Source of the DNA: Bryum argenteum
Taxonomy: Eukaryota > Streptophyta > Bryopsida > Bryales > Bryaceae
NCBI GenBank assembly: GCA_037043015.1
Contig: CM073327.1
Coordinates: 17,404,727 to 17,468,726 of the forward strand
Length of the DNA: 64,000 nt
Direction of reading: 5' to 3'
This document shows positions 1 through 64,000 of the stretch, piece after piece. Every line of letters begins with the position of its first letter. Position 1 is the stretch's first letter. Made by a program: the position numbers and the translations under genes. A model generated the notes under the pieces. That model was not told the DNA's origin. It saw nothing but the letters and a program-made list of their open reading frames with translations, and did not search any database.

Positions 1-748
1 TTGAAAATGCTACAAGTTTTTACTTTTGGTAATTAAAATTACCAAGAGTATCGATTCGAATACTAGGGAAGGATCCCCATCTTGACCAATGTAGAGGGTG
101 AAAAAATTGACTAACAACAAAAGCTTATAGCATGTTTATGTAAATTAGTGTGTCTAACACTAATCTACCTATTTAGTGTAGCAGAGAGGAGTAAGGAGTA
201 ATCCACCCATGTGAAGTCTGTAATTGAGAGAGTAGCTATTAGCTTCATTCTAGATAGTTTTGATTCAACTTCAGATGTGATTAGAGGTATATATCATATC
301 CACATAAAGAAAAATATTGGGAATCTTGAAAGGTTCTCAACAATCCCCCAAATATAAGTATTCATGCGGTATACCACAATGATAGTGCAAGCTATTTATA
401 CAATCCTATCTTAGTTTCTTACAAAATATTGTATCAAGTTTTAACTTAGTCACATTTACATATTACACCACAATTGTGTATTGAACACGTAATTTGTTAT
501 AATGGTAACATTCACTGATTTTGAGAAATGGGGGTTTAGCTCGAGTCAAGCTAAAATGCTAAATGTACCTATAGAGTACGTTTGGCTCAACTCAAGCTCA
601 ATTGTCATCGATTTGATAATTTAAATATTCCAATTATAATGAATTACGTGTTATTGGATAAAATACCTAATCTAATGCACAGCCGCATAGGTAAGTCTTA
701 TCACTCTTATGCACTTTCATTTTAAAAAATATCCTTCTAATGAATCTC
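1..748. other. AT-rich intergenic DNA, dispersed repeat at its start
   Basis: No gene seen. Bases 1-135 resemble 54648-54795: both have a GAAAATGCTA.AAGTTTTTACTTT start, a GGATCC..ATCTTG core and a GATGTAGAGGGT-like end. This is a dispersed repeat of unknown type. Confidence 0.5.
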
Positions 749-752
749 AATT

Positions 753-1176
753 AACCTCAATTCCGTTAAAATGGCACTATTCCATGTGCCATTTTAGTAG
801 AGCTAAAGTGCCATATTGTGCAAACGTGCCACTTTACAAGCATATTTTTGAACTGAAGTTCAGAAGTATTTATGCTTACAAAATGGTGTGTTTATTAATA
901 TCACACATGTATTTCGTAATATCACAAAATTTTCTGTAATATCACCAGAATCTCCATAATATCACACATTTTTTATGGTTTTTGACCTTTGGACACAGTA
1001 AAAAGGCAATATTTCTGAACTGCAGTTCAGAAACATTGCTGTTTTTGAATGGCCATTCACAAATATTTACCCTATCATGTCAAAACTCGACAAAAACCAG
1101 CATCATTTTTTTCATTTTAAGCACCCCAAGAAGCGCCATTTTAGCGGAATAATGCCATTTTAACGAAATTGAGGTT
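753..1176. mobile_element. AACCTC-family miniature inverted-repeat element, copy 1
   Basis: The element begins AACCTCAATTCCGTTAAAAT and ends with the inverted form (..TTAACGAAATTGAGGTT). It is flanked by the 4-bp direct repeat AATT (749-752 and 1177-1180). The inside is AT-rich, with repeated 'aatatcac' phrases and a GAACTGCAGTTC-type palindrome. It has no coding capacity, so it is a non-autonomous DNA transposon. The 4-bp duplication is shared by sister copies in this window. Confidence 0.85.
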
Positions 1177-1434
1177 AATTCCGTTAATAACGCTATTTCA
1201 TGTGCCAATTAGTCACACTAGATCTAAGTACATTTGTACGGATAGGGATTGGTGTATCATGTAATATCACATTTTTGTACTATCAGTTCTTATATAAATT
1301 AGCACTCACTTTCGTAATATCACCTTCAAATTCTGTCGTATCACATGGTTTTTGAATTGCAGTTCAAAAAGTTGAGGTGCACATGCCACTTTAGCATCAT
1401 AATGCCATTTAATTGGAATTGTAGTTAATATTAG
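1177..1434. mobile_element. Degenerate AACCTC-family element abutting copy 1
   Basis: An AATTCCGTTAATAACGCTAT start and a CCATTTAATTGGAATTGTAGTT end match the family termini imperfectly, and the interior shares the 'aatatcac' phrases. Its termini have decayed, so the target duplication is not readable. Confidence 0.5.
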
Positions 1435-1489
1435 TTGATTTTTTAGATGATACAAGCCAAGATTTTTGTAATAGTATATCAATAGAAAT

Positions 1490-1925
1490 AACCTCAATTC
1501 CGTTAAAATGGCACAATTCCTTGTGTCATATTGCCAAAGCCATGTTGTGCCAATTTGGTCGCGTTTCTGAAACGTGCCATTTTATCGGCATATTTTTTAA
1601 CTCAAAATCTCAAAGATTTATGCTTGCAAAATGACAAGTTTTTTAATATCACCCACATCTTCCATTATATCAACAAATTTCTGTAATATCATCAAAAATT
1701 CCATAATATCACACTATTTGATGAATTTTGACCTTCAAATTCTGTCGAAGGGCAGTTTTTTCTCAACGGCCGCTCAGAAATATCTCTGGTTTTGAGCGGC
1801 CGCTCAGAAAAATTTGCTCTATTATGTGTCAAAAAATGACAAAAACGAGTGTTGTTTTTTTCATTTTTTCCACCTTAAATCGTGCTATTTTACCAGATTA
1901 TTGCCAAATTAACGGAATTGAGGTT
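1490..1925. mobile_element. AACCTC-family miniature inverted-repeat element, copy 2
   Basis: The termini are AACCTCAATTCCGTTAAAAT and its inverse ..AACGGAATTGAGGTT. They are flanked by the 4-bp direct repeat AAAT (1486-1489 and 1926-1929). The interior carries GAGCGGCCGCTC-type palindromic phrases and closely matches the copy at 7424-7858 in inverse orientation. Confidence 0.87.
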
Positions 1926-2317
1926 AAATTGATTCTACTCGATTACATTCATACATTAGGGATTTCAGATTTTACAGTTGTAAATGTCACTTCAAAGGTA
2001 ATTTTAATTTAATAATACTCCATTTTATATTAAAGACCCACATTCACAAAAAATGATTTACAATATCTGAATAGTTATATTTTATTATTATCAGAACGAA
2101 TGTACACAAGTAATTCTTAAATTACACTACATAATAAGAAGTTAGGGTCTCTCTCGCATTCCCTAAGCCTACCATCTCTTATGGTTTAACAAAAGAACAA
2201 AGACAGAAAAGTACTATTAACATCCTAAATATAACAGTTACAACTTATAACCGACATTCACATAGATTTGCCAACTTCGTTAGGCCAAGAAATTCGGAAT
2301 GAGCAGCCTAAAATATT

Positions 2318-2573
2318 ATCCTCAATTCCGTTAAAATGGCATTATGCCGCTAAAATGGCTCACCTCAACTTTCTGAACTACGGTCCAAAAACCATGTGAT
2401 ATAACAGAATTTGAAGGTGATAGTATAGAAAATGAGTGACAAAGTATGTAAAGGAGTGATATTATTAAAAAAATGTGATATTACAGAATACACCATTCCA
2501 TGTGAGCACATATGTAAGATTTGGTGTGACAAAATGGCACATGGCACAGTGCCATTTTAACGGAATTGAGGTT
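2318..2573. mobile_element. AACCTC-family miniature inverted-repeat element, copy 3 (short)
   Basis: A 256-bp member with termini ATCCTCAATTCCGTTAAAAT and ..TTAACGGAATTGAGGTT, flanked by TATT (2314-2317 and 2574-2577). The interior is a shortened form of the family. It is similar in size to the copy at 14757-15023, which suggests a distinct short subfamily. Confidence 0.83.
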
Positions 2574-2578
2574 TATTA

Positions 2579-3560
2579 CTATTTCTCTGATGTGAGCTCC
2601 TGGACCATTCCTGCCTGCTCAACGTCTTCTTCTGTTGACAAATGCACTATATTCTTCTTTCCGGTTACTGAAGAAACGGCCTTGATTTCTTCATCCGCCT
2701 CATCTTCAGCGTCACCCGTGTTATCCTCCTCATCGTTATCACTGGCTGGTTCACGTTCGTATTTCGCCAGCAACTACTAGTTTTACCGTCCAACACTCCT
2801 CAGGTTTTGCTCCAAGATTGTCACCTTAATCATCCATTTCTGCAAATCTTGAACACTGTACTCCTTCGGTTGTACCTGCACAGCAATCGACCAAACGAGC
2901 TTTGCTACGGAATCTTCTCGTTTCAACTCCTCCAGTTGCTTGTCCTTCGCCTGTATCTTTTCTTGCACAGCAGTCCTTTCCTCCAAGGCCTCCACCAGCT
3001 CCATGTCCAAATCATTCTCCATCCGTTGGTAGCCAAATTTCTCCTTAAACTGTATATCTTTCTCCTCTTGCCTGGTTCGGTAGGCGACCTAGTTACGATC
3101 CCGTTCCCTTTCGCCTCCGCCTCATAATTATCTCGCTCCATCATCAGCACCTCTTTCTGAGCTTTCAAGTGATCAATTGATGTGTCTTGAACGGCACATG
3201 GCTTGCTTAGTGTCTTTGACTACTCCCAAACCACGTCAAAAACTCAAAATCAGCCTTCATTTGTAGATAATCGATCATACTCTTTTTCTGATTGCGCCCA
3301 TGCCAATAGATCCTGCAACTCTTTGATATATACCCTTTAAATGTACTAGGCACATTGTCCTGCTGCATCGCTTTGGCGGTGTCATCCTCTTCGGCTGCTC
3401 TGATGATGACGGCTGTCGTGAATACCGTGATACTCTGGATCGACAAAGTTCAAAATGCATAGAAAGTTTCCATTTACTGAAATTCCCAAATATCCACCAT
3501 GATCCGAAAAACAAGAAAGTGATGTTGTATCTCCGTGTCGGCCCCCTCATTGAGTTCAGA
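2579..3560 (-). pseudogene. Decayed coding region with coiled-coil and acidic segments
   Basis: Reading right to left, several short open stretches in different frames look protein-like. There is a helical charged run (EALEERTAVQEKIQAKDKQL, about 2930-2990) typical of a coiled coil. An acidic run (DNDEEDNTGDAEDEADEE, about 2690-2745) follows it. No frame stays open throughout and I recognise no domain. The mix suggests an inactivated gene, perhaps transposon cargo. Its start side runs into the sequence shared upstream of root-cap copies 1 and 2 (from about 3425), so the duplication break may have cut it. Confidence 0.4.
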
Positions 3561-4220
3561 TGTTATTCACAACTCTTAATATAACGATAAGCTAAAGATA
3601 AGAAAATTGAAAAAATGAAGAATCATAGGTACCCGGGATCTTAATTTAGTACAAAATAGGCTCGCAGAAGTGTTACGGAATGTACACATGTAATACGTGC
3701 TACGGTAATGTTACAAGTACTACGTGATACGTTTGTTGCACTAATTTGGGAAACAGAGCTATTGTACCATATATTTAGACAACGCTCGTCAACTGGTACA
3801 TGTGACGACGCTTTCATTTCCATTTCAAATCCTGAGTTCCTGACACGCTTATCCGAAAATTTGATTTTGCCTCCAGAAGCAAATGCTCTCTGAAATGCAG
3901 TTCTAAAACCAGCTTGATACGAATGGTAGTGTCCCCAACATCGCAAATATATTCGTAGCTGGAAGGAATTGAAATCTTTGAACATGCTGCTATGGTAACA
4001 CTTTTCACTCTCAAAGGCCAAATCAACAAAACCACAAGTCGCTTTGAGAGGTAAATATCCAATCCGTGACGAACACCATCATCGGGACCCACTGCTCTCA
4101 CTGCTTTTACTCAAGCGGCCCCGCATATCGCTCATGTCGTCAGGCTCTTGCACTATGGCGCTTGCCACAATGCTACAGCACCATGCTATGGATTCGATCC
4201 AGTTGTGTGTAGAGGAGGCG

Positions 4221-4229
4221 TATATATGG
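4221..4229 (+). promoter_or_regulatory. TATA box of root-cap copy 1
   Basis: TATATATGG lies 103 bp before the ATG. The same box sits 89 bp upstream in copy 2 (16181) and 103 bp upstream in copy 3 (43649). All three follow a conserved GCTATGGATTCGATCCAGTT stretch. Confidence 0.75.
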
Positions 4230-4323
4230 AACCCAAGAGGCTGCCACCTTCACCCTGCTCTCTCGTCAGCAGTTGCATTGACCTTTTGCAGTGACTGATC
4301 GAGAGATACATCAGGTTGGCATC

Positions 4324-5660
4324 ATGAAGACGATGAAGCCTGCAGTGGTGTTGCTCTTGTTGGCTCTGGTGGCCATGCTTGCCATCCAGGCTGCTGCCAC
4401 AGGTGGCTCAGGTGATGGCAAATCTGGTAAAGGAGACTCCAAGGGAGACTCTAAGCCTAGCAACGGCGGCAGTTCTGGTTCCGGAGGTTCGGGTTCGGGT
4501 TCCGGTTCCGGTCACGGGAGCAGCGGTGATGATGGCCACGGTTCGGGTTCTGGTTCCGGATCCGGTCATGGGAGCGGCGGTGACGATGGCCAAGGTTCTG
4601 GTTCCGGTTCCGGTCACGGCGGCGATGGTGATGATGACCACCATGAAGGCCCCAGCCCCGGCAACGGAGGAGGGTCCAGCCCCGGCCACGGCGGTGGCAA
4701 ACGTACGTCCCGATCGATGCACCTCTTGTCCAATGCAGCATTCATTTCAAGTTCTCACTGGTTATTCGTGATTATCAGTATGCCGGTGTGATATGCATTG
4801 GCTGTGGCCGTAGCGTCTGAGTTGTTGTGATTGGCTGCAATGCGAGGTGGGTGTTGGAATGCTGAGAGTGTTTGTTGGATGCTGCAGCTGACTGCGGGAA
4901 GAAGGGAGGCATGTGTGGCGACCCAAAGATCGTGGGCGGCGACGGTGTGATGTTCTACTTCCACGGCCACAAGGACCAGGACTTCTGCCTCGTCTCCGAC
5001 AGCGACCTGCACATCAACGCGCACTTCATCGGCAAGCGGCCCGAGGGACGCCTGCGCGACTTCACGTGGGTGCAGGCTCTGGGGTTCGTGCACGGGCCAC
5101 ACTCGCTCACTATCGCTGCCAAGACCGTGGGCAAGTGGGACAGCAGCGTGGACCAGCTGGAGCTGTCGTACAACGGCGAGACGGTGGCGCTGGACTCGAG
5201 GTCGTGGGCGTCCCCCGACGGCGACATGACGGTGAGCCGGATCGGCGCGCGGAACTCGGTGGACCTGGTGATCAAGGAGAAGATGGGGGTGGCGCTGACG
5301 GTGGTGCCGATCACGAAGGAGGAGAACCGCGTGCACAAGTACGAGATGACGGACGCGGACTGCTTCGCGCACTTCGACATGCAGTTCCGGTTCTACAACC
5401 TGTCGTCGACGGTGAACGGCGTGCTGGGGCAGACGTACCAGCCGGGGTTCGTGAACCCGGTTCAGCGCGGCGTGGCGATGCCCATCATGGGCGGCGCGGA
5501 CAGGTTCGTGAGCTCGTCGCTGCTGGCGACGGACTGCAAGATGAGCCAGTATACGGCGAGTGCGATCGCGCAGGGATCGGCGATGCCGAGCTTCATGGCC
5601 GTGTGCGGCAGCAGCGGGCTGCCGGCGGGAGTGCCCGGGGGGATCACGTGCAGGCGGTGA
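4324..5660 (+). CDS. Secreted Gly/Ser-rich root-cap-family protein, copy 1
   Basis: Two exons, 4324-4702 and 4888-5660. The intron has donor C|GTACGT and acceptor GCAG|CTGAC and the phases agree, giving a 383-residue protein. It opens with a signal peptide (basic start, Leu/Ala-rich core, probable cleavage after AIQAAA). About 100 residues rich in Gly, Ser, His and Asp follow (GSGSGSGHGSGGDDGH-type units, then PSPGNGGG). The rest, from DCGKKGGMCGDPKIVGGDG, matches the plant root-cap/LEA-related family (Pfam Root_cap at the C-terminal part): FYFHGHKDQDFCLVSD, HINAHFIGKRP, RDFTWVQALG and SSLLATDCKMSQYTAS are family hallmarks. The family is extracellular or secreted with no known enzyme activity; a wall or mucilage role is inference. 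I start at 4324 because an in-frame upstream ATG (4291) is not kept in copy 2. The exon-2 protein is identical in all three copies. Confidence 0.9.
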
Positions 5661-5885
5661 CGGATCGGTCAGGACAGGGCATGGAGCTGATACGTAGTTG
5701 GATAGGTTTATTGTAGTGAGTTGGTTAGATAGCACAATATTTATCGTGAGCACGAGCTCACAGTGGCGATCAGCTCATGGAATCACACGATGTCCGGAAA
5801 GTGATGTGTGAAGTATGAGGTGATGGGCCGCTAGCACGATTGTCGAATCATTTAATTCATGCCATCCAAATTGGGGGTTTCGATT

Positions 5886-7423
5886 ATGGAACAACTTGCA
5901 CAGTGTCGGATGCACCGATTTTTTTTTGTTTTTCTAGCCGGAGTTGTATTTGAGGAATTGCAAGTAAGTCGGTTAGGTCAGGCTAGAATTTGATTGATTC
6001 GAAAGAGCTTTCCTTTGTTAAGAATTGGCATATTATTTGAACAAGCATTTTAAGATCCTTGAATTGCCCGAGAATGAGTCGAACGTTCATAGCTTCAGTT
6101 TTCGATGAGGTGTAAATCTTAGTGACTTCAACCTGTTCTACTCCTTCAGTTCTTTATTGTGTTGCTCGCATCGAAGGTCAGCGGCGTGTTGCAGAGTCCC
6201 TTCTTCAAGAGGTTGTGCTCGCTAAGTAGGTCAGGACGCTTCATTCACATGAGCTGTTGATTTTGCTTGTTGCTCATGTGAGATTCCAACACAGATTACC
6301 ATGAGAAATGGTCAAAAAATACGCTACAAAACAATGACACTGTTGGTAAAGGTGGGCCTAAGTCAGGTGACGCGGCTGAAATACGAGCATGTTGCAAAAT
6401 TTTGACGTCGTTGAAGACATAATTTCAAAGACCAACAAGAAACGAAGAAACAACGAGGTATTGAAGGTAATCGTACCTTTGCCTTTGCACGTAAAGTTTG
6501 ATAGACTTCACCACGCCCTTTGTGAACTATTAATGTGTCGCAGTTCCGGGTCCTCCAACCAATCTTGAATGAAGCCTAATAACTTTTGCGCATGGTGTTC
6601 ATTTCATATGCACAAATGGAATTTCAGATTTTTGGCAAGTTACAACTGGCCCCTCGAAACTCTACGCATGTTCAACAATTTTGGAAGACCCCTAACCATG
6701 AGTGTGCCAAAAATCATATTAAAATGTGCGAACACCAAATAATCATCCACATTTCCAACTAAACCTATGATTTTTCTACATTTCCACTAAGATTCCATTC
6801 AACCAATGAATGTTTCATAAAACTCGTAGATTTTTACGAACTATGTGAACGTTGTATTGTAAATATGAGCTGTGAAAGTTTGTTGACAGTAAAAGCAAGT
6901 AACAAGAATCCAAAGCACATCTATATATGAATGAGTTTACATACCATTCAAGAGAGGATAAGACCAGAGTTTGCCTTCAATGTGACCAAGTATTGTTCAA
7001 TCAAGAAGTAACAACGGATGCATTCAGCATGCACAGATGCATGCATGTTTAATGCAAAGGTAACAATTACAATTCGTGCTTTGTCATTGGGAAGGAGCAA
7101 ATCTAGTTTTGCGTAAGCTATAAACAATAAAGTGAGCACACTATAGTGCAAGTGTGCAACCCTAAAGCGATTCAAAAAATCACCAAAAAAATAAGACACA
7201 TGGAGTTCTTCAAGGCACTGATCTGACGCCCAATATATTTAAATACTTAAAAAGGATGACATATACTCTAAACTGAGTCTAGCATCCACTAGTAGGAATT
7301 GGCCAAAAAAAAATCTTTGAGATGTGTCTTGAATTCATGACAGGATGTCACTTTGATGTCCATTATAATGACGGCATTTGTAACACGAGTTGTGTCTTAA
7401 ATGCCAAGCTGTCATTTTGATGT
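5886..7423. other. Intergenic DNA, no gene seen
   Basis: Contains only short open frames. The first 150 bases still match the 3' flank of root-cap copy 3 (GCCGGAGTTGTA, GGTTAGG.CAGGCTAGAAT). The rest shows no coding pattern I can support. Confidence 0.5.
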
Positions 7424-7858
7424 AACCTCAATTCCGTTAATTTGGCAATATTCCGGTAAAATGGCACGATTTAAGGTGGAAAAAATGAAAAAAACAACAC
7501 TCGTTTTTGTCATTTTTTTGACATAATAGAGCAAATTTTTCTGAGCGGCCGTTCAAATCCAGAGATATTTCTGAGCGGCCGTTGAGAAAAAACTGCCCTT
7601 CGACAGAATTTGAAGGTCAAAATTCATAAAATAGTGTGATATTATGGAATTTTTGATGATATTACAGGAATTTGTTGATATAATGGAAGATGTGGGTGAT
7701 ATTAAAAAACGTGCCATTTTGCAAGCATAAATCTTTGAGATTTTGAGTTCAAAAATATGCAGGTAAAATGGCACGTTTTTGAAATGCGACCAAATTGACA
7801 CAACATGGCTTTGACAATATGGCACAAGGAATTGTGCCATTTTAACGGAATTGAGGTT
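7424..7858. mobile_element. AACCTC-family miniature inverted-repeat element, copy 4
   Basis: Termini AACCTCAATTCCGTTAATTT and ..TTAACGGAATTGAGGTT, flanked by ATGT (7420-7423 and 7859-7862). The interior is the inverse of copy 2, including the GAGCGGCCG phrases and 'tttgaaggtcaaaattca'. It is one of the best-preserved copies. Confidence 0.87.
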
Positions 7859-8359
7859 ATGTCCAAAATGACAACTTTTGGGACAAGAGGTGAAAAGGTC
7901 CTAACAACTGGGATGACCTCTCCCATGTTGGCTATTACACTTGGATTGTAGGTAATCTTAGAATGCATAATTTCTTTTTATGGCTTTGGTTATATTTTAC
8001 TAAATGGCGAATCTGTACGCGGTGGGAATAGTTACTACTAGAATTGGGGAGGGGGGGTTGTGATGTGCTCCACATCGCAAAGTTAGTGTAATTGAAGTTG
8101 ATGTGTACAAAGTGAACGTTTGCGAAGTGCTCCATATGACTAGCACAAGGCAAACTCTTGTGATGTGCCTAGGTAAACTAAGTGAAGTTACATAGGTAAA
8201 TTCTAAAAGTGTATGTTATGTATCAAAAATTCAAATACCATGAGACTATGCAAAAACACTTATCTCACAAAAAATTAACTCAATAACAAAGATTTTAGAA
8301 ATAAGATTTCAAATTTACAATATAGATTAATGAGATTTAATATTAATTAAATAATTATT

Positions 8360-8570
8360 AATAATGTACATTTCTTTGAAATCTACATTTGTAGAATATA
8401 TACATTAATGTGAGATGTACATTTGTATAAAATGTACATTTCCTTAAAATGTTTGTTTCTAGAAGATGTGCATTTCTTTGAAATGCATGTTTGTAGAATA
8501 TGTACATTTTTGTGAAATGTACAACTGTAGAAAATGTATATACCTCTTAAATGTACGTTTGTGGGAAATT
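8360..8570. repeat. Degenerate tandem repeat, ~20-bp unit
   Basis: About ten imperfect copies of a unit like 'atgtacatttctttgaa / atgtacatttgtagaat'. They produce short open frames on both strands with repeated HFKEMYI-like words, which are not genes. Confidence 0.75.
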
Positions 8571-8707
8571 GATGAGGAAGATCTACTTGCAAAGCTCCAG
8601 AGAAAGATGCATGGTGGCGTCAAAGTACAGGCAATTAAAAGAAGCACCAAAGAACCAAATTTAGAATCGTTTCCGTCATTCATTTCTTTCAGTAGTTGGT
8701 ACAGTAA

Positions 8708-9209
8708 GGGATGCTTTACATGGGGAGTCAAGGCCAACTAATCTCCAAGCCAATTCACTCACATTTTGAGCCCAATTGGCTCCATGGGCCACTTGGAGAA
8801 CACATTAGACAATTAATAAAGTGGGGGCCAATTCCCCCATGTGTAAAGCCCTTGGGGCTGATTTCTAAAAGGAAAAACAAGGCCATGGGGCCTATTCGTA
8901 TTATTAGCTACATTCCATGCTTTCGATTTGTTCACATTAAAGTATTTTAGTGAGATAATATTTTTTAATTGAAATCAAGAGACGGCCTCTAGGCCATGAA
9001 TTGGCCTTCCATTCTTGTATCTCCCAACTTTTGGAGCGCGGACCATGTCATAACTTGTTCCCCACCCATATAATATGTTTTCAGAAAATTGGCCTTGACT
9101 CCCCATGTAAAGCCCTTCGGGCCAATTTCAAGAATTGGACCAATCACAAGAGAGGATTTGATCATGAATTGGCCCCATCAATGGCTTGGCCCCTCGTGTA
9201 AAGCGGCCC
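8708..9209. mobile_element. PIF/Harbinger-type miniature element
   Basis: Left end GGGATGCTTTACATGGGG, right end CCCCTCGTGTAAAGCGGCCC (inverse). Flanked by TAA on both sides (8705-8707 and 9210-9212). A 3-bp TAA duplication with a GGG start is typical of Tourist/Harbinger miniature elements. Inside, the end sequence recurs as an inner inverted copy (TTGGCCTTGACTCCCCATGT near 9090). Related copies lie at 25790-26718 and from about 28696. Confidence 0.8.
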
Positions 9210-9212
9210 TAA

Positions 9213-11275
9213 CTTCCTTTTGCAAGAGTCCTCAAGTACATTCTACTACTTCACTGCATTATACATGTTATTCCACTCCTCCCACATTGCAAGGTCGTTA
9301 ACTTTTTCTTTGCACCTGAAGACTTTCGGAGGTTTTCTAAATAATTTTAAGTAATTCTCATTGCTTGGGTTGGGTTCCAAATCATTTCGTGGTTGTGTGG
9401 TAAAAATAAATAGCCCATACAATGATGTATGAATTTATGTCATTTATTTTAGTGAGCACCTAAGGCTATTTTTCAGATGATAATTATAAAAAGGCATAGG
9501 TGAAATTATCATAATGATTCCCTTGTCAAGGGGCAAGCTACTTCTGTTCATGATTGTATTTATTAATCAATTAATCAATGATTGTATCAATTCATTCAAA
9601 TATTGATTGGACTAAAAATTAAATATAAATAAATTATTTTATTTAAAATCCAAATAGTGAGATCATACCTTAGTTCCTCTTTTACATGTACATAAAACAA
9701 GACCTTGAACAAATAGAATCTCAAAATTAGTTGAGAATCTCAAAGTTAGGTGAGTTTGTAGAGATTTTACATTCAGATTAATTTTAGGAAGATTATGAAA
9801 ATATATGAGAATATACCATAGTTTGACCTCATTTTGTCATGCCATAAATTACCAATATCACTATTTAATTGACACTATAAATACTTTTAAAGTTAAGTTT
9901 CGTTAATCTTTTACTATCAACTGAAGCCAATATTAAATTATAAAATATTACATTTTAAAATAGAAATTAAAATACTTCTAGATCTCAGTTTCATAAATCT
10001 TTTACTTTCAACCTAATATTACTTTCGAGCACTAAACTGTATCAATGTAATTATATTTAGGTATATTTTAGGCCACAAATGTACGTTCTAATTTTCGACA
10101 TACACCTTGTAATATAGGGAGCACCTAGTGTAAATTTTAGACAGTACTATTACTTTTAAGTTTTATCCCCCACCTCAAGGCGCGCCCTTGAGCATGTCAA
10201 TTTTATATTTACTCATTCCAACTTCACTAATCTACAAATTTGTAGCGTACTTCTTGTTCATTAAATTTCTCCCCCCTAGAGTGGCATAGCCCTCAACCCC
10301 CCTTGGGCTCTTTTGCCTAAAGGCTACCTCTTCCTTCCTCTCATTCTCTAAATACTACACAAGCCCACTTTGTGAAAGTGGTATTCTTCATACCCCTCCA
10401 AATACCTTACCTATAATGTTGTAACTCTCTGAAACCCTAAAAATTCTATATATTGTCCCTCAATACTGCTCCCAATACTGCTCTCAATACTGCTCCCAAT
10501 ACTGCTCTCAATACTTAAGTTTAACACCTTTACATACAAATCCATTCATCATGTCATTGAAAAAAATGATAGTGGTACAAACATTTCCTGCCTTGGCAGT
10601 GCTACCTGGCCCTTCCAGGTACCATGAACTGACCTAAGCAGTATTTACTGCCACTATCCAACACTCCACACACACACCCCACACACGCTCCTAGCTCCAG
10701 CACTCCAAAGAGAGAGAGAGAGAGAGCGCTCCAAAAAACTCTTCCAAACCCTGGCCGCCAAACCCTAATCTCCAACCCTAGCTGCCTTCATCCATCCACA
10801 AGATTTCATCCCATGACAGGATTCCATCCCAGAACAGGATTTCATCCCAGGACTCTAAAGTCTAGTGGTCTTAATAGGCTACTAGCAGAAATACTCTTTT
10901 ACTGGCTAGCTAAATCCCCGGCTAACACACTTGCACTTGTTTCTCCAAGCAGATTAATTGCTACATGGTACTATTGTAATTTTAATTTGATAATACATTA
11001 ATTGTTTCAAAACAATCATAAATAAAAATACCCTCCTCTGTAAAGCTTACGATTTTTGATAGAAATGGTCAATTGTTGAAAAATTTGGTTTTGTTTATGA
11101 TGATGTATTGTGGTAGGATTGGAAGATGCCGGTGAAAGAGGAGGTCAAGTCAAATGCAACATGACCTTTAGGTTGATGGCTTTGTTGGCATGCACATTAA
11201 TAGCGTGGTATTGAGTTATCATTACAAATTGGATGGCTGACATGGCAATGAAAAGTTTGGAAGTCCGCCATCTTA
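9213..11275. other. AT-rich intergenic DNA with short tandem repeats
   Basis: No gene recognised. Bases 10457-10518 hold about four direct copies of a 15-bp unit (CAATACTGCTC + CCAA/TCAA). Bases 10660-10730 have CA- and GA-rich runs followed by AAACCCTAATC-type telo-box words, as in some plant leaders, and near-repeats of CATCCCAGGACAGGATT (10808-10850). This could be a promoter remnant, but no following gene supports it. Confidence 0.45.
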
Positions 11276-11644
11276 TTAACCCTTAAACGCCGAAGGTGAC
11301 CCGAGGGGTCATGTTCCAAGAGAATCTCCTCTGTAGCTCTCAATGTACTCAACTTTTCACTTATATTTTGATGTCAAACTGGTCACCTTCTTCTAATGCA
11401 TTCAAAAAGTGAAATTTTAGAATTCAAATCACAATTTGTATGAGTGATTTTGTGCTTTGAAAGGATTGTGGTAGGTAGGTTGGGGTTGTACAATACTTGT
11501 AGGAGGTTGCAAGCTCATCATTGATTGGATCATTCATGATGCCCAAGTTCAAAAAGTGCACTATTCATCATGCCCACGTGCAAAAGATGCTCTGATCCAA
11601 TACTGGGCTGCCCAAAACCGTATAGCTAGGCGTTTAAGGGTTAA
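11276..11644. mobile_element. piggyBac-like miniature element, CCCTTAAACGCC family, copy 1
   Basis: The 369-bp element is bounded by TTAA on both sides (11276-11279 and 11641-11644). Its ends are inverted repeats CCCTTAAACGCC / GGCGTTTAAGGG. TTAA duplication plus a CCC start is the hallmark of the piggyBac superfamily. The interior has no coding capacity and includes 'gtaggtaggttggggttgtac'. Sister copies are at 52474, 53962 and 61533. Confidence 0.8.
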
Positions 11645-12589
11645 CATTGTCATTCTTTGAGAAAAGAGTGAAGGCGGCGGCGGCGGATTAGGGTACCATT
11701 TTATAGAAACATTTTGAGACCAGTTTCCAACCTTGTTTCATCGAATGTGAAGCGTACTCTACACTGAAGTAGTGCAGATAGAGTAGACAATTTTAGAAGG
11801 TAAACAACGAGGATGACTTGGGGCAAGAGTGGTGAGCAAGAGGTGGAGCATATAGTCTAGGAGATGACAAGGGACGCGAATGTTGTTGAAAATGAAGCTA
11901 TTTTCAATGTTCTCTTGTTAGGTTTAGATATGTGTGCGTATTCTTCCTATTTCTTGTGATTTATTCAAGTCTTATGTTGATCCATTATTTTCAGTTAAGA
12001 AACAAGAGCACCTCAAGCTTCATTTTGAAGTCGATGTCTACCATGGCTTCATCTCACTCTTTGCTTTTTGTTCAGTGGGCTCTCATTTCTACTTATATCT
12101 TGCGTTCTTGCTAATAGGTATCCGTTGGTTGACTACCTTGATTTTGTGAGCAGTGACGAGCTTAGCTTTTATGTAACAATTGTAAAGAACATGAATAGCT
12201 GAAGGAGGAGCTTCAGCATATATCAACAACGGTGGAACCTTCTATGAGAGGACGAGATCCCAACACAGGACTAGATCATAGATTATAATCCTCCTAATCA
12301 TGCGAGAGAGTATATTCAGAGAGTAGGTCGAATTGTAAGAAGAGAAGGCTTGCAAGGACATGCTTTGTTGTTCCTCATCCCTGAAGAGCTTGGCTTTCTT
12401 TGCTTCCTTAAAGATCCTACAGATCTGCTTAATGAGCATGTGTTTCTCTCTAGTAAGATTGCTAATGAGCAATTCCAACTTGAGAATCTCCTTGAGGAGA
12501 ACTACTATCTTCATCGATTATGCTTGTCATGCTTATCCATATCACTTGTTGGCTTACCAACTTTCAATGTTCATGACTCTAAATCCATA
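11645..12589. other. Intergenic DNA, no supported gene
   Basis: Several 60-90 codon open frames overlap on both strands at 11.9-12.6 kb, but none shows a domain, a consistent frame or splice-joined extension. A GGCGGCGGCGGC run lies near 11670. Confidence 0.4.
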
Positions 12590-13200
12590 TTTGCCACAAT
12601 CCTCAAAAATCAGCATGCATGAAGATTTGCCACAATCTTTAAATATCAGCATGTATGAAGGTCTGCCACAATCCTCATAATTTGAAGATTTCGGTTATCC
12701 TAATTGCCACAATCTTCAAAAACTAAGCTTGTATTAAGATTTCAAAATCCTAATTCAGCCTGTATGAGGATTTTAAGATCATTATTAAGCTTGTATAAGG
12801 ATATCAAATTTCTAATTAAGCTTGTATGGGGATTTCAAAATCCTAATTAAGCTTGTATAAGGATATCAAATTTCTAATTAAGCTTGTATGGGGATTTCAA
12901 AATCCTAATTAAGCTTGTATGAGGATTTGAAAATACTAATGTGACCTATATGAGGATTTTGGAATTCTAATTTAGCATGTACAGTATGAGGATTTTGGAA
13001 TCTTAATTCATCTTCTATGAAGATTTTGGAATCCTCATTTGCGGCAATCCTCAAAAAATAAATTCAAAATACATGAAGATTTCTAAAATCCTAATTTTCT
13101 ACAATCCTTAAAAACTAAACTTAGCATATATGAAGATTTTCAGTATCCTACATTGCCACAATCTTCAAAAACTCTGCTTATATAGAGATTTTTGAAATCC
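12590..13200. repeat. Minisatellite, ~33-bp unit
   Basis: Roughly 15-18 imperfect copies of a unit like 'cctaattaagcttgtatgaggatttcaaaat', drifting at the edges into 'gccacaatcctcaaaaatc'. The central copies (about 12780-12930) are nearly identical, including a duplicated 60-bp pair. Confidence 0.8.
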
Positions 13201-13539
13201 TCAAAATAAGGCATGGTAATCCATTTCCCCTTACTTACCTAGTGTTTTACTATGGTCCCACTCCATGTCCATAATGACCGTAATGACTTGACGCAAATGA
13301 CAGTGAATATTGTTTATCATTTGTGATACTTGTTGCAAAGCCCTTAACTAATTAGTGTCATTTATGTCGTCATATTTTTTTGCTAATTCTTACTAGTGAT
13401 CATTTCAGCAGCCAAAGCGTTACATACAGAACAATTGTACATTCTTCCGAAATATTTAGTGGCCCATCTAGATTTCGAACACACAAAACAATAATGATTT
13501 ATTTAATAGATCTTCCAAATCAACCGATTCTCTTGGGTT

Positions 13540-14470
13540 TATTAGGTGGTGGAATTTTTTTTATTATTGTTGACTTTTGAGACTTGTTGGAAACAATTAC
13601 ATGTCCAAAATATTCCACCTTAGTGTGCTTCTATCCTAGATAGATAGATAGAAACTCCGGTCCTTTCTAAGAGGCCGGCGTGAATGAAGTGTCCGTTCGT
13701 AATGCTAACTATCCCGATGGCCACCGGACAAGGGGAAATTAGAACAATACTACTTCCCCCTCTCGAGGGTGGACACTATAACTACGCTAGTTTCTAGCCT
13801 AGTTACTAGTGCCTTGAAGATACTTGACATAGTATCCCCCCAAGGGCTTTGAGGTACCCAAACAACAAGGTCCAAGGACCTCCCACAATAGTTGGGTGGA
13901 CTATAGTGGTGAGCACCACGCCGGCATGGGGGATAGAACCCACGACCTCCTCATTGGGGGCCTAAGCCCTAACCACCAAGCCAAGGCTTGTGGTGCCTAA
14001 CTTCTATCCTACAAACTTAATGACATCACTAGAAACTAATGGTTGTCAACTTTCATTGAACCTATATCCTACGAAAAATACAATAAAGTGATAATCAATT
14101 CAACCTGAGGTTAAGAGTATGAATCAAATCATAGGATTAATGAATATATGAAAGTCACTTCCAGGTTTTTTTTTTTATTAAGATCATACATTTATAAATT
14201 CAATTACTTCAAAGCATAATGCACAAATATTAAAATACTCAAAAACCTCCACTTTTTTGAAATTGCAAACTGGATCACATAAAGTATCTCACCATTCGTA
14301 TTAGCGTGCAAGAAATCTTTGGAGTTTCGTATGTTAAGGTGCAATACCCATTGTGAACCTAAAATGCCAAAGAAAACTTGAAAGTCAAACTTTGAAGTTT
14401 CATAGGTGAAGGCGCATTACCCATTGTGAACCTAAAATGCCAAAAAAAACTTGGAAGTCAAACTTTGGAC
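13540..14470 (+). repeat. Left arm of a large inverted repeat
   Basis: Read as reverse complement, this stretch matches about 18450-18890 (for example GTGTGCTTCTATCC, CTAATGGTTGTCAAC, GATTATCA.TTCAA). It is longer because a SINE sits inside it and a 60-bp block is duplicated at 14345-14460. The two arms enclose root-cap copy 2. Confidence 0.7.
13628..14011 (-). mobile_element. tRNA-derived SINE
   Basis: Read on the minus strand it begins near 14000. It has a pol III A box (TGGCTTGGTGG) and, about 30 bases on, a B box (GGGTTCTATCC), and it ends in a TATC/TAGA simple tail at about 13640. An 11-bp direct repeat CTTCTATCCTA flanks it (13628-13638 and 14001-14011). The matching arm of the inverted repeat at about 18795-18815 lacks the insert and has one copy of the target, so it is the empty site. 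Confidence 0.87.
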
Positions 14471-14756
14471 GCTATGATCTCTAAGAGTCTAAGTTGATAA
14501 AGATCCAACCGTTAATAAGGAGCTAATGATCTTTGGTGCTCACTACAACGATTTTCCTTGACGCTCTATGGTACAACCCGATTAATGGTTATATTTACAT
14601 TTTAGACCCACCCATTCAGCTATATGGGATTTTTGAATTGAAAAAGTGTGATCTGTTACATCCTAATCTCACTTTTGTGACCTCTCAGTTTCAAGAATCT
14701 AAATGATACAAATAAGGAAGCCCCTTGTAAAGTCCTAAAATTGAGAACTTCCAACT

Positions 14757-15023
14757 AACCTCAATTTCATTAAAATGAAACCTACCAATATGCCATCATG
14801 TGCCATTTTGTCACACCATATCTTACATTTGTGCTCATACGGAGTGGAGTATTCTCTTTTATCACAATATCTTTTATAATATGACTCCTTCATAAACATT
14901 GTCACTCATTTTTCTTAATATCACCTTCAAATTCCATAATATCACATGATTATTGAAGTGCTATGCAGAAAGTTGAGATGTGCCCTTTTACTAGAATAAT
15001 GCGATTTTAATGGAACTAGGTTT
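14757..15023. mobile_element. AACCTC-family miniature element, copy 5 (short)
   Basis: Ends AACCTCAATTTCATTAAAAT and ..TTTTAATGGAACTAGGTT(T), flanked by AACT (14753-14756 and 15024-15027). More diverged than the other copies, so probably older. Confidence 0.75.
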
Positions 15024-15108
15024 AACTATTCCAATCCCCACCCCGATTGGAGTTAGCGCTCAGGTCATATTCTATTCTCTAAAAGTGTTCTAATCCATGT
15101 CTCTAAAC

Positions 15109-15141
15109 AAAAAAATAAAAAAAAAAAAAAAAAAAAAAAAT
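15109..15141. repeat. Poly-A run
   Basis: About 30 A residues with one T near the start. No adjacent retroelement body was recognised. Confidence 0.9.
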
Positions 15142-16180
15142 CTCTCTCCTTTCTGGCCCCTCCCAAGCTCCGACCATTCAATGAGCAAATTCGTATTTTG
15201 AGACTGTAGTCTCTTTTTGATGATTCGCTGATTCTCGGACATTAGTCCTCAGTAGGAGCACATGCAGGATTCTCGAATTGAGAATGTATGCAGCAGTCTA
15301 GGCATTCTCTTATCGCTCAACACTTGCCTTGAAGTGCATAAGGAGGATTTTAGAACCGGGAATGTATCGACGGCCCCATAGTGGTGCACATTTGTAAAAA
15401 AACTATCGTGATACTCTGGATCGACAAAGTTCAAAATGCATAGAAAGTTTCAATTTCCTGAAATTCCCAAATATCCACCATGATCCGAAAAACAAGAAAG
15501 TGATGTTGAAACTCCGTGTCGGCCCCCTCATTGGGTTCAGATGTTATTCACAACTCTTAATATAACGATAAGCTAAAGATCAGAAAATTGAAAAGATGAA
15601 GAATCATAGGTACCCGGGATCTTAATATAGTACACAATAGGCTAGCAGAAGTGTTACGGAATGTACACATGTAATACGTGTTACGGTAATGTAAGTACGT
15701 AATACATTTGTTGCACTAATTTGGGAAACAAAGCTATTGTACCGTATTTTTAGACAAGGCTCGTCAACTGGTACATGTGACGACGCTTTCCATTTCCATC
15801 TCAAATCCTGACAGGCTTATCCGAAAATTTGATTTTGCCTGTTCTCTGAAATATAGTTCTGAAATATAGTTCTGAAACCAGCCTGATACGAATGGTAGTG
15901 TCCCCAACATCGCAAATATATATATTCTTAATAGCTGGAAGGAATTGATTTGAACATGCTGCTATGGTAACACTTTTCACTCTCAAAGGCCACATCAACA
16001 AAACCACAAGTCGCTTCCAGAGGTAAATAATCCACGCACACCATCATCGGGACCCACTGCTCTGACTGCTTTTACTCAAGCGGCCCCGCAGATCGCTCAT
16101 GTCGTCATTGCACTATAGTGCTTGCCACAATGCTACAGCAGCATGCTATGGATTCGATCCAGTTGTGTGTAGAGGAGGAG

Positions 16181-16189
16181 TATATATGG
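16181..16189 (+). promoter_or_regulatory. TATA box of root-cap copy 2
   Basis: TATATATGG, 89 bp before the ATG. The 14-base shorter distance comes from a deletion in the leader that also removes the upstream in-frame ATG context present in copies 1 and 3. Confidence 0.75.
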
Positions 16190-16269
16190 AACTCAAGAGG
16201 CTGCCATCTTCACCGTGCTCTCTCGTCAGCAGTTGCATTGACCTCTTGCAGTGACTGATCGAGAGACAC

Positions 16270-17697
16270 ATGAAGACAATGAAGCCTGCAGTGGTGTTGC
16301 TCTTGCTGGCTCTGGTGGCCATGCTTGCCATCCAGGCTGCTGCCACAGGTGGCTCAGGTGATGGCAAATCTGGTAAGGGAGACTCCAAGGGAGATTCTAA
16401 GCCTAGCAACGGCGGCAGTTCTGGTTCCGGAGGCGATGATAAGCACGGTTCTGGTTCGGGTTCCGGTCACGGAAGCGGCGGTGATGATGGCCACGGTTCT
16501 GGTTCTGGTTCCGGTTACGGGAGCGGCGGTGATGATGGCCACGGTTCTGGTTCGGGTTCTGGTTCCGGATCCGGTCACGGGAGCGGCGGTGATGATGGCC
16601 ACGGTTCTGGTTCTGGTTCCGGTCACGGCGGCGACGATGGTGATGATGACCACCATGAAGGCCCCAGCCCCGGCAACGGAGGAGGGTCCAGCCCCGGCCA
16701 CGGAGGAGGGTCCAGCCCCGGCCACGGCGGCGGCAAACGTACGTCCCGATCGATGCACCTCTCGTCTAATGCAGCATTCAATTCAAGATCTCTCTCGGTT
16801 ATTCGAGATTATCAGTATGCCGGTGTGGTATGCATTGGCTGTGGCCATAGCGTCTGAGTTGTGGTGATTGGCTGCAATGCGAGGTGGGTGTTGGAATGCT
16901 GAGAGTGTTTGTTGGATGCTGCAGCTGACTGCGGGAAGAAGGGAGGCATGTGTGGCGACCCAAAGATCGTGGGCGGCGACGGTGTGATGTTCTACTTCCA
17001 CGGCCACAAGGACCAGGACTTCTGCCTCGTCTCCGACAGCGACCTGCACATCAACGCGCACTTCATCGGCAAGCGGCCCGAGGGACGCCTGCGCGACTTC
17101 ACGTGGGTGCAGGCTCTGGGGTTCGTGCACGGGCCACACTCGCTCACTATCGCTGCCAAGACCGTTGGCAAGTGGGACAGCAGCGTGGACCAGCTGGAGC
17201 TGTCGTACAACGGCGAGACGGTGGCGCTGGACTCGAGGTCGTGGGCGTCCCCCGACGGCGACATGACGGTGAGCCGGATCGGCGCGCGGAACTCGGTGGA
17301 CCTGGTGATCAAGGAGAAGATGGGGGTGGCGCTGACGGTGGTGCCGATCACGAAGGAGGAGAACCGCGTGCACAAGTACGAGATGACGGACGCGGACTGC
17401 TTCGCGCACTTCGACATGCAGTTCCGGTTCTACAACCTGTCGTCGACGGTGAACGGCGTGCTGGGGCAGACGTACCAGCCGGGGTTCGTGAACCCGGTTC
17501 AGCGCGGCGTGGCGATGCCCATCATGGGCGGCGCGGACAGGTTCGTGAGCTCGTCGCTGCTGGCGACGGACTGCAAGATGAGCCAGTATACGGCGAGTGC
17601 GATCGCGCAGGGATCGGCGATGCCGAGCTTCATGGCCGTGTGCGGCAGCAGCGGGCTGCCGGCGGGAGTGCCCGGGGGGATCACGTGCAGGCGGTGA
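16270..17697 (+). CDS. Secreted Gly/Ser-rich root-cap-family protein, copy 2
   Basis: Exons 16270-16738 and 16925-17697, with donor C|GTACGT and acceptor GCAG|CTGAC, give 413 residues. The layout is as in copy 1: signal peptide, Gly/Ser/His/Asp repeat region, then the 257-residue conserved part ending ..GGITCRR. The repeat region is longer, with four GSGSGHGSGGDDGH-like units and two SSPGHGGG units. The conserved part has the same protein sequence as copies 1 and 3. By eye, exon 2 differs from copy 1 by as little as one silent base (ACCGTTGGC for ACCGTGGGC), while the intron differs at several percent of sites. The ATG is fixed because no upstream ATG is in frame here. Confidence 0.9.
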
Positions 17698-17922
17698 TGG
17701 ATCGATCAGGGCAGTGCATGCAGCTGATACGTAGTTGGATATTTAGGTTTATTGTAGACAGTTGGTTAGATAGCACAATATTTATCGCGAGCACGAGCTC
17801 ACAGTGGCGATCAGCTCATGGAATCACACGATGTCCGGAAACTGATGTGTGAAGTATGAGGTGATGGGCCGCTAGCACGATTGTCGAATCGTTTAATTCA
17901 TGCCACCCAAATTGGGGGTTAC

Positions 17923-18449
17923 GATAAGAGAATAAGACAGTTATTCAAATGTTCTCCAATTTCGGTAATTTCGGAAGTGTATGTGAGACTGAGTCATGCG
18001 GAGTATGGAGAAGTCTTAACCTGTCCACATGAAAGAGCTCGTAGATTACACTAACAAAAATCAAGATTTTGATAGACATGCACTTATGTAGCCTTGCAAA
18101 TTCCATTAGTTATTTATGTGATGACATTCAGTGAATGCATTTGCATAGTGCATTTTCTTGTCAATAAATTTTAGCGTACATGAGATTGCAAGATCATTGT
18201 GTATGCAAACCATGGAGAAATGATTTATTGTCCATAGGTTATTAACAATGACAGAAAGAATGACATGGTTTTGGTATTGATTGAAACAATGATAGTGGAA
18301 CACATTTATACTCTATGTCCTTGATGTCATGTATTCTAGCCAAGTCTTTTTAATTATGAGAATGTGTGCATTGTCTTGTCTTTTGTGAATGGTTATCTTG
18401 CTAGTACGTGAATACGATGAACCATGATTTCACATGTGCAAGAACATGG
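17923..18449. other. Intergenic DNA, no gene seen
   Basis: AT-rich and without supported coding or repeat structure. Confidence 0.4.
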
Positions 18450-18890
18450 CATGGGAGGTTCACAATGGTCATTGCGCCTTCACAAATTGGAACTCAAAAG
18501 ATTTCTTGTGCTAACAAGTATTGTGTGCTTACTTGATGTGATCTTGTTTTGCAATCTCTAAAAGTGGAGGTATTTTTGTATTTTAATTCTTGTGCATTAT
18601 ACAAGGTTGAGGTGAATGAACCTAATAAAGTAAAATCTTCATAAGAACTCTAGAAGTGACTATCATATATTGATCAATCCAATGATTTGATTTATACTCT
18701 TAACTTAAGTTGAATTGATAATCATTTTATAGTATTTTCCGTAGGATATAAGTTTAATGAAAGTTGACAACCATTAGTTTCTAGTGATGTCATTAAGCTT
18801 TAAGGATAGAAGCACACTAAGGTGGAATACTTTTGAACATGTAATTGTACTCAATAAGTCCCAAAAGTCAACACCAAATTTTGTTGAGTA
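18450..18890 (-). repeat. Right arm of the large inverted repeat
   Basis: Reverse-complement match to 13540-14470. It keeps the uninterrupted target site of the SINE (AAGGATAGAAGCACAC around 18802-18817). Confidence 0.7.
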
Positions 18891-20722
18891 CCGTTAGGTA
18901 CTTGAAAATTGATGAAGTAACTTAAACAAGGTTACTTGGTTTATAAGCTGCATTGAGTGTTAACATTATGGGTAATTTAGGAGAATCAAGGGGACTATTA
19001 AACCTAGTTTCGGATGAACAATAAAAGCGACAATGATGACTATGAGATGTCTTGCATTGAATTTTTTTTTATATTGGTTCAAAGTGTACATGTGAAGTAC
19101 CAAATCTTCAATCCTAAGAGTAGCCCTTGGTGACGATAACTACCATCTGGTACAATTGCTTCCCTAGAGATTGTATTACTTTTGTAAAATGGACAAAAAT
19201 GCACATGAAAATTCTTAATTCTGACAAAATTAAATTACGTCAGAAGTTTTCACTTTGGCCAATGAAAATTGCAAATAAAGAGTGTATTTTTGGGAAGTAC
19301 TGATGCAACATGTTCAACATAGAAGGTGCTCTTTCTAACCATACAAGTTTTTTCTACTTTGCAAGTGAGTTGTCATTGAATTTGAGCACTTTGTGACATT
19401 TTTGACTAACATAACTTATTTTCACAAAAAGCAAGAAATGCAAATCTTAACATGTTCCTAATCTATTTGAGAAAATGGTCTAAGTGATTTGCACACTTCA
19501 TCAAGGGGGTCCAAGAGAGGCTGTTAAACAAGCAAAGCACAAGGATTTAATGTAACGTAGGTTTTTGATCCACCCTACAAGGATTTAATGTAAGGTACTT
19601 ATCAATCGGCCCTAGTGTGTTTCCACTCTATACCTTTACTACACATGCTCCAAGAAAATTTTATACAATCTAAGAAGAGATCCCCCTAAATTTTGTATAT
19701 AAATATGGTTCATACTAATTAAATAGATACATTCTCACTATGGATTCTATTCGAATATGTATACAGAATCCATTTATATTTTACTTTACCATGATTGAGG
19801 TGTGTCACAAGATATCAATAATATGAATGAGATTGTAAGACTACTACTAACCCCTAAATCTCCTTGTTGCAAAATTGCCGAAGTCAAGAAAGTTGACCTT
19901 TCCTTACTTCAAGCTCAAAAAATCTTAATCTGGTAAGGCATGCCTTTTTGTAAAACAACTTAACACCAAAACATGATTTTAGTGTTGAATGGTTATTATA
20001 TCTATGAGAGTAACAAAAGAAGATGGGACATGACTACTTTGTGAATAGACACGACCGCTCATCTTTTAAGTGATTTCAAGGCACATACTACCTTTCAACA
20101 TTGATGTAAAGTTTTTGACCAAATAAGTGGAAGTATACTAGACTACCCAATCTTTAGGTCACAATGTACTTTTTTGCCAAAATCTACAAATTGATGGTTT
20201 TTGACTCAAATTTGACATACCTTAGAGTCAGATCTGTTTCGATTTCTTGGATGATTTGGGGGCCTTACATCTCAAAAATAATTCTACAACAATCACATTC
20301 ATTTTAGAAAAGTCTACAAAGAAGTATGTCTAAAATGTACTTCACCAACTTCTAGCGTGTCGTCACGCCGTTTTTAAGGAACTCAAAATTACATTATTTG
20401 GTGTGGTCACGCAGTTTTTAAGGAATTCAAAAGTACATTATTTGGGCTTGTTTAGAATTAAAATTAGTGTAATGTACACGATTCTAGGAGCACAACATAT
20501 TGCTCTGTTATATTTTGAGGTTGATTCATTGCTACGAGCTTATGAATGCGGTAATTCTAAAAATTGATTTGTGAAGCGCAAGTGCATCAGATTTAATATT
20601 TTTTGAATTTGTAAAGCGGATTCCAACATATAGGTGGGTTCTATACATTAGATGAAAGGCGGAATTCTCAATAAACATGTGTGACGGAAACATTTTTTTT
20701 GATAATAGTCCGAGTTGTATGT
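18891..20722. other. AT-rich intergenic DNA
   Basis: No gene recognised. Bases 19849-19950 (CTAACCCCTAAATCTCCTTG..) match the left part of the TTAA-flanked element at 40968-41235, so this is a truncated copy. The last part is the target region of the giant hAT element. Confidence 0.45.
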
Positions 20723-20752
20723 GTATTTAGCAGGGATGTCAATCCGGACGTC
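20723..20752 (+). repeat. Target duplication and left terminal repeat of the giant hAT
   Basis: GTATTTAG (20723-20730) is followed by the CAGGG start at 20731. Bases 20760-20820 then hold clustered CGGACGTCCG/GTCCGTCC words, as expected for subterminal transposase-binding sites. Confidence 0.87.
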
Positions 20753-20931
20753 TTTTGGGTTTTTTTGGTCGGACGGACGTCCGTCCGTCCAGGATCGTTC
20801 GGACGTCCGTCCGGGGGGTAAATCGGAATTACTATGCATGTAGTAAATTTTTTAATCGTCAGATCGTATTGAAAATCGCATCGTAGCCGTTCAAATAGTG
20901 TTGTGAGTGTAAGTGATTACCGTTGGATTCA

Positions 20932-21435
20932 ATCGGGCGGCCCAGGACCGTCCGATTGGCCTTGCCGACCGACCAGTCGACGCCGTCGGATCAGTCGCAG
21001 CCGACGGATCGGTCGCTGATCGGCCGCCCGGCCGTCCGACGGTCGCGGTTCGGATCGGCCGTCGGATGGGCCCCGTTGGCGTCGGCCGTCCGATCGGCCC
21101 GGTCGGCGTCGGCCGTCCGATCGGTCGCGGTCGGCGTCGGCCGACCGATCGGTCGCGATCTCCGTCGGCCGACCGATCGGTCGCGATCTCCGTCGGCCGT
21201 CCGTCGGCGGCGCGACCGGCCGGGTCGGCGGCGGCCGTCCGATCGGTTAAGGTCGACGCCCGGTGATCGGTCGGTCGGGTCGCGCGATGATCGGTCGGGT
21301 CGGCGGGCCGGTCGGCGCCGCCATCCGACGGCTCGGTCGGCCATGGCCGACGGTCGCGCCGGTCGGCGCCGGCCGTCAGATCGGGCGGGCCGGTCGGCCA
21401 TCGGGCGTCCGATCTAGGTCGCCGGTCGGCCATGC
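20932..21435. promoter_or_regulatory. GC block 1: dense CGGTCGG/CCGATCGG motifs
   Basis: About 500 bp of very GC-rich, CpG-dense DNA made of short words (GGTCGG, CCGTCCGATCGG, GGCGTCGGCC). It sits in an AT-rich genome, upstream of the kinase-like gene. Similar blocks precede each of the other three genes of the element. It may be an enhancer or a transposase-binding array. Long Arg/Pro/Asp-rich open frames here are composition artefacts. Confidence 0.7.
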
Positions 21436-21445
21436 AACCGCGGCC

Positions 21446-21452
21446 TATATAA
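21446..21452 (+). promoter_or_regulatory. TATA box of the kinase-like cargo gene
   Basis: TATATAA lies right after GC block 1 and 173 bp before the ATG at 21619. A CTCCTCACTTC phrase follows; the RING gene has CCCCTCACTTCTCC in the equivalent place. Confidence 0.6.
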
Positions 21453-21618
21453 GGCTGACCGGCCTCCACTCTCCTCACTTCTTTCCTTCGTTATCAGGGT
21501 GCGGAGTAGCTGTAGGTTGGAAATTTTTTTAATTTTCATCCACTGGCTCCTTATCCTGCGGTTGAAAGAAGTCTTTTCGTTTGTAAGGGGGGAGATTTTG
21601 CTTTTTTTTTTCACAAAG

Positions 21619-23113
21619 ATGCCCAAACATGGGGCTGGGGGTAGTGGGGGGAATCGAGGCCGGAGACCAAGGGTTGTTAGACATTTGGAGAAGTGGGAGC
21701 ACCCATCTAATAAGTGCAAGAACTTTCTTCGGGAGAATGTAATTGTGCGATTTTATGAGGCTAACAGTCTTCCACGTTTGTTTAGCAAATACGTGAGATA
21801 CAAAGAGGAAGCTGTGGCCAAATTCAAGGACGACATGATGGACCTCATGATGGAAGCGCTCCAAGATCCGGTGTGGAGAACGGAGACCGATAAGCGTGGT
21901 TTTACTGGATTTGGATGGAGGATAGATTAATTGATGCTCTCCGGAATCTTTGTCGACATATTGAAGAGGTATGAGAGAACCACTCGAGCGGGTGATGAGG
22001 AGTTCGGGGATGTGGTATTGAGGCGGAGGCTTTTCAAGAAGAGATGAGGCCGTATTCCAATAATGCAAACCGGGTTGGTTCCATAGGATGGTGGCGCGCG
22101 GGAACAAGGAAGGATAATGGAGCTGGGTTCGTGCGAATAATTTGGTAGTAATTCCTATGACGGCCCGTATCATCGAGCTTGAGAAGAGGACTCTAAGGGG
22201 AGGATACGGCACAATTTCCAAAGTTCACATAAGAGGGTTGTGGGTATTGAAGAGTTTTGGGAATTTCTTTGCAAAGACTCCCATCCATCTTTGTGACACG
22301 ACCGGACTTGGCGAAGGTGGAGCATCGTAATGAGGCGCTTCTTTGTGAGGATACAACATCCGTGTGTTATTCGTTTTATAGCCATTCATGCAAATAAATT
22401 CCAAGGCTATACGTATTGGTGGAATGGCGGCACGATTCGATCGATGTTGGCCCTTGATGCAAGATATGGAGATGATGTTCATGGAGAGATCGGACTCTCA
22501 CCTCATTCGATGATGAGCTTATTCGAGCTTGGCGGTTGTCCGGTTCCGCAAAAAACGAAGAGAGCTTGCTTGGGCTTTAGTGCATATCATGTGTGAAGTC
22601 CACCGGTTGAACTACCTCCACAACGATGTGTCTCCAGACAACATACTTCTTCACTTTCTTCAAGATGAATCACGGGTGTATATTGGAGTATGTAATTGGG
22701 GGCTAAGTACGAGCATGGATGATAAAATGAGGTCCTTGTATACGTTCACAAAACCCCAAGAGCGAATTGATACTCTACAAGCACGATATTGGGTAGATCC
22801 TCGGGTGGCGTACTTATACAAACGGAGTGATGAGATTCACATTATTCCCCTTCTTGATTGCGCTTCGGAGGAGTTTGCTACGGCACGAATAGCACAACGC
22901 ATCCTCAAGAAGAGCATGTCGAAGGCCTACGAGAATTGCCAAAGTACAACGGGGCCTGACCGGTGGTGCAATCAAGACTTGGCAAATGCTTTTGACCAAT
23001 ACTTGGAGATGGTGGCTGATGCAAAGTATACGTTGACCCACGTTGTCAACCGCTTCATGGAATCATTCCATTGGCCGGTGCCAAATGATCATTATCGCAC
23101 CAAGTATGATTAG
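21619..23113 (+). pseudogene. Protein-kinase-like cargo gene, frame-broken
   Basis: The first frame (21619-21930) begins MPKHGAGGSGG and has a basic, helical N-terminal region. Kinase landmarks then follow in order but in more than one frame: a Gly-rich loop RGGYGTISKV (about 22196-22228), HPCVIRFIAI (22357 on), a hinge-like WWNGGTIRSML (about 22410-22445), catalytic loop HNDVSPDN (22620 on) and CNWGLS (22691 on) where kinases have DFG. The last 194-codon frame ends ..DHYRTKYD at 23113. The frame changes at about 21917-22050, 22330 and 22530 could be introns or mutations; I see no convincing splice pairs, so I call it broken. The catalytic-loop Asp is kept but the metal-binding Asp of DFG is Asn, so it may have been a pseudokinase. 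Its role in the element is unknown. Confidence 0.65.
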
Positions 23114-23796
23114 CAAATTAGTTATGCGCATTTCTTTTAGTTCTTGCGGCTTTATTAGATTTTTAGATTCTTCATTGAAGTTCTGATGTAGATGTAGGCA
23201 AATTTTTTGTAGTAAAATGTATTACATGCCTTCTATATGTATCGGCTTCAAGTACATTCTTGTTTATATATACCTTGCACTGATTCTAATGAATGACTTC
23301 TTCTCCATTGTTTGTTATTTTATTTTATTACTTCTTACCTTCAATAGAAATATCTCCAAATCTTCATGAACAATATTTGAGAATTTATAATGAATTGTGG
23401 AACTTCTTCATTACATCAACCTTGCGTAGTTGCGATATTAATGGTTTGTCCGAAGTCAGCTCAAGCATAATATGACTTTTCTTACATATGTTTTTTTTTG
23501 AATGAATTGATGAACATATTATATGTTAGGTGAGAGTGTGAGACTGTGAAAAAAGGCTTAAAGCCAAACAGAAGAAATTATTACCACCAAGTGAACTTAT
23601 AGTATAAAATACAAAGACATCGCCATAAAATCCTTGAAATAACAAATTACATAGTATATTAATATACAACGATATAGTCCGATATTGGATAATCCATTCA
23701 TAAACAAAATATGGATTTCTGTATCCTCAAAATTGGCCCCTAGCAAGGCGATAATGGTGTAGACATTATCCGTTGCCAAAAACTACATAACCTTCA
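23114..23796. other. Spacer between convergent cargo genes
   Basis: AT-rich 3' regions of the kinase-like gene and the opposing gene. No coding signal is seen. Confidence 0.5.
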
Positions 23797-25142
23797 CTAC
23801 AATGACACTATGTATGATGATTTGTCATTCTTAATCCGATTCTTCATCATCGTGTTTACGACTTGTCGCAGCGCCGTAAGAAGGTGGTCCTCGAGAAGAT
23901 TCTCCAAACAAGTACGTTTGCCTAAAGTTTCTTTCGGCTTCAAGGTACATTCAATGTATTCCTGCTGACTTAGAAGTGTGGCTTGTTGCAGATCTTGTTG
24001 GTACCTCGCCTCTTCATCCTCCGGAGATAGATAAGGTGCTGAAGGCAGGTCGTTACTTCCGTATGCATTTTGACCATATCCATAATTTGTGTAGCCAACA
24101 ATGTCTGATCTTCTATCATATTGACCTCCATACTCGTATGTTTCCTTCGGGTGTGATGGCCTACGGTATTCGGGACTTCCGAATGTTGTACCGTATTGGT
24201 TCCCACGATTGTATGGGTTTATAGGATGAGTTGGGCTTGAGTTGCATTGAGCATTGGATCCGCTACCCTGCTCACCTCCTAAACCATGTGTACCTCCTGT
24301 ATACATTGGAGATGGGTAGTTCGAACTAGATCCATCTCTACCGTACTCGCGTTCGGCTCCGTCGTGTTTTTCTTTGATGAGGTGGCATATAACTCACCGA
24401 TCTCGAATTGGTGGTTTCCATGGTAATACCCCTCACTTCCAGTGCCAAAGGATACGGGTGCTTGACGATCGTCATGGTTTGAGTCTTCTTGAGTGCCCCC
24501 ATATGCCCTTGGAGTTCCATGTTGTTGAAGTTGGGCATCCATATCACCAACGTTCGAGAATCGTGAGTATAACAATCGCTTGGTCCCATCCAATTTGTGG
24601 GAATGAATCGGTTCTTTGCGATCCAATAAATGCACGTTCAAACCTATCACAAAATGTCCACTCAATGTCCTTGTGCGGGACTATTTCAGCCCACACCATG
24701 GCCATGGTAGAATACAACATCAATTCGGCCTTGTGTTCTTGATTCCAATCGCAATTGTGACTTCGTGATATCTCGTGCGCAAAATGATCGCTCTTGCAAC
24801 TCTTCACCGGGCCTTCACGACGAGGACCATATTTCTCTCCGCTTCGTGCAGCGGCCATAACTTCATGATGTGGTACATCTTCACGTACTTCTTGCACATG
24901 GTGCAATTCCAAATGTCCGCCTCTCCTCTCGCCAACCCGGCTCGCAACACGCTTTGGGTCACTCCATGCTTCCCAATCCATTTTTGGAGGGTCGCCCTTT
25001 GGTCGTGGAGACTTGGCCTCGCCCCGAACGTGAAAACTTGGCGCCATTTCCAGCGCCGACAAGTATGCGCGGTGTGGGCGTGGGTGACCCACGCGAACTC
25101 CGAGTAACGCATCGATGCGGCTTTAAAAAAGCCGCAACGCAC
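23797..25142 (-). pseudogene. CKKYVKMYH-family cargo gene, frame-broken
   Basis: Read right to left. A frame starting at 25142 reaches CTMCKKYVKMYHIMKLWP (about 24850-24905), a Cys-rich block. Another frame then carries SCKSDHFAHE and AELMLYSTMAMVWAEIV..DIEW (about 24665-24800), and a last one (24306-23797) holds a Tyr/Gly-rich low-complexity tail (YEYGGQYDRR, YGYGQNAYGS) and EDEEARYQQDLQQATLLSQQEY. The first two blocks align with the gene at 30.9-31.3 kb. The nucleotide differences there fall mostly at third codon positions of the CKKYVKMYH frame, which identifies the true frame. I recognise no known family; the two CxxC-like pairs could bind zinc. At least one frame change separates the blocks. 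Confidence 0.6.
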
Positions 25143-25179
25143 ACTGCTTCACTGCAGTGAGGGACAATGAGCCCCTCCT

Positions 25180-25188
25180 CCTATTTAT
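25180..25188 (-). promoter_or_regulatory. TATA-like box of the 25.1-kb minus-strand gene
   Basis: On the minus strand, ATAAATAGG follows GC block 2 and precedes a leader with CCCTCACTGC. The placement matches the other three genes of the element. Confidence 0.5.
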
Positions 25189-25195
25189 GCCGACC

Positions 25196-25550
25196 GGGAT
25201 CGGACGCCATTGGCCACCGGCATTGGCCGTCCGATCCGGCCGGCAGCACCGTCAAATCGGCGATCCGGCTGCCGGCGATCCGGCGTCGGCGATCCGGCGG
25301 CCGGCGACCGGCGGTACGACCGATCGGTCGTGACGTCCGATCGGTCGATCGGGCCGTCCGATGGCGCAGCCGACGGCCGATCGGGCCGTCCGATGGCGCA
25401 CCGTCGACGGCGACGGGGCCGCCGATCCCGGCCGACCGGCGACCGGTCTGCCGACCGGCCTGGCGACCGACGACCGGGCCGGAGACCGACGACCGGGCCG
25501 GCGACCGACCCCGTCCCCCGGGCGACCGGTCGGTCGCTCCTTCCGCGTCT
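25196..25550. promoter_or_regulatory. GC block 2
   Basis: GC-rich array of CCGATCGGTCG, GGCGACCGG and GGCCGTCCGATGG words. It lies upstream of the minus-strand CKKYVKMYH gene and at the border of direct repeat R1. Its end (GCGACCGGTCGGTCGCTCCT) is repeated at 28430-28449. Confidence 0.7.
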
Positions 25551-25789
25551 CCCCCTTCCCCCTCCTCCTCTTGCCTCACCCCAAAACTCCCCGTTTGCAC
25601 AACTTCGAACACTTCCTCGCCTTGAGAACCTGCATTTTCAAAAGTTCTATATTTAGCCTCTTTGGTCCACGTGGCGTCTAAATAAGGACAGGGAATGTTC
25701 TGACAAGGGAATGTCGGGAATGTCTTTTTGTCATAAACGGGAATGTTTTATGACAAAGATACTATCCGCTTTAAATAAACCTATAATAA

Positions 25790-26718
25790 GGGACTCTTTG
25801 CAAGAGGAGGGAAGGCCAACAAATCTCCAAGCCAATTCACGCACTTTTTGAGTTATGTTGCCCAATTAGCTTTAATTGAACAATACATTTAACAACCAAT
25901 TTAGTGGGGCCAATTTTCCGAGTCGTGAAGTCCTTTGGAGTTGAAGCCCATGTCTAGAAGGAGAGCCAAGGCCATGGGGTCAATTCTTATTATTAACTAG
26001 AGTCCATGTTTTTTTTTTTGTACACATTTATTTTTTATTTTTTATTTTTTGGAATTATTCTTCCCTAACACCTTAACAACCATGGCCACCATTTCGTCTT
26101 TTATCGTCACGGCCAAAAAATGTTTCATATTCAATTTCAAATGTAATGATCTCGCATCTAGTGATGATCCAACGGTTGAAGATTTCACACTACTACATAT
26201 GGTAGTTTACTCAAGATCCTATGGTTGAAATTATAAAGTATATCCAAAAATATTGGACATAGCCCCTTTGTAGTGAAACCACCTATTCTCGTACACTTAA
26301 GGAAAATTGAGGGAATCTATATACTTGGTGTGAGAAAGGAGTGGGTTACTATTTTTCACGGATAGGAAATAGAAAAAGACAAGCTAACCCTATTTATGTG
26401 CTTTTTTAAAGCACACACATAAAGAAATACAAATTTTATAAGGAGAAGCCTAAAGGCGGGCACCCTAAATATGTACGCATAATGTAAATGCAAGGGAGGT
26501 GAGATCTTTATAAAGTCAAGAATCTTTGCCTCGCGCCTTTAGGTGGTTTCATCATAGTTCATAGTGGTGAGTGCTAGTATTGCAAGCTCCCATGGATTCA
26601 CATTCATTTCTTCTATCTCCCAACTTTTGTCAAAATTTATCCATTCTCACTAGGAGAATTTGCCATGTCTTGGCCCCCATTCATGACTTGCCCCATACAA
26701 TGTACCCTGAGGTGGCCC
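25790..26718. mobile_element. Harbinger-type miniature element with an inner insertion
   Basis: Starts GGGACTCTTTGCAAGAGGAGGGAAGGCC and ends ..GTACCCTGAGGTGGCCC, flanked by TAA (25787-25789 and 26719-26721). It is related to 8708-9209. Its extra length comes from an inserted segment (about 26066-26580) related to the TTAA-flanked element at 29753-30020. Confidence 0.7.
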
Positions 26719-27505
26719 TAAATCCCCTCTGATTACATTCCATAAATTTTACCTAGTCCTTGGTGAGAGTATATTGATGTCTCACATTGGAGAGATCCAA
26801 GTATATATGAAATGTAGGTGATCATGTGTGAGCATTTACTTTTCATAACACTGGTCTTACTGAGTTTGTCAATATTTAGACTTTCTATTTGGGCCTTAAC
26901 ATTTCCACATTGTATGGTCTATATTAATTGATGGGTATTTGGAAATTACTCCGTCGTTGTGTATTCTAATTAGTAATACTTATTATAAAAATATGGTGCA
27001 TAAACAATTAATTCTATTATTCGCTATTTTTTGTTTGACAACCTTCAACTAACCTAGGAGAATATATATAATCTAGTACATATGATTAATTGTAGCATTA
27101 TTCTTATTGTATGGATTTGAATAGTTACTTATTTCCCTCTTACAAAGGTAATTGAAATAAGTTTTCATTGTTACTATTTTTGCAATCATAAAATAAGAGA
27201 AATAAATAGGGAGACAAATAAATTTTAAAAAATATCCCACCCTATAAGTGTTCAACATATGGCAATAATGGCATCAACTTCTAAATTTTTAAGCATATTT
27301 GATATTGTACAAGTATAGTACATTAGTACTAGGATTAGATGTTATATCAAATTGATTATTCGTATACTATGATTGATTGATTTGGGAATAGAATATTTTG
27401 AAGAGCCATCACTTCTTCATTTACTGTATGTAATGGATACATTCTCTTGTGGATAAACTTTAAGTTCTTGGTTAAAGATGTATGAATTACTATGTAGGCC
27501 TCTAG

Positions 27506-27572
27506 GGTATAGGGTTTAGGGTATAGGGTTTAGGGTATAGGGTTTAGGATTTAGGGTTTAGGGTTTATGGTC
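27506..27572 (+). repeat. Interstitial telomere-like tract
   Basis: Alternating GGGTATA and GGGTTTA units, ending in TAGGGTTTAGGGTTTATGG. It is close to the plant telomere repeat TTTAGGG. It lies inside the giant element, in R1 only. Confidence 0.75.
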
Positions 27573-28246
27573 TTGAGGATTTGGGGTGGATTTCATTTTA
27601 ATCCTAGTTTTTGTGTTGCAAAGCTTTGCAAACACAATTGTGTGTGGATGTAAAATAATGGATTACTGTATGTATGGATTAGTTCTCAATTATATTTTAC
27701 ATGGATACAAGTTGCACTTATCTACATCGCATAGTTAATGTGTGCAAAATAATCTATTTTGTATTTATCATTTTTGATTGAAGATGTTATTGACATGGAA
27801 TAAATCACACATTTATTGCAAAGAATATATAGGTACAATATTAAACATCAACATACGAATTATGATTCCTGAGTCTTCAATCTCATAGCCTATTTTAAAC
27901 CAATATTGGAATAGAGTTACTATTGTATGTCATGTGGCTCAGAGTTTAATTCATAGAGCCTCATAGATCATAACGTATGAGTACTGAAGTAGTATTTGTA
28001 CGAAACATCTTTGAATTCGTGAAGATCTATACTTTTATGGAGTTCACTCGAAATGGTTATGAACTTAAAATTTAAAGTTCAAATGTATCCGTGAAAAAAG
28101 AATACTTAGCATTTGAAAATCAACATAGGATTCCTTTTTCATTGTGTAGTAATTATCAAAAATCGAGTAATGTAAATCTTTGAGAAATAAAAAAGGATCC
28201 TATGCAATTTTATCTTATTTTAGTTATATATTTAAGGAAAAAAATT

Positions 28247-28450
28247 AAAAAAAAAAAAAAAAAAAAAATCATCTGCCCCCATTTTTCGGTTGGCCGCCAT
28301 CCAAGGCGGCGTCACGCGCCCGGCCGCGTCCGGCGACCGGCAACCGTCCCAGCGTCCGGCGACCGTCCGGCGACCGCCCGACCGCCCGGCGACCGCCCGA
28401 CCGGCTGGGGACCGACCACGCGTCCGGCGGCGACCGGTCGGTCGCTCCTT
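28247..28450. promoter_or_regulatory. Poly-A run and GC block 3 (no gene attached)
   Basis: A run of A residues (28247-28268) is followed by about 180 bp of GC-rich DNA (GGCGACCGCCCGACCG, GCGACCGGTCGGTCGCTCC). It resembles the other blocks of the element but has no gene next to it. It marks the junction of R1 and R2. Confidence 0.6.
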
Positions 28451-29752
28451 CCGCGTCCCCCCTTCCCCCTCCTCCTCTTGCCTCTCCCCAAACTCCCCGT
28501 TTGCACAACTTCGATCACTTCCTCGCCTTGCATACCTGCATTTTCAAAAGTACTATATTTAGTCTTTATGATCCACGTGGTGTCTAAATATGGACAGGGA
28601 ATTTTCTGACAAGAGAATGTCGGGAATATCTCTTTGTCCCATGCGAGAATGTTTTATGACAAAGATACTCTTGGCTTTAAATATATCCATAGTAATGGAC
28701 TTTCTTCAAGGGGAGTTAAGGCGAGCAAATCTCCACGCCAATACACTCACTTTTTGAGTTGTTGTGCCCAATTGGCTCGAATCGAAGTAAACATTTAACA
28801 ATCAATATAGTGTGGTCAATTTTCTCATTTGTGAAGGCATTGAGAGTTCATGCCCTTGTTTATAAGGAAAGCAAAGGCAATGGGGCCAATTCTTATTATA
28901 AGTTAAAGACCATGCTTTTGATTGTACACCTTAATTTATTACTGTTAAAATATTCCTTCTTAACCCCTAAAGATCCATGGACACCAAAGTGGAGGTTTCC
29001 TATTTCGGCAAACTTATATGAAGAGGTCAAAAGTAATAATTTTTTATTAAATTTTTTCTAGGTGGTCCTTACACCGCAAAGTGCATGTGGTAAAATTTGC
29101 ATATCCAAATTCCAAATTTACAACCTACATCTATAATATTTACGTTTGAAGTCCACTAAGGGCAGTTAAATTTAGTCTTTGTTTGAAATTCTTTTTTGGA
29201 AATATGTTCATGAACAATTTACTACTTCAGTTCCAAAGTGACCCAAGTCAAAATGTTTGTCTATTTCACAAGGGTACCGTTGAGAGATTACAAAAATAAT
29301 CTTCACAATTTCTAGTAATTTCCGATATAAGTCATATAACTCTTTCTTCGATTGATTGTTTTGAAAATATAAAATTTTAAATAGGCATCTCTTCTTCATT
29401 TAGAGTATCTAGTGGATAAAATCACTCGTGGATAGGATTTGTGGTTTATGATTTAGGATGTATGAATAACTCTTTAGGATGAGTTCCAAAATAAGTGTCC
29501 TACATTAAGATTAGGATACTCCAATTGACATTCTCAACCATGCAATATTGGAATAGAGTTACTGTTGTAGGTCATGTGGTTAAAAGTTTGATTCATGAAG
29601 CCAATGGTCAATTAAATTACAAAAGGAAAATAGAGAAAAAAGATATTGATTCGAAACCAAATGAATGCCTTATGTTTGAAACATCTATTAATTTGTGAAG
29701 ATTTACACTTTAAAGAGTCCACTCAAAATGGTTATGAACTTAAAATTTAGAG

Positions 29753-30020
29753 TTAACCCCTAAACGACCACGGCCACCGATTCGGCGTTTACAGTGAAGG
29801 AAAAAATAATTTACAGTCAACTTCAAATGTTATGATCTCACATCTAGTGATGATCCAACGGTTAAAAATATTCACAGTACTACCAATGGTAGTCTACTTC
29901 AAGATCCTACGGATGAAATTATCAATAATTTCCAAAAATATTGGACGTACCCCATTAGTACATAGTGGTCTCGTGTTGGGATTTCAAGCTCCCGAAACAT
30001 TGTGGATTTTTAGGGGTTAA
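29753..30020. mobile_element. piggyBac-like miniature element, CCCCTAAA family, in R2
   Basis: TTAA at both ends (29753-29756 and 30017-30020), with inverted ends CCCCTAAA / TTTAGGGG. The flanks 'aacttaaaatttagag' and 'gatgtatccgtgag' are contiguous in R1 around 28078-28081 (TTCA), which is the empty site. Confidence 0.85.
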
Positions 30021-30158
30021 GATGTATCCGTGAGAAATAATATATTGCATTTCGTAAATCAACATAGGATTCCTTTTTTCAAAGTGTAATAATCACGAGA
30101 ATCAAATAACAAAAACTTTGCGAAATAAAAAAGGATCCTATGCTATGTAAGATCTCTC

Positions 30159-30161
<3 letters not shown>

Positions 30162-30246
<85 letters not shown>
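30162..30246. repeat. (AT)n microsatellite
   Basis: About 40 AT repeats followed by A-rich DNA. The equivalent place in R1 has only 'tatatttaagg' plus poly-A, so it expanded after the duplication. Confidence 0.95.
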
Positions 30247-30247
<1 letters not shown>

Positions 30248-30281
30248 TAAAAAAATGAAAAAATTAAAAAAAAAAACAAGC

Positions 30282-30505
30282 TGCCGCCCACATCGGTCGG
30301 CCGCGTTGGTCGACCGGCATCGGTCGGCCGGCATCGAGCGGCCACATCGGTCGGCAGCGACCGGCCGGCCCGAACGACCGGCCACGATCGGCCGCCCCGA
30401 TCGGGTCGACCGGATCGACCGCCACGTCGATCACGGCCGGACCGGCCGGCCAAAGACGGTCGCGGCCGTGATTGGCCGAAGGACCGTCCGACCGGCCGGT
30501 CTCTA
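30282..30505. promoter_or_regulatory. GC block 4
   Basis: GC-rich array (GCATCGGTCGGCCG, GATCGGCCGCCCCGATCGG, GACCGGCCGG) directly upstream of the RING-type cargo gene, mirroring block 1 before the kinase-like gene. Confidence 0.7.
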
Positions 30506-30524
30506 GGGTTGGGAGGAAGGGGGG

Positions 30525-30532
30525 ATAAAAGG
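30525..30532 (+). promoter_or_regulatory. TATA-like box of the RING-type cargo gene
   Basis: ATAAAAGG lies after GC block 4, about 205 bp before the first plausible ATG (30730), followed by CCCCTCACTTCTCC. Confidence 0.55.
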
Positions 30533-30729
30533 CCTTTGGGGCCTCATTTCCCCTCACTTCTCCTTGTATTCATCCATCTCAACCGAGCCGCAACCGTGGG
30601 CATTAGCTTCTCGTGTCTTTGCATTTGTGGTGGCGGGGGAAGTCGGCGTGATACTTGCATGGTCAGCTGCAGTGAATTTTTGCATACTTGGGATATCTTC
30701 GGGGTATTTTAAATACTCCCTATTCTTCA

Positions 30730-33700
30730 TGGCGACGGATATTGATAACACGAACATGGAGGTCGGTTCGAAACAGACCTTGAGGTCACTCATGACGAAA
30801 AACCACAAACGCAGGATTGGTGGGGACCGAGTTGGTTTTCCATGAGACACCGTCAAAGAGAGTGAAACCAAAAGGAGCGAGACATGAGTTGCACTACGAT
30901 ATCTTGGATAATGAGGCCATCAAAGCCGAGAGCGGTTGGGCCAATGAACCGGAGGAATCTTTGGAGAATGGCGACGTGCAAGAAATATGTGAAGATGTAT
31001 CACATTGGGAAACTTTGGCCTCGAGAATGTCACAAAGTTAATACCAATAATTTTACTTGCAACCCTCAAACATGCAAGGATGATCACTTCCTTCATCGTG
31101 CTGAAGAAGTTTGGGTGGCATTGTTTGGAACTCGTCCCAAGAGCAAGGGTTATTTTTCATATACGCTCTTGAGCATGGTGTATGCTGAGCTCATATTGAA
31201 GCGCAAGGTGAACTGGAGCACATTCACGCCGAGTAGTGCATATCCTCTTCGAATCGGGAGAAATCAAAAGGATATCCCTCATAGGTTTGATCCAGAATCA
31301 AACTCTACAAAGGCCTTATTGCAGTACTTGAGGAGGAAAACTCACGAGACGGCGGAGAAGGAATCTCCTCCAACAACCACGACACATCAGGAGGATGGAA
31401 GGAATATGGTTGCTACGGATGCCCCAATCGTAGAACCAACTATAACTGATAGGCTCGAAGGTGCAAACGTAGTTGAAGAACCTCGTGAAACCCCGGTACC
31501 AACACCAGAGGAGGCAGGGCCAAGTGAACCACGGGAAACCAGAGCACCAACTTCTCCCATGGATGACATGGATCTCGATTCGGGTGCGGCGCCAAAGTTT
31601 GAGAGGTATATGCGTTATCAAGTACCGGATAACACATTGGATGAGTGGATGAAAAAAGCAAAAAGTTTGGCAGATTGGTGCAATGAGGTAGATAAAGAGG
31701 AAGGTTTGCCAGGGAATCATTGGCCTGAGACTACGGGTGAACAGATAACTAATCTAGGGTACAACTTGAAGATGGGGTCAGAAATACTTGCGGATATGGC
31801 TCCAAAATTTGTGGGGATGGCTCATAGTTTTGCAGGTGTCATGCCCAACGTTCTACTAGCTGCCAACAATTTTGAGGCACTCGTAGATCGGTTTGAACCT
31901 CTACTGAAGGACCGAGTGAAGACTGAGCTAATCATTGTGAAACAGGAGAAACAACAGCAAATTACGCAACGTCTCCTTGACGAGTTCTACAGGGAATTGC
32001 GGTTGTTTGGCCAAGGTCCTGCTAGCAAGTATGAGGTAAAGTACCAAGAAGCAATGCGCCAAAAGGATGCGGTAGAAGACTTAGAAGATGACCAATTCAC
32101 CTATGTTCCATCACAGAATGACACTCAGGGGGCTTCATGTAGTCACGTTGTTCCAGAATGTGATGCGGGTGGTAAAGACGATGGTAAAGAGGATGGTGAA
32201 AAGGATGGTAATAAAGATAAGGGGAAGACCATTATCGGGACTTCTGATAGTCTTTTTCTTTCACAAATTGATTCGGGTGGTAAAGAGGATGGTGAAGAAG
32301 AGAAGAGAAAGACGTATATCAGGGATTTATCTCCTCTCAAAGAGGTTGGTGAAGAGGATGGTAAAGAAGATAAGGGAAAAACCATTATCGAAATAGACGA
32401 TGATGACGATGATGAAATTCGGGGGGGAATTGAAGTTAATATCACAAAAAGAGATAGATGATGCACAGATTGAGCGACAACGAGCATGGGCGATGGAGTT
32501 CGCAGCACTGAAGAAGGAGAGAGATGTTACAGTTGCGAAATTGGAGGAGGAAGCAAAAGCATGCTCAATGAAGTTGGAGGCTACAAGTAAAGAGAGAGAT
32601 GAGGCAGTCGCTGAATTGGAGGCATTACGGAAAACCTTCAAAACGGTAGATTCTACAGAGGCAAGTCTCCACCTTCACCTACGCATACTACCATGGTTGG
32701 AATGGGTTCATCGACTTCAAGATAAGAGGAGCTTGGTTTCGAGGGCAAAAGAAGATCTCAAATCGATTGCATCTACATCAAAGGAATCACGTGAAGTTGT
32801 AGATGCTTCATTGGAGAAGTTACATGCGAACAGATCAAAAAAAACGATATGACCCCATAGAGGTCACTTTTTGGGGGGATATTGAAGAGATGATGGAGCG
32901 TACAAACTACTCTAAGATGGGACGAAACAATGATGTTGATTGGACTATGAAGATAGAGGAAGGATGGGCGCCGTATAGTAGATTCTCATCGCACCTACAA
33001 GAGTCAGCTCGCATTGTAATCAACACATGCGACCCTCCTCCCGCAATACTTAAAGACAAATGTGCGGTGTGCCTACATAATTTTGGTCCGGAGGGCGCAT
33101 ACACGTTAGGCCAATGTAGCCATAACTTTCATGTTACTTGCATATGCCGATATGCGATGACTAAATCGGTATGTCCAAAGATGTCGCTCCCCATTTAGCA
33201 CGAGATTCTACGAGATGATGGGCATACGAGATCTTATGCCACCAGGGCACGAGTTCAACCGATGGAATCTTCCATTGGATCAATACCCGAAGAAATTTCT
33301 AAACTACTCTGATTGGGAAAATGCTCTTACCTGGAGTACATCCGAATCAAAACACCAACTAGCCATTCAATTTGGTGGGGATCATGATCAGTTATTTTGG
33401 ATGACACGAGATTACGAAATAGAGATCAGGGCGAGGAATATTGAAGGTGATGAGCAACGAGAGTTGTTTTGTCGTAATTTCGGGGGGCATTGGAGCGTCG
33501 AACACAACCGTTTCTTTCGATTTCCTCCAAAGAAAGTGGAAAAGGGAGAAGATGGTTCGTGGCACGAAATAACCGATTCAACAGGCTTTGGTGAGGAGTA
33601 CAAGAAGTACGATCATACTCCAATTGGAAGAGCTCTGGTACTCGCAAAATTGGAGGAGGCCGCAATATTCCGGATTTCGATACCGGAAAATTCTTTTGAA

Positions 33701-33994
33701 GATGTGGAGGTCTCTTATTGGGATGCGGTGAAGAAGTTTGATACGCGTATCGATGACGCCATTACATTTTGGAGAGAATGTCTTTTAAACCCAAAAGACA
33801 CACAACTTCTATTATTGGATGAGTTTGAAGGTGTTGTACAGGATGTCATTGCAAAGATCGAGAAGGCCATGGAAATCTTACATAACAAACAAGTGGATTC
33901 GAGCAAAAAGCGGAAGAGGCAATCGGGCGACGATGGGGAGGATAGTTGGCGGCGGTATGAGAGGCGAAATCGCGGTGGTGGATCGAGAGTATGA
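30730..33994 (+). pseudogene. CKKYVKMYH / coiled-coil / RING-H2 cargo gene, frame-broken
   Basis: From an ATG at 30730 (MATDIDNTNMEVGS) the reading passes through more than one frame into a 525-codon stretch ending at 32461. This holds CKKYVKMYHIGKLWP (about 30981-31025), CKDDHFLHRAEEVWVALFGTRP, FSYTLLSMVYAELIL, then acidic, Lys-rich repeats (DGKEDGEKDG). A second frame (to 32852) is a charged coiled coil (KERDVTVAKLEEEAKA; KERDEAVAELEALRK). A third (32803-33198) carries a RING-H2 pattern: CAVC, 14 residues, C-x-H-x2-H-x2-C, then C. The last Cys (in CRSPFSTRFYEMMG) lies in the frame continuing into 33215-33994, a 259-codon end with NRWNLPLDQYPKKFLN, PIGRALVLAKLEEAA and a basic KKRKRQ tail that may be a nuclear signal. 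RING-H2 proteins are usually E3 ubiquitin ligases; its use to the element is unknown. At least three frame changes. Confidence 0.65.
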
Positions 33995-34130
33995 AGAGGG
34001 CGGTCGAATTGCCCGTCCAAGTCAAAGACCGCGTCTCGCAGTGTAGCTCTGGGATTGGCCAATCGGATGGATCTTGATTTGAAGTTAGAACGGATGTTGG
34101 ACCTTAAGTTCCACATATATAACTATACAT

Positions 34131-34131
<1 letters not shown>

Positions 34132-34208
<77 letters not shown>
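34132..34208. repeat. (AT)n microsatellite
   Basis: About 38 AT repeats in the 3' region of the RING-type gene. Confidence 0.95.
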
Positions 34209-34210
<2 letters not shown>

Positions 34211-35232
34211 TTTTTTTAGATTGTATGGTTGTTGTTTTAAAAATGATGAAAATGCCACCATTGATCCATGGGGCCTTATTTTTGAAGTAAAGGGTTACAA
34301 TCTTTTTGATTTAATGTGCATTTCTTTTGTATGCTTGAGAGTGAAGACTATCGTACGACAAGTATGTAAAAATATATGTAATATTTTTCAAAACATTAAA
34401 TGTAGTCATGTAGACAATAGAATCTCCAAATGCATTTCGAGTATAACAATAAAGTACTACAGTAAACTATAACTACAATTTCTATAATAAGTATAAGTCC
34501 TATGACCCTATACTACATAAAGATGCGAAGTTCAACTACTCATCAGGACCAGAGCATTGCTCATAATCGCTATCTCCCTTCACTTCAGCTCCACTAGATC
34601 CCGTAGGATCATATTCATAATCGCTTGGAACCTCCTCTTTGATCTTGGGTTTATTCTCTGGACATTGTATATTCCCATACTTATGCCAAGTATCAAATTT
34701 GGGGAGATTAACAGGGATCTTCGGTTTTTTAGGCGGAACAATTGGAACCGTTGCGATTTACATTTTATGCGACTTGGAAGTGCCAAGCATGTCTTTGAAC
34801 CCCGTGGCGAGACGAAGAACATTGGCATTCTTTAAATACCGCCCAACGGTACATCGTAGTCACTAGAGATGCTCCTATATTTGGCTCTTGAAAGGGATAC
34901 TAAACCCTTAGACGATTTCTCCAAGGTTGTCGTAACCCTTGTAGTAGAGGTTGAAATAAAGCGCGGGAGTAGCACATTGATCGATACTTGATCCTTACTA
35001 CCGGATGCAATATTCTCCGCGACCGGGATCGAGCTCATAGTGCCCGCAGCTGTGTTACACGCAATGGTCTTCGCATCTATCGCCTCCTTTTCCAACCGTA
35101 AACCAGTAGCGATAACAGGTACGACGTTATTTGATTTGTCCATGCCACCTTGTGTCATTAACCGGGCTAACGGCCGCTCATCATCTAGATCATCCGGCCG
35201 AAAGACCATGAGCGATAAAATCACCATTAGCA
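34209..35232. other. Spacer downstream of the two convergent genes; possible transposase 3' extension
   Basis: Minus-strand frames at 35236-34835 (MMLMVILSLMVFRPDDLDD..) and 34828-34580 are open and lie directly after the transposase. The transposase stop overlaps the next ATG (ATGA). They show no known domain and may be 3' untranslated sequence or a decayed C-terminal extension. Confidence 0.35.
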
Positions 35233-37432
35233 TCATGGAACATTTGGAGCATCTTCATCATTTGAAGCGGGGAAGAAAGTCATATCATCATCTTCATCGC
35301 CAAATTCAAAAACATCATTGTCATCAGACTCTGATTCGTCCTCGACAGCTTCCTCATCATTCTCATGTACTTGGTCTTCCTCTAAATCCAAGTTCTCTCT
35401 ATACCACCGCCCATCATCACTCAACTTATCATTCGCGAGCAATTTCGAGTTGGAATATATGTAGACCAAGTCATCAGCTCTGCCCGGTAGTAACCGATTC
35501 CGTTTCTTGTCGTGAACATAAGAGTAGCTACTCCAGTTGCGTTCGCAAGCTGACGAGGACACGGTCTGTGCTAGTATTCGCTTTGCAATTGGAGAGAGGA
35601 GCTTAGCACAAGCACCTTCAAACTCCCACCATGCATGAGGAGCTAGTTTTTGAGTATTAGGCTCCAGCATGTCATGGAATGGTGGACCCCTTACTCGAAA
35701 CGCAAGAAATTCACTGACCACATCTGCGTAATCCTCCGCGGGACATAATTTTTGTAAAACACGCTTGCAAGCTATTGTAAGATCGGGATCGTCAGCTAAC
35801 TCTTGGTCGTGTAGTAAATAAGGATTTAAAAGTGCAGCCGCGCCATGTAAATCCGTTGTCATGAGCCGTTTCCGATGGTAAAACTCCTCTTTTGCGGTGG
35901 CCACCTCAAGTGGTTCCAATGAGATGGGCGGTGCATGCAAAGTATGGACATGTCTCTCAAGATCACGCATGATATGCCATGCCTGTACTAGGAGCCTTGC
36001 CGTCGAATTCTCTCAGAGCGTACACCACGGGGGCAACCATATCCCGTAGTCTTTTGCATTGCTTCCAAAACTCATCGCTCAACACCACCTTCTTAACCTT
36101 ATGTGAGAATATAAGCTTATCTCTAGCAGATACCGTATTCTTCGAGGCATAGGCTGTGAACATAGGGTCGACAACAACTTGCTCCAATGATTCCTTGACC
36201 TCCAACAAGCGATCTATCATTATGAATTGACTAGCAAATCTTGTTTTCCCAGGCATCAGTAGGCTGAATTTCGCCTCGTGTTTACGAAACACAGCTAGGG
36301 GCATTTGTCGCCTCTTGATAAACTTGACCATTTTCTTCGCCATGACCAAAGTATTCGCCATCCATCCAGCCTTTCCCCAATCCTCCAACAACAAGTCCAT
36401 TGCATGTGTCGCACACCCTTGCATGAAAATGTGCGGATATTTCTTAAGGACTATTCTTGAGGCATTGAGCATTACAGAAGCATTGTCTGTGCATACTTGA
36501 ACAATGTTCTCTGGTCCAACTTGTTCTATGTACTTCAACATGAGAGTTGACATGTACACCGCTGTTTTTTCTTGGCCAGTAGTATCGACAGCACCAAGAA
36601 AAAGCTCTCCGGCTTGAGTCACGAGCATCGCATTCACCAAAGGGCGACTAGTCACAAATGACCATCCATCCATAGTCAAAGTTCCTCCAAACTTCCGAAG
36701 GCTCTCAGAGAGTCTACTATCTAGTTTCTTTTGTAACTCCGTCTTTACTTCTCCTAACAACCTTGTCCGAATGTCATGGTAGGATGGTGGAGCATAGGAT
36801 TTTCGAAATCCCGCTGTCTTCATCACGGCAGCTTTGAACGCATCATTGCGGGCTACTGAGAATGGTATATTTGCTTCGTAAAAAAATTTCGCCCAGAGTT
36901 TATCCAACTCCCGCCTTTCCGCTTCTGCAAAAGTAGCTTCAATTGAAGATTGCTTCGTTTGCTTCATAGATCCAAACATCGGGCGAGTATCCCTTATTCC
37001 CCTTATAAGCATGGAAGAAGCAAAGGTTGACCCCACCAAAAGATTTGTTGAATTCATGGGGGTGCCTAGCGAGGACCCTACACAAGAGTCACTCCTAGGG
37101 GTTTCAGGAATGTCATGTTTTGAAGCACCTGGAACATCCGTGGATGGAGTGAGAGAACATTCACCGAGAAATAGTTCCAATTCTCCGTTATATGGAGGGA
37201 ACTCTCCACCACATCTTAAAAATAACTGCCTAATTTCCCTAGGCAGCTTTGGGCAAAGGGCAGAACTCGAATCCCTATGTCCAGGAATCTTCTCGTACCC
37301 ATAATGACTCAAATTCCGACTCTTCTTCTTCGAAACAATTACATGACATAGTGAGCACTGTAGGAAGGACCCAGACGCTTTGCCTTCCTTCTCGATGTCT
37401 CTAAACCAAGGCTCATATGGAGCAGGGCCCAT
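35233..37432 (-). pseudogene. hAT-superfamily transposase (BED, DUF659, hAT-C), one frame break
   Basis: The first frame (37432-35963, 489 codons) begins MGPAPYEPWFRD and has a BED-type zinc finger (CSLCHVIVSKKKSRNLSHYG..PGH..CPKLP, about residues 26-64). A DUF659/RNase-H-like core follows, with TLTMDGWSF (first Asp), LFLGAVDTTGQEKTA, VCTDNASVM (second Asp), CATHAMDLLLEDW and KTRFASQF. The second frame (35970-35233, 245 codons) holds HAWWEFEGA (candidate Glu) and the hAT C-terminal dimerisation motif (SSSACERNWSSYSYVHDKKRNRL), then an acidic tail. The frames overlap by eight bases at GCATATCATGCG and no intron fits, so a single indel is likely. It faces the RING gene and ends the element with its promoter inside GC block 5. 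hAT transposases cut and paste DNA and make 8-bp target duplications, as seen here. Confidence 0.87.
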
Positions 37433-37630
37433 TTTGATAAATAGGACGCCTCAAAGTCTTAAACAATGGTGGGACCGTGACGGGGAAAAAAATGGCAAGA
37501 GTTCCTTACGGAAATCCTCACTTCCGAACTCAATACCTACCAAGCAATGTACACATAAAATGAATTATGTGGCTCATAGCTCTTGGAAAGTGTTCAAAAT
37601 TCGGAAGTGAAATGAGACTCAATGTGTCTT

Positions 37631-37640
37631 CTCTTATATA
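37631..37640 (-). promoter_or_regulatory. TATA box of the hAT transposase
   Basis: TATATAAGAG on the minus strand, about 200 bp upstream of the transposase ATG and just inside GC block 5. Confidence 0.6.
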
Positions 37641-37714
37641 CCATCCAACTCCGAATATGACCGTTGCAATTTGAAGTTGAAATGCTCCTAAACCGTTGGA
37701 TGCTCAAAAGGGCC

Positions 37715-37880
37715 ATCTGGCCGTTGGCGGTCGCCGGATGCGAGGGCCGGTCGCCGGGGCTGACGGCCGGACCGACGGCCGGTCACCCGCGGCCGACGGC
37801 CGGTCGGCCTGGCCAGCCGACCGGTCGGTCGGGCCGACGGAGAGGTCGGGGACCGGTCGACGGGGTGGTTCGACCAATGA
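37715..37880. promoter_or_regulatory. GC block 5, right subterminal region of the giant hAT
   Basis: GC-rich words (GGCCGGTCGCCGG, GACGGCCGGTCGG, GACCGGTCGGTCGGG) upstream of the transposase. Farther out, 37930-37972 has ACGGACGG and CCGGACGTCCGG, echoing the left end. Confidence 0.7.
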
Positions 37881-37961
37881 ACGCACCCCGTTGGTCATTT
37901 ACCCTTAGTAAAACGACCAGATTTTCTAAGTCACGGACGGTCCCCGAACCCCTGCCGGACG

Positions 37962-37991
37962 TCCGGACGCTGTGACATCCCTGGTATTTAG
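37962..37991 (-). repeat. Right terminal repeat and target duplication of the giant hAT
   Basis: TGACATCCCTG ends at 37983 and is followed by GTATTTAG (37984-37991), identical to the eight bases before the left end. Confidence 0.87.
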
Positions 37992-40443
37992 TATTTACGT
38001 GAATAATTGAACTCCCGCTTAGGTGGTTACGTGGCACGATTGACAACTTTAATCATAGCCACCATCCCAAACATGTCATGCACGAATGTGACTGTCGCTC
38101 TAGTTGCCACTCCCGCAACAATCAATTCTAACCGTCGACCTCTTCGGGGTGTGGAGCAACGCTTCGATTCCGGAGTGTGATTGGGTTAGTTCTCGTTGCT
38201 GCTCGAGAGACTGCACAAAGAAGTTTGATGATTTCATAGGCATTTCTCAAGAAGTTGTTGTCGGTCCTAGTTTTAGTGATGGTGTAGGTACTTCGAAGTT
38301 GGAACCTTGGCGCTAGTGCGGTAGCACTGCTAAATTTTGGCATAGTAGTAGTGATTAGAATTGGCGTATAGGGTTTGGAACCCCATATTCGTTAAATTGG
38401 CCCAATCCCCTTTATATTTGGCCGTACACTATTCAAATAAATAGAGTAAAGTGAAACAAAAAAGTTTTAAGATGGGAAAATATATATTAATAATTTATTT
38501 TAGTCCTCTCAATGCATGTTGATATTAATGTAATTATCTACATGGCATTGTTTTCATTTGCGCTATATACACTATTTCAAGCGGCCAAAATAATAGGGAT
38601 TGGCCAAATTAACGAATATGGCGTTTTGGGTTTGTGAGACCTGTCATGAGAAATGTGCTGAAGGGACGTCGCACGCACTAAGGCCTTAGGTCTGTGTGAA
38701 CAACTTGCAGTGAAATTGATTGAGTGTTAGGCTGCTTAAGACATTTCTTAGTGTAAACGCACGTTAGAAGCCATGCGAAAGAAGGTTCAAGAAGCGGTTG
38801 AGAAAAGAAAGCGGTTGTTGAGAAGTCGCGGGAAGGAGAGAAAGCGGTCGACTGATACAAAATCTTTGTTTGGGTTCTTGTAGCATACATTGCCGATGAG
38901 GGAGTACTTTTCTCCTTTCCTTTCAAATCCGTTAGAGGTTCTAGAAGCATATCCTCTTAAAATTCTACTTTTATGCATGAGGGTTCGATAGCGTTAATAA
39001 TCTGGCTGACCTAAATCGATAAACACTTGCAAGACATACCGCAAGAATCTTGTTCTTTGAAATTCAAACTTAGACACTCTTTCGAACAACATGCTAGACT
39101 CCAATTCGACCTCCCTTCTTCACACCGAAACACTGCGCGCAAATTGCAAACCCTACAACAACAAAAAAACTCGCAAGGATGGACACCTGCAGCAACAAAC
39201 ACCACCCCTACAAACCTCCCCTCTCGCCAAAATTAAAAATTAAAAAACCAAAAAACAACAATCTCTCTTTTAAAGCTGACCCTTTTTCTCACCGGTGATG
39301 ACTGGTAATCTTGGGCTCGTTTACACTCTTCTTGGACAATCACTTTTTACACACTTATTACTATACCAAATTAGTCCTACCACTTCTACACGATTCACAC
39401 AAATCATACAACGTCTATCATAAATTATTACATCTAAAATGTTTATTTCACTTTCTACATAATGATTGTCTAATCACATGGTAAAACCTTGCGGAGAAAT
39501 TAATATTCATAATTTTAAAAGTTCACCAATGAGGCAATGATAAAATGCAAGATGTCTTCTCTATTATAATTCAAATTGTTCAAATGTCCCAAACCATGTA
39601 CAATTTAGAATAAAATATCCAAATTGTATTGAAGTAGGTGAAATATTCAATCCAAATATTTAAAATGTATCAACTTTTAATTTGGGCTCACATTCACATC
39701 AATTTAAATATAGCTTACACGCAACAACTTAGTTTGACAATTACTCATCAATTACTCATAAGTATTGGTCAAATTAAGTTGTTGCATGTAAGCCATATTT
39801 AAAATTACAAAAACGGTATTGTTAATCTCTATCATGCAAGTTCTAAAGTATTGCAACTTTCATTGTAGCACATGTTGCAATTTCATATACGATTGTCTTC
39901 CTTGTTCACTTGGGCATTGACAACAAAAACTAAGCACCCAAAGTAAAAATTAAATACTTATACAAATTAAGACTTTCCCTTTAAAAATAAATGATGGTTA
40001 CATTTGAAATTGAAAACACATACATTTGCAAATTTCAAAACAAATAATACAAGTCCTTGATAAAATCCCTTGCTCCCCCCCTTCAATGTTTGTGAAAATA
40101 TTTACTTTAATATTTTGAACCACTGATTACCTGGAATATTCATATTTGAGAATAAGAACTAAACTATCAACCTAAATTGTAAGAGAGCAAATTCTGTACG
40201 CTATACAAATAAATCTAGAGTACCTCTATAAATAAATGCATGTTTATATTGAATCTGTACTATTACCAAGTTTCATATAATGATAAGAGAATTCTTAGTC
40301 TCAAATATATGAAACACCGCTTTTAAACTCTAGCACATAATCGATAAATTTGAAATAACTCAAAATTCATCATTTACGAGCAACTCACTAAAGAGAGGAT
40401 TTCATCTTTAATATATAATACCACCTACAAGAATGATTATTTC
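37992..40443. other. Intergenic DNA, no supported gene
   Basis: Short open frames only. Contains the hairpin-like miniature element at 38382-38622. The remainder is AT-rich. Confidence 0.45.
38382..38622. mobile_element. Miniature element with ~45-bp inverted repeats
   Basis: CCATATTCGTTAAATTGGCC..AATCCC on the left and its inverse GGGATTGGCCAAATTAACGA on the right, with pairing extending inward to TTTGGCCG. The target duplication is not clear, so the superfamily is undetermined. Confidence 0.65.
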
Positions 40444-40711
40444 TTAACCCCTAAAGGTCCTTGATACAAAATTGTTTAAATTATCAAAAAGAACCTTCTT
40501 CTACTTCAGGTGCAAAGAAACTCAATCTAAGCATTGATTTGAAGATTCAAGCGGAGGATCTTGAAGTTAACTTGACCCTTTTCTCGAATGTCAAATTTGA
40601 ACCATTCATTTTTCTCCAATTTTGAGATTATAATGGTCAAAGTTGGCTGAATTTTCTCCCTGCGGAAATTCCAAAAAGCAATTTCCGCTTTTTTGGACCT
40701 TTAGGGGTTAA
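40444..40711. mobile_element. piggyBac-like miniature element, CCCCTAAAGG copy
   Basis: TTAA at both ends (40444-40447 and 40708-40711), inverted ends CCCCTAAAGGTCC / GGACCTTTAGGGG. The interior is shared with 40968-41235 (TTTGAACC.TTCATT, TATAATGGTCAAAG). Confidence 0.83.
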
Positions 40712-40967
40712 TCCATAATATGAAGTGTCGGTCCATATGAAGACTCAATCATAAGACAAGATCAATTTTTGTTCCCAACTCACATGCACATATGGATAAC
40801 AAGTTTATAGGAAGTTTATAAGGCACTATGAACCATCAATACGGTCCACGCTTGAGGGAATTCCTTCTAGCAAGAATTAGCCCTTTTATGCCGGTCAAAT
40901 GGATATATTTTGGGCATTTTAGCCAATTGCCTCAATTCTCAGTAAAGTAGTAGGTTAGAGTGGGGTT

Positions 40968-41235
40968 TTAACCCCTAACTCTCCTTGTTGCAAAACGGTC
41001 TAAGTCACAAAATTTGACCTTCCTTTAGATTAAGTTCCAAAAATCTCAATCCAAGCATTATTGAAAAGATTCAGCTGTAAGATCCCAAAGTTCACATGAC
41101 ATTCTTCTCACATACCAAATTTGAACCGTTCATTCTTCCTCATTTGTGAGACTATAATGGTCAAAGGTGGCGGAGTTTTTCTCCTGCGGGAACCTCCAAA
41201 ACCTGTTTCGGATTTTAAGGGGAGTTAGGGGTTAA
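40968..41235. mobile_element. piggyBac-like miniature element, CCCCTAACTCC copy
   Basis: TTAA at both ends (40968-40971 and 41232-41235), inverted ends CCCCTAACTC / GAGTTAGGGG. Same family as 40444-40711. A truncated relative is at 19849-19950. Confidence 0.83.
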
Positions 41236-42792
41236 CTGACTATTCCCGTTAAATCTTAATTAATAATAATCTAATGATACATCTAGTTAGTACTTGCTAG
41301 ATTAGGCAATTTTGTTTTATTAATGTCCTAATTAGTCCCAATTGTCTAATTACCTCTCTAACTCTTAGCTTGGGAGTGATTAGAAGATAATTAGGCCTGT
41401 TAACGGATGATAATTATGAATGAATCGATGGATGAAACTAAGAAGTAATAAATGGAAGTAGTTTTTGAGTTAGCGAGAGTGTTTGGGCTGTGAGGACTCT
41501 CTCGTGTGTGAGAGAGAGAGGTGTTTCTAGGATTGTAACTATGAAAAATTGAGTTTGGTGATCTAATTCATCTAACATGAAGACAACATGCAAGTAGAAT
41601 GTGTAGAAGTGTAAGTTGTAGGTTGGTGTGAGTGCGGGTAGCTTAATATAGAAGACAAGAGAGTTGTAGTTCCCCCTAAAAAGTGGCTGGTGACTTTAGA
41701 AAGCTATGGGGTACAAATAAAGATAGATTTAAGAGTGCTCTTTGAAGGAGAGGAGGGTCTCTAAGCCAACTTTCCAACAAGCCAAAGGGTGCGGTTTTAG
41801 GAGCACCGACGGAGGAATAACACCTAGAGGTATGCCTACTGTAGAGGGCAAGTGTACCACTTGACTTTGAAAATGTACATCTCCAGTTTTAGGAGGAATC
41901 ACAAAGCTTTCCTACATTTTCAAATTCGCTTTGCGCTGAATCTTGGCTTACTTCAAAAAAGAAAGCAAGGACAACAGACATACGGTCATTTAAGTGGCCA
42001 AGAATCCAGCTGCGGTTGATCCCGCTAGTACTTCTTGTTCTTCTTTAGTTTTGTATGATTTTTTATTGCATTTATGGTGTATTGATGATTGTGTCATTGT
42101 ATCATGTTATAATTAGTGTATATGAATGCATGTAATAATCTCATTCTAAGGTTAAGGACTCCATTACTTGGAAGACACTATCTTGTATTCACATTTGGCC
42201 TAGTTGTAACCTTGTTTCGTACCACCAGAATAAGTGCTCACAAGTACTAATTGGTTTGGAATCCAAATTAATTTATGCCTATAATCAGTTATAATTATTG
42301 ATATTATTCATACAACATTCATTTATTAAATTTTGAAATGAACTCGTAAACCATAGGTTAGCCTCTCTATAAAATGAATTAAACATGAATATTGAATGAT
42401 ACTCATTTAAGCAGGCAACGTACCTTAATAATCTCACATTCATTAAATAGGACCAAGTTTGAGTAAGTTGTAAGTCAGTCCCTAGAGTAAGCCTTTAATA
42501 TAGTACATTAAAATCCATTAAAGTGTGCATTGGATCTTCTCAGGGGCCGGTTAGAGAATCAAAGCGTATGTCAGGATTGTGGCAAGTGGAGATTGGAGCA
42601 TTGAGCTCGCCCACACAACCTAGTAACTTGGACGACCACGAGTCCTTGCCTAGTTTTCTGTACATCACGTACTCCTAAGTATACACTCTCGCAACTCCAC
42701 AATTCCACATGTACAGTGCAGTTGATCATAAAGTGGGTCAATCTAGCATGCCGTTCCACCCATATCTCCATTCCAAGAAGGTAGTAAAAAAT
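41236..42792. other. Intergenic DNA, no supported gene
   Basis: Only short open frames. A GA-rich run (GTGTGTGAGAGAGAGAG) lies near 41500. Confidence 0.4.
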
Positions 42793-43001
42793 GGGTAAGC
42801 GTTCGTAGCAGCTACCAAGGAGGATGGAGGAGGGGTAATGAGCCCCCTAATTTTTTGATGTATAGACATTAAATGCCAAGGAGTAGTTCTACAAGGGTAA
42901 CTTGGGGTCGCAGATTTGAATTCAAAATTATCAAAAACGGCCTCGGGAAGTCCCCACGGATTCTAGGGTGCCTCCTTGGTAGCTGCCACGAACCATTGCC
43001 C
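42793..43001. mobile_element. Mutator-type miniature element
   Basis: A 209-bp element with ~34-bp imperfect inverted ends (GGGTAAGCGTTCGTAGCAGC / GCTGCCACGAACCATTGCCC, both with CTACCAAGGAGG). Flanked by 9-bp near-identical repeats GTAAAAAAT (42784-42792) and GTCAAAAAT (43002-43010). The 9-bp duplication and G-rich start point to a Mutator-like family. Confidence 0.7.
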
Positions 43002-43648
43002 GTCAAAAATCGTTTTTTTTTTTTTTTGACGTTTTGAGACCCAAGACATGCCTTGTGCACTTAGTGCTTAGTATATAGAGATAGGCTAGCCAAAGTGTTA
43101 CATTCATGTAAATATGTACTACGTAGGTCTTAAGACGATTGCTACACAACTTTAGAGAACATACTACATATTCACAAGGCTATGGTACCGTATTTTTAGA
43201 AAAAGCTCGTCAACTGGTACATGTGACGACGTTTTCATTTCCATTTTGATGTCCCTGAAGTTCCGAAAAGCCTGACATGCTGAACCGAAAAAACTTGATT
43301 TTGGCTCTGAAGGCAAATGATCTCCGAACTGCACTCGAAAAACCAGCTCAAATCAGATAGTAGTGTCCTAAACATCGCAATTCCATCACAAATAAAAAGG
43401 AAACGATTTTATCATGTTGCTATGGTAACGCTTTTCCGTCTAAAAGGACAAAAATAAAAATCTACGAAAATAAAAGTCCCTTTGAGAGGTAATTATCCAA
43501 TCCACGAACACCATCATCGGGACCCACTGCTCTGCTTTTCCTCGAGCGGCCCCGCATACCGCTCATGTAGTCAGGCCCTTGAACGATAGCACTTGCCACA
43601 ATGCTACAGCAGCATGCTATGGATTCGATCCAGTTGCATGTAGTGGAG

Positions 43649-43657
43649 TATATATGG
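43649..43657 (+). promoter_or_regulatory. TATA box of root-cap copy 3
   Basis: TATATATGG, 103 bp before the ATG, in the same context as copies 1 and 2. Confidence 0.75.
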
Positions 43658-43751
43658 AACTCAAGAGACAGGCCAAATCATCCCGCCCACTCGTCAGCAG
43701 CTGCATCGACTTCTTGCAGTGACTGATCGAGAAACCCATCAGGTTGGCGTC

Positions 43752-45247
43752 ATGAAGACGATGAAGCCTGCAGTGGTGTTGCTCTTGCTCGCTCTGGTGG
43801 CCATGCTTGCCATCCAGGCTGCTGCCACTGGTGGCTCAGGTGACGGCAAATCTGGTAAGGGAGACTCCAAGGGAGACTCAAAGCCTAGCAACGGCGGCAG
43901 TTCTGGTTCCGGAGGCGATGATAAGCACGGTTCTGGTTCCGGTTCCGGTCACGGAAGCGGTGGTGATGATGGCCACGGTTCTGGTTCGGGTTCTGGTTCC
44001 GGATCCGGTCACGGAAGTGGTGATGATGATAGCCACGGTTCGGGTTCTGGTTCCGGATCCGGTCACGGAAGCGGCGGTGATGACGGCCACGGTTCTGGTT
44101 CCGGTTCTGGTTCTGGTTCCGGTTCCGGTCACGGCGACGATGGTGGTGATGACCACCATGAAGGCTCCAGCCCCGGCAACGGTGGCGGTTCCAGCCCCGG
44201 GAACGGAGGAGGTTCCAGCCCCGGCAACGGTGGAGGTTCCAGCCCCGGCCACGGAGGAGGTTCCAGCCCCGGCTACGGCGGCGGCAAACGTACGTCCCGA
44301 TTGATGCACCTCTTGTCTATTGCAGCATTCAATTCAAGTTCTTACTGGTTATTCGTGATTATGAGTATGCCGGTCTGATATGCATTGGCTGAGGCCATAG
44401 GGTCTGAGTTGTTGTGATTGGCTGCAATGCGAGGTGGGTGTTGGAATGCTGAGAGTGTTTGTTGGATGCTGCAGCTGACTGCGGGAAGAAGGGAGGCATG
44501 TGTGGCGACCCAAAGATCGTGGGCGGCGACGGTGTGATGTTCTACTTCCACGGCCACAAGGACCAGGACTTCTGCCTCGTCTCCGACAGCGACCTGCACA
44601 TCAACGCGCACTTCATCGGCAAGCGGCCCGAAGGACGCCTGCGCGACTTCACGTGGGTGCAGGCTCTGGGGTTCGTGCACGGGCCACACTCGCTCACTAT
44701 CGCTGCCAAGACCGTGGGCAAGTGGGACAGCAGCGTGGACCAGCTGGAGCTGTCGTACAACGGCGAGACGGTGGCGCTGGACTCGAGGTCGTGGGCGTCC
44801 CCCGACGGCGACATGACGGTGAGCCGGATCGGCGCGCGGAACTCGGTGGACCTGGTGATCAAGGAGAAGATGGGGGTGGCGCTGACGGTGGTGCCGATCA
44901 CGAAGGAGGAGAACCGCGTGCACAAGTACGAGATGACGGACGCGGACTGCTTCGCGCACTTCGACATGCAGTTCCGGTTCTACAACCTGTCGTCGACGGT
45001 GAACGGCGTGCTGGGGCAGACGTACCAGCCGGGGTTCGTGAACCCGGTTCAGCGCGGCGTGGCGATGCCCATCATGGGCGGCGCGGACAGGTTCGTGAGC
45101 TCGTCGCTGCTGGCGACGGACTGCAAGATGAGCCAGTATACGGCGAGTGCGATCGCGCAGGGATCGGCGATGCCGAGCTTCATGGCCGTGTGCGGCAGCA
45201 GCGGGCTGCCGGCGGGAGTGCCCGGGGGGATCACGTGCAGGCGGTGA
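43752..45247 (+). CDS. Secreted Gly/Ser-rich root-cap-family protein, copy 3
   Basis: Exons 43752-44289 and 44475-45247, with the same splice sites and phase as the other copies, give 436 residues, the longest of the three. The added length is in the repeats: more GSGSGSGHGSGGDDGH-type units and five GGGSSPGNG/GHG units before the intron. The signal peptide and the 257-residue root-cap-type domain are unchanged. In exon 2 I noticed a silent change CCCGAAGGA against CCCGAGGGA in copy 1. An upstream in-frame ATG (43719) exists as in copy 1 but is not conserved in copy 2, so 43752 is preferred. All three copies look functional. Confidence 0.9.
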
Positions 45248-45600
45248 TGGATCGATCAGGGCAGTGCATGGAGCTGATACGTAGTTGGATAGGTTTATTG
45301 TAGTGAGTTGGTTAGATAGCACAATATTTATCGTGGGCACGAGCTCACAGTGGCGATCAGCTCATGGAATCACACGATGTCCGGAAAGTGATGTGAAGTA
45401 TGAGCTGATGGGCTGATTGTACGATTGTTGAATCATTTAATTCATGCCATCCAAATTGGGGGTCTCGACAAGAAAAAATCTTACGCAGTGTTGTAACAAG
45501 CTTTCATGATTTTCTTGCCGGAGTTGTAAATATTTTAGAAATTGTAAGTTGGTTAGGACAGGCTAGAATAAGATTAATGTGGAAGTGCTTTTTCTGTTGA

Positions 45601-46166
45601 GAGTTTCCTGACATCTGATTCTTTAATGATGTGCACCGCTGATTGAAATCAATCAGTTTTATTCCTGCAATTCTCCATTGGTCATAAATTTATCAAAAAA
45701 ACCCTTTTGATTCTCAGACCATTCTGTGTATATATGTGTAGGGTGTGACGTAATCAGGATTTGTGAAAGCATCCGAAAATGTACGCGATCATTAATCTTT
45801 ACCAGAAATGACTACGTTAGAAAGAAAATTTGACAGAGATCTCATTTTTTATTATCACAGTCACAAGTCTGTTGTGTGAATTTGATCATTCCGTATCGTA
45901 TTTGTTTTGTTTTTCACATGTGTTCACTCTTTCTCTGTAGTTCATTTTCGGTGTCAGAGGGGACTGAGTTCGAATTGGGTGGCACATATAGTACTGTAGG
46001 GAATGCCATGTAAGCGGGCCAGGATGGATAAAGAGGTGATCTGGCACGCCTACGTGACCGGATTCAGCGTCATGTGGCGGCCATCAGCGTCATCCGGCGT
46101 CTGTTATCTCCCTCCTTTTGACCTGCGTTGAGAGCCTCTTTTTCTCTCGCAGCGGGAAGCTTGGCC
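45601..46166. other. Intergenic region and promoter side of the RPI4-like gene
   Basis: No gene. Bases 46040-46135 become GC-rich with repeated CAGCGTCAT.CGGCG phrases just before the start codon. No clear TATA box. Confidence 0.4.
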
Positions 46167-49106
46167 ATGGCGCTCCTTCGCCTCTCTCCGCTCGCTCTGC
46201 CCACCGTCACGGCCAGTGCCACCCGCGAGCTCGACGCCACACCCGTCTGCCCAGCTTCTCCTTCGAAGTTCTCTCTATCTTCATCGGCGAGAATTGGCTC
46301 GAGAGCTTCCGCATTCTTGAAAGGAAGCGAGCTCCTCTCTCAGCGACGCGTCTCTGTTTGTTCCAGTAGGATGGAAGGAAGCGCATTGGAGGTTCAATCT
46401 GCTCAGAATTATCTTCAAGATGCTGCGAGGCAAACGGTGCGTGGCCTTTCTTGTATTAACCAATTTTTGAAATGGCCGAAATATTTGTCATTAGTTCGAA
46501 TGCAACAATCAGTCATTATCGTACTGGAACTCTTGTGATTCTCAAGATCGATTTGCCTTGCTCGTGTGAGGCTGCTATGATTCGTCAACTCTGATTCGAG
46601 ATTGTTCAATGCTTTTGTAGTATAAGTTCTTCGGCAATCCTTTAATTGGTGAGGCTTTTGTATCTTATATTTTTTGTGAGAGGAATATCGCGTGGTTACT
46701 GTAACATTGTATCGTTTACTATTGCAATGTGATAAGGGGAGGTTTGTTGCTATTTAAAAAATTCCAGTTTTTCTGCTTTATTATGCGGTGCTGGTATCAA
46801 CATATTGTGGCTCGTGATTGTGCTAGGGATAGTTACATTCCGGAATCTTGTGATTTTCGTACATACTTTCCTAGAGTACCTGATTCTGGTATGAGAGCTT
46901 TTAATAAGTAGACATCAACTCGGATATATTCTGTTTTTATATGTCTCTTTGTCAGTTTGTCTTGAGTACTGCTTCTTTTCCGCAGCTTTTTGGCAAATGT
47001 ACGGATGAGACACCTTTCGTGGTTTGAAATCTTGAATTCTTGATACGCATAATGTGATTTCTCATGTCTTGGTTTACAACGAGAATCGGGTGTTGCCGAT
47101 CAGTTACTCCTCAATCTTTGTAGTTATGATGATGCTGTCGCTCCAAAGGCAGGGAAGTATGTATCCACCTTACTCTAAGTTGTTTGCTCATTCTTGTGAC
47201 TCTTAACGCGAGGACTCATGTGAAGGGAACTTATCGTGTCGTACTATTGATGACATTCAAGTTCTTGACATGTGCAGGTCGATTACTTTGTCAAAAGTGG
47301 AATGGCTATTGGTCTTGGAACAGGGCACGCTTCGGGCATGGCCATCGCCTACATTGCTGAAAAGCTCAGAAACGGCTCACTTCGAGACATTGTTTGTGTG
47401 CCAATGTGAGTATAATCATCTTCGATTCTGCGCTCGAAAATTTCATCCTTTTCCTGCTCGAGCAAGGTATCGCTTCCTGGAGTAGCCTATTGACCGTGGT
47501 TGATTCTTAGGTCAAGTGCAAGTGCTGCCGCAGCAGCTCAGGCAGGTGTGCCTCTTACCACTTTCGAAGAGCAACCACAGGTATTTCAGGCGTTCTATTA
47601 CCAAGTCACTGAATGACTATATCTTCTGTGATGAACTATTGTGATGCTCTCATGTTTTGGTAAACTGACATGTTGGTGGTATGGCCCCTTCCGCCAGCTG
47701 GACATCGTGTTCGATGACGCAGACACGGTACAAGAGGGCACTCTCTTCTCAATCATTGGGCGTAAGGGAGTCGAAGGCCGTCAATCCATTTTAAAGGAGA
47801 AAGTAAGGTGTGCTGGCCTCACTTCTGATCCATTCTTCGTTCTCTACTGCGTGGTCATGTAGATGAAGCTACTATGTGCAAGACACTTCATGTTATCCGA
47901 GAATTATTCCTTTTTAGCTGCAGTTTCTGCAATCAGCTTAGACGCTTCTTTACTGTGTATGAGTTCAGTTGTGAAACTCTTTTTCTTTGGAGATTGTAAC
48001 GTGGATTGTGAGCACTGTGTATGGGCAGGCCATTATGAAAGCAGCGAAACAGATGGTTTTTATCATCGACGAGAAACAGTTCGTTGGCAAGTTAGAAGGG
48101 GCAGTACCTGTGCTTATTCAACAGGTGTGAATGCTATAGTTTGGAACCTCTTTGTCAGCAGTTTTTGATGTTGCTCGACGAATTTATTGAGGAAAAAACT
48201 TGCGATTCCTCATTCGGTTCTGTGCTCAACGCAGCAACTAAATTACCTATTACCTTCAACACTTACCAAGTCACATGAACTTTCTGAATCTGGAAAAACT
48301 TGCCGATCCTGGTCTGCGTGCGTTTGCAGGAAAATTGGCTTGAGGTGGCAGAGGAAATTGATGACATGTTTTTGGGTGATGCTGAGGTAGAGTGAACATA
48401 CTCATCCATACTAATAATATTTCACTTTCTGTAATTTTCAACTTGCATCCATTTTGGTCCTGGTTTTATGCTAAAGGACGTGCTGATGGACTTGCTTCTC
48501 TACAAGCCTTCAGTGTTTGTTTAAGCCAGTGCTGAGAGCCATACCTGATCTGTTTCTTTACGCAGGTCTGGAGAAGACCAAGTTTTGGAGAAGCAGGCCC
48601 CTTGGGTGGCGACAATCCTCTTGTAACACCTGAAGGACACTTTGTGGTGGATGTGATTTTCACAACTCCAATCGTCAATGCAGGTCTGTTGATGTGCTAA
48701 CTTTGGAACGTAGATGTTCGCCAATCGTATCGGTTCATGTAAATTTTCGCCGTTACTTTTGAAAAGAACAGATGCTCATGAGCACTGCTGTAACAAGTGT
48801 GGATATTGTTGCAGCTGAAATGGTAGAGAGCTTGGAGAGCATACCTGGAGTTATAGGACACGGTCTTGTGATGGACGTTGCGTAAGTGCAACTTCACAAC
48901 TTCGTGTTTAATGCGTGGCTTTGTGTTTTTTTTTATGAAAACGTTTGGCTCTTTTTCATCTCTTTCCGCGACGTTCTTAAATTCCTTACGAACTCGCTCA
49001 ATATGTTATGTATTACTGTCACAGGTATGGTGCGGCTGTTGCAAGTTCAGAAGGGGTGAAGATCAGAACATCTTTGTTCAAAGCCGCTTTCACTTCAATG
49101 GAATAA
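46167..49106 (+). CDS. RPI4: Ribose-5-phosphate isomerase, RPI4-like, chloroplast-targeted
   Basis: Nine exons with matching phases: 46167-46436, 47278-47405, 47511-47580, 47698-47802, 48029-48124, 48330-48386, 48566-48683, 48815-48881, 49025-49106 (330 residues). The ATG is in a good context (GCCATGG). The first ~65 residues are Ser/Ala/Arg-rich, as in plastid transit peptides. The rest matches the RpiA fold: [19 protein letters not shown] (sugar-phosphate loop), [14 protein letters not shown] (for the DGADE active-site motif), [17 protein letters not shown] (Lys and Glu kept), [39 protein letters not shown] and [10 protein letters not shown]. The long NWLE..LGDAE..RRPS segment is typical of the plant RPI4 branch (Arabidopsis At5g44520 type). 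RpiA enzymes interconvert ribose-5-P and ribulose-5-P in the pentose phosphate and Calvin cycles. The altered DDADT and GTGH motifs leave activity of this branch uncertain. Confidence 0.9.
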
Positions 49107-50300
49107 GTTAGTCATTCTGTATTCTCGCTATAGCAGTGCACAGATTAGGATTCATCGAATTCATGAATTCATGGGAATGCCATGTTTGTGTTACCTTCTG
49201 ATTCAGAGTGGGCCCTTCTTATGAACAAGGGGAGTATTTTCTACACAAGATCAGGAATGAAGTAGAAATATCACTGCCATTGTTGATACAACATATAGAC
49301 GTCACATCTACTCAAGCATTGACTTTCCTCCCCTGTATCAATCATTTGCATTGAAGTTTAAAAAAATGCTTCACGTTTTGATGATCAAGAGCTGAAGTCA
49401 TACACTAGCTGAAGTCATGCGTTAGTTTTGCACCTTCGATACTAGTTTACTGCTTTATCACGGTTTCAGTGGCCACCATGTATCTCTTGAGATGGAGCAT
49501 AGAGAATGTCAAGCTTGTGTCAAGCTACCTGAATGCTTCCGACACTCATTGGTAAGATACTCTTTTCCACTGTTAACTTTCTTTGTTACGGAATTTGAGT
49601 CGGTCCGTCAAGTACGTAGCCTGCGTGCAAGCTCGGTCTCTTTAGTTTTTGGCGGTTTCTTGGGTCTGAGAGACAAGAGGGGGCCCCTATATCTTCCTTT
49701 GTAGATGGATGTTCATGAGATGGACGGTAGGCGAGCATGACTTCTGGACACGTGATTATTCTTTGCGCATTTCAACAAATCCTAGATTGTCGTTTCAGAA
49801 TGTCTGTTTTGAGATCACTTTGAACAAAGTCAACTTTCATTCTGAACCCCTTCTTCATATTCGAGTATGAAACTGAAAGTTGTAGAATTTGTAGACGACT
49901 GTAATTGAGACGGTTCCGTTCAAAGTGCAGTGGGCAGAACCTTTTCTCCTGTATGTCACTCACGGCTACCTACGATTCTCTCAAAAATGAATTCGAGTAC
50001 ATGTGAGGAGGGGGTTACGCTCTACAGCAAATTGTATCATGGCTTCTCGAAATGGCTGAAGTTTTCCCTCGTACTTCACCGGCAATTGGCGACCCGGTCA
50101 TGTACAGAACTGATGCTGTGAATTCCCATTTTGGGTTGACGTTTATATTTGCAATAGGAGATAACGGATATAGGGCCTAAAAGTTGTTGTATCTCCTTCC
50201 TCGTTACCGCTAACTGACAGTCAAACTGAATTCAACTACAGAGGGACACGATGCCGCTTTTATAATCTGTTAAGACATTATTGTGATTGAGGAACATGTA
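49107..50300. other. Downstream region of RPI4-like gene with a locally repeated segment
   Basis: No gene supported. Bases 49470-49600 (GAATGTC..AGCTACCTGAATG...GACTCATT.GTAAGA) resemble 52190-52330, and 50160-50215 resembles 52420-52473. An unidentified repeat or gene fragment is therefore duplicated here. Confidence 0.45.
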
Positions 50301-50369
50301 GGATCGTTTTTGTGTGCGGAACGGACCTAATCAAGCTTCGCAAATCTTTCGGTGCTCATCAATTGCGAT

Positions 50370-52020
50370 CGCTTACCGGATTCACGCACTATTGATTGAC
50401 TTGCCTCAGTTTAATCTGCTCTTCGCTGCCGTCGACTGCAATCGTTCACGAGGCATTCTACCAGTAAACATTCGCTGATTTCACGCACTGTTGATTGACT
50501 TGCCTCATCTGAATACCATTCCTGACCATAGAAAACTAGAAGCGGAAGATTTGGCTGATCTGCTCAGCAAAAGTGATGTGCCGATTCTTCAACCTTAAAT
50601 GTTTCACCAGCTATCGATTTAAATCTGCTAAAATAACTGGGCTAGCTTGCAGAACCGGAACTTCCCGGTGATTCACAGGGTTCAGGTGAAAAGACCCAGT
50701 CCTTCTCTGGTAGCCTGTAGAAACAGGTACTTCATTACTAGATCACCCCTTAATTCACAGGTTTGAGGTTGAATGACCCGGTGTTTCTCGAGGGGTCCTC
50801 CTCCTACCAATTATGTGGATCACGTCCTGCGACCCTCTGAATTACCGGGTGATCATGGTGAGGTCCACAATTATAGAGGTGTCCCCTGCATTTTAGATAT
50901 TAATCGATCTTAGTGTATATGTTCTGAGCTTGAAGAGGAACCAATTGTGTTGAAAATGTGAGATTAAATCACGTTGTGTCATGGAATAAATGTGCCCGTA
51001 CGAATAAACAAGTTTGTAAAATTCTTCGAAGTGAAATTAATTAGCAGGTCTTTTCATACATCAACTTACGAAGTTACTTAAATATGAAAAGAAATTAATA
51101 TGAACTTAATTGAAAACTACGCAACCAAAGTTGATAGTGATCAATTACAAGTCAAACCAAGAGTTACATAAGCAAGTATCTCAAGCAAGCCCCCACTGAC
51201 CTGCCTTGGTAGGATTGGCATGTGTAAGGTACCCCAAGTCTCTTCCACTATTCACCCCTGCTCACATTGCCTTGACTTCAAGGATTGTAAACCCTTGCAG
51301 TCCTGAAGCTCACAGACCGCTCACTTGCTACTGACCAAAGCGGGTTGACGATACTCATTGCACAGAAAATGTTCAGGAGTTTGCATGTACGCTCATGCAA
51401 ATGGAGGTTGCTGAAAGTAAAAATACTATGTCGACCGGGGTGAAAATTGTTGAAGGTAACTAATCGATGAGAAATTGCAAAACATGAGTATCGAGTAATC
51501 CGAAAGAGGAGGAGCTAACCTTGGCGACAAGGTCGAAAATGCCATTGATGGGTTCACGAGCTAGTACGCAAAGGTTGCTCGAACTGGACCTCGGCCCTTC
51601 CGTTTAGAGTCTCTCCTGCTCATCATCGTGACGAAGAGGAGGCCCCCGCTACCATCTCCATCCCCCGGTATGTGAAGAACGACCGGCTTTGGATACTCTT
51701 CCGCTACTGCCGGATTCCCGTCGTTTATCTTCACCTTCCCCATGTTGTACCTTCTGTCCACCACCGACTCTGGATCTGCACATTAACAACCTCAGTTCCT
51801 TCACCCTCTCCGAATTTGAGCGGCAATGTTAGATCTCACCTTCTTTCAGTTTGCTTGGAACATCGAAGCACATCATGCCTCATTTGAACAATGAGAATGT
51901 TGAGACTCCGTCGTGCTAAAGGGGAGTTAGCAGACATCACACCTCTCCTTCGACGTCAATCTGATTTGAAGACTTCCCTGAGGATAGGGTTTACAAAAGA
52001 CAACGCCCTCATAAGTCAAC
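50370..52020 (-). repeat. Partial copy of the SABATH locus (duplicated segment)
   Basis: Matches pieces of 55560-57810 in the same order. These are GATTTGGCTGAT.TGCT.AGCAAAA, GGTGATTCACAGGGTTCAGG, the exon-3/intron border region, exon 2 and part of intron 1 (CCGTCGTGCTA, GATAGGGTTTA). Exon 3 itself is absent. Confidence 0.65.
51520..51790 (-). pseudogene. SABATH methyltransferase fragment (exon 2 remnant)
   Basis: Reading right to left, the frame carries MGKVKINDGNPAVAEEYPKP, SGGLLFVTMMSRRDSKRK and a decayed end. These match NKGKVWINDGNPAVAEEFSK and SGGLLFVMMMSRRDSKRK of the intact gene at 57078-57368. No exon 1 or exon 3 partner is recognisable, a stretch in the middle is altered, and the reading frame is not maintained to the splice site. 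It is a dead duplicate of the neighbour. Confidence 0.8.
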
Positions 52021-52473
52021 ATCATGAGAAATGAAGAAACGTAGCGTCATTGGTGCACTAACTGTGTTACTACAATGGAATGAGTTTGTGGCAATATTTT
52101 CTTGCCACAAAGTATGTGAATCCATGGAAGTGCCATACTTCTGTTTGACTCGAGTAGTCGAGTAGTAGGTTCGGCAGTTACGATGCCTGGAATGGTGTCC
52201 TTTATGGTGGAGCAGAGGGAATGTCTACAGAGCCGAACTTGTATCGAGCTACCTAAATGGGTTCGGAGACTCATTCCTTTGGTAAGACTCTCATTTTTAC
52301 TGGAAATATTGTTCTACCGGAAACTAAGTCGGCTCCCTGCATGCCACCATGGTCCTTTTGGCTTTTGGCTTTCAGGCCTGGTACATTGGTAAGAGTAAAC
52401 GTATGAAACGTGTGAGAATATGAAGTCCACAGGCCAGGGCCAACAAGTTGTTGCATCTTTTCCCTTGTTACCG

Positions 52474-52847
52474 TTAACCCTTAAACGCCCAACCAAGCCC
52501 GCGAGGGGCTTTAGAGCAACGAAATCTGTTCTGTAGCTCTCACTCTACTCAACTTGTCACTTATATTTTGATGTCGAACTGATCGATCACCTTCTTATAA
52601 TGCATTCAAAAAGTGAAATTTTACAATTAAAATCGCAATTTGTATGAGTGATTTTGTGCTTTTAAAGGATTATGGTATCTAGGTTGAGGTTGTACATAAC
52701 TTGTAGGAGGTGCAAGCTCATCATTGATCGGTTCATTCATGATGTCCAAGTTCAGAAAGTGTACTATTCATGATGCCCAAGTCCAGAAGATGCTGTGATC
52801 CAATTTTGGGCTGCCCGTTTCAGAGTCCATGGGCGTTTAAGGGTTTA
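52474..52847. mobile_element. piggyBac-like miniature element, CCCTTAAACGCC family, copy 2
   Basis: TTAA on the left (52474-52477), TTTA on the right (52844-52847, one change), inverted ends CCCTTAAACGCCC / GGGCGTTTAAGGG. The interior is collinear with 11276-11644. Confidence 0.8.
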
Positions 52848-53686
52848 TGTCAGTCAAAATCGAATGGATGCAGATTTGAGGATGCAAGATCTCAGATGCA
52901 GATTTGAAGACTTAACAGGTAAGTTCCTTTTCATGTGTGGACTTAACATGTTACCTGCTAAAACCCCTTCCATTTTCAACACTTGAGATCTTCAGTATCG
53001 CAGGAAATCGGTTGACTTCCGCGTTTGCTGAGGATTGGCCCTGACCACGGCCGTAAATCCGTATTATGATTATTATTTTTCTGGATCCAAGTAATTATCC
53101 TTGTTAAGAAAACACGCGCGGCTAAAGGAAGATGGAATGGCATTCGTATTTCCGGGATCAGACTAGGTTGTTGATGATACGCTCTACAGTAATTGAACCC
53201 CTAGTCCCGTACTAAGTGAGTGCTTTCTGAATACATGTCTATAATTGTCCTCAGGTCTCTCGAGCTTGCAGGCCTTTAAGAAGCAGATTATTGTGGTGAT
53301 TGTTCCGAATAATTTTCATGCATCGCCAATTGATTTCCTTCATCTGCACCACCGTTTCCTGTAGGTGCACACTACAAAACGAAAAAGACATGGCCGATCA
53401 GGTCAGCTTCTTTCTTTATAACTGCAAGCTGTTGTAATGAATTTGCCTTGATCACACTAATAGAACGAAATCGCCAGTCACAATCATGCATGCATCTCCA
53501 CGACCTGAACCGTGGCAGGTCCGTTTTCGGGGTGGTTACTATTTAATTAAGAAAGACTCCAACGATATTGCAGTCACAGGTGTGCAAAATCACACAAAGA
53601 GAACGATGACTGCCTCTAAGACTGCTGTAGAGGAATATGATATAACGCGTAGAGAAGCTTAGGTATTGACCTGTGGGTAGAATCGG
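52848..53686. other. Intergenic DNA, no gene seen
   Basis: Only short open frames without recognisable domains. Confidence 0.4.
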
Positions 53687-53961
53687 TTAACCCTTAAACG
53701 CCTAACTATACGGATTTGGGCAGCCTAGTATTGGATCCCAACATCTTTTGCACTTGGGCATCATGAATAGTGCACTTTTTGAACTTGGGCATCATGAATG
53801 ATCCAATCAATGATGAGCTTGCAACCTCCTAGGCTCCTACAAGTATTGTACAACCCCAACCTACCTACCACAATCCTTTCAAAGCACAAAATCACTCGTA
53901 CAAATTGTGATTTGAATTCTAAATTTTCACTTTTAAACCTTTAAACGCCTAACGCCTAAGG
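53687..53961. mobile_element. Truncated, inverted CCCTTAAACGCC-family element
   Basis: Begins TTAACCCTTAAACGCCTAAC and runs in inverse orientation to the neighbouring copy (GGGCATCATGAATAGTGCAC, CAACCCCAACCTACCTACC). It ends in a scrambled CCTTTAAACGCCTAACGCC. The two copies sit tail to head, sharing the TTAA at 53962. Confidence 0.75.
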
Positions 53962-54331
53962 TTAACCCTTAAACGCCGAAGGTGACCCGAGGGGTCATGT
54001 TCCAACAGAATCTCCTCTCTAGCTCTCAATGTACTCAACTTTTCACTTATATTTTGATGCCAAATTGGTCACCTTCTTCTGTTGCATTCAAAAAGTGAAA
54101 TTTCACAATTCAAATCACAATTTGTATGAATGATTTTGTGGTTTGAAAGGATTGTGGTAGGTAGGTTGGGGTTGTACATAACCTTGTAGGAGGTTGCAAG
54201 CTCATCATTGATTGGTCTATTCATGATGCCCAAGTTCAAAAAGTGCACTATTCATTATGCCCAAGTCCAAAAGATGTTGTGATTCAAATTTGGGCTGCCC
54301 GTTTTAGACCCCATGGGCGTTTAAGGGTTAA
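53962..54331. mobile_element. piggyBac-like miniature element, CCCTTAAACGCC family, copy 3
   Basis: TTAA on both sides (53962-53965 and 54328-54331), inverted ends CCCTTAAACGCC / GGGCGTTTAAGGG. 370 bp, the same size as copy 1. Confidence 0.83.
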
Positions 54332-55494
54332 AAACCTGTAACCATGAAGTTCGGGTCCTCTGGACCTCACGAAGTAAATTATTCTCTAACTGTGGGACGG
54401 AATAAATGGGGCAGAGCGGGCAGGTCTGGATGCGAATGAAGCTGTAAGGTCGATGATGATTCGTTCATCCTCGCGTTCTGAGTTCTCTCAGAGCAGTTCT
54501 GCCGTGCTGAATGCGCGGCCGGAATGTCGCCCCTGAACCGGTGCTTCTAGGAGCGTTTTCGCGGGTGGCCTTACGGAGCGCAGCCTTTTGGCGAAGCTGT
54601 CTTCCAACGGCCCTTGCTGGGTAGACTAGTGTTAGATTTTTATAAAATTTGAAAATGCTATAAGTTTTTACTTTCAACGAAAAAAAATGCCAAAGACTAT
54701 GGGAGGATCCATCTTGTAGAGACTGATGTAGATTGACTGATGTAGAGACTGATGTAGAGGGTAAAAATATTGATCAGTAATAACTAATAGCATTTTGTAG
54801 GTGGGGGGCTGTGCGCGGGAGCACCGAAAGATGTGCATCCGATAGGTGAGCGGGGCTTGTTCCCGGCCAGGACGCCAGGTGCCGGTGAAGATCGAGAGGC
54901 GTGTTGGAGCTCTGTAAACGCTACTAGCCTGCGACTTTCCCCGCAACAGAGCGATCCAGGCCTTTATCCGGGCCGCAGTGGCCATGCTCTCACGACTTCA
55001 TCCTGGCCTCAGTCCGGAGCAGGTCATCAACAGCAAAGTTACCATGGCCGGTTTAAGCCGATTCGGCAGGTGCCCTGATCGGCGGATGGATGGCGATTGG
55101 TGTGGGGACAAAGCCCACGGGTGAATCTCCGCAGACGGATTTCTGAGTACTGTATGGCGGGGATCTGATGCCTTCAGAGACGCCCTGATTGGGACTGCTA
55201 TCGATCCACGTCGAGGAGAGTCAACTGCTACACTCACGAGTCAAGGGGCGAGGTTCTAGGCTGGGAGTCCAGTCGCAAATTAAGCTCCCACGAGTCCATA
55301 TACCTAGGAACTGCTGCTCAAAGGCAACACAAACAGCCTGGACTTTGCCTGAAGTAAATAACGCATGTGAAACTTAAAAAGCGGTTCCGCTTTACCCACT
55401 TCGTTTTACCACTGAGAAATCATTTTAATTGAGGAACGTGCATGAGCGGAGCGCATCATATCCATCTTTGCAGATCTTTCGAGCGCACGCCTGC
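54332..55494. other. Mixed intergenic DNA
   Basis: Bases 54648-54795 repeat the window start (1-135). 54800-55250 is GC-richer with short frames on both strands but no recognisable domain or splice structure. No gene is called. Confidence 0.4.
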
Positions 55495-55925
55495 ACTTTA
55501 CTCATCGATTGCAATCCTTTACTAGATTCTCGAACTGTTGCTTGACTTCCTCATTTCAGAACCTGCTCATTGCTACCATCGATGGCTATCGTTCACCAGA
55601 TTGTTGATTGACTTGCCTCCTTCGAACCTGCTCTTCGCTATCATCGATTGCAATCGATTACCAGATTCACGCACAGTAGATTGACTTGCCTCATTTGCAT
55701 ACTGATCCTGTCTGTAAGAAACTAACGCATTGTTAATTGCATTTCAAGCCTCATTCGAATCTACCCTTCGCCACTATCGGAGGCAATCGTAAACACGATT
55801 CACCACCTGTTGATTGATTTGCCTCAATTGAATTTGCTCTTCGCTACCAGGCCCGAGAAGGGATTCCACCAGTAATCGTCTACTAGCTTCACGAACTGCC
55901 GGTTGACTTCCCTCATCTAAATACT
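55495..55925. repeat. Degenerate tandem repeat, ~75-bp unit
   Basis: About five copies of a unit containing TGATTGACTTGCCTC, GAACCTGCTCTTCGCTA and ATCGATTGCAATCG. Further units occur at 50370-50520 beside the broken SABATH copy, so the array was duplicated with the locus. Confidence 0.68.
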
Positions 55926-56409
55926 ATTCCCAATAATAGAAAAAGTAGAAGTAGAAGATTTGGCTGATATGCTTAGCAAAATTGTGGTGTGGCGATTCTT
56001 TTACCTCAAATGGTTTACCAAGTGTCGATTTGGATGACATCGAATTTGCTAATATAACAATTATGGTAGCCTGTTGAACCGGCGATCACCCTGGTGATTC
56101 ACAGGGTTCAGGTGAAAAGACCCGGAGCTCCTCGACGGGGTCGCTTCATACCAACCCCATGGATCACCAGGTCTCCTCACGCGACTCTGTGGATCATCGA
56201 AGTAAGGTCCCCCAGTCGTACACAGGTCCCCAACAATCGAGATGTACACATCTTGTGCTTGAGGAGAAACGAATTGGGTTGAGAACATGAGAATTGTGGT
56301 ATGAAATAAAATGGTGCTGGAAAGAATTATAAAAGGGCTCGCTACAAAATGTTTGTTGAGTCAATTGAGCGACGGTAACTGTTTCTAAGAAGTTTATGAT
56401 AACTTAACC

Positions 56410-58492
56410 CTACTTTTTAACGAGGAAAGCCAAGGCGACGTTGCAGCCGGGCGAGTTTCCACAGAAGACACTCTTGGTTCGTCTGCAATGGTCGACTATC
56501 TGCTTCTCCAGGCGATCCCAGAGCATGGCGGCAATGTCAGGGCCGACATGCGCGTCCACAAGCGTCAGCATCATGGTCCGCGCCATGTTCATGGCCATGG
56601 TGCCGAACTTCTCAGGATCCATTGCCAATTTGGCCGCCATCTCGCGCGGCAGGAAGTCAATGTCCTCCCACACCTCTAGCTTCTTCACCTTAAACGACTC
56701 CGTCTCGTCGATTGCCTCCTTCAGCTCGTCCGCACTCGGGCAGTATATTGGCATGTTGAAACTATCCCTCGTCTCTTCGTCTATCACCCCCTGCTCACCA
56801 CCCCCTTGCAGTCAGCTTACAATCCTCAAATCTTGCTACCGGCCAAAAACGAGTTGAAGATACTCATTGAAAGACGAAACAGGACTTCGTATGATCATGC
56901 TAATGGGAATTGAGAACTAATTAATGCGAGTATTCAACACAAGAGGTATGAATATTTTGTTAAATGGTCTCGATGAAGATCTTGATGAAATTAAGGTGTG
57001 CAACCTACGTCTGCAAAATTAGAATGATTTATCGAGTGGACTGCAAATACGTGGAGGTGAGAAGGTGAGGAGGTTACCTCGGCGACAAGGTCGTTCCAGG
57101 CGAGTTCGAACATGCCGCTGATGGGTGAGCTGGTACCCAAGGGTTGCCCGAACTGGACTTCCTTCCGTTTAGAATCCCTCCTGCTCATCATCATGACGAA
57201 GAGAAGGCCGCCAGAAACCATCTCCATCCCCCGGTACGTGAAGAACGACTTGAGATTGGCTTTCGACACCTTGGAAAACTCCTCCGCCACTGCCGGATTC
57301 CCGTCGTTTATCCACACCTTGCCCTTGTTGTATGCTGGAGAGCTTTTATCCATTACCGACTCCGGAATCTGCGATGAATAAAACCTCAGTTCCTTCCCCT
57401 CCTCCGAATCGCTAAGCATCACCCACGAGTTTGTGCTACACGCCGATTGCCATAAGTATACACGCAGTCATCATTCATCTCCTAAGGTAGCCAAGGTTCA
57501 AAACTGTAATAGTTCATTCAACTAAAAACTCTTCCCTCATCAGAAGACTGACGGTAAATTAAGAAGAAGTCATGCCGAAATCTGACGAATCAATGGCACA
57601 GGGTCTCTTATTGCGATTGCCGAACTAATATGAGTATGCATATCGCATTTTGGTGAGAATAGTGAGATTTGAAGAGAAGCCGTCGTGCTAGAATCTTCGA
57701 CACTACGAGAAGGTCAGCAGACATGAGATTAAGTTCTTCGAAGTAGACTTGACGTGTTCAATGACTTCAGATAGGGTTATGAAAGATAACGCCCTTGTTC
57801 GATTTCATGACTTAAGAGTATGAGAAGACGAGGTCTACGCTGTTGCCAAACGGAACGACACTGATTTCGGTAACTGTGACAGACAAGATTATGAGATCGG
57901 TCGATAGTTGCATTGATAAGTGGAGGGGGGGACTTACATGAGAGAGCCAGTGCATGGACCAAGCAGACATGACGACGTGAAGACTGTTCTGGGGGAACAA
58001 GCGATCATAGAACGACCCAGGCACAGCAGCCGCGAAGTAGTTTCTCGTCGTCGTCTTCTCATGACCATTCGCAGTATCATCATCACACTTGAGAGGCGCA
58101 AGCGACAGGAACAAGTTGTTGAAGTCATTCGAGGGCAGGTCGGAGAAGAAATACTGAATGTCAGGCAGTGAGTCTCCACCATTCAACTGCGACTTCACCT
58201 TCGCAAGAACTGCCGAAGTAATGCACTCCGCGAATCCGAGAGCGTTCGCACCAACGGAGCAGCCGAGATCCGCCACTCGAATCGGCTCCCCCGAACTTGG
58301 CAGTACCGCGAACTTGGCGATGGCGTCCGCAAGCATCGGCCGCAGCTCAGCATTGATGTTCGCTTGCCCGGCAGAATACTTAACATAGCTCGCGTCCCCT
58401 TCACCCTCCATTCGGAGCACAGCGGCCACGGCAGGCTTGCTCGTCCGCATCTCGTTCTCGCCCCCAACCAACATGCTCCGCTTGATCGTCAT
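56410..58492 (-). CDS. SABATH-family methyltransferase
   Basis: Three exons on the minus strand, 58492-57938, 57368-57078 and 56790-56410, with GT-AG borders (CAT|GTAAGT, GCAG|ATTCC; GAG|GTAACC, AGCAG|GGGG). Each is a whole number of codons, giving 408 residues. The SABATH layout is complete: SYVKYSAGQ (residues 36-44), the SAM-binding motif ADLGCSVGANALGF (74-87), SDLPSNDFNNLF, SLHVVMSAWSMHWLSH at the exon-1 end, then IPESV..NKGKVWI, SGGLLFVMMMSRRD, FNMPIYCPSADEL and the C-terminal VDAHVGPDIAAMLWDRL. The family methylates carboxyl groups of small acids (salicylate, jasmonate, IAA and similar) or purine nitrogens using SAM in the cytosol. The substrate cannot be told here. Introns are at family-typical places. 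An ATG at residue 15 is an alternative start. A dead partial copy lies at 51.5 kb. Confidence 0.9.
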
Positions 58493-59727
58493 CGCGCCAC
58501 TATCTTCACTCGATTGATCAAGCAGGTATGTATCGATCTGAGCACGTTGATCGATGACTTGGAGCTTTTATGAGTTCCCTTAACTGAAACGAGTACCCCG
58601 CCTAAGAACCTCGACTACCGAGACGAGAATTGGCTGCGACAGAATATGATTCGAAGAAGATTTGGTGCGTTGGTATCAATCTTGTGCGCCAACGATCGAG
58701 AGATTCCTCCGCTTTCTCGGCCTGTCAACGAATCTCTCGTCTTTTGCTGCTTCGGTGCTTTTTCATTGAGACAGAATACAAACAAACGCATACGGTCGAA
58801 ACCCACACGAACGCCATTGCTATAGAGAATCCAATTATTGATCCAGCTTAGCTAAACCCATTCAGACCTACGTGTTTTGTGTTTTCACCTGACTCAGTAC
58901 AAAGTCTCTACAGTGAAATCTTAACGTATTTATCATTTAGAACCTTTTGAAGTTGCTTCTGTAATGACCTTGCAAGGATTCTTCTATACCATGTAACTGA
59001 GGTATCTTGAAAATCTGTTTGGGTGTTTGAGCCTCCATGTTTTGATGAAACCACTTTTGTTTCTTTCGAAGAAACGAAAACTAGTTTTAAGGTTTTTTTC
59101 TGATTTGTATCTCACTGGACACTGTGTATTTATTTGCACGTTATAATGTTGAGTTTTGAGAAACTTTTGTTGTTTTTGAGCAATTGAAACTAGTTTTGAG
59201 CTATTTTAAGTTTGTATCTACTTTGCTTGTAATTATACACATATAATTTTGAGTTTTGTTGTTCAGAGTTTTGGTTTGTCATTTACAACATGCCTTCAAA
59301 TGTAACAAGCTCATTTTCAGCTCATGCACTAGGCTCAATGACTTCTTGTAGTCATGTTCACACTTGCAATTTTTTTCTTGGTTACAGCATATGAAAGTTT
59401 TTCTTGAGTGCTTGTTAGTGTCACGTAGACAAGCTTTGCAATGTATAGTGAAGTTGAACATGTGCCAAATTGTCAAGGAGAAGTCAAGCAAGGTACTACT
59501 TGTGGCAGTTTCAAGGCTACCCAAGTTGTACCTTTCTTTGTCAAACCTAACTTCTCTGTACTTTTGAAATGCTTTCTCCTCTTCTCTCCATTCTTGTTGT
59601 AAGTTGCTTGTGTATTTTACCAAGCACTTCTCCATACACTATATACCTACCCAAGTGCTTTCTTCTTCGTCTCTCTATTCTTGTCATAAGTAGCTTATGT
59701 ATTTTGCCAAACACTTTTAAACATAAG
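58493..59727. other. Intergenic DNA upstream of the SABATH gene
   Basis: No gene is supported. Bases 59580-59760 contain two similar ~100-bp phrases (CTCTCCATTCTTGT.GTAAGT.GCTTGTGTATTTTACCAAGCACTT) in tandem. Confidence 0.45.
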
Positions 59728-60103
59728 ATCCTCACTTCCGTTGAAATGGCATTATTCTGGTAAAATGGCATTTTTTGGGGTGCTTAAAATGAAAAAAATA
59801 ATGTTGGTTTTTGTCGAATTTTTACATGATAGGGTAAATATTTCTAACCGCATTTCAGAACAACAACAATGTTTTTGAACGACCGTTCAGAAATATTGCC
59901 CTTTGACTGTGTCTAGAATTCAAAAACCATAAAAAATGTGTGACACTATGGAAATTTTGGTGATATTCCAAAAATCACTTGATATTACAGAGTACATGTG
60001 TGATATTAATAAACGTGCACATTTTAGAATGCGAGCAAAATGGCTCGTAGGGGATTTGGCAAAATGGCACATGGAATACCGCCATTTTAACGGAATTGAG
60101 GTT
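59728..60103. mobile_element. AACCTC-family miniature element, copy 6
   Basis: Ends ATCCTCACTTCCGTTGAAATGG and ..TTTTAACGGAATTGAGGTT. The flanks TAAG (59724-59727) and AAAG (60104-60107) agree at three of four bases. The interior matches copy 1 in inverse orientation (GACCGTTCAGAAATATTGCC). Confidence 0.8.
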
Positions 60104-61532
60104 AAAGTCTCTTACATCATATCAAACACATAATTTTGGTGAACATTTCAGGAGACGATTTTTACTAGTCGTAATCCCCTGTCGTCGTGATGCTTACCAC
60201 CATAGTCGATCACTTGGACCTCGTTGAATGAGGACTTCGTTGAATGAGGACCTTGTTGAATGGGGACGTCAAAGCCCCATGGAGGGAAACAATGTCACAT
60301 ATCTCTAAGGCACTACACAGGAGTTGTTGATTAGTGTTATATGGGAATATTATTTTCTTTACCGAAAGTCACCCACTCCACTATTTCTCACCTCTCTTGA
60401 GATTAGTCTTCACTGTGGGCAGTCATTGCAAGCAATGTTCCTTGTTTTTTTCTGCAAGCCACCAATTGCACCACTTTCATTAACTCTCTCCCCTTCCAAG
60501 AAAGTTTCCATACTCTCACAATCGGTCTCATTATGATTCCCAATTAACATTTGTAACACTATTCAACAACTCTTGTGCAGTGACTAGATAGAGATTAGCA
60601 TAGTGTTCCCCACCGGAGTTCGTAGTCTCACTATTGGTATTAAATGACCTCCAAATATACATCCAATTCTAGTTCAAACAGACAATCTATTCACAGAAGT
60701 CTCAGATATGTTGGAATTTCTCTTCTTCTTATGGTCCCTATACACTTTGGACCAAGAGCCATGAAAACTAAAGTCTGTAACTTATTCATGGTGTGGTTCT
60801 TTTGTTCTCTCTTTTACCAGCAGTGAACACAGCCTAATAAAATTCCACCGTACATGTATTCTCAGCTAAAGTCTATAATTAACATTCTCTCGCTTTATAT
60901 TCTCACTGATAACGAGGAGCATGCGGGCAGAGAGACTGCGGTCAAACTAACAAACTGGGAAACTCAGTTCGCCGGACATCACATACCACGGCCACTGTAG
61001 ACCGGCTGCCTTCTGGCTCATTTTAGTCAGTCAGTGGGAAATATATCAGGCAAATCCGCTATAAAATACAAAGCCAACCAATCCTATCAACTATTATTAT
61101 AAGAAGAGTACAGTAGTCTCTGCTTTTTAAACTGCAAGCTCTTCCTCTTTTTTCTTTGCTATGCTTTTCCCACTTTTTTGGGGCGCGAAATTTTGGCAGG
61201 GAGCAGCTCGTTGACCAGTTTCCGTAGTTGTCTTGAGTTCTTCAGTTTTGGGTATTCGTGACAAACACCCAACACTACTACTATTTTGTTTGTACTTCTG
61301 TTTTGTTTCTTGTGACGCAAACAACAACCAACACAATCTAGAGGTTGAAGGATTTTGGCGATCGTGAGTATATTGTCAATGTTGACATGTTGACTTATCG
61401 TTGTGATCTGAATGCTAAACTGTTCAATTTTTGGATGGTGTAGAGATATTTGTACTCATTTGATTGTTTTTCATTCACCAAAAATACTGTGAGAGCAATT
61501 CGTGAATTCGCATTTGCTAGTTTCCAGTGACA
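60104..61532. other. Intergenic DNA, no supported gene
   Basis: Short open frames only. GTTGAATGAGGAC is repeated in tandem near 60220-60265. Confidence 0.4.
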
Positions 61533-61905
61533 TTGACCCTTAAACGCAGAAGGTGACTCCGAGGGATCATATTCCAAAAGAATCTCCTCTGTAGCTCTCA
61601 ATGTACTCAACTTTTCACTTATATTTTGATGTCAAACTGGTCACCTTCTTCTCCTGATGCATTCAAAAAGTGAAATTTTAGAATTCGAATCACAATTTGT
61701 ATGAGTGATTTTGTGCTTTGAAAGGATTGTGGTAGGTAGGTTGGGGTTGTACAATACTTGTAGGAGGTTGCAAGCTCATCATTGATTGGATCATTCATGA
61801 TGCCCAAGTTCAAAAAGTGCACTATTCATGATGCCCGAGTCCAAAAGATGTTGTGATCCAATACTGGGCTGCCCAATTTCGTATAGCCTGACGTTTAAGG
61901 GTTAA
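61533..61905. mobile_element. piggyBac-like miniature element, CCCTTAAACGCC family, copy 4
   Basis: TTGA on the left (one change from TTAA) and TTAA on the right (61902-61905), inverted ends CCCTTAAACGCAG / GACGTTTAAGGG. The interior is nearly the same as 11276-11644. A further left-end fragment (CAACCCTTAAACGCCC) follows at 61929. Confidence 0.8.
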
Positions 61906-62763
61906 GGGTTAAAGGCTTACTTTGGGTTCAACCCTTAAACGCCCTTTGCAGCCTGAAGAATCAAATGAGAATAATGAGAGAGAGAATCTACAGGTTGAGC
62001 AGTATATTCGCAAGCCATCTAGCCTCTCCAACCAATCAGCAATAGCGGTTTCAGTGAAACATTGTAACTTGGGTAGACATGAGTTCAAGTCATGGCTCTC
62101 CGACTCTCGAGGTAATATAGTTTCCATTGTGAAACATGGGGCATATTTAACCATTGCAAGTTAATTATATGAAATAAAAATTACATAAGTATGATCTTTA
62201 GATGCATCCTGACAACTTTCTAGTTGCAAGTGCTTTGATGCAAATAACTTTGGTATTGGATTTGCAATGACTATGATTGGAATGCATCCCAAAAACCAAT
62301 ACCAATCATAGTCTAGTTTGAGTTGAGACCTCAACCTTATCAAAGATGTAATGAAGATAGGGCATGGATGTGAGTGCAAAGGGTCTAGTTTGGACTATTT
62401 TACTTTTGTAAATTATGGGGCAATTTTCACCATTGAAATTCTACTATTTGAGCCAATATAAAAAGAAACAAATTCCTAATTTTTGATTTTTTTTATTGCA
62501 ATTTTTAGGTTGGTAGCATTTTCACTCCAAAGTGAAAATAATGGAACTTTGTAGCCTGTTTTGGGCACTAATATCTTGTAATCTATAAGGCGTCATGACT
62601 CTAGTACTGGTCCACATGACCTACAATAAGTCTATTTCTAGAAGTTTGTATAGTTAAGATCTTGTTTTTTCTTTTTTTTTTCCTTTTTCATAATTTCTTT
62701 TCCATCTATAATACTTTTTTTACAATATGTTTTTTAGGTAAAAATACCCTCGAGACATTCGGG
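61906..62763. other. Intergenic DNA, no supported gene
   Basis: An 80-codon frame at 61922-62164 shows no domain. The rest is AT-rich. Confidence 0.4.
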
Positions 62764-63181
62764 GTTGACCCCTAACCTTCCTTGAAACCTAAAACGGGTT
62801 TTGCAATTTTAAAAATCTAGATAAAGGGTTAAAATAATATATTTTTTGCTTAAGGTTCTTATTAGATGCTCCTTATATTGCAAAGTGTATGTGGTAAATT
62901 TGCCAAATTATATTCTAATTTAAAAACCTTCATCTATAAATGTTAGGTTTCTAAGTCAAAAGTGGTAACTTAAGCATATTTAAAGTTAGTCTTTTAACTA
63001 ATTATGTTTTGGAAATATATTCATAACCAAATCTCTACTCAAGTTCCAAAGTGAACCAACTCAAAAAGTTTACCAATCTAACAAGGGCAGCCTCTAGAAA
63101 TTTGAAAAGCAACCTTCACAATGCAAAAAACTTGAGAGAAAACTTTGGATGTTATGGTTTCTCAAATGGTAAACATCCAAC

Positions 63182-63220
<39 letters not shown>

Positions 63221-63837
63221 CATTTCAACAGTAAGATCTTATACCTCATACTATTTTCAGTTGTTGTTCCAAAAAAATCTACAAAAGACAACTACTCTGA
63301 ATCTACTCTCCTTGCACTCAGATTCTTGCTTTATCTTCAAAACACCATTAATTGGGTCCAGAGTCTACTACTCCAACAAGAATTGAATTGGAACCCATCC
63401 CAAAAAAAAAAGTCGAAATCCAATAATGGATGAAGGAGATACAGTTCCCCAAACGTCACCTATTTTGTCACTTTTTTCATTGTCGAATACTAGAATTACT
63501 TGGATCAAAAATCCTACAACTAGAAATGTTTTGATATTCATCTTCAACAAGCAAAAGAAAGTCTTAATTTACTATTATTAAACTTAATAGGCTTGCGATG
63601 GGAAATCATGCCCATTTCTGAAAACCCAAAAACATAAGTTGCCTTTACTGAAATGCAAGCCATTCATTTTTACTTCATTGTGTGAGTTTGTACTATTACC
63701 ACACAAACTAGACTCGATTTGGGACCCAACCCAAGTAATTTCATCCAAAACAAACCTTTGAATGAAGAAGTTATGGCTCTTCAAAGTTTATGCTTTGCAT
63801 CCAAACTGTCATTTTTTGACATTGTGGGCGTTCAGGG
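62764..63837. mobile_element. Possible longer TTAA-type element, diverged
   Basis: Starts TTGACCCCTAACCTTCC (62764) and ends GGGCGTTCAGGGTTAA (about 63837). The part 62860-63180 matches 29060-29300 in R2 (GCAAAGTG.ATGTGGTAAA.TTTGC, GTTCCAAAGTGA.CCAA.TCA). Its ends are only loosely inverted, so the limits are tentative. It contains a poly-T run at 63185-63216. Confidence 0.45.
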
Positions 63838-64000
63838 TTAAATACTCAAATTCTTCAACCAATCTTTGCAATTTCCTATAATTAGGGTATTTAAGACTTT
63901 TGAGTTAAATTAAAAGGCTCACACGCAGAGATCAATGAAACCAAAAGAGGCGATGTAAATCTCTCAAAAAGCTACGAAAGTGTCTGTAAAGGTGTCGGTT
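63838..64000. other. Window edge, nothing identified
   Basis: AT-rich DNA without gene or repeat signal. Confidence 0.4.

Follow-up and report, generated by a model that had tools for sequence, protein, structure and literature searches.

The window analysed here comprises 64,000 nucleotides of the Bryum argenteum genome and holds an element bounded by 11-bp inverted ends of the sequence CAGGGATGTCA, located at 20731–20741 on the plus and 37973–37983 on the minus strand. Exact matches to CAGGGATGTCA occur only twice in the window, namely at both element ends (15 matches when up to two mismatches are allowed), and inside the element no exact copy of this terminal inverted repeat (TIR) was found, the inexact ones being one at 37105 with one mismatch and two with two mismatches. 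Both ends are abutted on their outer side by GTATTTAG, a perfect 8-bp duplication (20723–20730 and 37984–37991), and the element measures 17,253 bp from outer end to outer end. Words of the CGGACGTCCG type lie directly inside the left and right ends. The window thus confirms the layout that an earlier sequence-only reading of this DNA had described, i.e. inverted ends, flanking 8-bp duplication, the 17,253-bp spacing, a transposase near the right end and subterminal words. That reading had further argued that a chance match of eight bases next to matching ends is very unlikely. GTATTTAG is present four times in the window compared to 2.26 expected occurrences, and the match is therefore informative only because two of its copies abut the two element ends. 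Neighbouring genes include those for Root_cap and SABATH-type carboxyl-methyltransferase (PF03492) proteins, which fits a land-plant host.

Four genes, designated A to D, are contained in the element, and all four reading frames are interrupted in the window copy when compared to the open frames of other copies. Gene A (21619–23113, plus strand; about 530 aa in open copies) is protein-kinase-like. An alignment demonstrates that a YGTI loop, an AAK lysine, HND[VI]SPDNILL and CDWG, which we read as kinase motifs, are kept in both families of the element, namely family 1 of the window copy and the diverged family 2 described below. The Pfam kinase match of gene A stays below the curated cut-off in family 1 (E 4.8e-4) as well as in family 2 (E 1.5e-5), and a search of the PDB returned weak kinase matches only (best E 2.5e-4). 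NCBIfam yielded nothing above its cut-off. AlphaFold models of the kinase C-lobe encoded in the window and of the N-terminal domain of gene C were too poor for use, with a mean pLDDT of 42 and 48, respectively. A frame of 530 aa without stop is present in four of the 110 scored gene A matches, and 80 of the 110 contain stop codons. Gene B (approximately 23834–25042, minus strand; boundaries mapped from the copy at C7:11301384) has no Pfam domain above cut-off. Its N-terminal part resembles that of gene C (42% over 104 codons), and judging from this similarity both genes are paralogous in their N-terminal domain.

Gene C (30729–34079, plus strand) combines this B-like N-terminal domain with a charged middle and a RING-H2 finger, the match of which to PF13639 passes the Pfam cut-off (E 2.4e-9 in one copy and 1.7e-7 in the window). 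More than 1,000 aa without stop are found in six of 84 scored gene C matches, and 55 contain stop codons. Gene D, which lies on the minus strand close to the right end (34539–37432; open copies have about 973 aa), encodes the hAT transposase (DUF659 and Dimer_Tnp_hAT) and matches PF04937 with an E-value of 2.2e-34 and PF05699 with 1.1e-12 in the window, the latter domain being likewise detected in the family 2 transposase (E 1.8e-9). A pattern search recovered MDGW, TDNA, CxxH and ERNW in the two transposase pieces of the window and in family 2, and we take these to represent the catalytic D, D, E and CxxH residues of hAT transposases. Near the N-terminus lies a CxxC...H stretch, and a Pfam BED match is absent. 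Searching the PDB with the transposase yielded four weak and unrelated matches (E 0.064 or more). Among 88 rows of gene D matches, six places of family 1 and two of family 2 retain 951–976 aa without stop. By its TIRs, 8-bp duplication, dimerisation domain and catalytic motifs, the element is a hAT transposon, albeit of unusual size. The terminal sequences CAGGGATG of family 1 and CAGGGTTG of family 2 both fit the hAT TIR consensus [T/C]AGNGNNG as stated in the accessible text of a survey (PMC6027215).

GC-rich arrays lie at 20740–21445, 25180–25560, 28310–28470, 30285–30510 and 37715–37875. Eight hexamers of the CGGCCGGTCGG type, chosen by eye, reach 84–155 per kb in these arrays versus 0–1.4 per kb elsewhere in the window, where six stretches were compared, and they are commoner in each array than in any of its 500 first-order shuffles. 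The left subterminal array (20740–21445, CGGACGTCCG and CGGCCGGTCGG words) ends at the TATATAA of gene A at 21446, the gene B promoter array (25180–25560) has a minus-strand ATAAATA at 25188, and the right subterminal region, GC-rich over 37715–37972, lies upstream of the gene D TATATAA (37640, minus strand). The scan that located these TATA-like boxes next to the arrays, on the side facing the gene, also matched AT repeats. The gene C promoter array (30285–30510) is followed by GGATAAAAGG at about 30524. An ARAGORN prediction of a tRNA-Arg at 30353–30441 sits within this GC array and was treated as spurious. Only the array at 28310–28470 is without a gene, forming an orphan GC island in the non-coding centre (25561–30160), which also contains internal duplications. 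From this arrangement, the subterminal arrays double as putative promoters of genes A and D, and genes B and C possess putative promoter arrays of their own. The element thus probably regulates its four genes together.

We searched one genome of 259 Mb, which is assembled in 25 contigs, ten of them of 16.8–44.1 Mb. Allowing for up to two mismatches, a 22-mer of the left end gave 189 and a 24-mer of the right end 213 genome matches, and the reversed-pattern controls gave none. For pairing, 103 left and 110 right ends were used, 100 of each from the listed matches and a few from BLAST (some right boundaries being estimated), and each left end was joined to the closest right end of proper orientation up to 60 kb away. 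This resulted in 58 nearest pairs among the ends listed, 57 of which are distinct since two left-end matches lie in one copy, leaving 45 of these 103 left ends without a listed partner within that distance. For 38 of the 103 listed left ends, corresponding to at least 37 distinct copies, the right end lies 15–19 kb away, a spacing seen for none in any of eight shifted controls. None of the 58 nearest pairs of listed ends is shorter than 13,478 bp, and one left-end and one right-end match suggest a copy of about 12.0 kb; among the listed ends, short derivatives are not common. Perfect duplications also flank two longer copies (30.9 and 34.9 kb), which suggests later insertions inside them.

Both junctions were read for 44 of the 57 distinct pairs, and of these 36 show a perfect 8-bp duplication, three have one mismatch, two have two mismatches and three lack a duplication, with two of the last three resting on estimated boundary coordinates at which no TIR is present. 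Among the copies of 15–19 kb, perfect duplications were found in 33 of 37. The 36 perfect duplications represent 35 different octamers (ATTCGAAT occurs twice with differing flanks) and therefore mark independent insertions. We additionally searched with the joined flanks of six copies, including the window copy, for empty sites, scoring the best 40 of 1055 candidates. Unoccupied paralogous sites that span the junction were identified for four of the six copies with 92–100% identity: C7:4597640–4597892 (100%), C2:17084298 (96%), C1:12852421 (93%) and, for the copy at C1:20642376, 37 empty sites of 92–94%. For the window copy and C4:25594807 none was found among the best 40 of 1055 candidates, and a separate search for a close empty site of the window copy, in which 18 of 18 candidates were scored, likewise returned none. 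The look for an empty site that the sequence-only reading had proposed thus succeeded for other copies of the family, and for the window copy it produced only six diverged unoccupied paralogues (67–70%) that are continuous over the junction and too diverged to show the octamer.

Further copies with the same ends and genes, which that reading had suggested to look for, do exist in the genome, and the four whose complete sequence we read follow the window collinearly apart from indels. The copy at C2:3727397–3744258 aligns end to end, its main blocks being 92–96% and its left subterminal block 81% identical, and those at C8:13082340, C1:24966788 and C7:11301384 are collinear save for indels with 90–96% identity in the main BLAST blocks. 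In three of these four further copies the left subterminal block forms a separate match of 81–87%. In bins of 500 bp, the copies are mostly 94–99% identical to the window, the GC arrays 83–93%, and two bins within gene C of one copy 87 and 79%. In the copy C7:11301384, gene C has been lost and the transposase region contains insertions. Taken together, the 37 pairs, the duplications, the collinear copies and the empty sites bear out the proposal that the segment with its three non-transposase genes moves as one unit. In other copies the two ends belong to the same rather than to separate elements, and sites lacking the full segment are present.

The genes are also linked genome-wide. At least 35 of the 110 scored gene A matches have a convergent gene D match at 8–20 kb (0–2 in eight shifts, 1 in the same-strand control), at least 34 of the 110 have a gene C match on the same strand 7–16 kb beyond (0–2 in shifts), and at least 37 of the 84 scored gene C matches have a convergent gene D match no more than 10 kb downstream (0–1 in shifts). 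Genes A, C and D occur all in order at no fewer than 19 places. These counts are lower bounds derived from the best 81–108 of about 950–1080 candidates, some rows being pieces of a single gene.

A second, diverged family became apparent from transposases that are 70–71% identical to that of family 1 at nine places, with the match starting at residue 24–25; a tenth row of 71% contains six stops and was left out of the family 2 count. One of its loci, L122 (C1:26433800–26443700), comprises gene C followed by the transposase, ordered and oriented as in the window. Another, L123 (C1:35385400–35395300), comprises gene A (57–61% identical over the matched parts) and gene B (29–40%), again ordered as in the window, and ends in sequence that is found upstream of gene C in L122. 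The copy holding L123 has a gene D match at C1:35399986, so that genes A, B and D were read and gene C is expected between them; it could be bounded to 18,299 bp with the ends CAGGGTTGTCA and the duplication GTCCACGT on both sides. Among the matches listed, no gene A lies within 40 kb of the nine family 2 transposases, the family 2 gene A having been found via L123. The right end of the L122 copy abuts a fragment of a family 1 gene A (91.6% identical), which looks like an insertion of this copy into a family 1 element, and its left junction was not found. As pieced together from L122 and L123, the second family matches the first in all four genes and in their order, with about 30–70% protein identity.

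To compare the coding sequences of both families, dN/dS ratios were calculated, which are rough because dS between the families exceeds 1. The NG86 estimates are mostly 0.19–0.26 for gene D (0.33–0.34 at the C-terminus), 0.29 and 0.25 for gene A, and for gene C 0.18 at the N-terminus, 0.31 in the middle, where the families share only 34% identity, and 0.28, 0.22 and 0.27 otherwise. For the C-terminal part of gene B, NG86 gave 0.37 and YN00 0.60. Since the ratios between families are well below 1 and the gene order is common to both, genes A, B and C are long-term residents and not recent cargo. The term cargo, with which the sequence-only reading had described the three genes, is hence misleading for genes that a diverged second family shares in the same order under purifying selection. 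Within the family, whose copies are too similar to reveal selection, one pair of copies each gave 0.96 for gene C and 0.76 for gene D, i.e. copies decay with little constraint. Genes that are maintained in the mobile lineage and decay once inserted are the usual picture.

We consider it highly probable that the window contains a defective copy of a giant (about 17 kb) cut-and-paste hAT family with four resident genes that are kept as helpers of the element. The gene D product would recognise the 11-bp ends and very likely also the subterminal CGG-rich arrays, excise the element and reinsert it with an 8-bp target duplication, and a GC-rich array with a TATA-like box at each promoter would allow the joint regulation of the four genes. 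Genes A, B and C would be retained since they are useful to the element, a role that we propose because they are conserved together with the transposase, have the same type of promoter and are found decayed in old copies. Their likeliest use might be that of regulators or helpers of transposition, or that of a kinase and RING-ligase pair directed against host silencing. A more far-reaching version of this idea, namely that ancient giant hATs evolved a counter-defence or helper module in which a kinase, a RING ubiquitin ligase and a partner B with the same N-terminal domain as the ligase, expressed from promoters made of arrays to which the transposase binds and hence controlled by the element, would disarm silencing as part of a 17–18 kb unit, is tentative, and we regard it as possible but doubtful.

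It might be argued instead that genes A, B and C stem from the host, were captured once by an ordinary hAT and are carried along as a passive load in the manner of Pack-type elements. hATs also capture coding DNA, and genes C and D evolve near-neutrally within the family, both of which would fit such an event. Plant Pack-TYPE DNA transposons do take up coding DNA according to the accessible part of one study (PMC8903248). However, the second family, separated by a dS above 1, shares these genes, their order and their orientation, with NG86 dN/dS values of 0.18–0.37 (YN00 0.60 for gene B), genes B and C have paralogous N-terminal domains and an element-type GC array is present at the promoter of each gene. 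A recent capture was judged unlikely given this second family with its purifying selection, and the single capture as such appears improbable to us, even though the ultimate origin of genes A to C may be a host gene. Even less probable is that the extra genes are a cargo that benefits the host or is spread between species, as in the fungal Starships: the large size and the purifying selection between families would fit this too, but stop codons in 80 of 110 gene A and 55 of 84 gene C scored matches and the near-neutral evolution of genes C and D within the family point to selection on the element, and a tyrosine recombinase domain is absent in the Pfam scans of genes A to D. That the 17-kb unit is a composite, in which ends of different hATs or nested insertions surround unrelated genes, as the resemblance of the inner GC-rich arrays to subterminal regions and the internal duplications of the centre might suggest, is ruled out for practical purposes by the pairing of ends at near-equal length in 37 distinct pairs, the perfect target duplications in 33 of them and the collinear copies, and equally disfavoured by the lack of a listed nearest pair below 13,478 bp and of an exact inner TIR and by the position of three arrays beside a TATA-like box.

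A resident four-gene hAT of this kind is of interest since hATs are thought to be small and to carry one gene, and here a four-gene lineage was kept through deep divergence. With at least 37 near-full-length copies in one genome, transposition of plant hATs is not restricted to small units. The family further provides testable examples of kinase-like and RING proteins encoded by a transposon, which may shed light on the evasion of silencing by plant transposons, together with a hAT that moves 17–18 kb.

When compared to known systems, the element resembles Ac/Ds and Tam3 in its TIR consensus, its 8-bp duplication, its C-terminal hAT dimerisation domain and its CGG-bearing subterminal repeats, the latter being known from Ac. 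It differs from Ac-like hATs, which span a few kb and contain one gene, by its four genes on about 17–18 kb. Ordinary hATs also have many short derivatives, whereas no pair below 13.5 kb was present among the listed ends. Plant MuDR/VANDAL and CACTA elements are autonomous DNA transposons with conserved helper genes and are hence alike in their accessory genes, but superfamilies and transposases differ. Starships are usually far larger. They share with the present element the character of a large DNA transposon carrying genes; they are fungal, however, and employ a tyrosine recombinase as described in the accessible portions of the literature, a domain for which Pfam scans of the four genes gave no match. 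In contrast to Pack-type elements, which consist of captured fragments and lack a transposase, the present element encodes its own, and its genes are common to two diverged families and show purifying selection. In terms of size, the accessible text of one survey gives 7,144 bp as the longest plant hAT consensus (PMC6027215), and a soybean CACTA of 20.5 kb is reported in the available part of another study (PMC2613891). The sequence-only reading had regarded a cargo-bearing hAT of this size as a class not described so far. This stands for plants, in so far as no giant multi-gene plant hAT was found in the accessible parts of the open-access literature and 'hAT' does not occur as a whole word in the available text of a review on giant transposons (PMC6431247), but not for hATs in general, as a fungal precedent of 14 kb exists with ToxhAT. 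According to the accessible text of its description, ToxhAT of fungal wheat pathogens possesses 74-bp TIRs, eight ORFs and a nested second transposon, and was regarded by its authors as composite with target duplications that could not be identified (PMC6737239). Likewise large, associated with a hAT and equipped with TIRs and several genes, ToxhAT is the nearest precedent for the present element, which differs from it by its TIR of 11 bp and by the target duplications found at its ends.

Comparison of the non-coding centre of the transposon with the second family of giant hATs in this genome, which is diverged but carries the same four genes in the same order, reveals block matches of about 71–85% identity between window positions 25441–30142 and positions 5357–9284 of L123, a stretch covering part of a family-2 copy, and these blocks are not collinear. 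The centre blocks retain this identity between the families, yet the dS of the genes exceeds 1. Since window positions 8705–9194, which lie outside the element, also match part of the centre at 74–86%, some of these blocks may be pieces of a dispersed repeat. In L122, a second stretch, which covers part of another family-2 copy, a fragment of the family-1 kinase-like gene A (9294–9898) lies directly outside the right end of the family-2 element, and hence the two families may insert into one another.

Around the element lie three genes, nearly identical to one another and all on the same strand (window 4282–5660, 16255–17697 and 43644–45247), each with a downstream open frame of 264 aa harboring a Root_cap domain (PF06830) with an identical E-value in all three; the transposon is located between the second and third copies. 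A carboxyl-methyltransferase gene lies on the minus strand (56410–58567), its pieces matching successive parts of PF03492.

Within the element, a promoter-like GC-rich array at 28310–28470 has no adjoining gene. It may represent the promoter of a non-coding RNA, or of a fifth gene that has since been lost; the adjoining segment (28486–28785) is an 84% copy of 25580–25879. The non-coding centre additionally harbors a (TAGGGTT)n run (27503–27587), the telomere-type repeat of plants.
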